Source: Occallatibacter savannae
GTDB taxonomy: Bacteria; Acidobacteriota; Terriglobia; Terriglobales; Acidobacteriaceae
DNA: 64,000 nucleotides
Direction of reading: 5' to 3'
Assembly: GCF_003131205.1 (NCBI RefSeq)
Contig: NZ_QFFY01000006.1
Span: 186,001-250,000 of the forward strand
Shown here: piece by piece, positions 1 to 64,000 of the stretch
Numbering within the stretch: position 1 is the first letter of the stretch
How the letters are laid out: every line of letters begins with the position of its first letter
Notes under the pieces: generated by a model
Told to the model about the DNA's origin: nothing
The model's input: only the letters and a program-made list of their open reading frames with translations
Database searches by the model: none
Program-made: the position numbers and the translations under genes

Positions 1-97
1 CATTCCTTCGCCCCGGTAGTGTCCGAGTAGCGACAACTCTACACGCAACTCTATTCTGCTACCCTGTGAGCAAGACAGAATGCTCTCCCAGGCGGTC

Positions 98-310
98 CTA
101 GAACGGACGAGAGAAATCGACATACGTCCTCAGATCCGTCCCCGGATATGAGGCAGAATGCTTGCAGTTCGGGCACTGTCCTTCGAGTGCCCCGGGGTTC
201 GGAGGCATAGGTTGTTGTTCCGATTTCTCACTGAGAAGACCCAAATCCTTCAGGTATAACCTTTTATTGCAGAGACGGCAGAAAGCGGTCCAGTACAGGT
301 GAAGTTCCAT
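98..310 (-). CDS. Small zinc-ribbon-like protein
   Basis: A 70-residue protein with two CxxC pairs (FCRLC near residue 10 and QCPNC near residue 45), the usual spacing of a small zinc ribbon. The ATG at 310 is preceded by AAAGGG about ten bases upstream; an upstream GTG at 346 would add 12 residues. No enzyme motif or signal peptide is visible. It stands alone in a region otherwise poor in genes. Zinc binding is inferred from the cysteines only; the role is unknown. Confidence 0.5.
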   Translation of the reverse strand: MELHLYWTAFCRLCNKRLYLKDLGLLSEKSEQQPMPPNPGALEGQCPNCKHSASYPGTDLRTYVDFSRPF

Positions 311-346
311 TATTGGTGCCCTTTGGATGAAGATCTTGCGATTCAC

Positions 347-767
347 AGATGAGAACTAACTGTCCACCCAGGGTGCCGCAGTGGGTTCGAACGGCATGGG
401 GCTCATTGGCAGAGTGGTCGGAATGACTGCAGCATCTCGCCAGATGGCACCGGGAGTTGGTTTTTACGGCACCATTCTATCCACTTACCGAAGATGGCTA
501 CGACACGGTGCGGATGTCACGTTTCCTCGTTTCAAACGGATTGACATTGAGATCTCACGTCGTCCAAGTGGACAGAATCCGCCATTGCGTTAGCGCCATT
601 CGCTCATGCCCAAGGACTCAGAGTGGCAGAGATTGAGCAAGAACATGCATCGATCGACCTGGCGCGTAATCGGAGATGTCCTCGTGATCGGCGCAGTTGC
701 TTTTCATTTTGATCTAGCTCGCCTTTGATTTTCACTCGGAAACGCAGTAGTCGATTCGGCAAGTAGC
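347..767. other. Gene-poor stretch
   Basis: Only short ORFs with atypical composition occur here, none with a convincing ribosome binding site or recognisable motif. The stretch leads into a remnant of a secreted-protein gene, so it may be decayed coding sequence. Nothing else is supported. Confidence 0.4.
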
Positions 768-961
768 TTGTGTTTCGCGCAAACGGGTGCGGGTCAGTCC
801 GCAAAGTCTCAAGGGCAGAGCCTACCAGTCGCGACCGCTTCGGTTTTGGGGACTGCCCTCGATGTAAATGGCAACTTGATTGAAGGCGCTAACATTCAGC
901 TCGCGGAAACTGGCTCCACGATGAGCGTTGCCGCCAGTGCGAGATATACGGTAGCCGAGAC
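768..961 (+). pseudogene. Remnant of a secreted carboxypeptidase-regulatory-like domain protein
   Basis: The frame encodes the end of a signal-peptide-like segment (CFAQTG), a Ser/Gln-rich linker, and then SVLGTALDVNGNLIEGA, which matches the start of carboxypeptidase-regulatory-like Ig folds (pattern GTVxDxxGAxIxGA). The match breaks off after about 25 residues and the frame then runs into the 3' end of the opposite-strand receiver gene. It is too short for the whole fold, so I read it as a 5' fragment of a gene common in Acidobacteria. It could also be a short secreted peptide. Confidence 0.4.
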
Positions 962-1327
962 TTACCTGGTCGATGTGCGCAGTGCTTCTTTTATGGCCTT
1001 GAGCAGCTCGTCCGGTTTGCTATTCGTAACCATATCGGCGAGCGGTTCAGAGTCTTTTTGATTGTAGGCGGCAAGAAAAATAATTTGGGCACAGGGGTTA
1101 TGAGCTCGAAGATAAGGGATAAGTGTGTGCCGCTCATATTCCGTGACCGTATGACCGATGAGCACGATGTCATATTGCCGAGAAATTGCGAACCGAAAAG
1201 CTTCTTCGATCGAGAGTGTTGATTCGACGGTATAGCCGAAGGTCTTAAGCAGACGTTCTCGCGTGGACATAAGCCACGGGTCATGGCTGACGCTCAGAAT
1301 GCGCTTCGATGGACGCCACAGTGACAT
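962..1327 (-). CDS. Receiver-like domain protein lacking the phospho-acceptor aspartate
   Basis: A 121-residue single-domain protein with the beta1 segment RILSVSHDP, a helix with RERLLKTFGY, and the beta3 segment QYDIVLIGHTV. In response regulators the end of beta3 carries the phosphorylated Asp (LxLLDxxMP); here the stretch is IGH, so it is a pseudo-receiver. This form is common as a stand-alone protein in Acidobacteria. There is no output domain. The ATG at 1327 begins just before the fold; a TTG at 1429 would add 34 unlikely residues. It probably works by protein-protein contact rather than phosphorylation (inference). Confidence 0.7.
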   Translation of the reverse strand: MSLWRPSKRILSVSHDPWLMSTRERLLKTFGYTVESTLSIEEAFRFAISRQYDIVLIGHTVTEYERHTLIPYLRAHNPCAQIIFLAAYNQKDSEPLADMVTNSKPDELLKAIKEALRTSTR

Positions 1328-1533
1328 GTTCCGGTTACGTTGGTGCAAGTATATCCTTGCACTCCCGAACCAGATAGAGTCGAGCCGGCTATTTTTCAAT
1401 ACTCTCTGGAGAGAACGAATGAAAGACAAGAATCGCGAGCATTGTCCGGGAGCACCTTGTTCCGGGCTCTGTCTTTAGGCAGTATTCCCGTTTACGGGTG
1501 GTGAGACCGAGGCGGCCGCGCGCTCCAAATGTG

Positions 1534-1566
1534 ACCCACCCAGCAATGGGTGGGTGTGCCTTTTTT
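1534..1566. terminator. Rho-independent terminator-like hairpin
   Basis: Perfect 8-bp inverted repeat ACCCACCC/GGGTGGGT (1534-1541 and 1548-1555) with a six-base loop, followed five bases later by six T residues (1561-1566) on the plus strand. It lies in a gene-poor stretch between the receiver-like gene and the PAS gene. Confidence 0.6.
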
Positions 1567-1919
1567 GGCCCAAGCCATAGGCGACCTCGTCGAAGACTCG
1601 TTGCACCCTCTACTCCAATGGCCGCACTGTGATGATGGTTAAATTTGCGTACGCCGATCTGAACCTGGCATAGAAAGCCGAGGAGAGAATGCACCTTCGA
1701 AATCTGCCGTTCGGCGTCATCGGCTCCCTGGTGATCGCCAGCAAGCTGGAGCCGCTTTCGCCTTAAGGAAAAGCCTCGCTTTCGATAGGATGACGTGGGG
1801 GTTCATTGACCGAAGAAATATTCCGGTCGCGATTTCCCCGCAACGGCGCGATGTAATCTTGCCGGTAATCTTTCGTGTCGCACTTTGAATGGAATAGAAG
1901 TTCTGGAGGAGCTTCGTGC
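1567..1919. other. Gene-poor stretch after the hairpin
   Basis: No ORF here has a supported start or a recognisable product. It separates the PAS gene, transcribed leftwards, from the terminator-like hairpin. Confidence 0.4.
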
Positions 1920-2267
1920 TTACTTGGTCTGTAACTCTGAGACAGTGAATGATCCAACGATCCCAATGAACTGGCCTGCCGCATTTCGCATGGGAGTTGC
2001 CTGTACATCAGCCCAAATTGGGTGCCCATCTACTCGGCGTAGTTTGAAGTGAAAAGGAGCCCGACTTCCGGCCGCTTTAGCAGCGAAGAGGAGTTTTGCC
2101 GCGTCAATGTCTTCCGGATACACAAACATGAATGAGTCTGTGCCGAGCAGATCAGAACTAGTAGTACCCAGCATATCTGCCATGTCCTCATTTACATAGA
2201 CGGTTTTACCCTTTGCATCGATGATCCAAAGGCCGTCGGGTGCGGCAAATTTAGATTCCAAAGTCAT
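1920..2267 (-). CDS. Stand-alone PAS domain protein
   Basis: A 115-residue protein made almost wholly of one PAS fold: GLWIIDAKGKTVYVNEDMADMLG (PAS core), a central FVYPEDIDAAK, and a C-terminal PAC-like strand pair with FHFKLRRVDG and the segment ending VGSFTVSE. No histidine kinase, GGDEF or HTH output domain follows. Such single-domain proteins sense small ligands, haem, flavin or redox state; the ligand cannot be told here. The ATG at 2267 overlaps the stop of a short upstream frame by four bases (ATGA). It sits at the end of the envelope gene run. Confidence 0.75.
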   Translation of the reverse strand: MTLESKFAAPDGLWIIDAKGKTVYVNEDMADMLGTTSSDLLGTDSFMFVYPEDIDAAKLLFAAKAAGSRAPFHFKLRRVDGHPIWADVQATPMRNAAGQFIGIVGSFTVSELQTK

Positions 2268-2419
2268 CTTCGAACTACACCGTCAACGACTATAGCAAAC
2301 GAGCTCCAGGCTCGCTCTTGGGCTTCTCGAAGTAAGAAGTAAGCAGTCTGGATTGAATTATCTCGCTCACTATGAAAGGTGTGGCTGTGAATCAACATCA
2401 CGGGCAAGTCATTAGGCAT
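2264..2419 (-). CDS. Possible small protein coupled to the PAS gene
   Basis: A 51-residue frame starting at an ATG (2419) shortly after the stop of the OmpA gene and ending with an ATGA overlap with the PAS gene. It has no known motif. The overlap and lack of spacing argue for translational coupling; the short length and absence of a homology signal argue against. The frame stays open upstream into the OmpA gene, which is probably chance. Confidence 0.3.
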   Translation of the reverse strand: MPNDLPVMLIHSHTFHSERDNSIQTAYFLLREAQERAWSSFAIVVDGVVRR

Positions 2420-2432
2420 TCGAGCGAATAGC

Positions 2433-4256
2433 TCATTTACGTACGAGTTCGACACGTCGGTTGCGGGCGCGGCCTTCGATTGTATCGTTGGTGTCGATTG
2501 GGTGGGAAGCTCCGAAACCGTTTGTCTCGAGGCGGTCCGGTGCAATTCCATATTGCCTTGTCAATGCCGTCTTCACCGCTGCTGCGCGTCTCTGGGACAG
2601 ATCCAAGTTGTATTTGTCTCCGCCGATGTTATCGGTATTGCCTTCTACCCCAAGCTTCCAATCAGGATGCTGCTTCGTCACCTGCGCGATTTCATTCATG
2701 ATCTTGCCCGACTCGGGCCGCAGAACGTCACTGCGGAAATCGAAGTAGAGGTCGTAGACCTTGGCGCGTCCGTCCTTTTCCAACTGCTCCGCGAGAGCGG
2801 ACTCGTTTTGCCTCGAAAAATCCCAATTGATACGAGTGATTTGCGAATGCCCGCCAGCTGTAGATCCGACAGAAAGGACCAACGGAACTTCGGGATCATC
2901 GAGAAGCAGAAGCTGTCCGGTGTGGTCCGAGCCCTGCGGCGTGCATGTCACTTTCAGGGCGGGCAACTCTGCCGGTTGGTTATTCACGATTACGGGAAAA
3001 AGGACATCGGGTCCGTCTCTGTGCAACACGCACGGAATGGGCGGAGTATCCGCTGGATCCGGTCCAGCACCACCGGGCGCGAAGCTCATAATCTTGTTCA
3101 GCAGGTTCGCCGCGGCTGCATCCTGGGCTGCTTTGTCGTTATCCGGTGTGGTCATGACTGCTTTAAAAGATTTGAAGACGGCATTCATTGGGTCTTCGCG
3201 CATGGTGAAGATCGATTGACCCTGACGCTTCAGTTCTTCAAACGTCTTCTTCGATAGAAACAGGTCAGTTCGCCCGGCCTTCAGTTCATTTCTGCCCTGA
3301 CGGCAAAAAATGCCATCCATCTCAGTTGCAGTCGCGAGGTCCTTTGTCAGCAGCGTGCGGCTGCAGTCGATCTTGTTTGCCTCATTGGGATCCTTCACGC
3401 CACTGTTGCCGAGGAAACGGGCAAATCCCTGGCCTTTGGGAAATTGCTGAGATGCCTTGACGTGCACAGACTGCCGATTCACGCTGTCGATCTTGTAAAC
3501 AGATTCGGAGTCGCCCAGAATGCGATCCGTTGCTACATAAATCATCTGGAGAGAGGGGCGCAACGGGATACGAACCGGCGGTGACGATACGAGGCCGGAG
3601 GGCGCGGGCTTCCACTCCGGCAAAGGCACGGGTTTAGAGGAACCACCTGTGGCCGCGGTCAGTAAGCCGCCCAGGAGATCCTTCTTGCCGTCTTTGTTGT
3701 CCTCGGCTTTGCCTGAAGAAGCTGGGCTGTTTGCGCCGGCTGAGGCCGGTTCTCCCTTAGCGGCAGCGAGTATGCCTGCGTAGTCATCTTGCTGGTAGGC
3801 CTGCTTCGCCGCTGCGATTCGCTTTTTGGCGATGTAGCCCACGTAAACGACTCCTCCCGCAACTGCAACTCCGCCCAGCACGATGATGACCACGGCGGCT
3901 AATGCCAGCTTGAATAGAGGGCTGCTCTCCTTTTGAATCGCTGCGTTCGCTTGCGACGGTGCTGAAGGAAACACTGGCGGAGGAGGAACGTATGCGGAAG
4001 GGGTTGCAGCGGCAAAGGCAGGCGCCGAGGCCCATTGCGAAGACGACTTAGGATCTGGCGAAGTTTGCGGTTCAGGGGTGACGACCGCCCCGCAATGAGT
4101 GCAGAAGCGCAAACCTGCTTCAAGTTCCGCGCCGCACGCCGCGCAGCGGGGACTTATCTTGGTCGCCGAGGTTTCGCTTCGTCTCGTTCCGCAGACAGTA
4201 CAGAACGACTGTCCATCCGGGAGCATTCCGCCACACTTTTCGCAACTCGTCTGCAT
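2433..4256 (-). CDS. Membrane protein with two zinc ribbons, one TM helix and an OmpA peptidoglycan-binding domain
   Basis: 607 residues. Two N-terminal zinc ribbons (Cys 5, 8, 19, 22 and Cys 38, 41, 52, 55) are followed by a Pro/Ala-rich linker, one membrane helix (about residues 117-140), an unassigned middle region and a C-terminal OmpA domain of about 110 residues with YFDFRSDVL, NTDNIGGDKYNLDLSQRRA and the final GRARNRRVEL motif. The expected topology is zinc ribbons in the cytoplasm and OmpA domain in the periplasm binding peptidoglycan. The ATG shares one base with the stop of the upstream lipoprotein gene (TAATG) and has GAGG at good spacing, so the two are co-translated. Function is probably envelope anchoring or sensing (inference). 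Confidence 0.85.
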   Translation of the reverse strand: MQTSCEKCGGMLPDGQSFCTVCGTRRSETSATKISPRCAACGAELEAGLRFCTHCGAVVTPEPQTSPDPKSSSQWASAPAFAAATPSAYVPPPPVFPSAPSQANAAIQKESSPLFKLALAAVVIIVLGGVAVAGGVVYVGYIAKKRIAAAKQAYQQDDYAGILAAAKGEPASAGANSPASSGKAEDNKDGKKDLLGGLLTAATGGSSKPVPLPEWKPAPSGLVSSPPVRIPLRPSLQMIYVATDRILGDSESVYKIDSVNRQSVHVKASQQFPKGQGFARFLGNSGVKDPNEANKIDCSRTLLTKDLATATEMDGIFCRQGRNELKAGRTDLFLSKKTFEELKRQGQSIFTMREDPMNAVFKSFKAVMTTPDNDKAAQDAAAANLLNKIMSFAPGGAGPDPADTPPIPCVLHRDGPDVLFPVIVNNQPAELPALKVTCTPQGSDHTGQLLLLDDPEVPLVLSVGSTAGGHSQITRINWDFSRQNESALAEQLEKDGRAKVYDLYFDFRSDVLRPESGKIMNEIAQVTKQHPDWKLGVEGNTDNIGGDKYNLDLSQRRAAAVKTALTRQYGIAPDRLETNGFGASHPIDTNDTIEGRARNRRVELVRK

Positions 4257-5014
4257 TACTGCCTCGTTGTGTCGCCTTCGTAATGTGTTTTGCGTTCAGT
4301 TCCGTCTTTCCTAACTGCCTCGTAGTCGATGTTGTAGCGGAGGATGCATTGCTGCTTGCTGTCGACCCAGGCCGTGCCCTTGATCGAGTAGTCCTTCAAT
4401 CCGCCCGCAAGTGTCAGCGCCATCTTGTCGAGCTGGCTTTGCCCATCCGTATCGACCGAATACTTGATTGCGTCGAAGCCGGAGAGGTTTTCGGTTCCGA
4501 CCTGGTTTACGTTTGGCTTCGCGATGAAGAGACCCCACGGCGTGAATCCCTGGACTTGCCCCCCTGACGCCATCGACCACCCTGAGCGGTCGTCACGCGT
4601 CTCGTGCAGGGGCCGTGTCGTCTCGACGAATCCATCAACGACCGGGGGCCCTGGAGCATTCTTCAACTGTGCGAGTTCGCGATCCATATCGGTCGCCACG
4701 TGTTTCTCATGTACAGTGGAGTCGAGTTTGTCTCCTGCAAGATCGCCCTCGTAATCCTTGAACGACCCGTCTCCTTCGCTTTGCTTGTAGGAGAAGTGGA
4801 CTGCCCTTGTATCTGCTGGAGCCTGGGCAAATGTTTCAAGGCAATAAGTGCCGCCGATGGGGTGCGATGGTGGTGCGCTTACATTCGCTTCGCTGCGGTG
4901 AGCCTCTGCCTTGACGGTGCTGTGCGATTTGCAGCCTGCAGCGGTAATCGAGGTAAGCATGGTGAACACTAGCAGAGATCGTGGGGTCGACATTGTCTTC
5001 TTGCCGGATTTCAT
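4256..5014 (-). CDS. Putative lipoprotein of unknown function
   Basis: 252 residues. The ATG at 5014 is preceded by AAGGAA six bases upstream and gives MKSGKK, a hydrophobic stretch and a lipobox-like TAAGC, so the mature protein should start at that Cys and be lipid-anchored. An in-frame upstream ATG at 5053 would add 13 residues without improving the signal. The mature part is beta-rich with no recognised family. The stop overlaps the start of the zinc-ribbon/OmpA gene by one base, which suggests a common role in the envelope. Confidence 0.7.
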   Translation of the reverse strand: MKSGKKTMSTPRSLLVFTMLTSITAAGCKSHSTVKAEAHRSEANVSAPPSHPIGGTYCLETFAQAPADTRAVHFSYKQSEGDGSFKDYEGDLAGDKLDSTVHEKHVATDMDRELAQLKNAPGPPVVDGFVETTRPLHETRDDRSGWSMASGGQVQGFTPWGLFIAKPNVNQVGTENLSGFDAIKYSVDTDGQSQLDKMALTLAGGLKDYSIKGTAWVDSKQQCILRYNIDYEAVRKDGTERKTHYEGDTTRQ

Positions 5015-5054
5015 CTGATTCCTTTCCGAAGTGTGCAGCCAAGTAGCATTCAAT

Positions 5055-5777
5055 TCAGCTCTGAGCCTGTTTGCTGGCGATTGCGCCGAGAATGGGAATG
5101 CGGAATTCGCGATTGTTGTAGGCCTGGTACATCAGGTAGAGCCAGAGGCAAAACATCGCTAGACGGATAATCATGCGCAATGGGAATGAAACAACGAATA
5201 CCCATCCGCTGAAGCCGGCGAGAGTTGTGACCATGATGTTCCAGGCGATGCTGAATGCGATTGCGAACACGAAGTAGAAGATCGCTTGAAAGGCGTGAAA
5301 GCGTACGAGGCGATCGCGCCGGTACGGCTCGAGCACGAGGAACAGAATTCCGGTGATGATGCCGAGCGAATATGCGAGGGCGCCGGCGACGTTCGGCGTC
5401 AGGCCAAGCCCTGCGGGCGATGAGATTGCTGGCGCAGTAGCGACGCTCGGAGGAACTGGGGCGGAGCTCCAGCCCTGCGCTGGGTTTGGTGTAGCCGCTA
5501 CTGCAGGTTGAGCCGGAACTGAGTTCCATCCGCCGTTCTGCGGCTTTTCATTCGATACGGCCGACCACGACATCGCATCCGGTCTTTGCGCAGCCGCAGG
5601 TGCGGCAACCTGTTGCGTTGCTACGGGAGCCCAGCCAGCAGCGCCGGAGTTAGATTGCTGCGTGGGCACGGCAGCCGCCGTGCTGGGTTGAGCGCTTGAG
5701 TTGACTGGTTTGCCGCAACTTCCGCAGAAGCCGTTCCCCTGCGTAATTGAGGCGCCACAATTGCCACAGAATGCCAT
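5055..5777 (-). CDS. Zinc-ribbon membrane protein, DUF4870-like
   Basis: 240 residues. An N-terminal zinc ribbon (Cys 4, 7, 18, 21) is followed by a long Ala/Pro/Gln linker and a C-terminal membrane domain with about three helices, including the segment YRRDRLVRFHAFQAIFYF, which resembles the charged Rxx(F/Y)HAxQA motif of DUF4870/Tic20-like proteins. AAGGAG lies eight bases before the ATG. It is the second protein in this gene run with a cytoplasmic zinc ribbon tethered to the membrane. Function is unknown. Confidence 0.75.
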   Translation of the reverse strand: MAFCGNCGASITQGNGFCGSCGKPVNSSAQPSTAAAVPTQQSNSGAAGWAPVATQQVAAPAAAQRPDAMSWSAVSNEKPQNGGWNSVPAQPAVAATPNPAQGWSSAPVPPSVATAPAISSPAGLGLTPNVAGALAYSLGIITGILFLVLEPYRRDRLVRFHAFQAIFYFVFAIAFSIAWNIMVTTLAGFSGWVFVVSFPLRMIIRLAMFCLWLYLMYQAYNNREFRIPILGAIASKQAQS

Positions 5778-5846
5778 GCCGTTGCTCCTTTTCTGGTTTG
5801 CGCAGGACCGATGGTGAATGCAGGCGAGGTTGCGAACGAGCGATGC

Positions 5847-6884
5847 TCACTGCGCGTCGTCGGCAATCTGGAAAGTCCAGATCGCATCGAAGATCAGCCC
5901 GTCTCCTTGAGCGCGTGCTACCTCTCCACCTGAGAACTTCTTTTCTTTTGAGATGGGGCGCAGTACCAGCCCGTACTCGCCGGGCAGCATTTGCGAAGGG
6001 AACAAGGTGTATATGCCAGATGCAACTTTCTGTGAGCTCGTGTTCACGCGCTCTTCCAGATAGTGCGAGTACACCTGCCAGTCGGCGGCAGCGCTGGCGC
6101 TCGCATCTGCCTTGGCCTGCGTCGCTCCGACAATGCGACACGTGTTTTGCGCCGGGGTGAGCTTCACGATGGCAGGTTCGTAGTCGTCTGGGTTAACGCC
6201 AGGCGCACGCGAGAAATTCACCTTGAAGCTGGGGGAGGCAGTCTGCAGCACGTTACCGGAAGCAGGCCCCGGCACGCCCCATACGTAGGTCACCGTGGGC
6301 GTGCGGTGGGCCAGCATTCCAGAGAAAACAGTCCCCGCCTGCTGCACCGCGGAGCCGGCGACCATGGAGTTCATGTGCGTAGCCGCATCCCAACTTGCCG
6401 TACTCACACCTGCCTGCATGGCTTGAGTCAGAACGGAATCACTCGCCAGACTCTTCATGGAGGTCGGCTTATTCTTCGTCTGGGCCAGCTGGGTTTTCTC
6501 AAGCTTCAATTCAGCGGACGCGCTGCCTTGCGTGATGGTGACGGTGGGCATTTGCCACTTCCGAGATGAAGTGGGATTGGCAGTCCCGCCGGTGGCCGTT
6601 TCATTTGATCTGCCGTCCTTGCTGCTGACGGACATCATCGCGTTGAGCTCGTTTTCAGTCAGACCGGCGGAGTTCAAGCGAATCAATTCATTCGGGGATG
6701 TGTCGTATTTTCCCGGACTGCCCTTGATCGCCGAGACGATGACGGACTCCGGGAGCTTCTTGTTCACCATTGCGATGACGTCGTCATTGCTGAGCGGCTT
6801 GCCTGATTGCGCGGCTAATCCGACAGTAAGACCGAGAGCCGTAACGCATGCGAGAGCTGAAGCGGCTGCGAGATGGGTTTGCAT
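5847..6884 (-). CDS. Secreted protein of unknown function
   Basis: 345 residues with a clear signal peptide ending GLAAQSG. The first mature domain (about residues 31-85) has LSNDDVIAMVNKKLPESVIV and IRLNSAGLTENELNAMM, a short helical module I know as recurrent in acidobacterial secreted proteins. The rest is beta-rich and has no named family. AAGGAG precedes the ATG by about ten bases. It follows the 684-residue secreted protein in the same direction with a 60-base gap, so the two are likely co-transcribed. Confidence 0.7.
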   Translation of the reverse strand: MQTHLAAASALACVTALGLTVGLAAQSGKPLSNDDVIAMVNKKLPESVIVSAIKGSPGKYDTSPNELIRLNSAGLTENELNAMMSVSSKDGRSNETATGGTANPTSSRKWQMPTVTITQGSASAELKLEKTQLAQTKNKPTSMKSLASDSVLTQAMQAGVSTASWDAATHMNSMVAGSAVQQAGTVFSGMLAHRTPTVTYVWGVPGPASGNVLQTASPSFKVNFSRAPGVNPDDYEPAIVKLTPAQNTCRIVGATQAKADASASAAADWQVYSHYLEERVNTSSQKVASGIYTLFPSQMLPGEYGLVLRPISKEKKFSGGEVARAQGDGLIFDAIWTFQIADDAQ

Positions 6885-6944
6885 CGTTGTTGCTCCTTGA
6901 CTCGTGACAGGTTCAAACGGGAAACCGATTGATGTGTACGTCGC

Positions 6945-8999
6945 TTACGCGACCGGCTTTCCGGTCCAGGGATCGAGACCGCGCGGACCAGTAACCCAGA
7001 CGTCAATGCCGTAGTTCGTTTCGGGCTGGCCGAGGAAACAATCGCCCTGGAACGCTCCGCCACAGCTTCCTGGTTTCGGATTGCAGGTCTGCCCCTGCCA
7101 GGTGACTTTTACGCCGGTGTTCTGATACCAGTCGATTCCCCAGTTGTCCTTCGACGAGGCAAACACCTGCTGGCTGGGATCGCAGGAGACGTCTTCCCAC
7201 TCCATCTGCGCATTCTGGAGTCCGAACGTTGAATGCAGTTTGCTGAAGTCATAGATGTCGGAGCCGCCGAGAAGTTGATCGTTAGAGACAGGAGTGAGAA
7301 GCCACTGCACTTCTGCCGACATTCCGGGAAGATTAGGGGCGATGGCCGCGGAGGAGGCCGAAGTATACGTTGAGGTCCAGTTATTCGTCACTGCATTGTC
7401 CGGACGGAAACGATCGAGGGAGAAATACTGTTGTGGAATCGAATGCAGCAGGACGGTGTCTCGCGCAGCGTAGAAGCGAAAGCCGCCTTTGCTGGCCTGC
7501 CTGCCATCCGCACGCTGGATCACGAGCGTGACATTGTCTTGATCGTCGACTCCTGTGAGGTTGGGGTCGATGCTCAGCTTGATCCAGTTATCGCTCCACT
7601 GCTCGATCTGGAAATCTTCGCGGAAGGTTCCCTGAGAGTAGATGTACGCTTTTGCGTTTGGGCCGGGATCTCCGAAAGAGCAGCCGCTGATTGTGTAGAA
7701 GTTGTATTGCGAGTCCTGCGTGAAGACTGCGGAACTCTGCCCTCCACTCACGGTGAGAACACGCATGGTCGGATCGTGGGTGCAGGTGATCGCCAGGTTC
7801 TGGAACGGCGCGGGCATCGCTGCGCCGATTGAATTGCGTGTTCCAGGTCCCGAGTTGCCGGCCAGCAAATTCGCTTGCATCGTCGCCTGCCCGGCAGCTG
7901 GACCGCCGGAAACATTGGCCGACATCGTTTGCATTGGCCCAGAGTTCGCTTGTGTGTCAACGGGCCGAAGGCTCAGCTTCATTGCGGCGATCTCGGCTTG
8001 CGCCGCCCGCGTCTGTTGCTGCAGAACTGCAATGATTTGCGAGTTCTGAATTCCAGAGTTGGGATTGGTGATCTCGCGGCTCTGTTGCGGAGCGCTTAGC
8101 TTGAGCGCCGTAATCGGCCCCGTCCTGCTGATCGCTTTGGCACGAGGCGCGGCGGATAATGATGACTGTGCGGGAGATTTCCCGGCCGCCATCATCCCCG
8201 TAGTAGGTCCGGCAGGCGAGAGAAGCGTCCTTTGCTGCACGGTTGAACTGGACGAGCCATTCGCTCCACCGGACGATGGCAATAGCGGTGTCTGGACAAC
8301 GGTGATCGTCGGGGGAGGCTGCGTCAGTCCGGGGATCGCCTGGTACGGCTGCATCAGGAAATTGACGTTGTAGGCATGATCTCCGCATGACCACCATGGG
8401 CTGTTCAATGTGGACAGCGACGGCACTGCCGGAGGCAGTTGGTTACACTTGCCGTTGATGATCTTGACGGGGGTATTCGGTTCGTTGGCGGTGGGCGGTA
8501 CGGTGAAGGATACCGCAGTCTGGAGGGCACCCTTCTGTGGACCGATCTGCACCTCAAGGTCCTTATTCTCCGGCAAGTGATCGACGGCGTACTGGCAAAC
8601 GACGAACTTTCCAATGTTGCCGACTTTTGAGAAGTTGTTCGAGTAGGTGCCAATCTCAGAGAACTGCTCAAATCCGACGGCGCCGCCTGCAGGTGGCGTG
8701 CCCTGGCTCACCCTCACCTGGAATGGGCAGAGCGAATTTGTGCCGGCAGAGATTGCGGACCCGTCCCAGTACAGGTACCCCATCAATACTCCGTTGAGAA
8801 TCTGTACTTGCGGCCGCGTCTGGGGAACCTCACCAATGGGCGGTGACAGAGGCTGCCGACCACCACCCTGCGGCTGTTGCCTCTGCGGCGAGGGTGCCGT
8901 GACCTGGGAGGAATTTGTCGGCGAGAGCGGAACCTGGGCGATGGCGCTCAGGCTGAGGAACGTTGCTGTTGCGACTGAAACGATGATTTGAGCTCGCAT
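6945..8999 (-). CDS. Large secreted protein with a C-terminal IPT-like region
   Basis: 684 residues. The ATG at 8999 (GAGGT about nine bases upstream) gives a clean signal peptide ending SAIAQ; a start at 9053 would put 18 extra residues ahead of it. The N-terminal part is Gln/Pro-rich. The C-terminal 260 residues include an IPT/TIG-like strand set (YTISGCSFGDPG) and conserved cysteines. The same region recurs in the divergent gene at 9440-10711 (shared SGC-FG, the DIYD-S-L pair, VTWQGQTC versus VEWAGETC, and DVWVTGP versus NVWVVGP), so the two are paralogues. Role unknown; surface or outer-membrane location is likely. Confidence 0.75.
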   Translation of the reverse strand: MRAQIIVSVATATFLSLSAIAQVPLSPTNSSQVTAPSPQRQQPQGGGRQPLSPPIGEVPQTRPQVQILNGVLMGYLYWDGSAISAGTNSLCPFQVRVSQGTPPAGGAVGFEQFSEIGTYSNNFSKVGNIGKFVVCQYAVDHLPENKDLEVQIGPQKGALQTAVSFTVPPTANEPNTPVKIINGKCNQLPPAVPSLSTLNSPWWSCGDHAYNVNFLMQPYQAIPGLTQPPPTITVVQTPLLPSSGGANGSSSSTVQQRTLLSPAGPTTGMMAAGKSPAQSSLSAAPRAKAISRTGPITALKLSAPQQSREITNPNSGIQNSQIIAVLQQQTRAAQAEIAAMKLSLRPVDTQANSGPMQTMSANVSGGPAAGQATMQANLLAGNSGPGTRNSIGAAMPAPFQNLAITCTHDPTMRVLTVSGGQSSAVFTQDSQYNFYTISGCSFGDPGPNAKAYIYSQGTFREDFQIEQWSDNWIKLSIDPNLTGVDDQDNVTLVIQRADGRQASKGGFRFYAARDTVLLHSIPQQYFSLDRFRPDNAVTNNWTSTYTSASSAAIAPNLPGMSAEVQWLLTPVSNDQLLGGSDIYDFSKLHSTFGLQNAQMEWEDVSCDPSQQVFASSKDNWGIDWYQNTGVKVTWQGQTCNPKPGSCGGAFQGDCFLGQPETNYGIDVWVTGPRGLDPWTGKPVA

Positions 9000-9439
9000 G
9001 GGGAGTGACCTCGTATGCGGCCCAGGTATACGGCTGCCGATCTGAAGGGTCAAAGGAACTGCATGTGAAACGAAGCTGACCTCGTAAGTTTGTGGATCGT
9101 TTCAGCTTGTTTGTCGCTGCTGACCAGAGCGGAAGCGGCGGCCCGAATGATTGAGAGAGCCGGGTAGCACCTGGTTCGATTCGCCATCGTCGCCCTCCAA
9201 TCGCTGTCCTGGCGCTTGATCTCGGCGAGTTCCTGATGCTGCGCGGCGGCTTCGGTCAGTCATCGGGCCTGAGGTGAGGTCATCCCTACGGAAGAGCCAT
9301 ACGCGCTCTGTCGCAGATCGCGTTTCCAAATCACGTAAGCAGTCGGTGCAAGTCATTGTGCAGGTGTGCCTTGCCAAGTCAGGTGCGAATCACGCTCAGT
9401 TCCGTTGACCCTTGTCGGGATCCCGGCTTTACTCACGCC
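9000..9439. promoter_or_regulatory. Divergent promoter region between two paralogous secreted-protein genes
   Basis: A 440-base gap between divergently transcribed paralogues. Short ORFs in it (for example 9102-9377 minus) have no motif or ribosome binding site. Both promoters should lie here, but I cannot place them with confidence. Confidence 0.4.
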
Positions 9440-10711
9440 ATGTGCAGGATTCCCCTCATCCTTGCAGGAACCTCACTCTTGGCCCTCCCCCAACCCCTCG
9501 CGGGCGCAGTCTCGCATGTGGCTGGGTTGGTCGCTGCTCCGGCTATGTTGACTCAATCCACGATGCCGGACGGTAACCTTCCCCCCTCCCGCTATTTCGA
9601 ACTGCGGACGCAAGCTCTCGCACACGCGCGTCTCATTACAGGACCCCGACTCAAGAACCCAAACCTTACATCAAGTGGGCTCGATCGCAACACGGCGACT
9701 ACTCTCGCGGAGCAGCGTGCAAATCGTCTCAATCGGGCCGGAATCTCTTCACCTCTTCCAAACGCCACGGCGCTACTCTCCGGCAGTCCCGCCACTTTGC
9801 TTCCGCAGGCTGCTCCGATGCGGCCGACACCGGCCGGTAGCCCGATTTTGCGCAGCCCCGTTGTCCAGAAGTCTTCCTGCCCTTTTCCGGCCATCCACGC
9901 GGTGAATGGGCGTACGACGGCTCCGATCTTCACGCCTGCTGAGCCCGATAACCACTTCCGTATTAGCGGCTGCGGGTTCGGATCCACCCCCGGCCTGGTC
10001 CGGCTTTTGCCGAACTCGGCCTCGCCAATGCCCGGTTCAGGCTCCGGCCTGCAGCCGATTGCTTTGCAACTGGAGTCTCCGGGTTCGTGGACCGACAGCT
10101 ACATCGATGTCCGCATCAATCCCGCGCTTTCTGGCGTATCAGATTTCAGCGCTGATCTGGTAGTTCAACTTCCAATCGGGCGCACTCTTCAGCTCGCACA
10201 TTGCCAATTCCTTGCTGCGCGGGGTGAACCGCAGCTGCTTCGCTCGATTCCGGCCGCGTGGGTCCGTCTCGATTCAAGCTCGCTCTCGACCCGCTCAATT
10301 CATCAAGTTGAGTTTGAATCGCCTCCCATGAGCGGGGAAGAGATGCCCCCCGATGCGTCCGGAGCATCAGCGTTTATCGCACGATCCGATCCTCAGGCCT
10401 TCTCGACGGGCAAAGACATTTACGACCTGTCGCAGCTCGCTCCAGGATGGGTGGTCGAGAGCGTGCAGCTTCGAGTGTTCAGTGCCGCTTGTCCCGGCCT
10501 GAGCAAGATTCCTGTTTCGAATGGGAGTTGGGAAACCTCGTGGACTCGCAACGGATTCATCGTTGAATGGGCAGGCGAAACGTGCTCCTCGCCTATCCCG
10601 CCCGTCTTCAATTTCACGCTCAACTCTTCACAATATGCAGCGAACGTCTGGGTCGTTGGCCCTGCCGGGACGCAACCGCTTACAAACAACATCAACGCAA
10701 GACAACCTTGA
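9440..10711 (+). CDS. Secreted protein, paralogue of the divergent large secreted protein
   Basis: 423 residues. The ATG at 9440 starts MCRIPLILAGTSLLALP, a signal peptide; an upstream ATG at 9356 would add 28 residues. The N-terminal half is Pro/Ala-rich. The C-terminal half has FRISGCGFGSTPG, SDFSADLVVQLPIGR, KDIYDLSQLAPGW and NVWVVGPAGT, which line up one-for-one with the last 260 residues of the protein encoded at 6945-8999. It lacks that protein's long middle part. Probably an exported surface protein; function unknown. Confidence 0.7.
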   Translation: MCRIPLILAGTSLLALPQPLAGAVSHVAGLVAAPAMLTQSTMPDGNLPPSRYFELRTQALAHARLITGPRLKNPNLTSSGLDRNTATTLAEQRANRLNRAGISSPLPNATALLSGSPATLLPQAAPMRPTPAGSPILRSPVVQKSSCPFPAIHAVNGRTTAPIFTPAEPDNHFRISGCGFGSTPGLVRLLPNSASPMPGSGSGLQPIALQLESPGSWTDSYIDVRINPALSGVSDFSADLVVQLPIGRTLQLAHCQFLAARGEPQLLRSIPAAWVRLDSSSLSTRSIHQVEFESPPMSGEEMPPDASGASAFIARSDPQAFSTGKDIYDLSQLAPGWVVESVQLRVFSAACPGLSKIPVSNGSWETSWTRNGFIVEWAGETCSSPIPPVFNFTLNSSQYAANVWVVGPAGTQPLTNNINARQP

Positions 10712-10745
10712 AGGCTTGAGCTATTGAATCGTGATGGAGGACATC

Positions 10746-11345
10746 ATGCGAAAGCTTCTTATCCTGTTCTTGCTCGCCATTCCTGGATTCGCCGCAGCAC
10801 AGTACCAGCCGCTCAATGTGAAAACCGGCCAGTGGCAGACAACGGTACTGATCAACAGCGGCGGCTCGATCGCTTTGTCTTCCAGGCAAATGGCACAGCT
10901 CACTCCAGAACAGCGGGCAAGAATGGAGGCGGCCATGAAGCAGGCATCGAAGCCGAAAACCACTACGCGCGTTAACCAGAACTGCCTGACGCAGGATGAG
11001 CTCAACAAGGGGACACCCTTTAAGTCTGATGACAGGCAATGTACGCAAAAGGTCCTGAACTCGACCTCTACCGAGCTGAAAGTGGAACAGGATTGCGTAG
11101 AGGACTCGATGTCGACGAAGACTGTTATGAGGCTGGAGGCGGTGAACTCCGAACAGGTGAAAGGAACCGGTACCGTAACAGCCGTCTCAGAAGGGCATAA
11201 ATTTTCGTCGGACATCAACTTCAGTTCACAGTGGATTTCATCTGCCTGCGGCGCCAAAAACAAGACGGGTGCTCTCCCTCCCGGCCTTAAGAGCAAACTT
11301 TCTGCGCTGGGCGCTCCAAAGGATCATTCTTCCGATCCGAAGTAG
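10746..11345 (+). CDS. Secreted DUF3617 family protein
   Basis: 199 residues. The ATG at 10746 follows GGAGG by five bases and begins MRKLLILFLLAIPGFAAAQ, a signal peptide. The mature part shows the DUF3617 pattern: VKTGQWQTTVLI at the start, LTPEQRARMEAAM, then the cysteine-containing segments NQNCLTQDEL, RQCTQKVL and EQDCVE, with a last Cys near the end. DUF3617 proteins are periplasmic and of unknown function. It lies 34 bases after the previous stop and may be co-transcribed with it. Confidence 0.85.
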   Translation: MRKLLILFLLAIPGFAAAQYQPLNVKTGQWQTTVLINSGGSIALSSRQMAQLTPEQRARMEAAMKQASKPKTTTRVNQNCLTQDELNKGTPFKSDDRQCTQKVLNSTSTELKVEQDCVEDSMSTKTVMRLEAVNSEQVKGTGTVTAVSEGHKFSSDINFSSQWISSACGAKNKTGALPPGLKSKLSALGAPKDHSSDPK

Positions 11346-11459
11346 ATCGCGCACGAGGCCGTCTGCACGATGTTCAACGTACAAAGCCTGATTTCGAAAC
11401 GAGCCGAATCGGAATCCGTTTCATGCTATGATGGCGCATTCCATCTCAGCCGGACAGAG

Positions 11460-14345
11460 ATGCAACCTTCTAAATCTTCTACGCGAACCTTCCGATTCGG
11501 GTTGTTCGAGGCCGATATCGCGAACAAAACGCTGACTCGCAACGGTGTGCGTGTCAAGATCCAGGATCAGCCGTTTCGCGTCTTACTGCTCCTTCTGGAG
11601 CATTCAGGAGAGATCGTTTCCCGCGATCAGTTGCGAAGCAATCTGTGGCAGGAGGGCACGTTCGTCGACTTCGATGGGAGCCTCAATGTAATTCTGAAGA
11701 AACTTCGTGCGGCCCTCGATGATAATCCTGACAACCCCAGGTTTATCGAAACCATTCCGCGCTCCGGATACCGCTTTATTGCGCCGGTAACTGCGACCCG
11801 CATCGAGGCTCCGCAATCAGCTGAACCTGTAGCGCCGATCGACCGGCCAATCCGGGCAGCTGCGGAGATGACTCCTTCAACCGTCGTTCCCACGCCGGGT
11901 TTCGTTCCGAGTTCTCGCAAGCAACAAATACGCACTGGCCTTCTTTACGCGGCTTTCTCGTCAGTGATTCTCGCCGGCGGTATCGTCGCATTTACGCGAT
12001 GGGCGCGACCGAAGCAAACCGCATCCGCTTCGAGCTTGCCGACAAACATTGTTCATCTGCGCCGTTCTGTTGCTGTTCTTGGTTTCCAAAACCTGTCTCC
12101 TGCACCGAGTGAAGGCTGGCTTGGCACGGCGATCTCTGAGATGTTGAGCACGGAACTGGCAGGCGGTGATCAACTTCGCTTGATCTCTGCCGAAGACGTG
12201 GCAAATCTTCATGCTTACTCACCATGGGCGAAGGTTGATTCGCTTGATCGCTCCACGACATCCCGCATAGGAACGGCTCTCGGAAGCGACCTACTCGTTC
12301 TCGGCTCCTACGCCACGGTGGGCAAGCCTGAACACGGGCAGTTGCGGATTGATGTTCGCCTGCAGGATTGCCAGAGCGGCGAAGTGGTGAGCGAAATCGC
12401 TGAGATTGGCGCAACGGAGGATTTATTCGGTCTCGTGTCGCGTATTGGTGGCAAGCTTCGCAATCGGCTTGGCATCCCGCTCGAGCATCCATCGGACGAG
12501 CTGTCGGCTGACACCGGCCTCCCCGGCAATCCTGAAGCGGCACGGTTCTATTCGCTGGGCCTTGAGAAGCTCCGCGCCTATGATTTCGCCGTCGCGCGAG
12601 GATTTTTCGAGCAGGCGGTTGCTGCGGAACCAAAGTTTCCTCTGGCACATGCCATGCTGTCACGTGCGGACCTTTTCATGGGCAAGTACGAGCAGGCGAA
12701 GGCCGAGGCAAAGCAAGGTCTGGATCTAGCCACCGGCTTGCCTCGAGTGCAGCGGATGCAGATCGAAGCCAGCTATGACCAGGCAACAGGTAATCGCGGA
12801 AAGGCCGCAGATATCTATCGCGTTCTTTTCAACCTTTTTCCAGACAGCCTCGACTACGGGCTTCAACTCGCGAAGCTTCAACTCGAGTCCTATCACCCGG
12901 AGGAAGCACTCGGGACCATTCATCAGCTGCGTCAATTACCCTCGCCATACCGAGACGACCCGCTGATCGATTTGCGCGAAGCGGGCATACTGGTGCGAAA
13001 AGACCTGGATACCGCGCTGAAACTCTACCGTACCGCTGCGCAAAAGGCCACCGCGCAAGGCAAGAAGCAGGTATTTGCGAGAGCCGAAGAGAGTCTCTGC
13101 CGCTTCAACCCTGCACATGTTTCAAGTCCGCCCGAATGTCGGGAAGCCTACGAAGCTTATGTAGCAGCGGGAAATGCGGATGCATCCGCCAGCTCTCTGC
13201 AACTCATGGCTGAGAATCAACGGCTGACGGGGCACGATGCTGAAGCTGTTCCACTCTATGAACAAGCAACGCGAAAGTTCATTGAGGTGGGCGATCTTGA
13301 GAATGCCGGTGTAGCTCTCAACAATGCTTCACTCGTGTATGAAAACCGCGGTCAATTTTCGCTCGCCGAACAGCAGTACTCACAGGCAAGGAAGTACTTC
13401 GAGGCAGTCAACGACCGCGTTAACGCATCCACCGCGATCGCCAACATTGCCGATATCGAGATGTGGAGGGGCAATTTTCAAACCGCCGATCAGCTCTATC
13501 GCCAAAGCTGGGAGATGGCGGATGAAACCAAGACTGCGGAAGATCAATATCCGCATATTCAGCACGCCAATCTGCTCCTCATGAAAGGGCAACTCGACGA
13601 AGCGACAGCTGAAATTACGCCGGAGATAGCTTCGCTCCGCGATATGAAGAGTGATCCATGGCAGACGGCGAATGCTCTGACCGCACTTGGCGAAATGCAG
13701 CGCCATCGCGGCGAGCTCGACTCATCTCGCAAGAGCTTCGAAGAAGCCGTACAGATTTTGAAAGGAGTGAACTCTTCAACAGCTCCCAGCCAGATTAACT
13801 TTGCCGAACTTGCTGTCGACCAGGGGCACTTTGATGAAGCAGAAAGCCAACTTCGTGCGGCAATCTCGGCTCTTGAGAAGGATAAGGATATTGGAGACGA
13901 GTTCAGCGCTTACCTTGTTCTGGCGAAGTCGCTCCTTGCGAGAGGCAAAGTTCCTGAATCTGAAGCCGCGATTCGGACGGCTCGTGAACTGATAGATCTG
14001 CATGCTTTTCCGGTCTACTCGATTCCTCTGAGAACGCTTGAGCTTCGGGCAAAGGCCGCCGGTGCACCTGCCGGAAAGAATGGCCGCGACTCTTTGCTCG
14101 GTGTCCAGCGCGAACTCGCCAGCCTCGTCCAGCATGCGCATCAAATCGGGTTTTACACTGCTGAATGCGAAGCGCGGCTGGCGCTTACCGAGATCGAGGT
14201 TCGGCTGTCTTCTACATCAGCAGGCTCTCATGTGTCCGCGCTTTCCGCGGAAGCACGGCAACGCGGTTTTTTGCTCTATGTTTCTCAGGCCGCGAAGATC
14301 ACTCCGCCGCCGAACATCGTTGCTGCAAACAAGCCGCTCCAATAG
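11460..14345 (+). CDS. CadC-type winged-helix transcriptional regulator with TM helix and TPR repeats
   Basis: 961 residues. Residues about 10-105 form an OmpR/PhoB-type winged helix (FRFGLFEADI, QPFRVLLLLLEHSGEIVSR, then IETIPRSGYRFIAPV). One membrane helix follows (about 165-185, LLYAAFSSVILAGGIVAF), then a periplasmic region starting with a SAVLGFxNL-like segment (RSVAVLGFQNLSP) and many tetratricopeptide repeats. This is the architecture of CadC/ToxR-like one-component regulators, common in Acidobacteria. DNA binding is cytoplasmic and sensing is by the outer TPR domain. I chose the ATG at 11460, nearest the fold; 11370 would add 30 residues. Likely targets are the neighbouring secreted-protein genes (inference). 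Confidence 0.85.
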   Translation: MQPSKSSTRTFRFGLFEADIANKTLTRNGVRVKIQDQPFRVLLLLLEHSGEIVSRDQLRSNLWQEGTFVDFDGSLNVILKKLRAALDDNPDNPRFIETIPRSGYRFIAPVTATRIEAPQSAEPVAPIDRPIRAAAEMTPSTVVPTPGFVPSSRKQQIRTGLLYAAFSSVILAGGIVAFTRWARPKQTASASSLPTNIVHLRRSVAVLGFQNLSPAPSEGWLGTAISEMLSTELAGGDQLRLISAEDVANLHAYSPWAKVDSLDRSTTSRIGTALGSDLLVLGSYATVGKPEHGQLRIDVRLQDCQSGEVVSEIAEIGATEDLFGLVSRIGGKLRNRLGIPLEHPSDELSADTGLPGNPEAARFYSLGLEKLRAYDFAVARGFFEQAVAAEPKFPLAHAMLSRADLFMGKYEQAKAEAKQGLDLATGLPRVQRMQIEASYDQATGNRGKAADIYRVLFNLFPDSLDYGLQLAKLQLESYHPEEALGTIHQLRQLPSPYRDDPLIDLREAGILVRKDLDTALKLYRTAAQKATAQGKKQVFARAEESLCRFNPAHVSSPPECREAYEAYVAAGNADASASSLQLMAENQRLTGHDAEAVPLYEQATRKFIEVGDLENAGVALNNASLVYENRGQFSLAEQQYSQARKYFEAVNDRVNASTAIANIADIEMWRGNFQTADQLYRQSWEMADETKTAEDQYPHIQHANLLLMKGQLDEATAEITPEIASLRDMKSDPWQTANALTALGEMQRHRGELDSSRKSFEEAVQILKGVNSSTAPSQINFAELAVDQGHFDEAESQLRAAISALEKDKDIGDEFSAYLVLAKSLLARGKVPESEAAIRTARELIDLHAFPVYSIPLRTLELRAKAAGAPAGKNGRDSLLGVQRELASLVQHAHQIGFYTAECEARLALTEIEVRLSSTSAGSHVSALSAEARQRGFLLYVSQAAKITPPPNIVAANKPLQ

Positions 14346-14550
14346 TGCCGACCACCTTCCACAGAGCATCAGTGTGCTGCCTGCGAGGCCTGTTTGACTG
14401 CTGCTTTGCGGGTCATCTGCAGGTTTAGCGTTCTCGAAAAAGGACACTTAGCGTGTCATGCCCGTTTAACTCGCGGTTCAGTTGACCCGGTGTTCAGAGC
14501 GGGGTATTCCATCTCCATGCAAGCGGCAGAACCGCATGGAGCGATCCCCG

Positions 14551-15573
14551 ATGAAGAACTCTAACTCGAGAAAGTTTGAATTGGCCCTCGGCTGTCTTCT
14601 GGTTACAACGAGTGCACACTTGTACGCACAGAATGGCGCGCTGCTCAGCCCTCAGGCCCGCACATTGTTAAACGGCCCTGCCGGGTCATGCACGATCAGC
14701 CAACTCGATCTGCGCATCGCGACCGGCAAGGATGACCTGCGCGGAGGCAAGAACAACCTCAATGTCGAGGTTCACTTCGCGAACGGCGACATGCAGACGG
14801 CACCCAATGTGAACAAGGGGGCGAACTGGCCCAACGACAGCATGAGGACGGTTGCCATTCCGCTGAGTCACCCTGTAGCTCCTGACCAGATCAGGCAGAT
14901 CCGGCTCGTTCACTCTGCTCAGGCCGGCTTCAATGCGCCGAGCGCCGGACAGACAGTCCTCGACACAACGCCTGTAGGCGCTGGAGCCGCGCCGATTCTT
15001 CTAGCCGAAGGAGTGCAGAGCGAAGACAACTGGGACATGGCGGAGTTCCAGGCATTTGGATTGGCGAAAACGATGAACGTTCCGATCGCCTCGTTTGGTT
15101 TCCACCGCTTTACAGGAAGCAATCCCTCGCTCGATATCAACGCGCACCCCGCGGCCGGATGCCCCAATGGACGTCAGGTTACTGCGATCTTGTTCACATT
15201 TGCGACGTCTGACGATGACCTCCGTGGAGGAAATGACAATCTGAATGTCGGCATCCAGTTTGCCGACGGGCCGAGCCAATCGGAGCTGAATGTGAATCAC
15301 AGCCAGAACTGGCCGAACGGCAGCACGATGAACGTAGAGATGCAACTCAATCGATCTGTGGAAATGAGCCAGATACGCGCGTTCACCCTGGCAGATACCT
15401 TCTCCGGCGGCTCGGGTGGAGACAACTGGAATATGGCTTCGATGCAGGCCGTAGCTATTCTTGCAGACGGCTCCCGCCACACGATCGCGAAATCCGGATT
15501 TCATCGCTTCAGTGCCGATCCGAATGGTCCCAAAGCAAGAATGATCGCGATTCCAGCCCAACCGATCGACTGA
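14551..15573 (+). CDS. Secreted protein with two tandem DDLRGG domains
   Basis: 340 residues with a signal peptide ending LYAQN. The mature protein is an internal duplication. Copy 1 (about residues 50-190) and copy 2 (about 215-320) share DDLRGG-(K/N)-x-NLNV, a following NW-x-N-(D/G)-S segment, an IR-x-(I/F)-x-L strand, the segment DNW-(D/N)-MA and the end GFHRF. The repeated acidic DDLRGG turns could bind calcium, but that is inference. The fold is probably a beta-sandwich of PLAT or lectin type; I cannot assign a named family. GGAG lies nine bases before the ATG. Confidence 0.7.
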   Translation: MKNSNSRKFELALGCLLVTTSAHLYAQNGALLSPQARTLLNGPAGSCTISQLDLRIATGKDDLRGGKNNLNVEVHFANGDMQTAPNVNKGANWPNDSMRTVAIPLSHPVAPDQIRQIRLVHSAQAGFNAPSAGQTVLDTTPVGAGAAPILLAEGVQSEDNWDMAEFQAFGLAKTMNVPIASFGFHRFTGSNPSLDINAHPAAGCPNGRQVTAILFTFATSDDDLRGGNDNLNVGIQFADGPSQSELNVNHSQNWPNGSTMNVEMQLNRSVEMSQIRAFTLADTFSGGSGGDNWNMASMQAVAILADGSRHTIAKSGFHRFSADPNGPKARMIAIPAQPID

Positions 15574-15645
15574 TCATTTCGGGCCGGAGGTGATCTTGTG
15601 CCTTGACAATCAGGGCAGCAGCACTCCGTCCGGAAAGAGGTAATC

Positions 15646-16992
15646 ATGCATGCACGCTGTGTGACTCTTCCGCTGCTCATGTTCGCCGTGATGTTCGCGG
15701 CGAACGGAGCTGCGCAACCGGCGATTCAGTGGACCACGAACACCGTCGTGGTTGATAGCAACACCGCGCAAAGCTCTCTTACCGCCGTCAGCCGCGACGG
15801 ACACGTCCTGGTCTTCAACACGTCTGATGCGCGGATCACCGGATTATCCGCTGGACAGATTCTTTTCCTGCAGGATCTCGGGGCGCGACGGGTCCTGGGA
15901 ACAGTGAGGCAGGGCCCCGTTACTGCGGTGGCAACAAACGCCGCGGCTCTCACTGATCTCATCCAGGACGGCACGATCCAGTTTCCTACCAATTCTCACG
16001 ATCCCTCAATTCTTGATTCGCAGGATACTGATTTCGGTCCGGGGGTCGATCGTCTGAACGGCAACGTCGACAACTGGCAATACGAGGCGAAGGGAAGCGC
16101 CGGCGACGGTGATCCTAACAACCTCAGCTATTCCTTCAAGGCCACGAAACACGTTGGCACTCTGGATGCAACGGTCGAGGGGAAAGGATTGCTGAAGAAC
16201 GCCGGCTTCTCCTTCATGGCTGACATTCATGGCGCAAAACTTCAAAAGCTCTATTTCACTGCCCCGGTGGAAGGCAACCTGAATGTGAATTGGGACGCTA
16301 AAACGAGCGGCGCGGAGAACGGCATCGGCGAACGGAGGTTGCGACTGCCGACCTTCTTCAAAGAAATATTCGTGGCCAATCACCTGCCGTTTCTCTATGA
16401 GATCAGCGCCAACATCCTGTTCATTCCGGGACTCGGGGGCCGCAAAGACAATGTCGCTGGTGGATTCACAGTCAATTACGACGGCAAGGGTGGATTTGTA
16501 ATGAACAGTAAGGGCAGTTCACCCATTCAGGAAATGAAGGCATCTACGCAATCAGTCGAGAAGGTCACGTCGTCGGCGTTAGCCCCTCATGGCATCGTGC
16601 TCGCCATCAACGCGCCGAAGATCGCATTCAGTTTCGGTACGGGAAGTTTCATGGAAGCTGTCCATTCGACCGTTCCTACTGCAATCAAAAACAGCAAAGT
16701 AGCCGATGGGTTTGAACCGCAACTCGCGAAGTATCTTTCGAAGGACATTGCTGATTTCTTCCGGACAGAGGGCGGAGCCTATGTGCAATGGGTGAACGAA
16801 TACGATTACACCGGTTCGGGCCCTATGAGCATAGTTCCCAACTGCACAACGACACACTTCAACCTGATTGCTTCCGGAGGCTTCGACGCAAAGATGCTCG
16901 GCGTTGACGGGAAGGGTTCTGTCGAACTGTTCAAGACGCAATCAACCAAAACTGAGCCGGACATCGCAGGTTGCCGGGTCGGTTCGAAGTGA
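15646..16992 (+). CDS. Secreted protein of unknown function
   Basis: 448 residues with a signal peptide (MHARCVTLPLLMFAVMF, cleavage near NGAAQ) and a good ribosome binding site (AAAGAGGT, four bases before the ATG). The mature protein is beta-rich; no catalytic motif or named family was recognised. It follows the tandem-domain gene by 72 bases in the same direction and is the last gene before the tRNA fragment and integrase, so it probably marks the end of the ancestral chromosome block. Confidence 0.65.
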   Translation: MHARCVTLPLLMFAVMFAANGAAQPAIQWTTNTVVVDSNTAQSSLTAVSRDGHVLVFNTSDARITGLSAGQILFLQDLGARRVLGTVRQGPVTAVATNAAALTDLIQDGTIQFPTNSHDPSILDSQDTDFGPGVDRLNGNVDNWQYEAKGSAGDGDPNNLSYSFKATKHVGTLDATVEGKGLLKNAGFSFMADIHGAKLQKLYFTAPVEGNLNVNWDAKTSGAENGIGERRLRLPTFFKEIFVANHLPFLYEISANILFIPGLGGRKDNVAGGFTVNYDGKGGFVMNSKGSSPIQEMKASTQSVEKVTSSALAPHGIVLAINAPKIAFSFGTGSFMEAVHSTVPTAIKNSKVADGFEPQLAKYLSKDIADFFRTEGGAYVQWVNEYDYTGSGPMSIVPNCTTTHFNLIASGGFDAKMLGVDGKGSVELFKTQSTKTEPDIAGCRVGSK

Positions 16993-17076
16993 TCGCATCG
17001 CGTAGAGGGTGCTTGCACAGCACTATCGGCCAGAACTGAACGATGGTCCGAGGGGTGTATTGACGCAAGTCGAGAT

Positions 17077-17112
17077 CCCCTGAAACGGGCTTCAGTCCCG
17101 CGGTGCAGAAAT
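17077..17112. repeat. REP-like inverted element
   Basis: Contains CGGGCTTCAGTCCCG, an imperfect inverted repeat, next to CGGTGCAGAAA. Short intergenic repeats built on CTGAAxCGGGCTTCAG-type arms are familiar to me from acidobacterial genomes. Only one copy is seen in this window, so the assignment is tentative. Confidence 0.35.
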
Positions 17113-17314
17113 CGGAGGTTTATCGTTCGGGGATTATGAGCGCTGATCGTGAGGTGTGGAGTACTGTGGGGACTTTTGTGGGTGGACTGGTTAAGAATAG
17201 CGAGTAATAGTGAGCCGCACCCACATCCCGCACCTAGTAGATAGCAAGAGTTAAGGCATTCCTAATGAGTATCCTAGAACTACTCCGAGCAATGCTGAAA
17301 TCTGAAAAGACCTA

Positions 17315-17361
<47 letters not shown>

Positions 17362-17491
17362 CTATATCTCCCTCCAGTCCAGCCACTTAGATCGAATCCC
17401 AAGAAGAATGTACTGCTTTTGTACCGCCGGGCAAATTTCCGCCCGCGACCTGGTGCCGACTTTCGGTATTAGCAGTCAGAGGATTTCGAAC

Positions 17492-18703
17492 GTGGTTGTG
17501 ACTGTCTACGCGCGGCATTCGAGTACGTGCCCGCACCGCAACATGAAGAACGCCGGCCAATACCGGCGCTGTAAATGTCCCCTTTGGCTTCGCTGGGGCA
17601 AGAGGCACAAGCGCTCTGCGGGAACACGCTCCTGGGAGATTGCGATCAAGGGCGCGAGAAAGCTTGAAGAAGAGCTCGAGCGGAAGGCCCTCGGCCTCGA
17701 GCCACTGAAGCGGCCGGCTGCGACCACCATCGACGAGGCACTCGAGCTCTACTTTGTAGACCGAGCACAACGCGGCATCAAGGAATCCTCGAAAGCCAAG
17801 CGGCTCCTTGGACTGCTCAGGAACTATGCCCACGCCCGCAATGCGATCTACCTCGAGGACGTTTCAGCGCGGATGCTGACCGAGTGGCGGGCTACTTGGA
17901 CCTTCAACCGGCAATCAGGTGGTCCCGCGGTGGCCTGGTCGATCGTGAAGACATTCTTCCGCTGGGCACATTCGATCGACCTCGTTTCCTCCAATGTCAG
18001 TGCCAAGCTCCAGTCGCTCCCAATCGTCCGCACGCAAGTACAGCCGCTGACGAAGGATGAGATGGCACGACTGCTGGCGGCGACATCTCAGTGCGGCCTC
18101 AGCACCGAAGTCGAGCAGCGGGTTCGAACCTTCATCCTGCTCCAGCGGTGGTCAGGCCTTGCCTGCGTCGATGCGGCAACTCTGAAGAGGGAACTGCTCG
18201 GAGACGACGACAACCTCACGCAGGTGCACCGCACCAAGACCGACGCCGAGGTCTTCATCCCTTTGCCGCCCCCAGTAGCCGCGATGCTCCGTTCGCATCC
18301 GAATGACCACCCCGATTACTTCTTCTGGAATCCTGACCGGATGGCAAAGCCATCGTTGGTCTGCCAGTTCGGGGACTGGATGCGTCTGGTCTTCGACAAA
18401 GCTGGCGTCAAACATGGACAGCAGGAGATGCTGACGCATCGTTTCCGCCACACCTTTGCTGTCGAGCTGCTTCTGGCCGGAGTGCGGATTGAACAGGTCA
18501 GCAAGCTCCTCGGCCACAAGACTGTCCGGACCACCGAGCGCTACTATTCCGCTTGGGTGAAGGAGCGTCAGCGAAAGCTTGAGGCAGAGGTCAAGCAGGC
18601 CTGGTCAAAGATGGAGCTGCCGACCGCTTCCGGTGCAAGGATGAACGCAGCAGCTGCAAGCTCGAACCTTGCGGAAGCGGTGATCGACGGCATGATTCAG
18701 TAG
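17492..18703 (+). CDS. Tyrosine recombinase/phage-type integrase with an altered active site
   Basis: About 403 residues from a GTG at 17492 (GAGGAT eight bases upstream); an ATG at 17408 would add 28 unlikely residues. The N-terminal region has HSSTCPHRN and RRCKCPLWL, a Cys-rich arm typical of a subgroup seen in Acidobacteria. The catalytic domain has a likely beta-hairpin Lys (HRTKTDAEVF), H-R-F-R at residues 316-319 (HxxR), His 342 in LLGHKTV and Tyr 351 in the ERYYSAW segment. The first catalytic Arg, expected in GLRxxD, is Ala 224 (GLACVD). It lies next to the tRNA-Asn fragment, as expected of the element's own integrase, but may be inactive. Confidence 0.85.
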   Translation: MVVTVYARHSSTCPHRNMKNAGQYRRCKCPLWLRWGKRHKRSAGTRSWEIAIKGARKLEEELERKALGLEPLKRPAATTIDEALELYFVDRAQRGIKESSKAKRLLGLLRNYAHARNAIYLEDVSARMLTEWRATWTFNRQSGGPAVAWSIVKTFFRWAHSIDLVSSNVSAKLQSLPIVRTQVQPLTKDEMARLLAATSQCGLSTEVEQRVRTFILLQRWSGLACVDAATLKRELLGDDDNLTQVHRTKTDAEVFIPLPPPVAAMLRSHPNDHPDYFFWNPDRMAKPSLVCQFGDWMRLVFDKAGVKHGQQEMLTHRFRHTFAVELLLAGVRIEQVSKLLGHKTVRTTERYYSAWVKERQRKLEAEVKQAWSKMELPTASGARMNAAAASSNLAEAVIDGMIQ

Positions 18704-18729
18704 ATCTTGAGATCTATCCAGCCAAAGGT

Positions 18730-19092
18730 TCACTTGATGGTGCGTTTCTGCAGCGTGCGATTCAAGACTGAGGTTGGAATGCGAAGGACGCGATAACGGC
18801 GCTTGTGCAATGTCTCGGGAGCACCCAGGTCGATCACGCCGGGTTCATTCTCAAACAACCTGGTTACTGTGTCAGCACTGATTTTCAGGCGTGCCGCCAC
18901 TTCGGCGACAGAAAAGAGCTCATCTTCCACTTGGCGGATCCTAAAGTAGGGAACTATGCTCCGAACCCCTGGGGGCATATTGGGAAGCACAAACTCTAAT
19001 ACTTGGAATCCGTAACAGCGAGCTGCGACGACGAGGATTTTCGCCTGTTCGGCCCCGTCTGGTCGGTAAATAGGGGTGGATGTGGAGGTCAC
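18730..19092 (-). CDS. Helix-turn-helix protein, possible excisionase
   Basis: Up to 120 residues from a GTG at 19092. The C-terminal half holds a winged HTH of the excisionase/MerR type: ELFSVAEVAARLKISADTV, then a wing and the recognition segment RRYRVLRIP. The N-terminal 55 residues look less conserved, so the true start may be internal. It faces the integrase with a 26-base gap between the two stops. A directionality factor or an element regulator is the likeliest role. Confidence 0.6.
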   Translation of the reverse strand: MTSTSTPIYRPDGAEQAKILVVAARCYGFQVLEFVLPNMPPGVRSIVPYFRIRQVEDELFSVAEVAARLKISADTVTRLFENEPGVIDLGAPETLHKRRYRVLRIPTSVLNRTLQKRTIK

Positions 19093-19374
19093 AGTTGATT
19101 GCGGCGGGCATCGATCTACTCTACTTTGCTTCCTCTACCCTACTTCTGTTCTCCGAAAACTTGAGTATTCGCCATCTGAAAGTAGAGTAGTTGGCGGATT
19201 TCGCCGACAGGCGCGACGTTTTGAGGAAGTCCGAGTCTGCATCTGTCTGGATTCCTTTTACACGGGCCGACATCTCGGGACTTCTCAATACGGAGACCGG
19301 CTCAATGAGCGATTTGGCAATCTCACAAACGGAGAATCGGTCGGCCACACTGGCGTTCGCTGGCCTGACTCCGC

Positions 19375-20016
19375 TTAGCGGGACCGAATCGACGAGGTCG
19401 GAATCCCGCCAGGTGTCAGGATGGGCTCAAGGTACCGAAGGATGGCATCGTGCATTGCCTGCTGCAATCGAGGGCGGGAAGTGCGTGTGGCGAGGATAAG
19501 TTCATCGAGGATCCCGCGAAAGATCATCAAGGCCACTTGTCCGTGATGGCTGCACTCTACACGTGAAAGCTCAGGCCGTGCGCGTCGGAGACGCTCTGCG
19601 ATGAATTCCACAAAAACCCGACCAAGTGCCTGCTTTTCGCCTCGAGCGACTTCTGAAAGCGGAGCATCCACAACGAGAGTATGAAACTCGGGATGCTCTC
19701 GATTGAATCGGATACATAACTCGATCAGCTCATGAATAGCTTCTTCGAAGCTCAGGGTGCCTTCAGGGTCCAGCGAACGTTCTGCGTCGGCCATCCGGCG
19801 TGCATACATCACTGCGAGCTCGCTGGCGATGGCCTCCTTATTTGGGAAGAACTGGTAGAGGGTCGCCGGGGATACGCCTGCTTCCGCAGCGATCGCATTC
19901 GTCGTGGTCTCGTGATAACCCAGCCGGGCAAACACTGCGGCTGCGGCACGGAACAATTCCTGCTGCCGCTGCTCGCCACGTGCGTTGTGTTTACGGTTTG
20001 GATTGAAGACGGCCAC
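19375..20016 (-). CDS. TetR family transcriptional repressor
   Basis: 213 residues. The N-terminal HTH is typical: ELFRAAAAVFARLGYHETT, then IAAEAGVSPATLYQFFPNKEAI. The C-terminal ligand domain is alpha-helical and divergent, as usual. The start is a GTG at 20016 without a strong ribosome binding site. It is divergent from the NmrA-like gene with 92 bases between them, and that gap holds two near-identical palindromes, so it very likely represses itself and the NmrA-like gene. Confidence 0.9.
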   Translation of the reverse strand: MAVFNPNRKHNARGEQRQQELFRAAAAVFARLGYHETTTNAIAAEAGVSPATLYQFFPNKEAIASELAVMYARRMADAERSLDPEGTLSFEEAIHELIELCIRFNREHPEFHTLVVDAPLSEVARGEKQALGRVFVEFIAERLRRARPELSRVECSHHGQVALMIFRGILDELILATRTSRPRLQQAMHDAILRYLEPILTPGGIPTSSIRSR

Positions 20017-20040
20017 GCGCTATTTTCGCAGAATAGAAGT

Positions 20041-20090
20041 TATACAAGCAAATACTTGCATCGTTTCTTCGAATACAAGTATCTACTTGC
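20041..20090. promoter_or_regulatory. Two TetR-type operators between the tetR-like and nmrA-like genes
   Basis: Two 20-base sites share ATACAAG(n5)ACTTGCAT-like sequence: CAAG-CAAATA-CTTG at 20045-20058 and CAAG-TATCTA-CTTG at 20076-20089. The centres are 31 bases apart, three helical turns, so two dimers would bind the same DNA face. The second site lies directly before the ribosome binding site GGAGGTG of the NmrA-like gene. Repressor identity is inferred from the divergent layout. Confidence 0.75.
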
Positions 20091-20108
20091 ATAGGAGGTG
20101 AACGGGGC

Positions 20109-20978
20109 ATGTTCACAGTGATGGGAATTACGGGCAAGGTGGGCGGAGCGGTCGCCACAAATCTTATGGCAGCGGGCAACAAGGTCCGCGGCGTGGTGCG
20201 CAACCCGGGAAACGCGAAAGAGTGGGCCAGTCGGGGCGTGGAACTGGTGCAGTCGCCATACGATGATGCAGCTGGTCTGGAAAGGGCGTTCGAAGGAGCA
20301 GAGGGGGTATTTGCGATGATCCCACCTGACTTTGCGCCGACTCCCGGTCTGCCAGACCAGAAGCGCACGATCGCAGCGATTCGCAAAGCTCTCGAAAAGA
20401 CGCGCCCCGGCAGGGCCGTGTTTCTTTCCTCGATAGGATCGGAGCAGACTAGCGGACTGGGACTTATCACGTCGACGCATCTGCTCGAACAGGCAACGCG
20501 CATGCTCCCGATTCCAGTGGCCTATCTGCGCGCAGGCAGTTTCATGGAGAACTGGCTGGGAGCGCGGGACCATATCCGGTCTAGCGGCGAGATGCCCTTC
20601 TTTTATGCTCCGCTCGAACGCAAGTTTCCGCTGGTAGCCACGCAGGACATCGGCCTGGCGGGTGCTACGGTGCTTCAGGAGGGCTGGAGAGGCGTGCGCG
20701 TGTTGGAGGTAGACGGTCCGGAAGGTGGGACCGATTTGTACGAAACTGCGGCAGCGTTTGGCAGCGCGCTCGGTCGCGAAGTGAAGGCCGTGCAGTTGCC
20801 CGAAGCGGCCTGGCAGAGCGTTCTTGAAGGGATGGGAATGCCGGCTGACAGGACCGAACTCTACATCGAGATGGTTAAGGGCTTCAACTCAGGCTGGATC
20901 CACTTCGGCAATCCGGAAACCGAAAAGTACCACGGGCCGACAACCATTCAGTCGTTTGCGCAAATATGGGTCGAGTGA
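20109..20978 (+). CDS. NmrA-like NAD(P)H-binding protein
   Basis: 289 residues. The N-terminal Rossmann motif GITGKVGGAVATNL fits the GxxGxxG of atypical short-chain dehydrogenases, and a basic residue at the end of beta2 (GVVRNP) suggests NADP(H). The segment VFLSSIGS matches the NmrA/YtfG group; the usual catalytic YxxxK is absent. It is probably a redox sensor or a quinone-type oxidoreductase. GGAGGTG lies eight bases before the ATG. The gene is divergent from the TetR gene and under its operators. Confidence 0.85.
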   Translation: MFTVMGITGKVGGAVATNLMAAGNKVRGVVRNPGNAKEWASRGVELVQSPYDDAAGLERAFEGAEGVFAMIPPDFAPTPGLPDQKRTIAAIRKALEKTRPGRAVFLSSIGSEQTSGLGLITSTHLLEQATRMLPIPVAYLRAGSFMENWLGARDHIRSSGEMPFFYAPLERKFPLVATQDIGLAGATVLQEGWRGVRVLEVDGPEGGTDLYETAAAFGSALGREVKAVQLPEAAWQSVLEGMGMPADRTELYIEMVKGFNSGWIHFGNPETEKYHGPTTIQSFAQIWVE

Positions 20979-21181
20979 AAAAAACGGTCGATAAGAATGA
21001 GCGGGACAAACTGCGGTACCGACTCCCGTTGATCGGTGCCGCAGCCGGTTCCGATCATTTGCCGAAAGCAGGCCAAATCACTCATTGAGTCGCTCCAGCG
21101 ATCCACTTTGTCGAGGTAGCGACGATCATCGCTGACCGTCCCCCGCACAGATCCGCACGAGCGCGTCTACGCATGCGGCTC

Positions 21182-21790
21182 TTATGAACGATGGATGACG
21201 TAAAAGCGGGTCTGAGGATAGGGGTGCAGGATACGCGGTCGCGGTATCCACCTGTCGAAGATCCGAGTGAGCAACCCCCATTTCAAGCGTGTGCGTTGAC
21301 TACGACGAACTAAACATTTCGCCACAGCCAGGCCACGCGCTGACGGGAAGGTGCGCATCTGATCGAGATTTCCGGGCACAGCATGGTATTGGTAATAGCC
21401 ATTGACGACCTTCCGGAGCCAAGCACCGACTTCGCTTGAGCGGTGATGTTGCCGGTGTTGAAGCTCGGCCTTGATGGCTTTTAGCTTCGCGACCATTCGC
21501 TTTTTCGAAGTAGTCTGCTTGACGCGGTGAAGGTCCCGGTCTTGTGACGTTGCCCACAGTAGTGAGTAAAGCCCAAGAAGTTGAACGTCTCTGGTTTTCC
21601 GACTCCGCGCTGTTTACGGTCACGGGCTGCCTGCCCCACGTAGCGTTGGGCAGCATTCACCTTGATGAGAACCGGTTCGCCGACGCTGCGACACAACTTG
21701 AGCAGGCCCGATCGATCGCCCTGCAGAGCGATCGGCATATCCGTTCGAGCCGGACGCTGAGAGCAGACGTAGCTTACTTCCGGACGTACA
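21182..21790 (-). pseudogene. Group II intron reverse transcriptase/maturase, 3' remnant
   Basis: Two overlapping minus-strand frames give the C-terminal part of a group II intron protein. The upstream frame has QRGVGKPETFNFLGFTHYC, the strongly conserved end of the RT/thumb region; the downstream frame has KLKAIKAELQHRQHH, VGAWLRKVVNGYYQYHAVPG and LHPYPQTRFYVIH, the typical maturase X-domain end. A frameshift lies near 21485-21496. The RT catalytic YxDD region and the N-terminus are missing. No ribozyme domain V was identified nearby. It marks a past retroelement insertion. Confidence 0.85.
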
Positions 21791-22259
21791 CCAGAGCTGA
21801 AGCTCGGTCCTGGTGATCCGATGGCCACGTAACATCGACCCACGCTTGTCCGTCATCAATCAACATCATCCGACCACCGCCGACCTGCTTGCCATCGTCG
21901 TATACGGAGTATGTCAGGGATGCCGGACCGTCTTTCCGTACGCCGAGACGGAGTTCCGGCGCTGGCTTTGTTCGTTGAATCGGCACAGGAACGCCGTCCG
22001 TTATGCCTTTCACCACTTCCCCAATCTCGGGAATTTGCCATCGGAAGTGAACGGTAGGCGAGCCTCCGGGTTCGAAGTCGAGTACGTAGACATGAGGAAC
22101 GCCGGCTTCCGCGGCGACCGGGCTACTCCTCGCGACATCCAGTTTCCAGGAGCCAGTCCAGGGACTGGGATTAGAGAAGCCGGATTCGGCGGGCTGCTGC
22201 GCGTGAAGAGGTACCGAAAAGAGTACGCAGGCTGCGAAACACACAACGAGAGATTTCAT
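21774..22259 (-). CDS. Secreted protein of unknown function
   Basis: 161 residues. The ATG at 22259 (GGAG eight bases upstream) gives a signal peptide ending PLHAQ. The mature part starts NPWTGSWKLDVARSS-like, a motif common to small acidobacterial secreted beta-barrel proteins that report on weight or substrate, followed by alternating beta strands. No catalytic residues can be named. It overlaps the intron remnant slightly at its 3' end, so the insertion may have happened at or near its terminus. Confidence 0.6.
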   Translation of the reverse strand: MKSLVVCFAACVLFSVPLHAQQPAESGFSNPSPWTGSWKLDVARSSPVAAEAGVPHVYVLDFEPGGSPTVHFRWQIPEIGEVVKGITDGVPVPIQRTKPAPELRLGVRKDGPASLTYSVYDDGKQVGGGRMMLIDDGQAWVDVTWPSDHQDRASALVYVRK

Positions 22260-22399
22260 TCTTAAAACTCCGTCCAACGCGGTTTTGAATCCCTTGAAGC
22301 TGGTGCAGATGTTTCCACGCTGGAAGCCGGCCGTCTTGGACTCAAGATCTTCCGTCTGAAGTACGATCTTCCGTCCGTTGGATCTATGGTTGACAATCC

Positions 22400-22899
22400 T
22401 CAGCGAACCAATTCGCTAGGAAAACGCAAATCGAAGCGCTCAATGAGTCCCTGCACGCTCGTGAGGTTCATCTCTAAGCCGTACCGCGCATTGAGCTCGA
22501 CGAGGCCGGTAGCCGAAACTGCAGTGACGCCGCCCATCTCGGATAGTTCACGAAAGAAATGCTCGAAGCCTGCAGGCGAGATGATTTCGACGATGCTGGT
22601 GGTTTAATCACATGCGTTCCAGAATGTATGCCACTGGTTGCGTGGCTTGAACACGGAATCACCGAGACGGCAAAGATCACATCGTCACCGAGTAAGGCGC
22701 CGAGCCGTCCACGAACGACACAGCTGTATTCGTCCTCCCGCGAGTGCCGATGCAGTGGAGCCGCGAGGACACGCGGCGACATCGGATGTTCCACAACAGA
22801 AAACCTGCCGCCAGACTCACTGCCGTCCATCATGAATCGCGCCCCAATGATTCCCAGGAAGCCGAAGACGCCCTCGCGCCTACCTAACATCTTTGCCAT
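22400..22899 (-). pseudogene. Cupin domain protein, broken by a frameshift and a stop codon
   Basis: The first frame (start 22899) encodes FGFLGIIGARFMMDGSES, a cupin motif 1 with PLHRHSREDEYSCV and GRLGALLGDD. After about residue 77 (near 22670) the reading shifts: another frame continues VFKPRNQWHTFWNA, the expected cupin motif 2, meets an in-frame TAA near 22605, then continues as EIISPAGFEHFFRELSEMGG and NARYGLEM to a TGA at 22400. One frameshift plus one nonsense codon make it a true pseudogene rather than a single sequencing error. Intact relatives are small one-domain cupins with metal ligands in the His-rich motif. Confidence 0.8.
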
Positions 22900-22968
22900 T
22901 GTTATGCCTCAGAGGATTGACCTTCACCTGTTTCGATCTACATTTGAAATTCCGCCACAAACGATTCT

Positions 22969-23139
22969 TTACCCTGTTTTCATGTCCTTCGAAACCACTG
23001 GGCAGCCCATGACGGCCAACGCTAAGAGCAGCAGGACAAAGAGGCTGCGCGGTTCACCCGTCGGGCAGAGAACGAAAAAGACCACTGCCGCCTTTCGGAT
23101 GAACTCTGCCCAAACGCCTTCTCTTGTGCTCCTAACCAT
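22969..23139 (-). CDS. Possible small membrane protein
   Basis: A 56-residue frame from an ATG at 23139 with AAAGGA about eight bases upstream. It has one strongly hydrophobic stretch (SLFVLLLLALAVMGC). No family was recognised. It lies between two broken genes, so it may itself be debris. Confidence 0.25.
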   Translation of the reverse strand: MVRSTREGVWAEFIRKAAVVFFVLCPTGEPRSLFVLLLLALAVMGCPVVSKDMKTG

Positions 23140-23161
23140 GTGTGATCCTTTGTACGCTGCT

Positions 23162-23858
23162 TCATATAGAAGCGGCTTCGATGAGTGCTGCCACGGCATG
23201 GGGATGCGAGAGCGGCGAAGCATGGCAGGCGTTCACCTCAACCACGGTCGCTTGGGCGCGTTTGGCCATTGAGCGCTGAGCGGCCGGCGGAATTGAAGAG
23301 TCGTTGACGGACACAAGCGCCCACGACGGCGTCTTACGCCAGGTTGGCTCTCCCCTGAAGGACTCGCCCAGAGCTCGCAGGTCAATCGGACGTTGGGCCG
23401 CGGCGAGTACTGATTTGTTCTGCCGGTAAGTCAGCGGCATACACTTCAGCAAAGGCTTCCGGCTTCAGGTAAAGCTCCTGGCCATCTGGATGGTTACGGA
23501 CGATCGTCGTAGCTTCGGTCAACTTACTTCCCGGCCATCGCGCGTTCAACTCACCGGCCGTCTCACCTTCATCCTGAACAAAGGCGGAAACAAAGACAAG
23601 ACTCTTCAGCTTTGCCTTCGCGAGCCGAGGGTGAGAAATGACCGATCCACCATAGGAATGACCTACAAGCACGAATGGTCCTTCCAGGGTATCCACGAAG
23701 GCTGAGAGATACTCGACATCGCTCTGGAGACCCCTCAGCGGAATCGCCGGAGCTATGGTGGAGAAGCCACTGTTACGAAGCTCGCTCGCCGTCGCACTCC
23801 AGACAGAAGCGTCGGTAAGTGCGCCATGGACGAGCACGATCATCGGTTTGTCTGCCAT
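23162..23858 (-). pseudogene. Alpha/beta hydrolase, frameshifted
   Basis: The first frame (start 23858) has the N-terminal half of a small esterase: MIVLVHGALTDASVW (oxyanion region), then VLVGHSYGGSVIS with the nucleophile Ser. The second frame (ending 23162) gives the C-terminal half, including RRxTWRKTPSWALVSVNDSS-like strand and SPLSHPHAVAALI with the catalytic His. The frames join near 23412 in a short A run, where one extra base separates AEQ from SVLAAAQRP. The family is the salicylate/acetoin-type hydrolases. It could be a homopolymer sequencing error, but neighbours are also broken. Confidence 0.8.
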
Positions 23859-23928
23859 TTGGAAGCACCTCGCGTATAGCTGTCGCCAATCTGGCTCTTG
23901 AACGTAGCCGTCTTGCTATCGGGAATGA

Positions 23929-24702
23929 CTACTCTCCCTCGGTAGGAAACATGCACTCCACGCGCAGTTCCTGCGCGGTAATGCATTGGGGTGTACCAAC
24001 GGTCGTGATCAGAGAGAAGTAGGAAAGGCGCTCAGTACCTCGACGAAACACGATCGGCAGCACGGGGCTTTGCGGCCTGGGCAAAGATTTGAGCTCTCTG
24101 ACTCCGGGAAACTGTCGCAAACGCTTCAGGAGTTCCTCGAGCTTTGCGTCGAGCGCCTGCCCCACCGCTTCCCTTCTCACCCTTTGCAGCAGGCCTGCGG
24201 CCACCTGTTCCCAATCCTCAACGAACGGCCGCATTCCATCGGGATCAAACATCAGCTCGAGCAGATTTCGTGGCTTTGGCCTCTTCTCCAGATCGATGAA
24301 CGACCCGAAGAATCGCGGCGCACCGCGGTTGGTCCGGATCACGTTCCAGTAGCGATCGAGCACCAGGGCAGGATGCGGCTCATGCTGCGCGAGCATACGG
24401 TCCACAGCCTTTGTGACCACTGCCATTTCTTTCGTATCGATTCCTTCCTGCGGGTATTGCGGAGCGAATCCGGAGGCCAACAGGAGAACATTGCGTTCGC
24501 GCAGAGGGATGTTCAAAGCGTCGGACACAATGGATAGGAAGTCGCGACTCGGGGAGCTTCGCCCGCTCTCCACGAAGCTAAGGTGTCGTTGCGAAACCCC
24601 CGTGTCTATCGAAAGCTCGAGCTGACTCTTGCCGCGCTGTTGTCTCCAGTAGCGCAACAGTTCTCCGAGTTGTGGGACTGCCGTTGCGGACTGTGTGGCC
24701 AT
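23929..24702 (-). CDS. XRE-family regulator with MmyB-like ligand-binding domain
   Basis: 257 residues. The N-terminal HTH (about 10-65) has GELLRYWRQQRGKSQLEL and VSQRHLSFVESGRSSPSR, which is diagnostic of this subfamily. Residues about 105-255 form the MmyB-like PAS-type domain (HPALVLDRYWNVIRTN, then LLELMFDPDGMRP). Members often control a neighbouring short-chain dehydrogenase or esterase gene; here the neighbour at 23162-23858 is a broken hydrolase in the same direction. Start ATG at 24702. Confidence 0.9.
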   Translation of the reverse strand: MATQSATAVPQLGELLRYWRQQRGKSQLELSIDTGVSQRHLSFVESGRSSPSRDFLSIVSDALNIPLRERNVLLLASGFAPQYPQEGIDTKEMAVVTKAVDRMLAQHEPHPALVLDRYWNVIRTNRGAPRFFGSFIDLEKRPKPRNLLELMFDPDGMRPFVEDWEQVAAGLLQRVRREAVGQALDAKLEELLKRLRQFPGVRELKSLPRPQSPVLPIVFRRGTERLSYFSLITTVGTPQCITAQELRVECMFPTEGE

Positions 24703-24757
24703 CGTGATTGTCCCTCCGTGCTAGTTCCCTGCGTCAAGCCGCACAAGGTGGCCGCCT

Positions 24758-25306
24758 TCAACTCTGCCACGCGTATTGCTGAAATGCCGTCTCAAGTGGA
24801 GGGTCTGCGATAGTGGCAGCGTAGTTAGTGATGGTCGAGGCCGCCACGATGGCGACAACTTCCAGCACCTGCTCCCTGGTGAAGCCGGCGGCGAGAAACG
24901 CCTCGAACTCCTGCTCGTTCAAGTGTCCACGCTTCTCGATCAGCGCTTCCGCCAAAGCGGAGAGGGCGGCAAATCGCTGGTTCTCGGGTGGCCGGCGCTC
25001 TCGAATTGCATCGAGGTCTTCCTGACGAACGCCTTGCTGCAGTGCGAGTGCGGTGTGGAATGCGACAGCGTACGTCGAAGAGTTTGTAACAGCGTCGGTC
25101 AACAAGACGATCTGAATCTCCTGCTCGGTCAGGCTGCTGGTGTGAACCTGCTGGAAAACGCCCACAAGGGAATTGATTAGCTTTGGTGAGTTGGCAATAG
25201 TCGCAGCGATGTTGGGCAGAACGCCGAACGCCTTCTGCAACTGTTCAAGCGCAGGCCTGGAATCCTGTGGAGCGGAAGCGATGGTGTGAACTGGGTAATG
25301 TGCCAT
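24758..25306 (-). CDS. Carboxymuconolactone decarboxylase/AhpD-like protein without the CxxC motif
   Basis: 182 residues. The ATG at 25306 has AAAGGAGAT four bases upstream; the frame is open further up but without a good start. The fold is all-helical: FGVLPNIAATIANSPKL, then SLTEQEIQIVLLTDAV and the segment SSTYAVAFHTALALQ, where most family members have C-x-x-C-x-x-x-H. Here the two Cys are replaced while the His stays. It therefore cannot act as a thiol peroxidase of the AhpD type; a decarboxylase-like or structural role is possible. Confidence 0.8.
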   Translation of the reverse strand: MAHYPVHTIASAPQDSRPALEQLQKAFGVLPNIAATIANSPKLINSLVGVFQQVHTSSLTEQEIQIVLLTDAVTNSSTYAVAFHTALALQQGVRQEDLDAIRERRPPENQRFAALSALAEALIEKRGHLNEQEFEAFLAAGFTREQVLEVVAIVAASTITNYAATIADPPLETAFQQYAWQS

Positions 25307-25454
25307 TAGGATCTCCTTTGAGCCGGGCGTCGAAATTACCGCTCCAACGGCCCCAACCTCAATATCGTATGAATCGCGATGTGCAGCAATTACCTCCCAG
25401 GTAATCGTCCACTCCCGTAAGAAGCCTGATGATGGTTGCGTTGGAGCGGATATA

Positions 25455-25539
25455 GGGTCAACACCGCGGTCAAAGAAAACGCTGGCGACCGCGCAAGCTG
25501 GCGAAGCTCGCAGAGGATATTTCGAAGTATGTTGCTCAT
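25455..25539 (-). pseudogene. N-terminal fragment of an acidobacterial-type ABC transporter permease
   Basis: The frame encodes MSNILRNILCELRQLARSP then AFSLTAVLTL, which matches the very conserved start of MacB-like FtsX permeases of Acidobacteria (LRQLxKSPGFxxTAVLTLALGIG). Homology ends after the first helix begins. Only about 28 residues remain. Confidence 0.6.
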
Positions 25540-25828
25540 TGGTCTCGCCTGGTCGAAATACTCGCAGCCCAAGGTTGGTATCTAAATCATTCCACTCTTG
25601 CAAAATAGCAATCTCACCGCTTTCCCAGTGACAAAATCGAGTGAAGTCGAAAAGCCCAGCCTGTCTCGCCCTTCCACTTCCTTCGGCGTGAGATGGTATG
25701 GAGGCTGGTTACCGAAGCCGGCGGAGCGATCAGTTCCACTGTCACTAGAGTTGTCATCGTTGTTCTACTTCCCAATCGTGTTCGCTGAGTCGCTTCGTTG
25801 CGGCTTTTTAGAACTTTGCAGGCGATCT

Positions 25829-26582
25829 TCATCTCGGCAGGATCTGCTCCCTTGAACGGTCAGTAGCATAGCGAATTGCCTCCGCCTCCCTCGCCGTTCC
25901 AATTGGCTCGTATTTTTTCCAAAAACTCTCGAGCACCTCTGCCGGCGCGCTCTCGGGAGTTCCGCTATTGAAGATGGGGTTCGGTGCATACTCCAAGGAA
26001 AGCTGAATTTCCTGCGCAACTGCATCTCCTCGAAGGAGGGAGGCGAGCACCAGGGACGCATCCAGCCCTGCCGTCACACCTGCGGCGCTGATAAGGTTGC
26101 CATCGACGACGACCCTTGCGTCGGCAACAACAGCTCCGTAATGCTGCATCAAACGGCGCGCACTCCAATGAGTGGTGACCTGTCTTTCCGCGAGTATACC
26201 CGCAGCGCCACACAAAAAGGGCTCCAGTGCAGACTGAAAGCAGGAGCTTTCCGCTCTGTACGTGTCTGCGGATGAGCTCCAGCACTTCCTCATCGTGCAT
26301 CAGTGCCTGCTGGCCATAACCGCCTGGCACCACCAGAACGTCAAAGATTCCCGCTTCCGCTATGCTTATATCCGGCGAAAGCCGAAGACCCTGCACGTCG
26401 CGAACGGGCGCAACTTCTTTCCCGATGATCTGAATGGTTGAGTCTGGCATGCGGGAAAGAACTTCGAACGGTCCCGTAAAGTCGATCTGATCCATCTGCT
26501 CGAAGATCAGGAAGCCAACGGAAATCGACCGCGTTGTCACCTCCGGCTTCGATCTCTCACTCACAAACAAAGGTGCGCCCAT
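25829..26582 (-). pseudogene. DJ-1/PfpI family protein, frameshifted
   Basis: The first frame (start 26582) has SVGFLIFEQMDQIDFTGP, then DVLVVPGGYGQQALM and KLLLSVCTGALF with the nucleophile Cys of the DJ-1/PfpI fold. The second frame (ending 25829) continues LCGAAGILAERQVTTHWSA, then ADARVVVDGNLISAAGVTAG. The frames join at a T5 run near 26216, where one extra T breaks the gene. Intact members with this pattern include isonitrile-hydratase-like proteins and the amidotransferase-like domain of AraC regulators; no HTH follows here, so it is of the enzyme type. Confidence 0.85.
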
Positions 26583-26621
26583 AATGCGGATCTCCCGTCA
26601 ACATTGACCAGAAACATGCAC

Positions 26622-26696
26622 TCAACTTGCAGTTTCCCGCCGGCCTTTCATAATCAACCTGCCAAAATTGCTGTTCGCTCCTGTAATGGCGATCAC
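26622..26696 (-). pseudogene. Short remnant of an NAD(P)-binding SDR/NmrA gene
   Basis: A 24-codon frame from a GTG (26696) with AGGAGG about ten bases upstream encodes VIAITGANSNFGRLI, the start of a Rossmann fold, then ends. A real ribosome binding site with only a gene's first 15 conserved codons fits a truncated gene. Confidence 0.5.
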
Positions 26697-27091
26697 TTCT
26701 AAGCATCCTCCTGGTGTCAGTGGGGAAACCCTTGGTGAGCGGTTGTAACTCAGCGCGAAGCAGCTTGGCCGCGGTCGATCCTTCTCGAAACGGTGATGCT
26801 TTGCCGCCGTCGGTCAGGATCTAGGCTGCTCTTCCAAGACCGTTCGGTCCTCGCCCCCATGCGCCTGCGGAAGGCCCAATCAACTGCTGATTGTAGGTCG
26901 TTCAAGCCCGGGTCCATCCAGACAACATCAGCCGTGTCCTTCCGGTGCTCTGTGAGGTCAATGACCTGTGCATCTTCGTCGATCACGAAATCGTCTCTAT
27001 TCTGCCAACCTCGATAAGTTCCCGGTACCGAAAGCCTCCAAGGAGGAGAGATCAACTTTTACTCGCATACGGCAATCATCGTTGTCAGGCA
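26697..27091. other. Stretch without a supported gene
   Basis: A minus-strand frame at 26750-27055 is open for 101 codons but has no recognised motif or good start. Given the surrounding decay I read the stretch as residual coding sequence. Confidence 0.35.
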
Positions 27092-28027
27092 CTAGCCAGA
27101 ACTTCTAGTCCAATGAGCATTTATGAATTGAGCCGTCAAATCCAATGCGAAATCGGCGGTTTCAATGCTTCCTGCATCTCTCTGAAACACGTGATGCATA
27201 CCCATGAAAATATCGAGTGCAACAATTCCCCCTATTTTTGCAGCTAGCTTCGCGTACCGACGCGAGTCGTCCAGGAGTAGTTCATCGCTTCCAACCTGAA
27301 TTGCCAGTGGCGGCAAATGATCTGGGATAGCGTAGAGGGGTGACGCTCGTCGGTCTTTTGTATCCGCTCCGTGCAGATAGGATTCTGCCAGGTCCGCGAG
27401 CATCGACGGTGTAAAGATCGGATCATGAGTTTCGGGGTCCCTAAACGACGCCCCTGTGAGGGCTAAGTCAGTCCATGGAGAAAACACGACGACGCTGGCA
27501 ACCGTACCATTCGGCAGAGCCTCACCCAAGGTCGCAAGCGCCAAACCTCCGCCGGCGGAATCACCGACGAGCGCTATTTGGGAAATTCCCTGCGCAGATA
27601 GCCAATTCCGTGCCTGGACGATTGCTTCAAAGGCCGCTGGAAATCGATTCTCCGGCGATAGAGGATAGTCGGCTGAAAAGACCGCACAGTTAGTGCGCGT
27701 AGCAAGTTGGCTCGTGAGTCCACGGTACGAGCGAGCGTCGCCCAGATGGTAGCCACCACCATGAATGAAAAGGATCGCACAGTCACGCAATGGCCGCTCG
27801 GGAATGGACCAACATCCCGATGCCTGAGCTGTGAACTCTTCGGAAAACGTAATTCCTGTTGCTAGTGGAGTGAGCGCTGCAACGGCAGCGTACCCACCAC
27901 GCCTGTCTCCTCCATATTCCGCCATCAAGCTCGCATTGCGCTGAAGCAGGGCCCGCTGACGGTCTCGCTCGCCCTCACGAAGAGGATGATTTGTTTGAAC
28001 GAGTGTCTTCAATGAAGCAATGTTCAT
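27092..28027 (-). CDS. Alpha/beta hydrolase, hormone-sensitive-lipase type esterase
   Basis: 311 residues from an ATG at 28027 (GAGGTG nine bases upstream). The HSL-family oxyanion motif HGGGY follows LFI near residue 88; the nucleophile elbow is GDSAGGG; the catalytic Asp is in VGSDELLLDD and His in MGMHHVFQ. Members hydrolyse short-chain acyl esters and act in the cytoplasm. It is the only intact hydrolase in this decayed segment. Start at 28078 would add 17 residues without benefit. Confidence 0.9.
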   Translation of the reverse strand: MNIASLKTLVQTNHPLREGERDRQRALLQRNASLMAEYGGDRRGGYAAVAALTPLATGITFSEEFTAQASGCWSIPERPLRDCAILFIHGGGYHLGDARSYRGLTSQLATRTNCAVFSADYPLSPENRFPAAFEAIVQARNWLSAQGISQIALVGDSAGGGLALATLGEALPNGTVASVVVFSPWTDLALTGASFRDPETHDPIFTPSMLADLAESYLHGADTKDRRASPLYAIPDHLPPLAIQVGSDELLLDDSRRYAKLAAKIGGIVALDIFMGMHHVFQRDAGSIETADFALDLTAQFINAHWTRSSG

Positions 28028-28102
28028 TTCAGTGAACACCTCACATGTTGCACGGAACCTTGGAAACCTACACCGCAAGTCGCATTTAGCGTCTCGAGCT
28101 GA

Positions 28103-28351
28103 CTATTTTATTCCGCCGTTGACGTGAATAACCTGAGCGTTCACCCAAGCTCACTTTTCTCCAGCCAGGAAGCTGACGGCACGCGCGACATCTTCAAGGC
28201 GCCCCAGTTGCCGTATTTCCCTGACTACCGTTTCAGCATCGTCCTTGCCGCGAGCATAGTTCACCCCTACGTCGAATCCGTCGCGCGCCAACTGTATCGA
28301 AACTGCGCGTCCAATCCCCCGTGACGGCCCGGTGACGATTGCTACTGGCAT
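28103..28351 (-). pseudogene. Short-chain dehydrogenase with a large internal deletion
   Basis: The frame starts MPVAIVTGPSRGIGRAVSIQLARDGFDV (TGxxxGIG cofactor motif) and continues to REIRQLGR, then jumps straight to LEDVARAVSFLAGEK, which in intact enzymes is near the C-terminus. The middle, with the catalytic Ser/Tyr/Lys, is absent. An in-frame TGA follows, after which the frame still reads WVNAQVIHVNGGI, the normal SDR end, to a TAG at 28103. The deletion kept the frame, and the stop is a second lesion. Confidence 0.85.
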
Positions 28352-28413
28352 GTTTCGTCCTCTCACGACTCGCCTACATAATCAAGTCTCCTATCAAAAC
28401 CTGTATACTTCCA

Positions 28414-28428
28414 ATGCATAATATGCAT
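28414..28428. promoter_or_regulatory. Palindrome before the LysR-type gene
   Basis: ATGCAT-AAT-ATGCAT, a perfect 6-bp inverted repeat with a three-base centre, lies eight bases before the ATG of the LysR-type gene and between it and the divergent SDR remnant. LysR boxes are of the T-N11-A type, which this contains. It may be the autoregulatory site and the former operator of the SDR gene. Confidence 0.5.
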
Positions 28429-28435
28429 AGACAAT

Positions 28436-29344
28436 ATGAATACAAGTCAACTTCGCCAGGTCGACCTTAATCTGCTCGTCGTATTTGCAGTCTTTGCTGA
28501 GGAACGGAGCGTCTCTGCCGCGGCGACACGCCTCCTTCTCACGCAATCCGCAGTCAGTCGAGCGCTCAACCGTATCCGCACGATGTTTAAGGATGATCTG
28601 TTCATTCGGGGAAAAGGGGGCTACGAGCTCACGCCGAATGCTGTGCGACTCTTGAAGGAACTGGAAGTCGTCCTACCTAGGATTGATCGTCTCGTTCGAG
28701 GAACGGAGTTCGATCCTCTGAGGGAAGAAGTTGTGTTCAAGATTGCTTGCACCGATTATTCAATAAGCATTCTTGGCCCACACATAACGAGGCGTGTTAT
28801 CAGCCCTGGCGGCAAGGCTTCTGTTTGGTTTGTAGCCTTTTCTGAATCGGTATACCGAGACTTGGAACAAGGCCATGTCGATCTCGCTTTCCAGGTTCAT
28901 GAAGAGAGAATCCCAGTCACCTTAGCAACGGAAAAGCTCTTTGAGGAGGAAATGGTCTGCATTGTGCCAGCTTCATGGACCAAGTTGTCACGCCTCTCAT
29001 TGAATCGTTATGCAGCCAGTGGGCATATCATCGTTTCTTTGCATGATTCGGTGCAGGCTTTTCCGGATAAAGCGCTACAGCGCCACGGAATTAAGCGAAA
29101 GTCGCTGCTCAGGGTACCGCATTTCCTGGCGGCTCTTGAGTGTGTTGAGGCGACAGATCTTGTTGCAACTGTTCCGAAGCGCTTCGCCGATAAATACGCA
29201 CGACACTTCCATGTCCGCGTCATTGCACCCCCGAAAGAGTTAGCGCGTTACGAGTATTGGATGGCATGGCACCCAAGACTCAATTCAGATTCTGCACATC
29301 AATGGTTGCGGCGTGAAGTCCGACAGGCGGCACGCTCACTTTGA
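28436..29344 (+). CDS. LysR-type transcriptional regulator
   Basis: 302 residues. The N-terminal winged HTH is typical of the NodD/SyrM-like branch: VDLNLLVVFAVFAEERSVSAAA, LLLTQSAVSRALNRIR and DDLFIRG. The effector domain (about 95-300) is a periplasmic-binding fold. LysR regulators normally control a divergent gene; here that gene is the deleted SDR, so the regulator may have lost its target. Start ATG at 28436; the palindrome at 28414-28428 leaves little room for a ribosome binding site. Confidence 0.9.
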   Translation: MNTSQLRQVDLNLLVVFAVFAEERSVSAAATRLLLTQSAVSRALNRIRTMFKDDLFIRGKGGYELTPNAVRLLKELEVVLPRIDRLVRGTEFDPLREEVVFKIACTDYSISILGPHITRRVISPGGKASVWFVAFSESVYRDLEQGHVDLAFQVHEERIPVTLATEKLFEEEMVCIVPASWTKLSRLSLNRYAASGHIIVSLHDSVQAFPDKALQRHGIKRKSLLRVPHFLAALECVEATDLVATVPKRFADKYARHFHVRVIAPPKELARYEYWMAWHPRLNSDSAHQWLRREVRQAARSL

Positions 29345-30215
29345 ACGCCGCTTACATTCGCGCTGTGGAGGTTATTTGGAACACCGAACTGCCGGCGTAG
29401 CGCGACAGACACCTCATAGACACTGAACAGAGTTCCACCAAGCTCTAATATCTACGCCATCGAGAACCAGAAGATCACGCAGGTCGTTTCGTGTTCGATT
29501 GACCTTGAGGGGCGGTGTAAGGACTAGCGGTCGCGTCGTCCATAGTGGCGGCCTCGTACAGCTATCGACAGTTGTCGCAATGACCCATCCGCAGCATGGG
29601 TCCGAATGCGAAATTATGTAGTGACTGGAGCTTCCGCAGTGCTTGGTGCGCAATGGTGAAACTCCTCGTCGGGCCTAAGGTTGTCAGCCGGCTGATGGAG
29701 CAACGCCGGCACCGGTATCCTCCGACTTGACGGGCAAGCGGAAATGAAGTGTTGGCCGTTGATTCCACGCCAAACCACCCTTCCAAATGGTTCTGCGACC
29801 CACCTGGACGTAGAGTCGGCTACGCGTTCTCCTGCCGAACCGACCCTAGCGGGTGCTGTGAAGAGAGCGCGTCGGCCGTTTCACGGCCAAGTGGACTGGA
29901 TTTGTAAAGCCTAGCCGACTTCCCAATACGAATCTGGCTTCTATGGGTGATTCGGCGATTTCCGATTCGCTGATGACGGCTGCCTGTCGATTCATTCTCA
30001 CGTTCAAAAAACAGCAGGGGAAACAAAGCTCAAGGAGAAGATGTAGGCTTGCGCCTACTTGGAAAATGCTCGAGCGTTGTCCACGTTCTTCGGCGGTGCT
30101 CAGAGACTAAGCGGTCGATACGAAGATTTTCTTGTAACGATCGGGGTTCGGAAATCACTAGCGATCAAGTCCACGACCGGATGCTTCGGGTTTTTCGCTC
30201 GACCAGGAGGGGCTC
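29345..30215. other. Long stretch without a supported gene
   Basis: About 870 bases between the LysR gene and the PQQ-like gene. The short ORFs on both strands have no motif, no ribosome binding site and odd composition. The promoter of the large secreted protein probably lies in its right end. Nothing else is supported. Confidence 0.45.
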
Positions 30216-33200
30216 ATGCGAGACTATGTTTCCCTGCGGGTTTTGCCGTGCATCATTTCAGTCTTTCTCGCCTGTTTAACTGTTCCTGCGCAAGATGGTG
30301 GACCGAAGATCAACGATCGCTTCCCTATCAGGGAACCAAACTCGCTCTCGCCTCCCATCGTCGGACCCATTGGCGAATGCGCCAAAGCGATTCACGTCTC
30401 TGGGTTCCTACCGCACGCGATTGTCCGTGTTCAGGTTAACGGGATCCAGAGGGCTTCGGCTCAGCCTTATTTCGCTGAGGCGGACATCGATCTTCCCGCG
30501 CCTCTAGCGCTGAACGATAAAGTCACGGCGACACAGCAGGTGCTTGGGATCACGAGCGCGCCCTCCGTAGTGCCCTCGGTCGCCAGCGCTTATCCGGCCC
30601 TCAATAAGCCGGTGGTTGGCCCAGACCTTTACTCCTGTGGACAGATCGTTCCCGCCAATATGCTCAACCCGGGTACAGTCGTCGATGTCTTCCGCAATGC
30701 CACCCCGTCGGCAATCGGGGAAGGGAATGCGACCCAGCCCTGGCAGCCGATCTTTACCCAAAGCTTAAACTCCGGTGACCACATCACCGTGATTCAGACA
30801 GCGTGCCCAAGTCTTCCCACCAAGAAACTCAGCCCCGTCTCTGATCCGGTCACCGTCAAATCTTCGCCGAATCCGCCCCCGGCGCCGAGCGTTGAGGCAT
30901 ATCCCGTGGGAGCCGATGCCGTGGTCCTCGATGGTCTTTTCGTGGGCGCAAATGTCCAGGTTCTCGACAATGGAGCGCCGTCCGGAAATGGCTTCGCGAC
31001 AGCGGCTCGGAACCGTGCGCCTCTTCAGCCCGCGGCGACCTCCAGTTCCAATGTATCGGCGACTCAGAAGCTCTGCACCACTAGTCCGCCCTCGACCTCC
31101 CAACCGCCGTCTACAACTCTTGGCGCTCCGGTACTGGTCGCGCCCGTTTGCGCAGGAACTCATTACGTCACCGTCCAGAACACCTACCCTAATGCCATCG
31201 TGGTTCTGTTTCGCAATGGCATGATTGCGGGCATGGCGGGTGGTGTGCTCGGGGATCTCACCATGGCTCTTGGAGGAGGCGCAACCTGGACCCTGGGAGA
31301 TGAGATCCACGTGATTCAGTATGTTGGCCCCGTCATCAGTCCTTCTTCAACCTCGCTTTTCGCCGACTGCTCACCATCGAATGTGCTCACCCAGCACAAC
31401 GACAACAGCCGCTCGGGTTCCTACCGGGCTGAAGTTCATCTCACGCCAGGGAACGTCTCGACCAACTTCGGCAAGCTTTATACGCGGAACGTGGACGGGG
31501 ACACGGTTTCGCAGCCTCTCTATTTGCGTGCTGTTCATACCAAGCTCGGGCTGAAAAACCTATTCTTCGTCACCACCTCGAAGAACAATGTATACGCCTT
31601 CGATGCAGAAAATTTCGACACCGATCCCACCCATGGTCTGGTTTGGCAGACAAACCTCTGCGCGTCGCTGCCAACAGGGGTGTGCGGAGAGACTTGGTCA
31701 CATTTGGTCGGGATCACCTCGACTCCGGTGATCGATCCAAACACCGGCACTCTCTATGTCATTGCCCGTTGCTCGGACGCGACCGTGAAGGGAAGAGACG
31801 GTCAAATCTTCCTCCATGCCCTCAACGTCCAGGACGGCACCGATCGCGTAAAGCCCGTCTTAATCCAGGCAACCGATCCATTGAATGCGGGTCTTCACTT
31901 TGATTTTCATTGCCAGCGAAATCGTCCTGGGCTGTTGCTGTCGAAAGGCGTTGTCTACGCCGCGTTCGCTACCTTCAGTTGCGACGCCGGTTGCGCAAGC
32001 GCTCCCTATCACGGGTGGGTTCTTGGCTACCGGGCTCTCGATCTTAAGCAAGTAGCAGTTTTTGATACCAGCCCCAACGCCGGTGAAGCCGGAATCTGGC
32101 AAACCGGGAACGGGCTTGTTGCGGCTGAGGATGGCTCGATCTTCTTTCAGACCGGCAACGGACCGACGTCGGAGCCTCTTCAGGACAGCTTCGTCAAACT
32201 CACGCCAAGCAGTTCGCCGGCAGGGCTTGCGCTCGCAGCCTCGTTTACACCGAACAATGCCGCGACCCTTTCAGGCGGTGATACGGACTTAGGTTCCGGT
32301 GGTCCAATGCTCTTGCCCGAGGGGCGGCTAATCGGTGGGGGGAAGCAGGGTCGCTACTACGTGCTTGATACCGGGACGATGTCCTTGAGTCAGAACTCCT
32401 CGCTTGATGCGCTCGGGTTCAACGGCTTTCAGGCCTTTTCAAATACCTACCACAACGACGCGACCAAGCCAGCGTGTCCGGCAGCAGGAGGCGCTGCCGG
32501 CTGCAACACCGGGTTCAATGGCGGCCTTTGCTACGTAGATCCGAAACAGTACGGTAATGGAGAACTCTGCGGGCCCAATATCCACGGGGGCCCGATCTTC
32601 TGGCAAACCAGCGCAACCGCTGGCACCGTGTTCGAGATGCCGGAAAAGGATTTCCTCAAAGGCTTCCATTACGACTTCTCAACTCACAAAGTCACAGAGT
32701 TGCCCGTTGTGACCGCAACCGGTGCCTTTGCAAAACCACCGACCGATGGGATGCCGGGTGGATTCAGTTCGATTTCATCCAACAAGATGATGAACGGAAT
32801 CGTATGGACATCGATGCCATTTGGGGACGGGCAGTGGAATCCAGTTCCGGGCCGACTTGCTGCATTCGATGCCGCGACTCTCAAACAACTCTGGGCCGAC
32901 GATGAGGACGTTCTGTTTGCAAAATCAGTTCCGCCAACAATCGCAGACGGCAAGGTGATTCGTGCGACCGCGGCCAATCAGGTCATCGTTTACGGATTGC
33001 TCAGACGAAAGAGACCCTTCCCATTCCCACTTCCGTTGGCTTGCGTCACCATTGCCGAGAAGTATCGAAACTATGGTGGCCTGAGCGGACTGCTCGGGCG
33101 AAGCGAGGGGGAAGAACAAGTAATCGATGATCAATCGCGTGGTCGCTTCCAGAACTATTTGGGATCCGTCTTCGGACCTGCGCGCACCATCGCCTCCGAG

Positions 33201-33527
33201 CGCCAGCATCCCGATTCTCCGATGCCCACCTGCTCAGTTCCGAGAGGCGAGACCACAGTCCTTGAATCCTCGATCTATTGGACTGAACGGACCTGTGCTC
33301 ATGTTGTCGAAGGCCAGATCCGTAGCCTGTGGCTCGCCTCAGGTGGTCCCAAAGGAAAGCTAGGGTACCCCATCAGCGATGAAACGCTCACTCCGGATCG
33401 AATCGGTCGGCTGAGCAAGTTCGAACATGGTGAGATCTGGTGGTACCCGGAGAAGGGCGCCTCTGTCCGAATGGAAAAGGAGAGCACAGGGGAAAGGAGC
33501 CGACGATCACCTAAGAAGACACCGTGA
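30216..33527 (+). CDS. Secreted multidomain protein with PQQ-like beta-propeller and LGFP-type repeats
   Basis: 1103 residues, with AGGAGG five to six bases before the ATG and a signal peptide ending TVPAQDG. Residues about 30-390 are Pro/Thr-rich strands of several Ig-like units, each with a VQVNG or VFRNG-type strand and a paired Cys. Residues about 395-900 read as a beta-propeller of PQQ/WD type (NVYAFDAENF, TLYVIARCS, LAAFDAATLKQLW). The last 150 residues hold LGFP-type repeats (LWLASGGPKGKLGYPISDE, then KFEHGEIWWYPEKG), which elsewhere bind cell-wall polysaccharide. An extracellular or cell-surface role is likely; no catalytic residues can be named. Confidence 0.75.
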   Translation: MRDYVSLRVLPCIISVFLACLTVPAQDGGPKINDRFPIREPNSLSPPIVGPIGECAKAIHVSGFLPHAIVRVQVNGIQRASAQPYFAEADIDLPAPLALNDKVTATQQVLGITSAPSVVPSVASAYPALNKPVVGPDLYSCGQIVPANMLNPGTVVDVFRNATPSAIGEGNATQPWQPIFTQSLNSGDHITVIQTACPSLPTKKLSPVSDPVTVKSSPNPPPAPSVEAYPVGADAVVLDGLFVGANVQVLDNGAPSGNGFATAARNRAPLQPAATSSSNVSATQKLCTTSPPSTSQPPSTTLGAPVLVAPVCAGTHYVTVQNTYPNAIVVLFRNGMIAGMAGGVLGDLTMALGGGATWTLGDEIHVIQYVGPVISPSSTSLFADCSPSNVLTQHNDNSRSGSYRAEVHLTPGNVSTNFGKLYTRNVDGDTVSQPLYLRAVHTKLGLKNLFFVTTSKNNVYAFDAENFDTDPTHGLVWQTNLCASLPTGVCGETWSHLVGITSTPVIDPNTGTLYVIARCSDATVKGRDGQIFLHALNVQDGTDRVKPVLIQATDPLNAGLHFDFHCQRNRPGLLLSKGVVYAAFATFSCDAGCASAPYHGWVLGYRALDLKQVAVFDTSPNAGEAGIWQTGNGLVAAEDGSIFFQTGNGPTSEPLQDSFVKLTPSSSPAGLALAASFTPNNAATLSGGDTDLGSGGPMLLPEGRLIGGGKQGRYYVLDTGTMSLSQNSSLDALGFNGFQAFSNTYHNDATKPACPAAGGAAGCNTGFNGGLCYVDPKQYGNGELCGPNIHGGPIFWQTSATAGTVFEMPEKDFLKGFHYDFSTHKVTELPVVTATGAFAKPPTDGMPGGFSSISSNKMMNGIVWTSMPFGDGQWNPVPGRLAAFDAATLKQLWADDEDVLFAKSVPPTIADGKVIRATAANQVIVYGLLRRKRPFPFPLPLACVTIAEKYRNYGGLSGLLGRSEGEEQVIDDQSRGRFQNYLGSVFGPARTIASERQHPDSPMPTCSVPRGETTVLESSIYWTERTCAHVVEGQIRSLWLASGGPKGKLGYPISDETLTPDRIGRLSKFEHGEIWWYPEKGASVRMEKESTGERSRRSPKKTP

Positions 33528-33702
33528 CCGGACGGTATTGAATCACGAACTCGATTCACGACCTACTCTGCAAAGCTGGCTCGATGCCAACATTTCGGTA
33601 CTCAACGTCGCGCTAAGATCTTTGCCGGCTGCCCAGACCACAGGTCCGAGATGTCCGTTGGTGAAATGCCGCTGAAGAAAGATCCCCGCTTACAATGCGA
33701 GA

Positions 33703-34083
33703 ATGATCTCGAGATTCTGGATTGCAACCTTGGTGGCCTTGCTTCTCACGCCTTCTGGTACGGGTTCCGCGGCCCATCGCTTGCTCAAGCCCAAAACCAT
33801 CCTTGTCGTTGTCACCGTGCGTTGGAAGCCGAGTACGACAACACAGCAGAAGCATCGCATACTCGATGGAGTAGCCACCATGGGCCAGGAGATTCACGGA
33901 ATTCAGCGCGTTTGGATCGACTCGCCAAAGGTGCAGCCACCTGGGTTCGAGACCGCTTTCGCACTTGAGTTCACTGACCGAGCAGCGCTGAATGCGTTCG
34001 CGACCGATCCTGTGCACAAGCGTTGGGACGAGATCTTCGTTCCGCAATTCGAAACGGTGTATGCCCAGGAAATCACGAACTGA
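33703..34083 (+). CDS. Secreted Dabb (stress-responsive A/B barrel) domain protein
   Basis: 126 residues. An N-terminal signal-like segment (FWIATLVALLLTPSGTGSAA) precedes a single Dabb fold: KTILVVVTVRWKPSTTTQQ, then FETAFALEFTDRAALNAFATDP and HKRWDEIFVPQFE. Dabb proteins are dimeric ferredoxin-like alpha/beta barrels; some are polyketide or olivetolic-acid cyclases, many have no known role. A secreted version is less usual. It follows the large propeller gene by about 175 bases. Confidence 0.75.
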   Translation: MISRFWIATLVALLLTPSGTGSAAHRLLKPKTILVVVTVRWKPSTTTQQKHRILDGVATMGQEIHGIQRVWIDSPKVQPPGFETAFALEFTDRAALNAFATDPVHKRWDEIFVPQFETVYAQEITN

Positions 34084-34787
34084 TCAGGGACAAACGACGC
34101 CTGATGTCGGCTATTTCGCCACAAATCTGAATGCCAAGACCAATGCGTAATGAGATCGCGGGCTCGTCAATGAAGGTGCGCATCCTGTAGCGCCTATGCG
34201 CTCCGCTCGGAGCAAGATCGCCCAAGAGCCAATCGCCTCGTTGAAGATGGACGCCCTTCGAACCCAACAGCTCCCCTAACACATTTAGTCATTCTGTTCG
34301 CTCCATCATGAGCACGGAGCTCAAATCTCGCGACACTTCCCGACCCCCTCGGCTAAAGCAGCGTGAGGGTAGCATCGAAAATCCTGCGGGTTGCAGCAGC
34401 CGGAGGCAGTTCAACTCCGGCCAGCCGCGTTTATGAACAAGTCGGGGAGCAAGGTAAACCAGGAATTGTTTCGGGCCTCTGCGTTCAAGTCGGATGAAAC
34501 GTGATCGCGTGCTCGTGTGAGCCTGAGTGAACGGTGTCCCTAACCCGTTGCTGATGCCGATAACGCTCTAGAAATCATAGATCGCGTAAGTCCTTTAATA
34601 AATCCGTTTACAGCACTTACGTGAAGTCAAGAGATTTGTTCAAGTCCCTTGTTCCAAAGAAGAAACTATTCCAAAAATCTTGACAGGTCTCAAAGAGTAG
34701 CCTACCTTTTCCCTCGCGACATTCCACAGCAACGCAGCAGTCGGCTATGACCGCCTTGCAGAAGTTCCGACCGATTTGGAGACCTGT
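34084..34787. promoter_or_regulatory. Upstream region of the TonB-dependent receptor gene
   Basis: Holds no supported gene. A sigma70-like promoter is visible: TTGACA at 34680-34685, 17 bases, TACCTT at 34703-34708. Further up, a 7-bp inverted repeat CGTAAGT/ACTTACG (34585-34591 and 34615-34621) with a 23-base spacer could be an operator. Confidence 0.45.
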
Positions 34788-37700
34788 ATGACCAGACGAT
34801 GGACTACGCACATCTTGAACCTCGCCTTCGTGATGCTTCTCCTTGCAGCTCAACCAACCGCTTACGCTCAGTTCAACAGCAGCCTGGAGGGCGTGATCAG
34901 CGATCAGACTGGTGCGGTGATGCCGGATGCAAGGGTGGTGCTGAGGGACGTGGCCACAAACATCACGAGGGTAGGTACAACGAACGCGTCAGGATACTTC
35001 AGGTTCAACGGCCTCGGGCCGGGCAGCTACGAGATCGCAGTTGAAGCAAATGGCTTCGCCAAGAAGGTGGTAGCAGCGCAGGTCGCGCAGGATCAGGCGA
35101 CCAATGTAAACGTGAAGCTTTTTCTCGCTAGCCAGACCTCTATGGTCACGGTAAGCGCGGAGCAGACTGCGCTGAATACCGACGAGACGCGGCTCGCGGC
35201 AACGCTTGCATCAGAACAGATCTCAAACCTGCCCCTGCAAAATGGCGACGTGCTGTCTGTAGTTCGCGTGGCGCCTGGTGTCACCGGCATCGATGAGGAC
35301 CGGAATCTGTGGTCAATCAATATTGGCTCTACGGGGATGAACGCGCAGGCTAACGGGAGGCCTTCCGGTTCCAATTCGTACGAATTGGATGGAGTGAGTA
35401 TCGAAAGCAATTCGAAGGGCACAGGAACTCAGATCGAGTTTGTGCCGCAGCCTGACATGCTGCAGGAGGTCTCGATGGAGGTAAATAACTACTCCGTCGA
35501 TTACGGCGCCTCTTCGTCAATGAAGATCAACATGACCACAAAGGGCGGCAGTAACGACTTTCACGGAAGCCTGGGAACGCGTTATAGCGGCAGAGGATTG
35601 AATTCCACGGGGTTCAACACCACGCCATCGCTGCCATTCTCCCGCCGTTGGTACATGGGAACCATAGGGGGCCCGATCGTCAAGAACAGGACATTCTTTT
35701 TCTTCTCCTATCTGCATCAGACGCAGATCACCGCTATCTCCGGACTTGTCCACTATGCCACCAACGAGTTTGTTGGCGGCCCGAACAGCTGGGCGGCGCA
35801 GACCTATCCAAACAGCGTCAATGTGCAGAAGCTGCTCATTCCGTTTCCCGCTGGCGACTCGACCATCTCGGGGCAAAAAGCGGCCCTGCAGAAGACAGGC
35901 GTTGTGCAGCATGCCTCCGATCAGTTTCAACAGTCGCCTGGAGTCTGCGCCGTTCCTGAGCGGAGCGGACCATGGTTCTTTGGGCACAATACGGGCGTGT
36001 TCCATCCGATTGACTGCGGAATGGAGATTGTCGACACGGGCGTTCTGAACCAAAGCCCGCGTGTAAACGGATTCCAACTGAATGGCCGTTTGGATCAGTA
36101 TTTCCGGAACGGCAACGATCGCGTTTATGCGGCCTATCTGCTTCAACCTCAGACTTCGGACTTTATATGGTGGCGTCCCGGCTTCAATTCGACTACCCCC
36201 GGCGGCACTCGCTATCTAAATTTCAATTACACGCACATTTTCACACCATCACTGTTGAACCAGGCGGCCTTCAGCTACATGCGGGTCTACAGTGCGTTCA
36301 ATGGTAGCCCGGCGAATACCATTCCGTTCCTCAGCCTGATGCTGGGCACGGGTAACGATGCAACTGACTACTTTGGCACTCCTGGATCGCCGACTAACAA
36401 TCACGAGCACGATTTTCAGATGCGCGATGACGTGACTTGGAATCGAGGCCGGCACAACTTGAAGTTCGGATTCAACACGAAGCATCTGAATTACTACGAG
36501 AACCAGGCGGGGTGGATTTCCAAACCTGAGGTGCCGATCTACTGGAACTGGAGCGACATGTTCGACGGACATCCGTCGGGCTACAACCTTTCAACACTCG
36601 GCGGCCTTGACGGAAAGTTCCTGCCGAACATCTACGGCGATAAGGCGACGCAGTTTGGATTTTACGTTCAAGATGACTGGAAGGTGAGCCCGAAGCTCCT
36701 GCTGACGATGGGTCTGCGGTGGGATGACTACGGTAATCCGGCGCCACTTGGATCAGAGGTTCTGCCGTTCTACAACATGGTGCGGCCCTCGGGCGTGTCA
36801 CTTCGTGACGCGATCGTGAACAATCAGCTATCGACCAGAAAGATGTCCACCTCCTGGCTTGGTCGGGAGAATAAGAACATTCTTCCGCGCGTCGGGTTTG
36901 CATACTCCCCGAATCCGGCTTTGAAGCTTACGATCCACGGAGGGATCGGGCTGTACGAGGATGCGCTCAACTTGCAGGGCGTGCAGGGAGGCATCATAAA
37001 CTCGCCGAATTACCTGAACCTGAGCTTTTCGATGTTCGCCTCTTCGGCACCTTTAAACGTGATCGACGTTCGGAATTTGTATGGCACGGATTGGAAAGCT
37101 CCAGCCCCCTTCGGACGAACCTATCAGTATCCGGCGATTACTCCGAACGGAGTGGATGCGCACGGCGAGGTCTACCAGGACGCGGCACATACTTCCGTAA
37201 TTCGTACAAACTTGCAGGGGCAGGACCTGAATCTCAGCCCGCAGAAGACCATGCTGTATAACCTGCAGGCCGAGAAGGAGCTGAACTGGAATGTAATTGT
37301 CGGGCTTGGCTATTCAGGCTCCTACTCATGGGATCAGTTTGGCAGCGGAAACTACAACGCGTTTCCTGGCGACGAAATCCAGCACGGCGGCAAGTACACC
37401 TATCTCAGTCAGGAATGGAATGACATCGGCTACAGGAAAAACATTTGGACGTCAAACTACAACGCTCTTCTCGTTACTGCAAGGCAGAACCACGGGAAAT
37501 TGAGCTGGCAAGGATCATTTACCTGGTCAAAGAACCTGGGGTACGGCGGCCTTGTTCCGGATATTTATGATCCGTTCCACTATTACGGACCGGTAAGCGG
37601 TTCAGTACCGGTTGGTGCAAATGGCAGCGCTCAGTATGAATTCCCCGGCAGGACGCTTAAGAATCCGCTGGAGCGGGCGATTCTTGGTGGTTGGGAAATC

Positions 37701-38258
37701 AGCGGCTTGTTCACGGCACAATCGGGCACTCCTCTCTCTCTGATTACAACAGCGAACTTCAATCCTTCTGCCGGAGCTGATCCCGGACAGGGCGGCGATT
37801 ACCTTGGCAACAACAACCCGAACGCGCTGGTGGATATCGCCAGTGGGGTGAAGAAGAAGGGATACTCACGAACTGAATTCCGCAAAGGAATGTTCTGCGA
37901 CAAGTTCGGATACTGCTCCAATTCTTTACCAAAGACGAACACTCTTGCATTCAACCCAACGGGCTACGGAACCCAACCGGTGTATGGGGGGAAGAACCAG
38001 GGCTACAACAGCTTCTACGGCCCGGGCTACCTAGCGGTGGACAGCGGTCTGCACAAGAAGGTTATCCTCCCGTGGCTACGAAATGAAAACAGCAGCACAT
38101 TGACCCTTGGAATCGAGGGCACGAACATCCTGAACCGAGTGAACCTCTCGGCTCCAGCCTCCACGGATTTCAAGAACACGAGCAGCTTCGGCCTTGGCGT
38201 GTCGCAGGCAGCAAACCAGGCTCGTGTGTTTCAGGTCATGGGCAAGTTCGAGTTTTAG
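34788..38258 (+). CDS. TonB-dependent receptor, Oar-like, with carboxypeptidase-regulatory domain
   Basis: 1156 residues from the ATG at 34788 (GGAG eight bases upstream); a TTG at 34776 is less likely. After a signal peptide ending AYAQF comes a carboxypeptidase-regulatory-like domain (LEGVISDQTGAVMPDARV, then FNGLGPGSYEI), a plug with VDYGASSSMKINMTTKGG and a 22-strand-type barrel ending in Phe (GKFEF). This is the acidobacterial SusC-like class that imports oligosaccharides across the outer membrane using TonB. No SusD-like lipoprotein follows. It opens the sugar gene group at 34.8-47.8 kb. Confidence 0.9.
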   Translation: MTRRWTTHILNLAFVMLLLAAQPTAYAQFNSSLEGVISDQTGAVMPDARVVLRDVATNITRVGTTNASGYFRFNGLGPGSYEIAVEANGFAKKVVAAQVAQDQATNVNVKLFLASQTSMVTVSAEQTALNTDETRLAATLASEQISNLPLQNGDVLSVVRVAPGVTGIDEDRNLWSINIGSTGMNAQANGRPSGSNSYELDGVSIESNSKGTGTQIEFVPQPDMLQEVSMEVNNYSVDYGASSSMKINMTTKGGSNDFHGSLGTRYSGRGLNSTGFNTTPSLPFSRRWYMGTIGGPIVKNRTFFFFSYLHQTQITAISGLVHYATNEFVGGPNSWAAQTYPNSVNVQKLLIPFPAGDSTISGQKAALQKTGVVQHASDQFQQSPGVCAVPERSGPWFFGHNTGVFHPIDCGMEIVDTGVLNQSPRVNGFQLNGRLDQYFRNGNDRVYAAYLLQPQTSDFIWWRPGFNSTTPGGTRYLNFNYTHIFTPSLLNQAAFSYMRVYSAFNGSPANTIPFLSLMLGTGNDATDYFGTPGSPTNNHEHDFQMRDDVTWNRGRHNLKFGFNTKHLNYYENQAGWISKPEVPIYWNWSDMFDGHPSGYNLSTLGGLDGKFLPNIYGDKATQFGFYVQDDWKVSPKLLLTMGLRWDDYGNPAPLGSEVLPFYNMVRPSGVSLRDAIVNNQLSTRKMSTSWLGRENKNILPRVGFAYSPNPALKLTIHGGIGLYEDALNLQGVQGGIINSPNYLNLSFSMFASSAPLNVIDVRNLYGTDWKAPAPFGRTYQYPAITPNGVDAHGEVYQDAAHTSVIRTNLQGQDLNLSPQKTMLYNLQAEKELNWNVIVGLGYSGSYSWDQFGSGNYNAFPGDEIQHGGKYTYLSQEWNDIGYRKNIWTSNYNALLVTARQNHGKLSWQGSFTWSKNLGYGGLVPDIYDPFHYYGPVSGSVPVGANGSAQYEFPGRTLKNPLERAILGGWEISGLFTAQSGTPLSLITTANFNPSAGADPGQGGDYLGNNNPNALVDIASGVKKKGYSRTEFRKGMFCDKFGYCSNSLPKTNTLAFNPTGYGTQPVYGGKNQGYNSFYGPGYLAVDSGLHKKVILPWLRNENSSTLTLGIEGTNILNRVNLSAPASTDFKNTSSFGLGVSQAANQARVFQVMGKFEF

Positions 38259-38299
38259 TTCCGTAAGCTACTGGGCTTCGCGTCGCCTCCTGAACGCAT

Positions 38300-38339
38300 C
38301 CCGGCTTTCACAGGCCCATGAGAGCCGGGCTTTTCTTTT
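38300..38339 (+). terminator. Rho-independent terminator after the TonB-dependent receptor gene
   Basis: Stem CCCGGCT/AGCCGGG (38300-38306 and 38323-38329) with a 16-base loop that can extend the pairing, followed by CTTTTCTTTT. It lies 40 bases past the receptor stop. Confidence 0.75.
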
Positions 38340-38370
38340 CGAAAACTCTGGATGTGCAAAGGACCAATTC

Positions 38371-40962
38371 CTATTTCAGATCCACCGTGATCGTGTGTGC
38401 GCCGCGCTCCCGAAGGTTCAAATTGAGGTAGGCAGATACTTCTACGGTTGTAATCTGGTGCTGCACCACTGCGCCGTCGACACGGGCCTGACTGGCCTGG
38501 CTGTTTTGCGGGAGCAGAATCGATAGCTCGATGTAATCACCGCTTGAGGTGACCTCGATCTGAATAAGCCTTCGGCTTGGATCAAGCTGATAGTTATAGG
38601 CAACGTATCCGGACGATGCCGGGTAGCACACGGCGACTTTGCACTGCGAGGTGTCGCTGGCTGCCCAGCGCGGTGCGACCCTGGCGGAGTTGAACGCGAT
38701 GCCGGCGTCCTTGATGCCAGCCAAGCCCTCAAGCAGAGCGAAGACAATGGCCGCAGCCCCCCAGTTGTTCGGCATCCCAAACGACATTTCTGAGTAAGGT
38801 GGAAGCCATGGGTCGGAATCAGAAAGGGTCGCAGCGATGATCATCCACTTCGCGCCATTCTCCATCGCCTGGAATTCGATCGATTTGATCTTGCGCTCAA
38901 CGTGCTCGATCGGGAAACTGCTGACGTAGATACCCAGATTCTTGAACCTCGAGTTGGCTCCCCGCCATGCGACCTGGTACCGCTCCAGCTCTTGCGGAAC
39001 ATAGGTATTCTCAAACTCTCTGTCACGTGGCTCCCACCACGTTCCTACATTGATGCCCTTGCGGATGTACTCCGTCGAAGAAGAGCCATCCGCATATAGC
39101 ACCCTCAGCTTTCCGGCCAAATCGTCTCCGCCGATTGTGTGCAGCAGATACAGGCTGCGAGCCTTCGCGCCCACCTCGACTGAGGCTTGGCGCGAGAAGC
39201 CATGGGAAGACGAAATCGCAAGACAAGCGCGCCCTGCGTTTGCTGAGGGGTCAAGCACGCGGAATGGGATACTCCTGAACTTCTGGTCACCAGTTGGAAC
39301 TCCGGGCAGGGCATTGTCGGGATCGCCCATCCAGACGGTTACGTCTTTACCGCTGTGCTCAGGCGCGAAGCTGGCGTTTGCAACATTGGCCAGGCTCATA
39401 TGCGTGAAGGTTCTCGGTGGCTCCTCGACAGACTTGCCTCGAAGGATTCCGGGAACCACTCCGCGGAAGCGCTCAGCGACCTTCTGCTGACGCTGAAGGA
39501 TGTCTGCGCCGTAGGCCTCGAACCCGTGGTCGAAGGCACCGCGGGCGAGTTCGCCTGCAACGCACGACATGACGCCGCCGTTCATGTATTCCCACTTCGC
39601 GTTCTCCCCGCCAAAACCCCGCTCGAAAGGCGGGTAAATGGCGTAGAACTCGCCGGGGGAACTGGACGGCATCTCGGCGCGGATACGTTGATATGTGCGC
39701 ACGATCGCTACAGCCTGCTGATGCGTTGCAGTACGATTCAGCGTGTATGCGTTCGATAAGGCGACCTGCCGATCCAAGTCTACGCCTAGGTCGAGCTTGA
39801 AATCTGGATCTTCCGCTATCCAATGCCTGTAGAACTCTCCATTCCACGAGAGCTTGTCGATTCGGGACTGCATTTCTCCGGCAGTTGCACGGGCTTGTGT
39901 CGCGTCACCACTTAGTCCGGCGGCATCCAGCATTTCGGCGAGCCGAATCAAACCTGCGATGAAGTTCGTGTTGTCGCCAAAGAAGATTCCAAAGTGCGTC
40001 TTGTCGAGCACGACCCGCATGATGTTGTCGCCGGCGATCTTTGCCTCGCTGTCAACCAGAAAGTCCCAGGTATCGATCGTGAAGCCGCGTTTCAAGAGAC
40101 GGAATTTCTCGCTCCAGCGATATGGATCGTTCGTGGCGTAGTGAACTGCTTTCAGCGCTGCGTTTAGATGCTGCGTCATCCATGCGGTATCGCCACTCGC
40201 TTTCCATGCGAAATAGAGAGCTTCAACGAAGAATGCCTCGACGTGGTTCTCTACCGGCGCGCGTCGCAACTGTAGGAACCCATTCTCAGCGGATCGGGAG
40301 AAGTCGGCATACTGAAACACCCAGTCCCAGTAGTTCTCGTAAGGGATGCGCGATTCGAAGTTCTCCCAGATCATCCCGTCTTCGCGCTGGGAATGAGCGT
40401 AGAAGTCGACGTTGGAGGTCACATCCGGCCAGAAGTACTTCATGCCTTTCAAGGTCTGCGTGTTGTCCATTAACCACGAATCCCAGAAGGTAAAGATCTG
40501 ATCGTGAAAGCGCATTGCACGCACAGGGCCATCGGTACACATCGTCCAGTAGCAGTTCTTCAAAAGCTTGCCGAAGGGGCCGTCATTGTCGTCGACATGC
40601 GTGGTGCAGCTAGTGCGGAACATCCGCTGCGCAAGCAGTTTCTGATCATGCCCGTAAAGGTTGATCGAATGGGTCCCGAGCGCCCCTCCGACGATAAATT
40701 CAGCCTCCGAGTGCAGATCAAATTCCTTGTATATCCGGTGCTCGCCATCTCGCACCACTACCCATCCGGGAGTGTTGCTTGCGACGTGAACTCTCTGCAG
40801 TGGCTGCACATTGAACGGATCTGAGAGGGATAGCCTAAGAACGTCCTGGCCTGGATCCTTTCCCAACGCGCTTGCGTGCCTCTGATCCTCGATCCGGCCT
40901 CCAAGCGACGAGGCAAGTGTGGCGCTTGAGAGCAGTTTAAGTAAGTCCCGACGAGTGGTCAT
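38371..40962 (-). CDS. Tat-exported six-hairpin glycosidase-like protein
   Basis: 863 residues. The N-terminus MTTRRDLLKLLSSATLASSLGG carries a twin-arginine signal. Residues about 100-560 look like an (alpha/alpha)6 toroid: KNCYWTMCTDGPVRAM, FTFWDSWLMDNTQ, YENYWDWVFQYADFS, FFVEALYFAWKASGD and WEYMNGGVMSCVAGELA, the repeated aromatic hairpins of GH63/GH78/GH15-type enzymes. The C-terminal 300 residues are beta-sandwich. I cannot assign a GH family or the catalytic acids. It lies in the sugar gene group downstream of the regulator, in the same direction, and probably acts in the periplasm on oligosaccharides. Confidence 0.7.
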   Translation of the reverse strand: MTTRRDLLKLLSSATLASSLGGRIEDQRHASALGKDPGQDVLRLSLSDPFNVQPLQRVHVASNTPGWVVVRDGEHRIYKEFDLHSEAEFIVGGALGTHSINLYGHDQKLLAQRMFRTSCTTHVDDNDGPFGKLLKNCYWTMCTDGPVRAMRFHDQIFTFWDSWLMDNTQTLKGMKYFWPDVTSNVDFYAHSQREDGMIWENFESRIPYENYWDWVFQYADFSRSAENGFLQLRRAPVENHVEAFFVEALYFAWKASGDTAWMTQHLNAALKAVHYATNDPYRWSEKFRLLKRGFTIDTWDFLVDSEAKIAGDNIMRVVLDKTHFGIFFGDNTNFIAGLIRLAEMLDAAGLSGDATQARATAGEMQSRIDKLSWNGEFYRHWIAEDPDFKLDLGVDLDRQVALSNAYTLNRTATHQQAVAIVRTYQRIRAEMPSSSPGEFYAIYPPFERGFGGENAKWEYMNGGVMSCVAGELARGAFDHGFEAYGADILQRQQKVAERFRGVVPGILRGKSVEEPPRTFTHMSLANVANASFAPEHSGKDVTVWMGDPDNALPGVPTGDQKFRSIPFRVLDPSANAGRACLAISSSHGFSRQASVEVGAKARSLYLLHTIGGDDLAGKLRVLYADGSSSTEYIRKGINVGTWWEPRDREFENTYVPQELERYQVAWRGANSRFKNLGIYVSSFPIEHVERKIKSIEFQAMENGAKWMIIAATLSDSDPWLPPYSEMSFGMPNNWGAAAIVFALLEGLAGIKDAGIAFNSARVAPRWAASDTSQCKVAVCYPASSGYVAYNYQLDPSRRLIQIEVTSSGDYIELSILLPQNSQASQARVDGAVVQHQITTVEVSAYLNLNLRERGAHTITVDLK

Positions 40963-41004
40963 GACGCCCCTTGAAGCAAGTGGTGAGTGTCAAGGAATTA
41001 TTCC

Positions 41005-41020
41005 ATATGTGAAATCATAT
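41005..41020. promoter_or_regulatory. Candidate operator before the six-hairpin glycosidase gene
   Basis: ATATG-TGAAAT-CATAT, a 5-bp inverted repeat with a six-base spacer, in the 104-base gap between the regulator stop and the glycosidase start. The IclR-HTH sugar sensor next door would be the natural binder (inference). Confidence 0.3.
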
Positions 41021-41066
41021 CGGGAAGGATTTCTAATCGAGATTGCGAAGAGGCTAGGCGGACGGC

Positions 41067-42176
41067 TCAGGCTTGGGCTTCGAGACGCTCCTGTAGGATG
41101 CTATCGCGGTCGATGACTCTGTGATCAGTGAAGTTATAGGGTGTTACTGCGTGTCCTTTCAGAATCGCGAGACCGAGCTGAATGAGCTGAGGGCCGTACT
41201 GCTCCATGTCTGTATACACCGTGCCAACCATGGGACTGTCGCGCCGCGCCATTTCTTCGAGGGCTTCAGGAATTCCGTCATGCCCGACGACCATTACATG
41301 CTTCTGACGTTGTAGTTCGCGAACGGCTTGTACGGCGCCGAGCGCAATGGAATCGTTGAGACTTACGATCAGAATGCCTTTCTCCTTTGGATGCCTGCGC
41401 AAAAAGCCAAGGGTCTGCTTGTAAGACACATCGGGTTTGCCTGCCGCGTCAGCTCGGGCGAAGAATTCCTGCGGGAGATCGGGAATAGCTTTGCGGATCG
41501 CGTCGAAGGCGCCAGCGATACGATTCGAGATGAAATCTCCACTCTGTGCGACGCCCAGCCCAACAACCCAGGAGACCTTGCCTTTCCACGTCTCGACAGC
41601 GTGCCTCGCCAACACTTCTCCGGCGCTGTGTCCGATACGGTAGTTGTCCGCGCCGAAGTAGGTGGCGTGCGGATGCGGCAGATCGACCGCGATCATCGGA
41701 ATACCAGCTGCGGCGACCAAATCCCCGATCTCGGCCGCCACGCTTAGATCAGAGTTGAAGTCGATAATCAGGTCAACGCGTTCCTGAACGAAACGACGCG
41801 CGTTCGCGACTGCAGCCCGGGCTTCATAGTGATTGTCGAGAACGAGGAGGTCAATTCCGCTTGCGAGAGCCGCACGGCGCAGGCTCTCAGCCACCGTCCG
41901 GGAAAAGGGCATTTCATCCGACTGGCCTGCGAATCCGAAGCGCAGCTTCCGAGGTGTGCTGGAAATTCTGTAGAGGCCTTCGCTGTTCTGACTGAAGTAT
42001 CCGCGATGAACGTAGGTGCGCAGTATGCGGTACGCGGTCGTCTTAGGGCAACGCGCAGCCTTGTAAATGTCTTCAAGGGACATGGGTTTCTGCGCCTTCT
42101 CAAGAAGCTCCTGAATGTCGAGGGCCTTCGAAAGAATGGGAACGAGGTAAAACGGTTTCGCCTTGCGTGCGGACAC
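41067..42176 (-). CDS. Regulator with IclR-type HTH fused to a periplasmic-binding-protein sugar sensor
   Basis: 369 residues. Residues about 12-75 form an IclR/MarR-like winged HTH (SKALDIQELLEKAQKPMSL, then CPKTTAYRILRTYVHRGYF). From about residue 78 to the end is a type I periplasmic-binding fold of the LacI/ribose-binding kind (RFGFAGQSDEMPFSRTVAESL, VDLIIDFNSD, FGADNYRIGHSAGE, then VVGHDGIPEALEEM). LacI regulators have this sensor with a LacI HTH; an IclR HTH in its place is unusual. It lacks a signal peptide, so it is cytoplasmic. It most likely senses a sugar from the glycan locus and controls the enzymes around it. Confidence 0.85.
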   Translation of the reverse strand: MSARKAKPFYLVPILSKALDIQELLEKAQKPMSLEDIYKAARCPKTTAYRILRTYVHRGYFSQNSEGLYRISSTPRKLRFGFAGQSDEMPFSRTVAESLRRAALASGIDLLVLDNHYEARAAVANARRFVQERVDLIIDFNSDLSVAAEIGDLVAAAGIPMIAVDLPHPHATYFGADNYRIGHSAGEVLARHAVETWKGKVSWVVGLGVAQSGDFISNRIAGAFDAIRKAIPDLPQEFFARADAAGKPDVSYKQTLGFLRRHPKEKGILIVSLNDSIALGAVQAVRELQRQKHVMVVGHDGIPEALEEMARRDSPMVGTVYTDMEQYGPQLIQLGLAILKGHAVTPYNFTDHRVIDRDSILQERLEAQA

Positions 42177-42428
42177 TTAATCTCCTCAGTAGATGACCAT
42201 AAGTCACAAATGTTCCCTTTGCAATGATCCCTTAGTCCTTCGAGCATCTGGTTTCGGGCACGGAACGGTTTCGCGGGCTTCGACGTAGTGGGAGGTTGGG
42301 TTCGCCGGAGTTCGGAGGGAATGTTTCGAATGGAGAATCATTTCTGACGGTTGACGCCAGAATCTTGAGGATTTAGAGTTCCTCTGCACGCAGCGCACCA
42401 GCTCAGTTGTCCTGCAAATCATCTTTGG

Positions 42429-42442
42429 CACCATATGCGGTG
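42429..42442. promoter_or_regulatory. Candidate operator before the GH27 gene
   Basis: CACC-ATATGC-GGTG, a 4-bp inverted repeat with a CATATG core, 40 bases before the GH27 start. CATATG also occurs in the candidate site at 41005-41020. The match is short and could be chance. Confidence 0.3.
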
Positions 42443-42481
42443 TGTGCTTTTCTGAGCTACTTAAGCACGAAAGGACTTCCA

Positions 42482-43978
42482 ATGCCTACCTCGCTCATGA
42501 TGAGAGCCATCATCCTTTTTGCCTGCGCAATCTTCTCGCTTCCGGCTTCCACCCAGAGTCTCGCCGGGCGATGGGTCCTTCTTGGCAACATGCTGGAGAA
42601 CGGAGAGCAGCAGAGGTCTATTCTGACGCTGGAACAGGATGGAAAGGCTCTAAAAGGTGATCTTCGATCTCTTGGATTTCAGAATGGCGTCGAAGGCAGC
42701 GCAACCGAAGGCCATTTCGAACTCTTTGGCGTGGGGTGGAACGATAAAAAGCCATTTCTGATCGGCGACGTTTCTGGTGGCGAGGTGAAGGGCACGATGT
42801 GGGGAAACAAATTCTTGGGCCATGTCGCATCCGCAGCCGACGATTTCCCAAAGCTTCCTTATCTGGAGCCTCCAGCCCTTGAAAAGGTGCCGTACAACGG
42901 CTTGGCCAAGACGCCGCCGATGGGGTGGAACTCGTGGAATCTCTTCGCCGAAAAGGTGGACGACAAGATAGTTCGGACTATGGCCGACGCTATGATTTCT
43001 TCCGGGATGAAGGACGCCGGCTACATATATATCAACATCGACGACACGTGGGAAGGAACGCGGGACGAGAACGGCGTTCTGCATACGAACCACAAATTCC
43101 CGGACATGAAGGCTCTTGCCGATTACGTTCATTCGAAGGGGCTGAAGATTGGGATCTACTCCTCACCCGGACCTCGCACCTGCGGTGGTTACCCGGCCAG
43201 CTATGGACATGAGCAGCAAGATGCCAAAATGTATGCAGAGTGGGGTATCGACTACCTCAAATACGATTGGTGTAGCGCCGGAACCATCTACAAGAACGAC
43301 GCCCTGCAAGGGGTGTACCAGAAGATGGGCCAAGCTCTGCAATCGACAGGCCGGCCGATCGTCTACAGCCTTTGCGAGTACGGTATGGGGGAGGTGGAGA
43401 AGTGGGGGACTGAAGTTGGCGGCAATCTCTGGCGCACCACTGGAGATATCCGCGATGAGTGGGACTCGATGATGGACAACATTCACAAGCAGGACAAAAC
43501 GTCACCCTACGCGGGCCCTGGCCATTGGAACGATCCCGACATGCTTGAGATTGGGAACGGCCACATGACATCCGACGAGTACCGCACACACATGAGCCTT
43601 TGGGCGCTCACGGCCGCGCCTCTTCTTGCCGGCAACGACATCCGCTCCATGTCGGACGAGACAAAGTCAATTCTGCTTAACAGGGAAGTGATCGCAATCG
43701 ACCAGGATGCACTTGGCAAGCAAGCCAGTCCCGTGAAGAACGGCAGTCTGGAGACCTGGATGAAGCCGCTGGCTGATGGAGGCTTTGCGGTGGGTGTGGT
43801 GAATCTGGATAGCAAGGCGGCTCAGGCCACAGTAAATGTGGCAGACCTGAAATCGGCTAAGAAGCTCAAGTCAGCCCGCGACCTCTGGGCGCATAAACCG
43901 GTGAAGTTCTCCAACGGAAGCTATACAGCGGAGGTGCCCGCGCACGGCACACTGCTGCTGAAACTCTCAATGAATTAG
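42482..43978 (+). CDS. Alpha-galactosidase, GH27 family
   Basis: 498 residues. The ATG at 42482 (AAGGA seven bases upstream) starts a signal peptide ending PASTQS. A beta-domain of about 90 residues comes before the TIM barrel, which opens TPPMGWNSWNLFAEKV and carries YINIDDTWEG and KIGIYSSPGPRTCGGY. The nucleophile is Asp 262 in YLKYDWC and the acid/base is Asp 322 in TGDIRDEW, by alignment with human alpha-galactosidase A. A C-terminal beta-domain ends LLLKLSMN. It removes terminal alpha-1,3/1,4/1,6-galactose from oligosaccharides in the periplasm or outside. The gene is part of the glycan locus. Confidence 0.95.
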   Translation: MPTSLMMRAIILFACAIFSLPASTQSLAGRWVLLGNMLENGEQQRSILTLEQDGKALKGDLRSLGFQNGVEGSATEGHFELFGVGWNDKKPFLIGDVSGGEVKGTMWGNKFLGHVASAADDFPKLPYLEPPALEKVPYNGLAKTPPMGWNSWNLFAEKVDDKIVRTMADAMISSGMKDAGYIYINIDDTWEGTRDENGVLHTNHKFPDMKALADYVHSKGLKIGIYSSPGPRTCGGYPASYGHEQQDAKMYAEWGIDYLKYDWCSAGTIYKNDALQGVYQKMGQALQSTGRPIVYSLCEYGMGEVEKWGTEVGGNLWRTTGDIRDEWDSMMDNIHKQDKTSPYAGPGHWNDPDMLEIGNGHMTSDEYRTHMSLWALTAAPLLAGNDIRSMSDETKSILLNREVIAIDQDALGKQASPVKNGSLETWMKPLADGGFAVGVVNLDSKAAQATVNVADLKSAKKLKSARDLWAHKPVKFSNGSYTAEVPAHGTLLLKLSMN

Positions 43979-43990
43979 GAGAGCGTCAAA

Positions 43991-45433
43991 TCAACGGATG
44001 ACGATACCGCTTGCGTACTCCTGCACCAACTTAAGCGCATCGGCGGTTGTCAACTTCCTGCCCTGATACTCCATTCCTTGCATCTCAACCTGACTGACAG
44101 CGTGGTCGCCATCGTATCCGGCGATCACGCTGTAGGGAAGCAAACCGCTGACCACCTGTAGATTGCGGACCCGAATGCCGCGTATTGTTCCGCGGCGTCG
44201 GCTGAGTTGTCCTTTCTCCTGTGCTCTGTAGCAGAGAGCGGCATCCCACGTGCCGCCACGGTCCATGCGCTCATGAATTTCCTTGTCGTCTACGGGCCGA
44301 TCGGGTCCGTAAGGGGCGTACACAACGGCCAAGTCAATCAGCTTACGGCGAACATCTTCAACGCGAATGTCGTCATAGTCGATGTTCTCGACGGCTGCCG
44401 AATCGCCATTATGGATGCTGATTGCGGCGCCTCGCTCGATATGAATCAAGTCCAGGTCCTGGAATCGAATGTCGTGGGTCGCATGGGATCGTGTTTCAAA
44501 TCCAATCTCTATACCGTTGCCACCACGCGGCATATTCCACAATACCGAGTGGCGCACGGTCACGTCTGATGTTTCAAGATCCGCAAGGTTCTTAACCACC
44601 ACACAGTCATCGTTAGTGCGGATGAAGACATTTTCAACGACAACGTGGCTTGAGGACACGAGATCGAGTCCATCATCGCCATACCTGGATCCGGGGTTCA
44701 GAACTTTGATGCCATTGATGTGAGATCCATTCGCGTGGTGGAGGTGAACGGTCCAATCCTGGCTGTTGACCACTGTGATGCCTTCAATCCACGCGTTCTG
44801 CGTGTCTTCGAGATAGATTGGAGATCGGCCACCGTACGGGGCTTCCGATTCGGTGATAGTAGAGCCATCGAGAACGCCGAATCCCCGGATTGCCACATCT
44901 CTGACACCTCTTGCTCGAATGGCGCCCTTCACCCAGGCTCCCGCCGCCAGATAGACGGTCTCGCCCGTGCGAAGCTCAATCACCCCAGCTTCATGCACTC
45001 CCGGGCCGAAGTAGCGGAGCCGCCCGCTCGATCGCTCAACCGAATCCTCCTCTGGGGCATGCGGGAACAGATGCACCACGTGCGCGAGGTCATTGTTGAA
45101 CTCAACGGTGAGAGGGGTCGTGTCTGAAATGGTGAAGGCAAGATCACGATGATTTGGAGCAATGGTGGCGTGGATCTTGGCCGACAATGGGCGCACCTCT
45201 ACCCACCTCACATCGAACCCGGCGTGAATGGATATATTGCTCTGGAGAACGAGTGGGAAGATGGCAAAGCTCCCCACGTCAGTAGCGTGCATGGCTACAT
45301 CGGAGGAGTTAACCGCGACGGTGAACAGGTCCTCGGGATGGTCAGGGCACTGGGTCCCGGGAGATGCCTGCGCCATACAGAACAGGGGTGAGCTGAACAG
45401 GACAACGACTAGACCGGCGAATCTTATCCTCAT
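43991..45433 (-). CDS. GH28-like right-handed beta-helix glycosidase
   Basis: 480 residues from an ATG at 45433 (AAGGA about eight bases upstream; an upstream start at 45472 gives no better signal). The signal peptide ends FCMAQ. The body is a parallel beta-helix with recurring turns such as WIEGITVVNSQDWTVHLHH and INGIKVLNPGSRYGDDGLDL. The acidic residues GDDGLD and RTNDDCVVVK are placed like the catalytic Asp groups of GH28 polygalacturonases. GH28 acts on galacturonan or rhamnogalacturonan; the exact substrate is unclear, and GH49/GH110 beta-helix enzymes are alternatives. It converges with the GH27 gene and diverges from the GH36-like gene. Confidence 0.8.
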   Translation of the reverse strand: MRIRFAGLVVVLFSSPLFCMAQASPGTQCPDHPEDLFTVAVNSSDVAMHATDVGSFAIFPLVLQSNISIHAGFDVRWVEVRPLSAKIHATIAPNHRDLAFTISDTTPLTVEFNNDLAHVVHLFPHAPEEDSVERSSGRLRYFGPGVHEAGVIELRTGETVYLAAGAWVKGAIRARGVRDVAIRGFGVLDGSTITESEAPYGGRSPIYLEDTQNAWIEGITVVNSQDWTVHLHHANGSHINGIKVLNPGSRYGDDGLDLVSSSHVVVENVFIRTNDDCVVVKNLADLETSDVTVRHSVLWNMPRGGNGIEIGFETRSHATHDIRFQDLDLIHIERGAAISIHNGDSAAVENIDYDDIRVEDVRRKLIDLAVVYAPYGPDRPVDDKEIHERMDRGGTWDAALCYRAQEKGQLSRRRGTIRGIRVRNLQVVSGLLPYSVIAGYDGDHAVSQVEMQGMEYQGRKLTTADALKLVQEYASGIVIR

Positions 45434-45462
45434 CGAAAGTTCCTTTACATAGATGGCTGTTG

Positions 45463-45477
45463 CTAAATACATTTTAG
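45463..45477. promoter_or_regulatory. Candidate operator between the GH28-like and GH36-like genes
   Basis: CTAAA-TACAT-TTTAG, a perfect 5-bp inverted repeat with a five-base spacer, lies in the 56-base gap of the divergent pair, 12 bases before the ATG at 45490. A repressor here would block both genes. Confidence 0.4.
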
Positions 45478-45489
45478 AAACAATTTCCC

Positions 45490-47754
45490 ATGAAGAACAT
45501 ATCAGACAACGTTGCCGTCTCGCAGGTCAAAGCTTCCAAACCTCCCGGGGGTTCGCGCCAAACGTGCATCCACCGTCTGTTGCTGCTCGTGGCCATTGTT
45601 CTGAGCGCGATACAAATGGCTTGGGCAGCAGAGTGGAAATATGTTCGTGAAGGATACACGTTCCGCTGGGACCTAGATTCTGATCATGCGACTCTCGTCC
45701 GTACCGATAATAAGCAGAGAGTCTGGGAAGGCGGAGTACTGCCTGCGTTTTGGCTCAGGGTGCATGACCGAAGCTATGAACTGGATGCGGGCAAAGTCGA
45801 TTGGAGCCGATCTCAACTCGGTCCTCAGGGCGGCAAGCTGACGGCCAATTACAGGTACGGGCGAGCGCAAATCCAGTTTCGTGCACTGGCAAATGGAATC
45901 TCGTTCGATTCGGTGCATATGGAGTGGGCGCATCCAGTGCCGGAGATCGTTGACGTCTATTTCGGGGTATCAAGGTTGACGGATCGGCAACGGCGCACAG
46001 TGGCCAGTCTGGAAAGGCCGTTCTGGCCCAACTGGCAGGCAGAGGGATATGCCATTCCTTCTGCCAAGAGTTCGCCGGTGCTGAGCTTCTTCCGCGCCTC
46101 TGTGTTCGGAAATACAGAATTTCCGCTGGGCACCTTCAACACCTCCGGTCAGTTGTACGCAGCTGCTTTCCCGCGGCCGATCTACGCGGGAGCGATGGGA
46201 GGCGACGCAGGATGGGTGGCACTCGGCGCAGGAGATATCCCGGATGGTGCTATGTATCTGCAGGTGCGCGCAATGTGTGGCGCACTTCGATATGGGTACA
46301 GAGAGGACTTGTGGGGAGCGGGCCCCGATCGCCGCGAGTGGCAACTTCCTCTCGTTCTTCAATGGGGCAAAACAGCCTGGGACGCGTATGCCTCGTTGTT
46401 CGCTTCAATCGGCGATGGACTCCCGGTATCGGCTGTTCATCAGAAAGCCCACTGGAACAGCTGGGGCGACTTTCAAAAAGAGGACTATAACGTTCGCGAA
46501 ATCGCGGATGTGGCCAAGAGCTTCGATGCAGAGGAACTCACACTCGACATGGGTTGGGAGACCTTCGAGAGTAGCGGCATTCCGAATCATCAACATATCC
46601 CTGACTTCGAAGGCGCGATCTCGTACATTCACGCTAAAGGTCTGGACCTTGGTTTCTGGCAATCGCTCACTTGGGTTAAAGACCCGGCAGCGGTAGGCTT
46701 ATCGGACGCAGATCTTCTCTGTGGAGCGGATGGGAAGCCCCGGCTGAATAACAACTTCCACAATCCCTTCTGGTCTGATTCGAGCTACTTCGTTCTCGAT
46801 CCAAGTTCAGATCGGGCGCAGCAGTTCCTGCGCGAGCGCACGCGCAGGACTCTTCAGACCACAGGAGCGAAACTTCTCAAGCTGGATTTTGCTTATGCCT
46901 TGCCGCCTCCCGATGTGGCCGTGCCCCGCAAACGCGCGATGCGAGGCGAGAGATATGCGTACACGCTGCTCAAGATTGTTGGGGATGCAGCCAGAGAGGT
47001 GGATCCCGACGTTACTCTTCAGTACTACGGTATTAGTCCGCTCCTGAAAGGCGTCTATAACCTTGTCGCCCTCGACGATCTGGCCGACGCTGGAAACGAT
47101 GAGCCTGGCGGGCACGCCCAATGGAGCGTCTGGGCGGCTCTTGCCGGAATGCGGGGCTTCGCATTGATGGCCTCGAGCGGCTATGACTGGCACTCTGATC
47201 CGGAAATCTTGCTGGACACCGCAGTGCTTGGCGCTCCTGGTACGGTTCTGCATCGATCGCTTCCTGACGGTTCGAAGGTCCCGGATTACTTCGTGACTCG
47301 ACGCCGCGCACTCAATCGCTGGTATCGTCGACAGGTGGGTTGGCAGCCGCTCTGGTTGAATAGCAGTAAGGGCTCTCTCGAAGGCGAGCCTAGTCTCAAG
47401 TGCTGGGGCCGCCTGGAGGATGGAGGCAAGCTCACGGTTCTGACGCTTCGCGGTGCCCAGTCGAGATTGGATGGCTATTCGGGTGCCGAGCGCCTCCGGT
47501 GGTCAGGACGTTGGGCTCTCATTTCCCAAGACAGCGGGGACATCTTCAGGACAAAGCGACTCGCCGTCATCCCCTTCGATTTCGGCAGCCTTTCGTTTGC
47601 ACGTCGGATTAGGCCATCAAGGGTTCTTGCGGTGCACGCAGACGCAACGATGGAATACGCGAATTGGAAGTGGGGAGATGGCCTTCTCACCATCGGCACG
47701 CCACCAGCTCAGCAAGATTTCGATGCTTTGCTGGGCTTCCTGGTCGAGGACTAG
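45490..47754 (+). CDS. GH36-like glycoside hydrolase
   Basis: 754 residues. An N-terminal hydrophobic signal (HRLLLLVAIVLSAIQMAWA) follows about 28 polar residues. An N-terminal beta-sandwich leads to a TIM barrel with KAHWNSWGDFQKEDYNV, EELTLDMGWETFE, LDLGFWQSLTWVKDP and the likely nucleophile Asp 466 in KLLKLDFAY; a candidate acid/base is in DDLADAGNDEPGG. This fits clan GH-D (GH27/GH31/GH36 alpha-galactosidases and relatives). It is more distant than the GH27 gene, so the linkage is not certain. It starts 56 bases from the divergent GH28-like gene. Confidence 0.75.
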   Translation: MKNISDNVAVSQVKASKPPGGSRQTCIHRLLLLVAIVLSAIQMAWAAEWKYVREGYTFRWDLDSDHATLVRTDNKQRVWEGGVLPAFWLRVHDRSYELDAGKVDWSRSQLGPQGGKLTANYRYGRAQIQFRALANGISFDSVHMEWAHPVPEIVDVYFGVSRLTDRQRRTVASLERPFWPNWQAEGYAIPSAKSSPVLSFFRASVFGNTEFPLGTFNTSGQLYAAAFPRPIYAGAMGGDAGWVALGAGDIPDGAMYLQVRAMCGALRYGYREDLWGAGPDRREWQLPLVLQWGKTAWDAYASLFASIGDGLPVSAVHQKAHWNSWGDFQKEDYNVREIADVAKSFDAEELTLDMGWETFESSGIPNHQHIPDFEGAISYIHAKGLDLGFWQSLTWVKDPAAVGLSDADLLCGADGKPRLNNNFHNPFWSDSSYFVLDPSSDRAQQFLRERTRRTLQTTGAKLLKLDFAYALPPPDVAVPRKRAMRGERYAYTLLKIVGDAAREVDPDVTLQYYGISPLLKGVYNLVALDDLADAGNDEPGGHAQWSVWAALAGMRGFALMASSGYDWHSDPEILLDTAVLGAPGTVLHRSLPDGSKVPDYFVTRRRALNRWYRRQVGWQPLWLNSSKGSLEGEPSLKCWGRLEDGGKLTVLTLRGAQSRLDGYSGAERLRWSGRWALISQDSGDIFRTKRLAVIPFDFGSLSFARRIRPSRVLAVHADATMEYANWKWGDGLLTIGTPPAQQDFDALLGFLVED

Positions 47755-48302
47755 ACGTTCATCGCTTCCATACAGAAGAGGTATTGTTTGGTGCTTCAAA
47801 ACGTTGCTTCAGCCATCTCTGATCCAAGTACTTTTCGGACTCGAGCACAGTCGATACCGATAAACGGGTATGTGGCCAACGATCCACTTTGACGTAGAGT
47901 CGCCATGTCGCAATCTCGGACTTGTGACCCCTTGGAGCAAGTACGCATCCAGCTCTTGCCGTGCAAATCACGGATAGGTACCGGTAGACGAGCTAGGAAG
48001 AAGGGAAGAGGCCTGAGATGTATCCCCGGATCGTAGACGAACAGATGTCGTGCTGATTGGGCACGAGCTTGGGCGGGAGCAGTGAGGCGCACGTACCGGG
48101 ATCTTGGCCCTGTTCTCATACTTCCGAAAGGGATTGAGGGTCGAGTCTGGTCGATTGCTGCACACAATTGGCACACATGAAGAGCAGGGAACTGCGGTGA
48201 ATAGCGGGTTTCAGGGGGGGAGTCCGCCTGATCATCATTCAGGCAGAGTGGGGACTTCTTCGAGCGAGACTGATCCGGACCGTTTTGAAGAGTATTCATC
48301 GC
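47755..48302. other. Stretch without a supported gene
   Basis: A minus-strand frame at 47796-48299 is open for 167 codons, but it is rich in Pro/Ser/Arg, has no motif and no good ribosome binding site. It separates the sugar locus from the mobile element and may contain its left edge. Confidence 0.4.
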
Positions 48303-48824
48303 TCACCGCTCGTATTCTTCGTGCCAGCGGTGGGCCAACTCCTCGACTCGACGGAGGTCGCCGGAGATCACAGACTCGACGAGTAGTTTCAAGCGGCGAT
48401 ACTCGACCGATGGTATCTGTGTTTTGGTGCGCGGCTGCAGCGGCTTCTCTCCCAGCAGAAATCTCAGATCAAGATCAGTCGCGGTCTTGCGCTTCCACTT
48501 TCTTACCAACGCGGCGGACAACCCAAGAAGGATGCATTCCTCCTCATAGCTAGGGATTTGATCCGGAATACGTCTGCCCGGCTGAGTGGTAAGTCTCTTC
48601 ATTGCGGTCAATGCCGGAAGCAGAGCTCTACGCGTGGCCGCGTCGTACACGAAGGTCGTGTTCTGACAACCCCGTATGAGATAGAGCAATAAATCGTGCA
48701 GTCTCTCGTATCCCAGACTCTCGAAATCGGCTGTCGATATCTGCTCCAAGGCCCTACCTCCGTGCCCGGGCACGGAGGTGAGGTTCATCGGATTGGCGGG
48801 GACAATTGCATTTTTACGATTCAT
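48303..48824 (-). CDS. Hypothetical protein of the mobile element
   Basis: Up to 173 residues from an ATG at 48824 (AGGA five bases upstream). A much stronger site, GGAGGT six bases before an in-frame TTG at 48749, suggests a 148-residue product starting at LEQISTADFESLGYERL; I keep the longer frame but consider the TTG at least as likely. The protein is helical, with SYEEECILLGLSAALVRKWKRK and a C-terminal SVEYRRLKLLVESVISGDLRR. No family was recognised. It is the first of a run of small minus-strand genes of the element. Confidence 0.55.
   Translation of the reverse strand: MNRKNAIVPANPMNLTSVPGHGGRALEQISTADFESLGYERLHDLLLYLIRGCQNTTFVYDAATRRALLPALTAMKRLTTQPGRRIPDQIPSYEEECILLGLSAALVRKWKRKTATDLDLRFLLGEKPLQPRTKTQIPSVEYRRLKLLVESVISGDLRRVEELAHRWHEEYER
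48756..48779. repeat. Perfect 24-bp palindrome over a ribosome binding site
   Basis: ACCTCCGTGCCC followed directly by its exact reverse complement. The minus-strand GGAGGT in one arm is the ribosome binding site of a TTG start at 48749. As DNA it is a dimer-binding site; as RNA it would form a GC-rich hairpin hiding the Shine-Dalgarno sequence. Confidence 0.8.
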
Positions 48825-48921
48825 CAGATCCTAAATTCATTGAGGTGATCCGGTTCGAGACGTGCTCTCAATATCGCGCGCTGCGAGCCGTAGCTGCGGG
48901 CAGCTATGGGTAGATTCTCCG

Positions 48922-49296
48922 TTACTCAGCCCTGGGATCTCCTCTGAGATAGATATTTCGACGTGCTTCTTCCAGGAATTTGGGGGCTTCACTGCTGCTC
49001 CACTGATCCAAGCAAACTGTGAAGACAAGGAGGGGCTTTGGATTCGAAGGAGTGGCAGAAAGCCGCAATAGCTCTGTTTTCCCAAAGAGAATGGTTTCGT
49101 CTCTTTCATCTTGAACGACGACGGGGACACCATTCGCATAGGCTTCGATGGCTCGGATCATCGGTTCCTTTAATTCGTCCGGTAGTCGAACACAGTTGCG
49201 CCGGATCTGGCTAATCGCGAGCTCCATATGGACCGCCCTGTGATTCCTGGGATCTGGAATATCAACTGCACTGACAATTAGCTCGATTTTGCGCAT
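48922..49296 (-). CDS. Hypothetical protein of the mobile element
   Basis: 124 residues starting MRKIELIVSAVDIPDPRNH, with AGGAT about nine bases before the ATG. The sequence looks like a compact alpha/beta domain (LPDELKEPMIRAIEAYANG, then VVVQDERDETILFG). No family is recognised. It shares direction with the neighbouring small genes. Confidence 0.5.
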   Translation of the reverse strand: MRKIELIVSAVDIPDPRNHRAVHMELAISQIRRNCVRLPDELKEPMIRAIEAYANGVPVVVQDERDETILFGKTELLRLSATPSNPKPLLVFTVCLDQWSSSEAPKFLEEARRNIYLRGDPRAE

Positions 49297-49464
49297 TCGG
49301 ACAATCCTACCTTCACAGCCTCTTCACTTTGTTGCAGACGACAACGTCTTCCAATCGCAGCCTGTCTGGGATACCAGCATTCAGGCTCTTTACAGTAATG
49401 TGGCCTTCGATTGAAATGCTGCAGTTGCCTTGGCCCGTAGACTCCCAGCATCGGCACTAAGCTA

Positions 49465-49767
49465 CTATGTACCGGAAGTCAGCTTTACGGCGTCGGGTGG
49501 CATTCCGTTCTGGGCGAGGTATCGCTGGAGCCGGCGCTCTACAATCAGCCCAAGTTGGGCCCCAATGACCGCCTGACAGCCGGAACAAAAGTCACTCTGT
49601 TTGGCCGAGTCCCTCGTGTGCAACATAGATGTGCACTGCTCGCACAAGAGGCTTGCAGCGAGGGCCGCGTTCAAGGCCTCATTGATCGTGTGCGCATCAA
49701 ATCTAAGTGTTGCCTTCAGTAATTCAGGGAGGCATGCTCCCCCGTCACCTTTCCTTTCGACTCCCAT
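49465..49767 (-). CDS. Small CxxC protein of the mobile element
   Basis: 100 residues with AAGGAGA six bases before the ATG. Two cysteine pairs, CEQC near residue 42 and CSGC near residue 61, suggest a treble-clef or zinc-ribbon fold; helices flank it. No family can be named. A palindrome TTGATCG-AC-CGATCAA lies 58 bases upstream of the start. Confidence 0.6.
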   Translation of the reverse strand: MGVERKGDGGACLPELLKATLRFDAHTINEALNAALAASLLCEQCTSMLHTRDSAKQSDFCSGCQAVIGAQLGLIVERRLQRYLAQNGMPPDAVKLTSGT

Positions 49768-49824
49768 GATCTGTCTCCTTCCCAGCGTCTCCGCTTAGTC
49801 ATAACGTTTTGCAATCTCTGACAA

Positions 49825-49840
49825 TTGATCGACCGATCAA
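49825..49840. promoter_or_regulatory. Candidate operator, TTGATCG palindrome
   Basis: TTGATCG-AC-CGATCAA is a perfect 7-bp inverted repeat with a two-base centre, in the gap upstream of the CxxC protein gene. The size and position fit a dimeric repressor site. Confidence 0.5.
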
Positions 49841-49966
49841 ATGCGCAGTCCGGCGATTACCAGGGCGGCGGCAATGCGTCCCGAACGGTAGTGACCCGTG
49901 CTCTGCAGGTACTCAACGTCCGGCAGCTAACAGCCGTTGCACTCGCGCAGTATGGCTTTCAGAGAA

Positions 49967-50236
49967 TCAGTAACCTCTGGACGCCTGCCTTTTCAGCAGG
50001 TTGTCCACTGCGCGAGCCCAGTGGTTGTAATGAGCGACCGTGCAAGAATTCAGAGCTTGCTTAGCGGCATCGCGACTGATGCTGTGGCGCATGACGAAGG
50101 TGTTAGTAAGCAAGTCGAGAATTCCGTACGAGCCCGGGCGGTACTTGCTCGTCCGTCGCATGCAGCGGACCAGGAAGCGCTTTGCTTCGAGACCGTTATC
50201 GAGATCGATAGTGACGTCTTTCAACATGATTTCCAT
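49967..50236 (-). CDS. Hypothetical protein of the mobile element
   Basis: 89 residues with an ideal ribosome binding site (AAAGGAGG five to six bases before the ATG). It starts MEIMLKDVTIDLDNGLEAKRF and is basic, with no recognised motif. The strong translation signal supports a real, expressed gene. Confidence 0.6.
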   Translation of the reverse strand: MEIMLKDVTIDLDNGLEAKRFLVRCMRRTSKYRPGSYGILDLLTNTFVMRHSISRDAAKQALNSCTVAHYNHWARAVDNLLKRQASRGY

Positions 50237-50280
50237 CTTGTTCCTCCTTTGCGTTTTGGGGCTGGTTTTGACAGCCAGGT

Positions 50281-50484
50281 TTATCTGATCGCGGTGAGCC
50301 GCTTGTTGCGGAGAAGATCTCTAGCATCTCGCTGCGCGCATGACCGCCGTTGTGATCTCGCTCCCAAGAAGCACATCTGAATCAGGGTTGCGTCTTCTGC
50401 AATGTTGAGGTGTACGGTGGCATGAGCGTAGGATTCGGTCGCTAATGTGATCGGGCCATCGTTCTCTTCCATGATTGTCAGCAT
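50281..50484 (-). CDS. Small hypothetical protein of the mobile element
   Basis: 67 residues from an ATG at 50484 with AAGGAG seven bases upstream; the frame is open to 50556 but overlaps the M41 peptidase gene. The N-terminal part (MLTIMEENDGPITLATESY) is acidic, the C-terminal part very basic with SQRRSCAQRDARD. No family was recognised. Confidence 0.5.
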   Translation of the reverse strand: MLTIMEENDGPITLATESYAHATVHLNIAEDATLIQMCFLGARSQRRSCAQRDARDLLRNKRLTAIR

Positions 50485-50512
50485 TGGTATCTCCTTCATC
50501 CGGTTATCGCCA

Positions 50513-51082
50513 TCATGCTGCCCATTTTGGGGAACAAAGATCGGCGACCTCACCATACTCGACGGTGCCTTTCTTCAAAAGAAGATTCACCAAGCGTGTG
50601 TGCCAAGCCTTCTCTAACAGGAGCCGATCCCAGGCGTCAGCTAGCACTCGGTTGATCCACTTGTCGACAGCGCCCGGAGTGGAGAACTTTCTGACTTCCT
50701 CTCTGGCGGTGTACCAATCGTCATAGGAGCCTCCAAACAAGTCTCTACCTGTAAACGTTCCGCTGCTCTTCCAGTCGATGCGTTCCCCAGCCAGACCCGC
50801 CATGGAAAGACACGCCCAATCCCAATCATTTGCGTAGTTCACAGTTCCTATGTTGTGGCGGAGCCCACCGAGAGCCGTACGAATCACCGGCGCCTCGGAG
50901 CCGATCATGTGCATCGGATAGATGGGCAGGTAAGGAACGATCGTTACGTCCCTGAACTCAACGTCAATCATCAGTGCGAAGACGGCATGACCAGCTTCAT
51001 GCTTCGCACGATCTAGGAGTGCACGCTTTTCGGCCGTCTTAGTTCTGGTGCGTTGGTCCTGCCGCCGTCTCCCTCTATCCAT
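50513..51082 (-). CDS. Stand-alone M41 (FtsH-type) metallopeptidase domain
   Basis: 189 residues with no AAA+ ATPase domain and no membrane helix. The zinc motif HEAGH is at residues 28-32 (AKHEAGHAVFALM). A downstream GLAGERIDW corresponds to the conserved FtsH GRxAEE segment, and Asp 121 in GGSYDDWYTAREEV fits the third zinc ligand (FtsH GxSNDLxxAT). FtsH needs its ATPase ring to feed substrate; a free domain must recognise substrate in another way or bind a partner. Free M41 domains are known from mobile elements but their targets are not. Start at 51082 with upstream AGGGAGGATT. Confidence 0.8.
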   Translation of the reverse strand: MDRGRRRQDQRTRTKTAEKRALLDRAKHEAGHAVFALMIDVEFRDVTIVPYLPIYPMHMIGSEAPVIRTALGGLRHNIGTVNYANDWDWACLSMAGLAGERIDWKSSGTFTGRDLFGGSYDDWYTAREEVRKFSTPGAVDKWINRVLADAWDRLLLEKAWHTRLVNLLLKKGTVEYGEVADLCSPKWAA

Positions 51083-51174
51083 TAGAATCCTCCCTGTGGT
51101 AACTTCAATCTAAGAGGAGTCGCTCTTTCCGACCTCTGATTCTCTATTGGCCTATGGCCCCACTTTAAGATGTG

Positions 51175-51258
51175 AGCCCGGCTGGGCCGGAGAATCCAGC
51201 CGGGCTGTTCGCCAAGCACGCAGTGCTTGGCATGAGCGGGTGAAGTCAGTCCCGCTCA
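51175..51258. repeat. Three consecutive perfect inverted repeats (hairpin array)
   Basis: Hairpin 1: AGCCCGGCTGG/CCAGCCGGGCT (51175-51185, 51196-51206), 11 bp. Hairpin 2: GCCAAGCAC/GTGCTTGGC (51211-51219, 51223-51231), 9 bp with a 3-base loop. Hairpin 3: TGAGCGGG/CCCGCTCA (51233-51240, 51251-51258), 8 bp. All arms are perfect and the hairpins are nearly end to end. The array lies in the gap between the divergent M41 gene and the gene at 51629. No T tract follows on the plus strand, so it is not a simple terminator. Confidence 0.85.
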
Positions 51259-51628
51259 AACTTGCGGTGGACCATTCGCTCCCCTCAAATCTGTTTGGAT
51301 CTTGCTCTCAAGTCTTCAGTCATTTCAATGACAGCAAACACACGTCATTGACCGACCTTTCTGTCCTTGACTTCTTTGAGCTTCTGAGTTATTGGGCGCA
51401 CGAGCCCGGACTTTCCAGCTGCAATCAACTCGACGTGCACGGCGCAATTCCTCAATGGGTGGTGCGCCTAGATGTAGACTTGTGTCCAGTTCGCTTCGGA
51501 AAACTGACCTCACTCGGGCATGCGAAGTTAGTCCAAAGGGCTGCTGGCCGTCGAAATGTTTGGGCTGTACGTACGAGGTTTCAGAAGGGGCTGCATAAGA
51601 CGTTTGCCGGGGCTGGAAAAGGGAGCTT
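51259..51628. other. Leader region of the gene at 51629
   Basis: The 161-codon plus-strand frame at 51147-51632 covers this stretch and the hairpins, and its stop overlaps the next ATG, but its composition is odd and it would encode the hairpin array. I treat the stretch as non-coding, holding a promoter for the gene at 51629. Confidence 0.35.
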
Positions 51629-52435
51629 ATGAGCCAAGACAAGGCACGGATTGGTCCAAAGAGCGGATCTCAGGAAGAGCAGATTCGGACTAGCATTCTC
51701 GACAGTTATAAGCCCTCAGATGGGTGTCCTCCCTTGAAAGATCATTGGGGCGGTTATAGCCTGGCTGCGATTCCCTGGTTACCCGCATTTGCGGAGCAGG
51801 TAGCAGGTGATAAAAATCGAAGAGACGCGTGGAAGTCCCTGACTGAGAGGTGCGACTCTTCATATTTGATTGATCTCGTCTATGTGTTTACTCGGAAGAG
51901 TGGTGTCCTGGCTGATGATGATCAGGAAGATGCGAGTGCAATCAAAGAGGCTCTTGATCATGTTCTGAAGCGCTATGAAGATCTTGAGAAAGAGATTCGC
52001 AAAGTTGTGCACAATGACGATTTTCGATCTGAAGTGCTGAATCGGGAGCTTGAATTCCAACGTCAATTCAGGTTCTTGGATGCATCGTGTAAGCACATGA
52101 GGAAGCTGCGAGACTATTTTGCTCGTCGAGGGTTACGCAAACGCGACCCTCGGGACTGGTACTTGATGCTGCTTTGCAAGCACACCATGGAAGCTACAGG
52201 CTCCATTCACGAAGAAGAGATAGTGACTCTGATCGAAGCTGCCTATGATGCTCATCAACACACACGGAGAGCGGTAACGACAGAGGTTGTTGTGAGACAG
52301 CTCCGGAGGGCGGTTAAGCATTACGGAGCTGAAATCTTCGATGGTCGTGTGTATTTTAGATTCCAGGAGATAATTCCCTCAGAGCTCGACCCACCCAGGG
52401 AATCGGAGATCGATGACTCAGATTTTCCCTTTTAG
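51629..52435 (+). CDS. Hypothetical protein of the mobile element
   Basis: 268 residues with GGGAG four to five bases before the ATG. It is highly charged and largely helical (EALDHVLKRYEDLEKEIRKVV, then FLDASCKHMRKLRDYFARRGL). The C-terminus is acidic (ESEIDDSDFPF). No signal peptide or membrane helix. No family recognised. It is the first gene of the rightward part of the element, downstream of the hairpin array. Confidence 0.6.
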   Translation: MSQDKARIGPKSGSQEEQIRTSILDSYKPSDGCPPLKDHWGGYSLAAIPWLPAFAEQVAGDKNRRDAWKSLTERCDSSYLIDLVYVFTRKSGVLADDDQEDASAIKEALDHVLKRYEDLEKEIRKVVHNDDFRSEVLNRELEFQRQFRFLDASCKHMRKLRDYFARRGLRKRDPRDWYLMLLCKHTMEATGSIHEEEIVTLIEAAYDAHQHTRRAVTTEVVVRQLRRAVKHYGAEIFDGRVYFRFQEIIPSELDPPRESEIDDSDFPF

Positions 52436-53226
52436 ATTCTCGCGCCGTCTCTGCAGCAGCAGATTTCCTATATCGGTTCTATTGCCTTCTCGTAAGGCTG
52501 GCTAACCTAAAGCCGGCTACGCACTGTAAGGGGTTTGTTGTCCAGCTAGACCTCGAAGGAACCGGGCCCTCTGATGCAGATCGACGAAGAGTGCTCACTA
52601 GTTGCGGTTTGATCCAAATTCATTGCGAGCAAAGTGATCCGTTGCTTTGGGGGGGCGCCCTCTGGTGTTGCGACTATGACTTGCTTCAGCTTAGATATCA
52701 AGTTTCCGAAACTGGAAGTCTGGATCGGAGCTCTCCGCGCACCACCAATGAGTGAGCTGCGAAGGTACTGTGGCATGCATCTGCTGCAGTCTCATTTATA
52801 AACGAGCACGCGGATTCAAGCTATGCGCCAACAAGACCAGAGGGTTCTCACAAATATTAAGCTTCTCTTTTGTTCTTGCCTTTGTTTTTGTATTTATATT
52901 GCAGGGTGAGTGCATAGCCTAAATTGCTTCGAGCCATGCGCTTAGAGGTTTTCCCTAATTTAATGGGAAATCTTCACTTTTCCCTAAAAAACTGGCATTT
53001 TGGGACTCACGTTCTCGACGACGTTCCCAGCCTAAAGCAGGTGACGATCACCGCAGACGGCCATTTCTCAGATCCAGCGGGTCTGCCCTGCAAGCATCCT
53101 GACCTGCTTCTTCATAAGCTAAATCGAAAGTCTAAACATTTCCCGAATATCAATTCCTCTGAATGTGGGAGCGTTGAGCACCTCAGCAAACTGGGGTTCC
53201 AAGAAGCCATCCACCGAAGAGGTCTC
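52436..53226. other. Intergenic region upstream of the HTH-partner-polymerase gene group
   Basis: AT-richer than the rest of the element, especially 52840-52920. The frame open from 52924 continues into the HTH gene but has no motif before its likely start at 53227. A promoter for the following genes is probably here; I cannot place it precisely. Confidence 0.4.
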
Positions 53227-53424
53227 ATGACTGAAGAACCAGAAGTAAATGAAACACACGCCCTGATTGCGGAATACATCCGCAATCATCCTGACGACAG
53301 TTTCCAAACCATCGCCTCGCGACTCGGAGTGGCACTGTCCACCGTCAGTCGCATCGCGCGTACGAACGGTCTGTCACGCCACAATAGCATCACTATCAAC
53401 CCTAACTTACTAGAGGAAAAATAA
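53227..53424 (+). CDS. Small helix-turn-helix protein
   Basis: 65 residues from an ATG at 53227 with GAGGT three to four bases upstream. The core IAEYIRNHPDDSFQTIASRLGVALSTVSRIARTNG is a clear HTH of the resolvase/Mor type, with DSFQTIASRLG as the first helix pair and STVSRIARTNGL as recognition helix. It ends directly at the next start (TAAATG), so the two proteins are made together. Likely a regulator or origin-binding protein of the element. A longer frame from 52924 adds 101 residues of unclear reality. Confidence 0.65.
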   Translation: MTEEPEVNETHALIAEYIRNHPDDSFQTIASRLGVALSTVSRIARTNGLSRHNSITINPNLLEEK

Positions 53425-54237
53425 ATGAATATACACGATGATCTACTCTACTCTGAAGTCGAACTCGAAGATACAATCTCAGCCTCGATACCCCTAGCGA
53501 CCGAGAGCTATGCTCCCGACTCCGCAATCGTAAGCCAGTTTGGTGCACAGGAGTCGGAACCGAAAGTCACTGGCACAAACGCGACCTCAAAGATCGCTAG
53601 TGCTCCCGGTATTCCGACTCTGCCTGCCACGGGTGCCGTGGGCGCGTTCGATGCTCCTCAGATATCGACTCAGATAGCGACTGAGGACGTCTTCTCGGCT
53701 GCGAACTTCTCGCCTTCGGATTCGTCGTCGCGCTCCATTGATGACCTGGCAATCGAACTCCGGACTCCGTCCGATGAAGAATTCGTCAGGGTTTCAACAA
53801 ACCCGCAACACACCCTGACTGCACCACTGCTGGTCGTTAGCCGCGAAGACGGTTACGGTAAGAGCTACCACCTGCTCACACCCATGATGCGTGGCTGGGC
53901 GAAGAACCAGCCGAGTCTTCATAAGTTCGTGAAGGAGATGCGACTCTATCTTTTCGCGAACCAGGACGGCGAGTATGGTCTCTGGCCGATTCGCGATTCT
54001 TTCGATAATTGGTCAGTCAGCGATATGCAAGTGGTCGAAACGGCCAAGAAGATGTGGACACGCCGTTATAATGCGGGCAAAGTTCGCAAGGCGCATACGT
54101 CGACCTCGATCGAGTTCCAGATCGAGTGGCCGAACAAGTCGATGTTCGGCGCGGATGGCATTCTCGCCCAAGTATTCGGTGACGCGTTTGTAATTTCGTC
54201 TTCCGACAATCCCACGATCAAGCGTCTGCTCCGGTAG
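53425..54237 (+). CDS. Conserved unknown partner protein of the PolA-type mobile element
   Basis: 270 residues. The first 120 are Ser/Thr/Ala-rich and probably disordered. The C-terminal 150 form a compact domain: EEFVRVSTNPQHTLTAPLL, SYHLLTPMM, MRLYLFANQDGEYGLWPIRD, then AKKMWTRRYN and the end DAFVISSSDNPTIKRLLR. I recognise this pattern from genes that sit next to PolA-like polymerases in integrative elements; no function is known to me. It starts immediately after the HTH gene stop. A DNA- or polymerase-associated role is inferred from its place. Confidence 0.65.
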   Translation: MNIHDDLLYSEVELEDTISASIPLATESYAPDSAIVSQFGAQESEPKVTGTNATSKIASAPGIPTLPATGAVGAFDAPQISTQIATEDVFSAANFSPSDSSSRSIDDLAIELRTPSDEEFVRVSTNPQHTLTAPLLVVSREDGYGKSYHLLTPMMRGWAKNQPSLHKFVKEMRLYLFANQDGEYGLWPIRDSFDNWSVSDMQVVETAKKMWTRRYNAGKVRKAHTSTSIEFQIEWPNKSMFGADGILAQVFGDAFVISSSDNPTIKRLLR

Positions 54238-54298
54238 ATCGTTCACGTCGTGGGCAAGCGATCTACTCATCCAACTCAACAACCTCGGAGCAGACATC

Positions 54299-56203
54299 CT
54301 GCACATTTGGATCGCGGACTCCGAATTCTACGGCGCCGATGGGAACTGTCCAGTTCCCGTCTGTGTCGTGCTTCATAACCCTATAACAAACCAGACCATT
54401 CATGTTTGGGTTCAACCCGGTGAAAGGCCACATTGCCCAATCCCACTCGACAACTCGACCCTGTTCATTGCATATGCGGCTCAGGCCGAGTTGATGAGCT
54501 TTCTGCAGTTGGGCTGGCAGATGCCTCGTCGTATTCTTGATCTGTTTATTGAATATCGGCACCTGAACAACGAAGCCTACCGGCTACAGGAAATGAAATC
54601 GAAGAAGGCATTCGGTCTCCTTGCCGCAGCAAGCCGTTACGGGATTCACCTCGAGTCGGAGGACTACAAGCAGGAGATGCGTGACCTGATTCTTCGCGCA
54701 CACCCGTACACTGCCGAGGAGCAGCAACGGATTCTCCACTACTGCGAAATGGATGTTCGTGAGACTGCAGCACTCGCTGAAGCGATGTGGCGTGAAATTC
54801 CTGACCTGCGCGCAGCGGTCTTCCGCGGTTCGAGCGCACGGGGCTTTTCGTGGGCACGGATGATCGGTATCCCGTTGGATGTTGATTTGCTGGAGCGCTT
54901 GAATCGCCGATGGTCGGGCGTAAGTGCTGCGCTTACTAACCAAGTCAAACAAGATTTCCCAATCTTCCATGAAGGATCAGCGGATATAGCGCCATCACTC
55001 TGGAAGGAATTCCTCGATCGACTTGGTTGGATCGAGAAGTGGCCACACACCCGAGGCAGTAAAAAGAAGGGTGGTGGCGCGAAGCGGCTGCCGAAACGAG
55101 ATGAGAAGACACTTCGCGCAATGGCAAACGTGCATCCTGAGTTGGCCTCACTGCATGCATACCTTTGCATGCGCAACAGCACGAAGCTTGGTTTGAAGTT
55201 TCCGGTTGGATCTGATGGTCGGAGCAGAGTTCATTTCTGGGATTACGGCACGGTGACCTCACGCTGCTCGCCGAGTTCGTCGCAGTTCGTAATTCAAGGT
55301 GGGTCGCCGGCTTTCAGGCACCTCGTGAAGCCCCGCGAGAATGAAGTTCTGATTCAGATTGACTGGGCATCGCAGGAAATTTGGATAGCCGCATTCTTGT
55401 CAGGCGACCGCATTATGCAAGAGATGTTATCCAAAGGCGATCCTTATGTTGCCTTTGGACATCTCGCGAACCTGCTCCCAGCCGATGCGACCAAAAAACC
55501 TGAAAACTCTCCGTATTGGGCGACTGACCCAAATATAGCAAAGCAGCACACCGTGATTCGCAATCGTCTGAAGGCGGTCGCGCTTGGGGTCCTCTACGGG
55601 AAAACTGCATATACGATTGCCGCTGAAGAGGGTATGACTCTCGACGAGGCTAGGGCATTGCTTCGGATTCACCGTCGCCTCTTCAAGCGCTTCTGGAATT
55701 GGATCACGGGGGTCACGAGCGAGGCTCTCGCCACCCGCCGCATCTCAACACGCTTCGGGTGGACGCAGCAGCTGCTCTCAAGGAAAGAGCGAGAGGCTCA
55801 TTTAAACGAAGAGGGACGAGTGAAAAGTATAACGAATTCGCTCCAAAATTTCCCAATGCAGGCTCACGGCGCGGAAATGCTTAGGCTAGCCATGACCTAC
55901 GCAGCTGATCTGAAGGTGCCGGTTTGTGCCCCACTTCACGACGCAATCTTTGCGGTTGCGCCCGTAGAGGAGGAACAGCAGGTGACCGATTCTTTGTTGG
56001 AAGCAATGAGTCGTGCCTCCATGGATGTGATCGGCTGTTTGATTCCCACTGAGGTGGAGGTTATCCGCTTCCCCAACCGCTTTGTGCCCACGAAAAAGCC
56101 CGAGGCTATCGAGACGTGGAACGCAATGCTTAAAGCGCTTGAGCGCTTAGAAAGTGAAGAGGCTATAGATGAAAGATCCGTTTTCGAAGAACGAAGTGCT
56201 TGA
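54299..56203 (+). CDS. Family-A DNA polymerase with 3'-5' exonuclease domain, mobile-element type
   Basis: About 634 residues. The exonuclease part has ADSEFY (Exo I, DxE), AYAAQAEL (Exo II position) and HYCEMDVRE (Exo III, YxxxD). The polymerase part has motif A IQIDWASQEIWIAAF, motif B RNRLKAVALGVLYGK and motif C LHDAIF, so all catalytic carboxylates are present. There is no 5'-3' exonuclease domain. Translation in frame upstream of the GTG at 54368 is needed to include Exo I, yet there is no ATG, GTG or TTG there; a CTG at 54299 with GGAG eight bases upstream would give MHIWIADSEFYG. The frame closes at a TAA near 54187. It probably replicates or repairs the element. Confidence 0.85.
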   Translation: MHIWIADSEFYGADGNCPVPVCVVLHNPITNQTIHVWVQPGERPHCPIPLDNSTLFIAYAAQAELMSFLQLGWQMPRRILDLFIEYRHLNNEAYRLQEMKSKKAFGLLAAASRYGIHLESEDYKQEMRDLILRAHPYTAEEQQRILHYCEMDVRETAALAEAMWREIPDLRAAVFRGSSARGFSWARMIGIPLDVDLLERLNRRWSGVSAALTNQVKQDFPIFHEGSADIAPSLWKEFLDRLGWIEKWPHTRGSKKKGGGAKRLPKRDEKTLRAMANVHPELASLHAYLCMRNSTKLGLKFPVGSDGRSRVHFWDYGTVTSRCSPSSSQFVIQGGSPAFRHLVKPRENEVLIQIDWASQEIWIAAFLSGDRIMQEMLSKGDPYVAFGHLANLLPADATKKPENSPYWATDPNIAKQHTVIRNRLKAVALGVLYGKTAYTIAAEEGMTLDEARALLRIHRRLFKRFWNWITGVTSEALATRRISTRFGWTQQLLSRKEREAHLNEEGRVKSITNSLQNFPMQAHGAEMLRLAMTYAADLKVPVCAPLHDAIFAVAPVEEEQQVTDSLLEAMSRASMDVIGCLIPTEVEVIRFPNRFVPTKKPEAIETWNAMLKALERLESEEAIDERSVFEERSA

Positions 56204-56507
56204 GCCCGAACTCGAGCAAATTATCCATCGGTTGGCACGTGGCGACTATGACTTCGATCGCCCTCTGATGAGAGAGCCAGATGGGACGGTGAGGCTCCTC
56301 GATGCCTTCAGTTTTCCAATTGGGGCTTTGATCGAGGTTAAGAATTGGTTGAGAGGCAGATACATCGGCAATGGCTACCTGCTTGTCGACTTTGAATATC
56401 TGCTGATAGAGCGGGGCACCTTTCCATTTGAATGGATACCGATCCGTAAGCGGCGTGTCCGTCTCAAGCCTCACTGGCACGCTTCGGAAGTTGGAAGTGG
56501 CTCGTAG
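56169..56507 (+). CDS. Hypothetical protein overlapping the polymerase gene
   Basis: 112 residues with GAAGAGG five to six bases before the ATG, overlapping the end of the polymerase gene by 35 bases in another frame. It begins MKDPFSKNEVLEPELEQI and has GALIEVKNWLRGRYIGNG. No family recognised. The overlap implies translational coupling to the polymerase. Confidence 0.55.
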   Translation: MKDPFSKNEVLEPELEQIIHRLARGDYDFDRPLMREPDGTVRLLDAFSFPIGALIEVKNWLRGRYIGNGYLLVDFEYLLIERGTFPFEWIPIRKRRVRLKPHWHASEVGSGS

Positions 56508-56630
56508 CCCGCAGCTGAATCTAGATAACTGCGTAGCGCTCTGCAGAAAACAAAGTTCCACGCTACCCAAACCACAACTGGAGGGCTTAATGCCCTAACC
56601 ATTGCAATTAAATTACGAAAGGTTTAGAGA

Positions 56631-57266
56631 ATGGAATATGAAATGACAGACAGCTACCGCGCTTTTCTACGTATGATGTGCCACTTCTGGGCGCCCGGAC
56701 AAGATGAATATCTGGCGGGTGAGATCATCCAACAGTGGTCGATTCGCCAGGGCTACCGGCGCGAGATGGCCACTCTTCAGGCGGAGATCATGAAGCGCGA
56801 AGCAGTGCTCGGTGATCTTCTCCATCGCAAGAAGCAGCAGCTTTGCAAACTTGGTCGCAACGGCCGCTGGAGTGCTTGGCTCGAACAGAGCAAGATCCCT
56901 CGCTCGACTGCGGACAGGCTCGTAATCGACCACGCAGAATTTTTCGGGTTGAAGGAAGAGCTGAACCATCGCTCTGAGTCGGATCCGCACGATGGAACCA
57001 TTTCGCAAGCCGCTCGTCGCACCACTGATCGACTGGGACACACTCTTCGCTCTCCACGCAGCCGCCTGACGTTTCTGAAGTGCCTTGGTGATCTTTTAGG
57101 GCTCGAGGTAGAGAATGGCGGCGATGAATCGGTGAAAATGTCGTTCACAGTACTTCCGGGGGAAACGTCCGAGGTCGTTCCTCCCATCATCGAAATGCAA
57201 GAAGATGGGTCAGTGAGGCCGATCAATTACGAATTGCGAGATGATGGCGAAGAGTCGGTGCTCTAG
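56631..57266 (+). CDS. DNA-interacting hypothetical protein, DUF3102-like
   Basis: 211 residues with AAAGG about seven bases before the ATG. The middle holds LGRNGRWSAWLEQSKIPRSTADRLV, which resembles the GxWxxWLexxxxxSxrTAxryi segment of phage and plasmid DUF3102-type proteins, often linked to DNA or ParB-like functions. The N-terminal third is helical with a Glu/Lys-rich coil. Same direction as the polymerase, about 120 bases after the previous gene. Confidence 0.6.
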   Translation: MEYEMTDSYRAFLRMMCHFWAPGQDEYLAGEIIQQWSIRQGYRREMATLQAEIMKREAVLGDLLHRKKQQLCKLGRNGRWSAWLEQSKIPRSTADRLVIDHAEFFGLKEELNHRSESDPHDGTISQAARRTTDRLGHTLRSPRSRLTFLKCLGDLLGLEVENGGDESVKMSFTVLPGETSEVVPPIIEMQEDGSVRPINYELRDDGEESVL

Positions 57267-57283
57267 TCAAGTGGACAGGTGTC

Positions 57284-57311
57284 GCGTCGAGCTATTCGTT
57301 ACGCTCGACGC
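57284..57311. terminator. Perfect 9-bp hairpin after the DUF3102-like gene
   Basis: GCGTCGAGC/GCTCGACGC (57284-57292, 57303-57311) with a ten-base loop, 17 bases past the stop at 57266. No T tract follows, so it may stabilise a 3' end or act with Rho rather than alone. Confidence 0.45.
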
Positions 57312-57379
57312 GTCGCCTCGCGTTCTGTGTGGTGCGCACATCAACAGGCGAAGGCATCGGCTGGGTGCCGAAGCAGAGA

Positions 57380-57568
57380 CTAAGGTACTATCTTTCCACC
57401 TAAAATTGTTCTGGTCTCGACACGACCCTGGTTGTCACGCGTGGTGATGACCTGCACGACAGGTCTACCTGCATAGTAAGTAGTGTTCGAGTCAACGGTG
57501 TTGCCTTGGTTGTCGCACAGATGTTGGAGTTGCCCTACGAGTTGGCCCTGGTTATCCCTCACGTCCAT
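57380..57568 (-). CDS. Small protein with DNQG repeats
   Basis: 62 residues with GGAGGGG about eight bases before the ATG. The motif RDNQGQLVGQ, then CDNQGNTVD and RDNQGRVETR recurs three times at uneven spacing, which suggests three short beta-hairpin turns. No known family. It lies 15 bases downstream of the phosphatase gene in the same direction and is probably co-transcribed with it. Confidence 0.6.
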   Translation of the reverse strand: MDVRDNQGQLVGQLQHLCDNQGNTVDSNTTYYAGRPVVQVITTRDNQGRVETRTILGGKIVP

Positions 57569-57582
57569 TGCGTTTTCCCCTC

Positions 57583-58026
57583 CTAGTTGTGAGTGTTCAG
57601 CTCTGATGCAATGCTCTCAACCAGAACGGCCGACGGATTTACCGCCGGACGAAGCTGCTCAAGAAAGTCTAAAGCTGATTTGAAGGTCATGAAGCCCGTT
57701 CGATCGAGAAACGCTGCGACCACGGCGGGAGAGCGCGATATGCCAGCGCTGCAGTGGACCAGCAACGGCCCTTCCCGCAAACTGTCTTCGATGGCGCTTA
57801 GAATCGCGTTGAGAAAAGAGGTCGCGATAGGACGGGCATCACGTACCGGCAGGTGGATATATCGGACTGAATTTGCTGATTGATGTACTGGCTCCTCGCA
57901 AAGCGTAAGCACCGTTCGGATGCCGTGCACATTTTCCATCGCTAAACTCTCAGCATCATTCGAATCCCCCAGGTAGAGGCGTTCCGAGATTTTGGTCAGC
58001 GATGTAGCGTGACGTTTGGGTCTCAC
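57583..58026 (-). CDS. Dual-specificity protein phosphatase
   Basis: 147 residues from a GTG at 58026; the frame is open to 58194 but the extra part has no motif. The body is a compact DSP fold: ISERLYLGDSNDAES, VHGIRTVLTLCEE, IHLPVRDARPIATSF, then the active-site loop VHCSAGISRSPAVVAAFL (HCxxGxxR, with the catalytic Cys and Arg) and the general-acid Asp in PVRDARP. It removes phosphate from Tyr and Ser/Thr residues or from other phosphate groups. DSPs are rare on bacterial mobile elements, so a role against a host kinase is possible (inference). Start: the GTG overlaps the stop of a weak upstream frame. Confidence 0.75.
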   Translation of the reverse strand: MRPKRHATSLTKISERLYLGDSNDAESLAMENVHGIRTVLTLCEEPVHQSANSVRYIHLPVRDARPIATSFLNAILSAIEDSLREGPLLVHCSAGISRSPAVVAAFLDRTGFMTFKSALDFLEQLRPAVNPSAVLVESIASELNTHN

Positions 58027-58354
58027 ACCTCTGGTATACCGATGCGAATGCAAGATTGAGGAAGTTTTATTGAAAAGACTCCTACTTTTTCGAATCGAGC
58101 CCGGTATACCGTGAGTAGGAAAGAAAACATTCGCTTTCCCAGGCGGCTCAAGACAATTAGTTGATCTAGTTTGATTCGCGCGAACGCTGCGCAAGCTTCC
58201 AGTTGTTCGGCTAGATTCAGGTAGCGAGCCCGCTCTTCGGGGATTCTGTCGAAGCTCAATGTCTGACTGATTTCCCGTCGGGCAGACCCCGCTGAAAATC
58301 GCAGTATTTTCGGCAAAAGTGTGTGTCTGCAGTGTGCGAGAAAGGAGACCCTAC

Positions 58355-58555
58355 GTGGCGAGGAAGCTTGGCCAGATCATCCCTCGGGGCACAAATCGCT
58401 GGCTTGTCCGCGTCTCGCTCGGCCGCGATCAAGCTACCGGCCGGCGCCGCTACCTCAATCGCACTGTCACAGGTCCGCAGCGGAGGGCGCAGCAGTTCCT
58501 ATCGACCGAGCTCCTCGCACGCTCCGAGACAGGGAATTGGTGGGTGGCGAGATGA
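58355..58555 (+). CDS. N-terminal arm domain of a split tyrosine integrase
   Basis: 66 residues from a GTG with AAGGAG about eight bases upstream. The sequence VARKLGQIIPRGTNRWLVRV, then GRRRYLNRTVTG is the Tn916/lambda-type AP2-like arm-binding domain that normally begins an integrase. The frame ends with TGA at 58553-58555, inside the ATG of the catalytic ORF (ATGA). In normal family members the same segment continues straight into MTLNEYLDRWL, so the gene is either frameshifted or deliberately split. Confidence 0.75.
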   Translation: MARKLGQIIPRGTNRWLVRVSLGRDQATGRRRYLNRTVTGPQRRAQQFLSTELLARSETGNWWVAR

Positions 58556-59535
58556 CGCTGAATGAGTACCTCGATCGTTGGCTCCATCTTGCCGCCCGAC
58601 CGAGACTGCGTGCCAAGAGCTATGCGGATTATGCGGCGCTTCTTGCCCGGTACATCCGGCCAAGCCTCGGAGGTCACACGCTACAGGATCTAAAACCACT
58701 CGAGATCCAGGCGACGTATCAGAGCATGCTCGATCGCAAGCTTTCGCCCCGCACCATCCAGTACACGCACTCCGTCCTTCATGCCGCTCTCGAACAGGCG
58801 GTTCGATGGGGCCAGCTCGCACAGAATCCTGCCAACGGGCTTGCCCTTCCAAAAATCGAGCGAAAGATTCCCCGGGTTCTGACGGTCGATGAGGCAAGGC
58901 GCTTCCTCAGGGCGGCGCTAGAGACCCGCTATGGTGCGGTGTTTGCTCTAGCGCTTACTTCCGGTCTTCGTCCGAGCGAACTTGTTGCGCTTCGATATGC
59001 CGACATCGACTGGCTCCGGCAAACGGTCACGATTGAAAGGGCGCTTGTGAAGGGAAAGGGATGGCAATTCCAGGGAACCAAACGGCCGGCCAGTCGCCGC
59101 CAAGTGAAGTTGCACAACTGGGTCTTGCAACTCCTTCGGGCGAAGCGCCAGGAAACTGTCCCAACCGTTTCCGGTGCTGACCCAGGATCCTGCCAGATTT
59201 TCCAAACGCTCTCTGGCCAGCCGCTCAATAGTGATTACCTGGGCAGAGAGCTCAAGCGAATACTCGCGCAAGCAGGCTTGCCTCGGATCCGCCTGTACGA
59301 CCTTCGTCACACCGCAGCTAGTCTGGCTCTTGCAGCCCACGTGCCGGCGAAAGTGATTTCGGAGCAGTTGGGGCACACGACCGTGGCGTTCACTCTGGAT
59401 CGTTATGCGCACCTGCTGCCGCATCTGCAAACAGAAGCTGCTGAGCGGGTAGAGGCTCTGCTCGCGATTGCTCCCGGTCATCGGAAACCGCCTGTTTCGA
59501 TTCATCCTCATTCCGTAGTTTCCGTCACAGCGTAG
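58552..59535 (+). CDS. Core and catalytic domains of a tyrosine integrase (split gene)
   Basis: 327 residues. The SAM-like core domain starts MTLNEYLDRWLHLAARPRL. The catalytic domain has Arg in TSGLRPSELVALRY, a likely Lys in GTKRPASRR, the box LYDLRHTAASLAL with Tyr at the first HxxR position as in many phage integrases, His in EQLGHTTVAF and the nucleophile Tyr in DRYAHLLP. All key residues are there. It starts with an ATG that overlaps the stop of the arm-domain ORF. Without the arm domain it should still cut core sites but may not form higher-order complexes. Confidence 0.85.
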   Translation: MTLNEYLDRWLHLAARPRLRAKSYADYAALLARYIRPSLGGHTLQDLKPLEIQATYQSMLDRKLSPRTIQYTHSVLHAALEQAVRWGQLAQNPANGLALPKIERKIPRVLTVDEARRFLRAALETRYGAVFALALTSGLRPSELVALRYADIDWLRQTVTIERALVKGKGWQFQGTKRPASRRQVKLHNWVLQLLRAKRQETVPTVSGADPGSCQIFQTLSGQPLNSDYLGRELKRILAQAGLPRIRLYDLRHTAASLALAAHVPAKVISEQLGHTTVAFTLDRYAHLLPHLQTEAAERVEALLAIAPGHRKPPVSIHPHSVVSVTA

Positions 59536-59583
59536 CTAATCGTCGTTTTATAAGCTCATCTGTTCCCACGAAAGGACGTCTTC

Positions 59584-60852
59584 ATGGTCGAACCAGTCAT
59601 CGTGTGTCCCTCTTGTCACACCGAGATCAAGCTCACTGAATCGCTGGCCGCACCCGTGGTCGCGGCGATCAAGCAAGAGTACGAAAAGAAACTTGCTGAG
59701 AAAGACACCGAAGTATCCGCACGTGAAGCGGTGTTGCAGAAGCAGGAGCAGGACGTAGCCAAGGCACGAGCACAGGTCGATGCGGCGATCGAGCAGGGTA
59801 TCCGGAGAGAGCGCCAGACGATCGCAGCCGAAGAAGGGAAGAGAGCGCGCTTGCTCGTCTCCGATGAGCTCGAGGCGAAGTCGCGCGGTCTCGCAGATCT
59901 TGAACAGGTCATCGCCGCAAAGGACGAGAAACTGGCCGAGGCTCAAAAGGCGCAGGCGGAGCTGCTGCGGAAGGAACGCGAGCTGGACGATGCCAGGCGG
60001 GAACTAGATCTCACCGTGGAACAACGTGTACAGACTTCACTCGGCAGCGTCCGCGAGAAGGCCAGGCGAGACGTCGAAGCGGAGCTGAACCTTAAGGTGA
60101 CGGAACGAGAGGAAACGATTGCCGGTCTCCAACGCCAAATCGAGATCCTTAAACAGAAAGCCGAGCAGGGCTCGCAGCAGCTGCAGGGCGAAGTGCAGGA
60201 GCTTGAGCTCGAGTGCCTGCTTGCTCAGAAGTTTCCCCTGGATCAGATCGATCCGGTACCGAAAGGCCAGTTTGGCGGTGACATCCTTCAGCACGTGCAC
60301 AGCTCTTCCGGCCAGATCTGTGGATCAATGCTCTGGGAATCGAAGAGGACAAGGAACTGGAGTGATGGCTGGCTGGCGAAACTGCGAAACGACCAAAGAT
60401 CTGCGAAGGCAGATATAGCCATCCTGGTCTCGAGAGCCCTACCCAAGGAGGTGGAATCGTTTGATCTGGTCGATGGGGTTTGGGTCGTCGATCCACGTTG
60501 TGCGATTCCAGTCGCCATCGCGCTGCGCCGGTCGTTGATCGATATCGCCAATGCGCGTCAGGCGAACGAAGGCAGACAGACCAAAATGGAAGTGATGTAC
60601 TCCTACCTGACCGGTCCACGTTTTCGGATGCATGTGCAATCGATCGTCGAGAAATTCACCGCAATGGAGGAAGATCTTGCCAGCGAGAGAAGATCGATGG
60701 CTCGCATATGGGCAAAGCGCGAGTGCCAAATACAAGGAGCAATCGAATCCACTGCAATGCTCTATGGCGATCTGCAGGGCATCGCAGGCAGGAGTCTCGA
60801 GGAGATTGAGGGACTTGAGTTGCCACTGCTCTCAGAAGGAGCAGCGCAATGA
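59584..60852 (+). CDS. DUF2130 family protein, nuclease-like
   Basis: 422 residues with AAAGGACG a few bases before the ATG. The N-terminus has a CPSC pair, residues about 30-215 are a long coiled coil rich in Glu/Lys/Ala, and the C-terminal domain carries GQFGGDILQHV, CGSMLWESKRTRNWSDGWLAK and SAKADIAILVS. The GD, WESKR and later elements match the D-ExK arrangement of the PD-(D/E)XK fold described for DUF2130. Members are thought to be DNA-related. It follows the integrase by 48 bases and overlaps the next ATG. Confidence 0.85.
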   Translation: MVEPVIVCPSCHTEIKLTESLAAPVVAAIKQEYEKKLAEKDTEVSAREAVLQKQEQDVAKARAQVDAAIEQGIRRERQTIAAEEGKRARLLVSDELEAKSRGLADLEQVIAAKDEKLAEAQKAQAELLRKERELDDARRELDLTVEQRVQTSLGSVREKARRDVEAELNLKVTEREETIAGLQRQIEILKQKAEQGSQQLQGEVQELELECLLAQKFPLDQIDPVPKGQFGGDILQHVHSSSGQICGSMLWESKRTRNWSDGWLAKLRNDQRSAKADIAILVSRALPKEVESFDLVDGVWVVDPRCAIPVAIALRRSLIDIANARQANEGRQTKMEVMYSYLTGPRFRMHVQSIVEKFTAMEEDLASERRSMARIWAKRECQIQGAIESTAMLYGDLQGIAGRSLEEIEGLELPLLSEGAAQ

Positions 60853-61178
60853 CGCCTGATATCGATGTTTCTTCAGCCCCCAATATGTATGCCATCGAGT
60901 TCGAGTTCGAGAGAAAGCTCGGTGTGTCGCTAATTCTTTCCTCGGCGTGTGCTTTGGCTGCAAGGATGAAGGCGTTACGGCTGTTTCCAGAGTACAAGCG
61001 GTTTGCGACTGCAGTTCATCTCCACAGTGTGGAATACGTAGAAATCGATTGGCAGACAGGTCGCATTATCGTGGTGAAGCAGCGGGACAGGGAGGTTATC
61101 TCCGGACTTCGTTCTGGCGGAGCCTCCGACGACGACCTTCACAACGATTGGCGCATTGAGGAATCAGGTGGGGTATAG
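60849..61178 (+). CDS. Hypothetical protein coupled to the DUF2130 gene
   Basis: 109 residues whose ATG overlaps the DUF2130 stop (ATGA). It starts with MYAIEFEFERKLGVSLILSS about residue 13 and ends acidic. No known motif. The overlap indicates it is translated together with the DUF2130 protein and may act with it. Confidence 0.55.
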   Translation: MTPDIDVSSAPNMYAIEFEFERKLGVSLILSSACALAARMKALRLFPEYKRFATAVHLHSVEYVEIDWQTGRIIVVKQRDREVISGLRSGGASDDDLHNDWRIEESGGV

Positions 61179-61652
61179 ACCAGAATCGGAGACCCTGGAT
61201 CTGGGCTAGGAGGGCACTCAGGCAGCACGCGTCGAGACCTCGATTTGCAGAGCCGGAGAGGCCCTAGGTGGGATAAGAGGTAATTCCAATGTGCATTCGT
61301 GTCGGATTCTGGAAGGGTCTGTCGAGATGGCCATAACTTGGCCGAACGGCCATTTTATGGCGTAATTCCAAAAGTTGTAGATTCTCAGATGCTACAAAAG
61401 ATGCGAAAAGAGAGCGAAAACTGATCCTGAACAGCAGTTTCATAGGTGCTGCAGTAGCTGTCAAACCAGCACCCTTCCGCTGGCCGGTGATCAGTTAGCG
61501 GTCGAAACGGAGTTCCTGGCTTTCACGCCAGGTCCGAAGGTCTCGTCTTCGATCTTTAGTTTTGAGAACGCAAATCTCCGGGCTCAGAACGAGCTAGGTA
61601 TCAGGGAGCTGGGTTGCTGAACCCTCGTCAGTCTTCCTTTCCCGATTCGTTC
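61179..61652. other. Stretch without a supported gene, possible right edge of the element
   Basis: No ORF with a motif. A hairpin CCTGGC/GCCAGG (61515-61520, 61527-61532) is the only structure. It lies between the last element gene and a broken nuclease gene; the element's right end may be here, but no att repeat was identified. Confidence 0.4.
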
Positions 61653-62202
61653 TTAAGAACGCCGTAAAACGCTGGCCGGGTGTGCGACTTGTGTGCCGCA
61701 TTTCCGTGTCGGACCGCAAGAAGGCTTGAATGTGTGCACTGCCTGAAGCGGGAAGAACTCGAAATAGTCGCGTTCATCGAACCATGCGCATTTGAACAGT
61801 TTCAGGGGAAGGCTCGTGCGAGGCGCCAATGCCAGAGCGTAGACAAGCAACTGGTTCACTGGCTCAACAGTCGCGGCCTGCGGTTTGTAGTCCAGCAAAT
61901 GAATGAAGCCGTTTCTCACTTGCACCACATCGATGTGACCGGTGATCGGCGTCTTCGACTGTGGAAGGTCCATATAGAAGTTCGCAGATTTGTAGTTTGC
62001 GATCTCATCGGAGGTCAGGTAAACCGGAATGCTCGCCTACGAGAAGTGAGACAAAAGCCTGGTACACCGTTTTTTCTTCTTTTCCAAATTTCTTCACGAT
62101 CCCGGTAGCAGCTCTGCCACCCGGCTTCTTCAACAACAGCCTGGTACGCAGCTTTTCTTCTTTCGAAGAATCCTGCCATGCGGCCAATTGCGCGATGTGC
62201 AT
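61653..62202 (-). pseudogene. Degraded PD-(D/E)XK nuclease gene
   Basis: The intact-looking part (61653-61973) encodes TPITGHIDVVQVRNGFIHLLDYKPQA, where GHID and DYK are the metal and catalytic residues of the PD-(D/E)XK nucleases related to Cas4/RecB, then QLLVYALALAPRTS and KCAWFDERDYFEFFP. In the same frame, upstream, the sequence IPVYLTSDEIANYKSANFY is readable before a TAG; a separate frame further up (62005-62202) has what may be the N-terminal part. Frameshifts break the gene. Confidence 0.6.
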
Positions 62203-62413
62203 TCTGGGACAATCGGATGAATGTTTTCCAACACCGCAACGAACCTTTTTGGTCAGGCGACACCCAGCGGCGCTACAATCTTGCCGTTGCGAGACTACTT
62301 ACTGGGCCTGTGGGAATCGATGATGCGAATTCTAGGAAGCACGCATCGAACAGGATCACGCCTGTGTGTATCTCTTCCTCAGACCTACAATGACATGCAT
62401 GGAAGAGAATGTA

Positions 62414-63142
62414 ATGGAGAGCCCGTACCGAGCCGTCGTGTATCTCGATCTGCTCGGCTTTGCGGCGTTAGTAGAAGAAAACCCGCAGTATTTCATGGCA
62501 GCACCTCACCCGTCCTCCGATCCGACGACCTGGCCGCGGAACGAGGCCGCACAACGTCTTGCGGTTTTTCATCGCATCGTCGACTCGAGAATCTCGGCGG
62601 AACAACCGAACCACGCGATGGTTTTTTCTGACTGTGCCTTTGGGGTGTTCTATACAACTCCGGCTTGCGCAGATTTTGCAGTATCGCTTATGCAGGAGTT
62701 TCTTCGAGCGCACATCCCGATTCGTATGGGGCTCGGTTATGGAACCTTTGACGCAGGTGGGACCAATACGGCTTTCGTGAGAAACTCGACCGTCGTCCGA
62801 TCCATGTTTGGCGGAACGTCTGTGGTTCGAGCGGTCTCCGCGGAAAGCTGCGGATGTAAGGGGATGCGAATCTTCATTCACGATTCGTTTTCTGCGGCCT
62901 ACGAGAAGATCAGGAGTGAGAAGAAACATCAGTTCGTGCCACTGCCCGCTCAGTTCAAGTCCGTTTCCTGCGAGGTGAATTTCGTGGACCGGCTGGATCC
63001 GGAGGAGATCGGTCAACTTGCTGGCTCCATCCAGCAAATGGCACGGTCTGTCAAAGCCGAATCCCAGCATCATTACGCGGAAACGCTGGACGCTCTGTCG
63101 CGGATGATAGGCAAGGATCCCGAAAGAAACAGAGAAACCTAG
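62414..63142 (+). CDS. Class III nucleotidyl-cyclase-like protein
   Basis: 242 residues from an ATG at 62414 with GGAAGAG upstream; starts at 62366 or 62399 lack a ribosome binding site. The N-terminal strand VVYLDLLGF carries Asp 12 and a later MVFSDCAFGVFY carries Asp 73, placed as the two metal-binding Asp of class III cyclases. IPIRMGLGYGTFD and FGGTSVVRAVSAE resemble the later cyclase segments (RxGxxxG, GxxVxxAxxLE). No membrane helix or second domain. It could make a cyclic nucleotide signal, or be a catalytically silent relative. An MBL-fold gene follows in the same direction after 140 bases. Confidence 0.55.
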   Translation: MESPYRAVVYLDLLGFAALVEENPQYFMAAPHPSSDPTTWPRNEAAQRLAVFHRIVDSRISAEQPNHAMVFSDCAFGVFYTTPACADFAVSLMQEFLRAHIPIRMGLGYGTFDAGGTNTAFVRNSTVVRSMFGGTSVVRAVSAESCGCKGMRIFIHDSFSAAYEKIRSEKKHQFVPLPAQFKSVSCEVNFVDRLDPEEIGQLAGSIQQMARSVKAESQHHYAETLDALSRMIGKDPERNRET

Positions 63143-63282
63143 GCGACTCGAAGTCCCACTTTGTTGCATACCGTCAACCAGGCGCGAGGCATTCGGTCGT
63201 CCGCATTTTGATCTGAAAGCAACCATCGTCGCTGCACATTCAACATGGGGAATGGAATTCTGAGCTGATGGGGGAGCACACA

Positions 63283-64000
63283 ATGCTGCGTTTCATCTTC
63301 TGGAATGTACAACATGGCAGTGCTGCATTCATTTCGACTCCGAACGAGCGCGCTATTGTGGCCGATCTCGGACCGGGATTGTCGATGAGGGAGGGCTTTT
63401 GAACCCCATAAGTGTGTTACGAGCCAACGGTTACTTAGAAGAGCTGCACTTGTTGATTTTGACTCATCCTCACTACGATCATCTTGCAGATATTCATTCG
63501 TTGACAGGGATTCCGATTCGCGACTTGATTGCGCCGCGAGTCCCGTTGCGGTTACTCGATACCGTGTGCGCAGAAGATCCCTCGACCCTAAACCAATATC
63601 GACAGCTATTTGATTCTTTCGAATATCAAATACCGTTCGGGCTGAAAAAGCCTCGGACTGACGACTGGGGTGGAGCGAAGATTACACCGTTTTTTCCGAC
63701 ATGCAATTCAGCCAACGTCAACAACTGGAGCGTGGTAATTCTGTTTGAATATGCAGGCGCAAAGTTGCTATTGACGGGTGACAATGAAGAGGCGTCTTGG
63801 AAGAACCTGCTTGAGGATAAGCGATTTCGGAAAGCTATTGCCGACGTCGACATACTCACGGCGCCGCACCACGGGCGATCAAGCGGCTTCTATCTGCCGC
63901 TATTCGACGTGATGCATCCCAAGTTGACGATTATTTCGGACGGTCCGTGTCAAGAAACGAGCATTACGGAAAACTACACGAGTGTGAGCTCAGGGACGGC
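63283..64000 (+). pseudogene. ComEC-like metallo-beta-lactamase-fold protein, frameshifted and running off the window
   Basis: The ATG at 63283 (GGGGGAG six bases upstream) starts MLRFIFWNVQHGSAAF, as in ComEC/Rec2-type MBL proteins (VGQGDAxxI), and stops at a TGA at 63400. From about 63375 another frame continues without a stop to the window end: LILTHPHYDHLADIHSL (the HxHxDH zinc motif), LLLTGDNEEASW (second Asp ligand) and TAPHHGRSSGFY. One base is missing near 63371-63377. There is no membrane segment in the visible part, so it is a soluble hydrolase, not the ComEC channel. Whether the frameshift is real or a sequencing error cannot be told. Confidence 0.7.

Follow-up and report, generated by a model that had tools for sequence, protein, structure and literature searches.

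Does a family-A DNA polymerase gene in Occallatibacter savannae belong to an integrative element, and could that element copy itself? The gene lies in a 64-kb stretch of the genome (NZ_QFFY01000006.1, positions 186,001 to 250,000; hereafter the window, to which all coordinates refer). A preliminary description had placed an element at 48303..61178, likened it to a pipolin with a PolA in place of the PolB, and suggested that it may copy itself. We judge it fairly likely that the window element is a single, probably decayed, member of a family of small integrative islands that replicate by means of a module in which an OB-fold (SSB-like) protein is immediately followed by a proofreading PolA. 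Islands of this kind are widespread and little described.

Results

The polymerase is encoded in an open frame of 669 codons (54194..56203, + strand) comprising 3'-5' exonuclease and polymerase regions. Pfam gave a DNA_pol_A match for this frame (E 3.7e-17) and no match to a 5'-nuclease domain, and the nearest solved structures by sequence are those of Pol I. The residue typical of the family is present at 13 of 13 columns, namely 12 catalytic positions, which we take to be those of Exo I-III and motifs A, B and C, and the 762-equivalent, which is Leu. Pfam and the residue columns thus agree in supporting a PolA-like polymerase with these motifs and no 5' nuclease, as originally described. Unlike its close relatives, in which a start codon precedes Exo I, the window frame has no ATG, GTG or TTG ahead of this motif. 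The end of the gene is overlapped by an ORF for a 112-aa protein (56169..56507, +), which has no PHROG family and one chance-level Pfam match.

The polymerase partner is a 270-aa protein (53425..54237, +) with a disordered N-terminus and an ordered C-terminal domain (residues ~110-270) that is predicted to adopt an OB fold. In two models, with weak Z-scores, T4-type SSB was the closest fold, and the partner looks like a single-stranded-DNA binder. The resemblance to T4 gp32/RB69 SSB, PRD1 P12 and PrgE is a predicted one at weak Z; against PDB sequences the partner gave one chance match only. Foldseek against viral models returned an uncharacterised Listeria phage protein as the best match (E 0.003). 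A frame for a small helix-turn-helix (HTH) protein (53227..53424, +; 65 aa from an internal ATG) ends directly against the partner gene, bearing out the coupled pair reported earlier, and the partner ORF is real. HTH matches of this frame were weak and below cut-off (MarR_2, E 0.0024, Pfam). The gene occupies the position that AlpA-type regulators hold in relatives, where an AlpA-profile match was found near the polymerase in 28 of 102 loci, part of them weak, and a Pfam Phage_AlpA match in one locus (L011).

Among the neighbouring genes, the phosphatase, tyrosine integrase and DUF2130 gene of the preliminary description were all recovered. The dual-specificity phosphatase (57583..58194, - strand; DSPc, E 2.2e-18) is probable cargo. 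The integrase core, with SAM-like and catalytic domains (58552..59535, +; Phage_int_SAM_3, E 6.9e-9; Phage_integrase, E 3.3e-21), gave a Phage_integrase match of E 5.7e-21 for the ORF as first listed from a GTG, in which the N-terminus is out of frame and the recognisable core begins at 58552. An arm-binding-like N-terminal segment was read by eye, tentatively, in another frame (58319..58555, +); it resembles other integrases of the set locally and weakly, and had no integrase match in Pfam, PDB, plasmids or phages. The DUF2130 gene (59584..60852, +; E 4.5e-75) may be right-hand cargo of the element or part of an adjoining defence island, and is coupled to a gene for a 109-aa protein without a Pfam family (60849..61178, +). 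Upstream of the replication operon, a 268-aa ORF (51629..52435, +) unmatched in Pfam at E values up to 0.1 may belong to the element, judged from its position alone.

The 211-aa protein described as DUF3102-like (56631..57266, +) has no DUF3102 match in Pfam up to E 0.1, but represents a real conserved family of 27 listed proteins, its own included. Two further copies of the gene are present in the same genome. In three sister islands, homologues lie beside D5-, DUF3987- or Prim-Pol-type proteins. Since sister islands pair the DUF3102-like gene with other replication proteins, the polymerase seems to occupy a replication slot. These sister islands within the same genome, like the SSB-like fold of the partner and the satellite-like members treated below, go beyond the preliminary description.

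No tRNA gene was found in the 64-kb window, and no convincing direct repeat at 47-64 kb, where six families of 14-16 nt each were reported. The ends proposed for the element, 48303 and 61178, are therefore unsupported. Defence-type genes run on rightward past the window to ~69.6 kb, followed by a MacB/FtsX-type permease. A search for an empty site by way of the left host gene found this gene in 0 of 79 other genomes of the genus (E up to 1e-50). Because no att site was found, no standard polymerase start precedes Exo I and the integrase is possibly split, the window copy may be dead; the polymerase start and the integrase suggest that it is probably decayed.

We then turned to relatives. A first genome scan with a single protein as query gave no relative, and no DNA relatives were found in E. 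coli genomes. The 102 loci counted below were fetched with polymerase queries alone, and 96 of them hold 600 bp upstream; the count omits pieces of the organism's own genome (L001, L002 and L104-L107) and the later-added L108-L111. In 93 of the 102, the partner gene immediately precedes that of the polymerase on the same strand, and 11 polymerase/partner protein pairs were found on same-size contigs in the protein database (56 and 59 entries). A tree was built from 17 of the 56 database proteins and from loci whose best polymerase segment spans at least 1,400 bases with no stop. In it, one branch (SH-aLRT 99) separates 114 relatives, 15 viral-contig rows included, from the Pol I of hosts and the PolA of phages. 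Leu occupies the 762 position in all 114 aligned polymerases, and between 108 and 114 of them are intact at each of the other 12 columns, the remainder showing gaps or single deviations.

A tyrosine integrase or serine recombinase lies within 5 kb in 23 of the 28 loci having 5 kb on both sides; for comparison, there are 23 tyrosine recombinase matches across the entire 6.28 Mb of the O. savannae genome. In 15 of 39 loci, a tRNA or tmRNA gene lies no more than 600 bp from the integrase, versus 6% by random placement in the same loci. Three loci have att pairs at tRNA genes: L017 (52 bp exact, tRNA-Glu, unit of 12.7 kb), L018 (84/86, tRNA-SeC, 10.2 kb) and L084 (48/49, tRNA-Cys, 9.6 kb). A scripted search, whose output leaves out loci without any seed match, gave candidate pairs in 24 loci, of which only L017 and L084 were accepted; L018 was added from other analyses. 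Candidates in L082 (24/28, tRNA-Ser-like; beside a second integrase), L070 (21/24; close to both contig ends) and L075 (23/25; two large genes nearby) were not counted. No terminal repeats marking circular contigs were reported among the relatives' loci. These results indicate that, at the family level, the polymerase and its partner are tied to integrative elements, as had been supposed. An integrase-bounded unit with att repeats was defined in three relatives and none was found for the window.

Packaging genes are present in some relatives. Small terminase (phrog_83) accounts for 3 of 145 neighbour ORFs, two of them placed (L063 and L024). A GpA-type TerL profile, GpA being the one type profiled, matched in 8 of 102 loci, all eight on viral contigs. 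L084 and L086 have capsid genes besides TerL, and in L084 both TerL and Phage_capsid fall within the 49-bp att pair. With small terminase in some relatives and large terminase plus capsid genes in others, part of the family appears phage-satellite-like, and some relatives look like phage parasites.

The TerL, portal and capsid genes of some relatives (L084, L086), with no portal gene seen in L084 by ORF inspection, would also suit an ordinary prophage remnant, in which the polymerase is a PolA3-kind phage replication gene and the region is left over from a temperate phage. A 2026 survey describes PolA3 as lacking the 5' nuclease, intact in proofreading, scattered, and located in prophage regions with close phage homologues (PMC12926913), and Leu762 PolA of virioplankton has been linked to temperate phages (PMC6302109). 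However, two polymerase queries were not matched over 80% of their length by any of 50,697 phage or 72,556 plasmid records, and the L061 partner was unmatched in phage records, so that a visible origin in cultured phages was rejected. The best phage E-value among the matches listed belonged to a 5.2-kb "Bacteriophage sp." record (MT838505.1), which was rejected as a relative; it is probably a cellular fragment, since by inspection its longest frame reads as Pol I with a 5'-nuclease region and a tsaD-like gene is adjacent. The TerL profile matched in none of the 80 genome-contig loci, integrases and small terminase lead among the 145 neighbour ORFs of 30 loci, with one minor-tail match (among the best 25 of 85 PHROG families), and the three att-bounded relatives span merely 9.6-12.7 kb. 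In the window itself, 20 ORFs (45.5-64 kb) had no Pfam match to terminase, head or tail genes. We consider a prophage remnant unlikely.

A less probable reading still is that genomic islands carry the pair as cargo for repair or defence and not as their replicase. Defence-type genes adjoin the window element and its relatives (e.g. one match each to AbiE and a type I methyltransferase), and a slow, accurate Leu762 polymerase could suit repair; however, the pair has a position similar to the one taken by D5, DUF3987 or Prim-Pol proteins in the three sister islands, the pair is kept in islands that, by gene order, look as small as ~5 kb (L063 and L021), and PADLOC gave no match for the partner. 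A mobilisable or conjugative integrative element in which the polymerase is accessory, for which integrase-bounded, tRNA-targeted islands with varied cargo might speak, is very improbable, as no relaxase or conjugation family was recognised in the 145 neighbour ORFs (among the best 25 of 85 PHROG and 25 of 103 Pfam families) or, with Pfam, among the window ORFs scanned.

Discussion

Taken together, our observations favour a small integrative island with its own PolA and SSB-like partner. Insertion and excision of intact relatives would be the work of a tyrosine, sometimes a serine, recombinase, with tRNA and tmRNA genes as frequent sites, and the AlpA/HTH regulator just upstream probably activates the operon. 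On the excised DNA, the SSB-like partner would probably cover single strands and recruit the polymerase, which would copy the island with proofreading; the host or a helper would have to supply unwinding and priming. Members with small terminase, or with large terminase and capsid genes, are probably satellites that spread inside phage particles; other members, the window copy among them, carry defence-type or unknown genes as cargo. That the element may copy itself is accordingly plausible for the family and doubtful for the window copy, given the apparent damage to its polymerase start and its integrase.

Phage satellites (PICI, PICMI, cf-PICI, VEIME and tycheposons) share with the family an integrase, an AlpA/HTH regulator, a replication gene and sometimes a small terminase. 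PICI-type features in the window are the integrase and a weakly matched HTH; no small terminase or other packaging-hijack gene was recognised among the window ORFs scanned (Pfam, PHROG). A cf-PICI has its own terminase and capsid genes without tail genes in an att-bounded island, and VEIMEs and tycheposons, which are encapsidated in virions and have characteristic integrases, may themselves carry PolA. Targeting of tRNA or tmRNA genes and a size of about 5-13 kb are likewise shared (PICMI, PMC10803314; tmRNA islands, PMC12595487). The replication gene of PICMI is the primase-like Prim, and the available sections of that account do not describe a PolA and SSB-like module (PMC10803314).

Pipolins resemble the family in being integrative elements that encode their own DNA polymerase, PolB (PMC7385651). 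The analogy holds as a way of working; membership was rejected because the polymerase here is DNA_pol_A, not family B, and comes with an SSB-like partner and no sign of primer-independent synthesis. Compared by description only, PolA3 and the window polymerase both lack the 5' nuclease and keep the 3'-5' exonuclease site, and PolA3 and the family are both patchy in distribution and found in a viral or mobile context; PolA3 genes, however, are described as prophage genes with close phage homologues, whereas two polymerase queries from the family found no close homologue in the phage collection, and the accessible sections of the survey mention neither a partner nor a satellite context (PMC12926913). 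The virioplankton polymerases share Leu at 762 and, as far as described, adjoin non-ring helicases (RecB-, UvrD-like), whereas no helicase was recognised in the family module (PMC6302109). We found no published account of islands with PolA and an SSB-like protein in the literature covered, which took in few subscription journals and no bioRxiv preprints.

More tentatively, the family could form a class of its own among self-copying integrative elements, equivalent to pipolins but based on PolA. Its replisome would then have just two proteins, the OB-fold SSB-like protein and the proofreading Leu762 PolA, with no helicase or primase of its own, and would sustain replication of islands down to ~5 kb in several bacterial phyla. 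In phage-satellite-like islands, this module and primase-helicase modules would replace one another in the replication slot. To our knowledge, phage satellites and small islands borrow the polymerase of the host or helper and have at most their own initiator or primase. A proofreading polymerase of their own, taking up about one third of a ~5-kb island, would change the view of how such islands escape host or helper control. The polymerase-partner family would serve as a marker by which such islands could be traced in many phyla, the small polymerase-SSB pair offers itself for biochemistry, and the swapping of replication modules can be tested directly on the sister islands of this one genome.

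Results

On the plus strand of the window, which is G000:C6:186001-250000 of a 6.28-Mb genome, four genes are tightly packed at 53.2-56.5 kb: a small HTH gene (from ~53.2 kb), the partner (270 aa, 53425-54237), the family-A polymerase frame (54194-56203; DNA_pol_A, E 3.7e-17), and a 112-aa gene that overlaps the 3' end of the polymerase frame and ends at ~56.5 kb. They are followed by a 211-aa 'DUF3102-like' gene, a dual-specificity phosphatase on the opposite strand and, beyond it, a tyrosine integrase and then DUF2130. The preliminary description had read the polymerase as a PolA-like enzyme lacking a 5' nuclease, and this reading was borne out: Pfam detected no 5'-nuclease domain, and the residues that we take to be Exo I-III and motifs A-C were all intact in the alignment. 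No packaging gene was seen among the window ORFs scanned with Pfam and PHROG. A small left-hand gene (50513-51082, minus strand) gave a weak Peptidase_M41-like match (E 0.0039, below cut-off).

To analyze the neighbours of the polymerase, profiles from clustered ORFs were used in a six-frame search of 102 loci, which were selected by polymerase only, included a few near-copies and in 96 cases retained at least 600 bases upstream. In 93 of the 102, the partner immediately preceded the polymerase and shared its strand; the exceptions were truncated at a contig or locus edge or were L094, L097, L098 and L101, all viral contigs. Similarly, 11 polymerase and partner database entries (of 56 and 59, respectively) are on contigs of equal size, one of which (10,594 bases) is common to the polymerase, the partner and the DUF3102-like protein; we infer from these matching lengths that the pairing recurs in the protein database. 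Small downstream proteins matched profile C3 in 79 loci and profile C5 in 16, the two sets overlapping. AlpA profiles (28 loci), tyrosine integrases (65) and serine recombinases (12) were also found nearby, some of each weak. Where 5 kb was present on both sides, a recombinase lay within 5 kb of the polymerase in 23 of 28 loci; since the 6.28-Mb genome of the window has 23 tyrosine recombinase matches, chance accounts for little of this proximity. These counts support, for the family, the proposed adjacency of polymerase and partner and their association with recombinases. In 15 of 39 loci, the integrase had a tRNA or tmRNA no more than 600 bases away, versus 6% at random placement in the same loci.

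Profile C6, a small protein with an HGGxSTGPxT-like motif (e.g., L021 12215-12601), occurred near the polymerase in 10 of the 102 loci, some weak. In Mycobacterium asiaticum (L015 13521-16046), FolE2/QueD/QueE/QueC-like queuosine-precursor genes, recognized by inspection, adjoin a polymerase-pair locus that has a serine recombinase, and are possible DNA-modification cargo.

A GTDB genome scan with an alignment of 24 polymerases provided the best 80 loci of 187 relatives, and viral contigs contributed 18 polymerase loci. The family is rare and patchy in the phylum of the window, being found in 2/396, 3/300, 4/397 and 3/399 genomes (overlapping draws, each including the window's genome; thresholds E 1e-20 to 1e-30). 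Two polymerase queries had no match over 80% of the query in 50,697 phage or 72,556 plasmid records, and the partner from L061 had none in the phage records. In a 120-row tree, made by a quick method and containing long branches, 114 relatives (including 15 viral-contig rows) were on one side of a branch with SH-aLRT 99, and host Pol I, T7, three other phage polymerases and MT838505.1 were on the other. All 114 relatives have Leu at the equivalent of E. coli 762, a position occupied by Phe in host Pol I and by Tyr in T7; the available text of one study associates Leu762 with temperate phages and a slower, more accurate enzyme (PMC6302109). MT838505.1 (L114; 5.2 kb, 'Bacteriophage sp.') appears to encode an entire Pol I, 5'-nuclease region included, adjoining a tsaD-like gene, and is probably a misnamed bacterial fragment.

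The proposed limits of the element, 48303 and 61178, found no support: the window had no tRNA genes, and 47-64 kb had no convincing direct repeat. The left host gene had no match at E up to 1e-50 in 79 other genomes of the genus, and therefore no empty site could be drawn. Rightward of DUF2130, a PDDEXK-like frame (below cut-off) and a defence-type run extend to ~69.6 kb; the run comprises PDC-M48A/B, a CapH/CapP-like pair and an E1-E2-JAB protein, together with a gene whose MBL-type matches were weak (L104 3399-9563, i.e., window coordinates 63399-69563, partly past the window end). A MacB/FtsX-type permease comes after it, past ~69.6 kb. These defence-type genes may be either part of the element or a neighbouring defence island. 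A second tyrosine-recombinase-like ORF (431 aa, 17408-18703, plus strand) lies ~35 kb left of the element, with a PF00589 match over the cut-off at G000:C6:204047-204550.

The closest polymerase relatives start at a methionine ~25 residues ahead of Exo I, and metagenome relatives with 76-84% identity have a normal start. The window polymerase has no in-frame ATG, GTG or TTG ahead of Exo I, and P0001, the database protein of this contig, begins at query residue 66 (90% covered). The integrase core begins at 58552, and a segment in a different frame may be its arm domain, a reading for which Pfam, PDB, plasmid and phage searches gave no support. With no polymerase start before Exo I, and with the integrase core and its possible arm in different frames, we regard the window copy as probably decayed; less probably, the cause is an error in the sequence or a start of an unusual kind.

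Homologues of the DUF3102-like gene (49-60%) were found in three integrase-bearing islands, two in the same genome (L122, G000:C2:669001-689000; L123, G000:C1:1438501-1458500), with D5- or DUF3987-type proteins, and one in another genome of the family. The nearby proteins were D5-type (D5_N, E 1.4e-31), DUF3987 (E 2.8e-5, below cut-off) and Prim-Pol (E 1.1e-21). In two of the three islands, the replication protein precedes the homologue on one strand, separated from it by a small frame, as the polymerase does in the window; in the third it is divergent. Because these proteins hold a polymerase-like position beside the DUF3102-like homologues, we read the islands and the window as sharing one slot for exchangeable replication modules. 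In L122, a Mom-like gene is also present and the integrase adjoins tRNA-Ser.

Att-bounded units were found in three relatives: L017 (12.7 kb; 52-bp exact repeat of the tRNA-Glu end), L018 (10.2 kb; tRNA-SeC, 84/86 bases), in which the polymerase frame is interrupted, and L084 (9.6 kb; tRNA-Cys, 48/49 bases). The L084 unit contains an integrase, the partner, the polymerase, a GpA-type large terminase and a Phage_capsid protein; its small terminase candidate, Nu1/DUF1441-like, was below cut-off. L086, here without att bounds, encodes a large terminase, a portal and a capsid protease. In Polynucleobacter cosmopolitanus (L063), the order is tRNA-Lys, integrase, unknown gene, 84-aa gene, partner, polymerase, C3 and small terminase (phrog_83, E 4.4e-13); gene order suggests an island of ~5.3 kb, the genes beyond look by inspection like host efflux genes, and no att repeat was found at this locus. 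Of 145 other ORFs that neighbour the polymerase in 30 loci, three matched small terminases and one matched a minor tail protein family; defence families were also present. Of the 85 PHROG families matched, the 25 listed included no large terminase or portal.

Discussion

The available text on pipolins describes PolB carriers (PMC7385651); the family-A polymerase rules out pipolin membership for the window element, which had been likened to a pipolin with PolA in place of PolB. PICMIs, as described in the available text, have a primase-like replication gene (PMC10803314), whereas PolA and a partner are present here. The tmRNA islands mobilised by a jumbo phage have the int-AlpA layout in common with these islands, and the word polymerase is absent from the main text available (PMC12595487). 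Likewise, no polymerase pair of this kind is mentioned in the available portions of two papers that treat tycheposons and VEIMEs (PMC10872708, PMC10187409). According to the accessible part of a 2026 survey, PolA3 polymerases lie in prophage regions and have intact proofreading but no 5' nuclease (PMC12926913); the present family may be identical with PolA3 or fall within it. Phages swap PolA, PolB and PolC in situ, according to the available text of PMC11348598. We found no description of PolA-SSB islands in the literature searched, whose scope excluded the original VEIME and tycheposon papers.

The family has the partner-polymerase pair, a recombinase, intact active sites and, in some members, a tRNA target. 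Part of the family resembles phage satellites in gene content, given the large terminases of L084 and L086, the capsid protein of L084, the portal and capsid-protease genes of L086 and small terminases such as that of L063. In the mechanism that we propose, the island would be excised and its operon switched on by the HTH/AlpA gene; the partner would coat single strands while the island's own polymerase copies its DNA, with unwinding and priming supplied by the host or a helper. Terminase-bearing members would then be packaged into phage particles.
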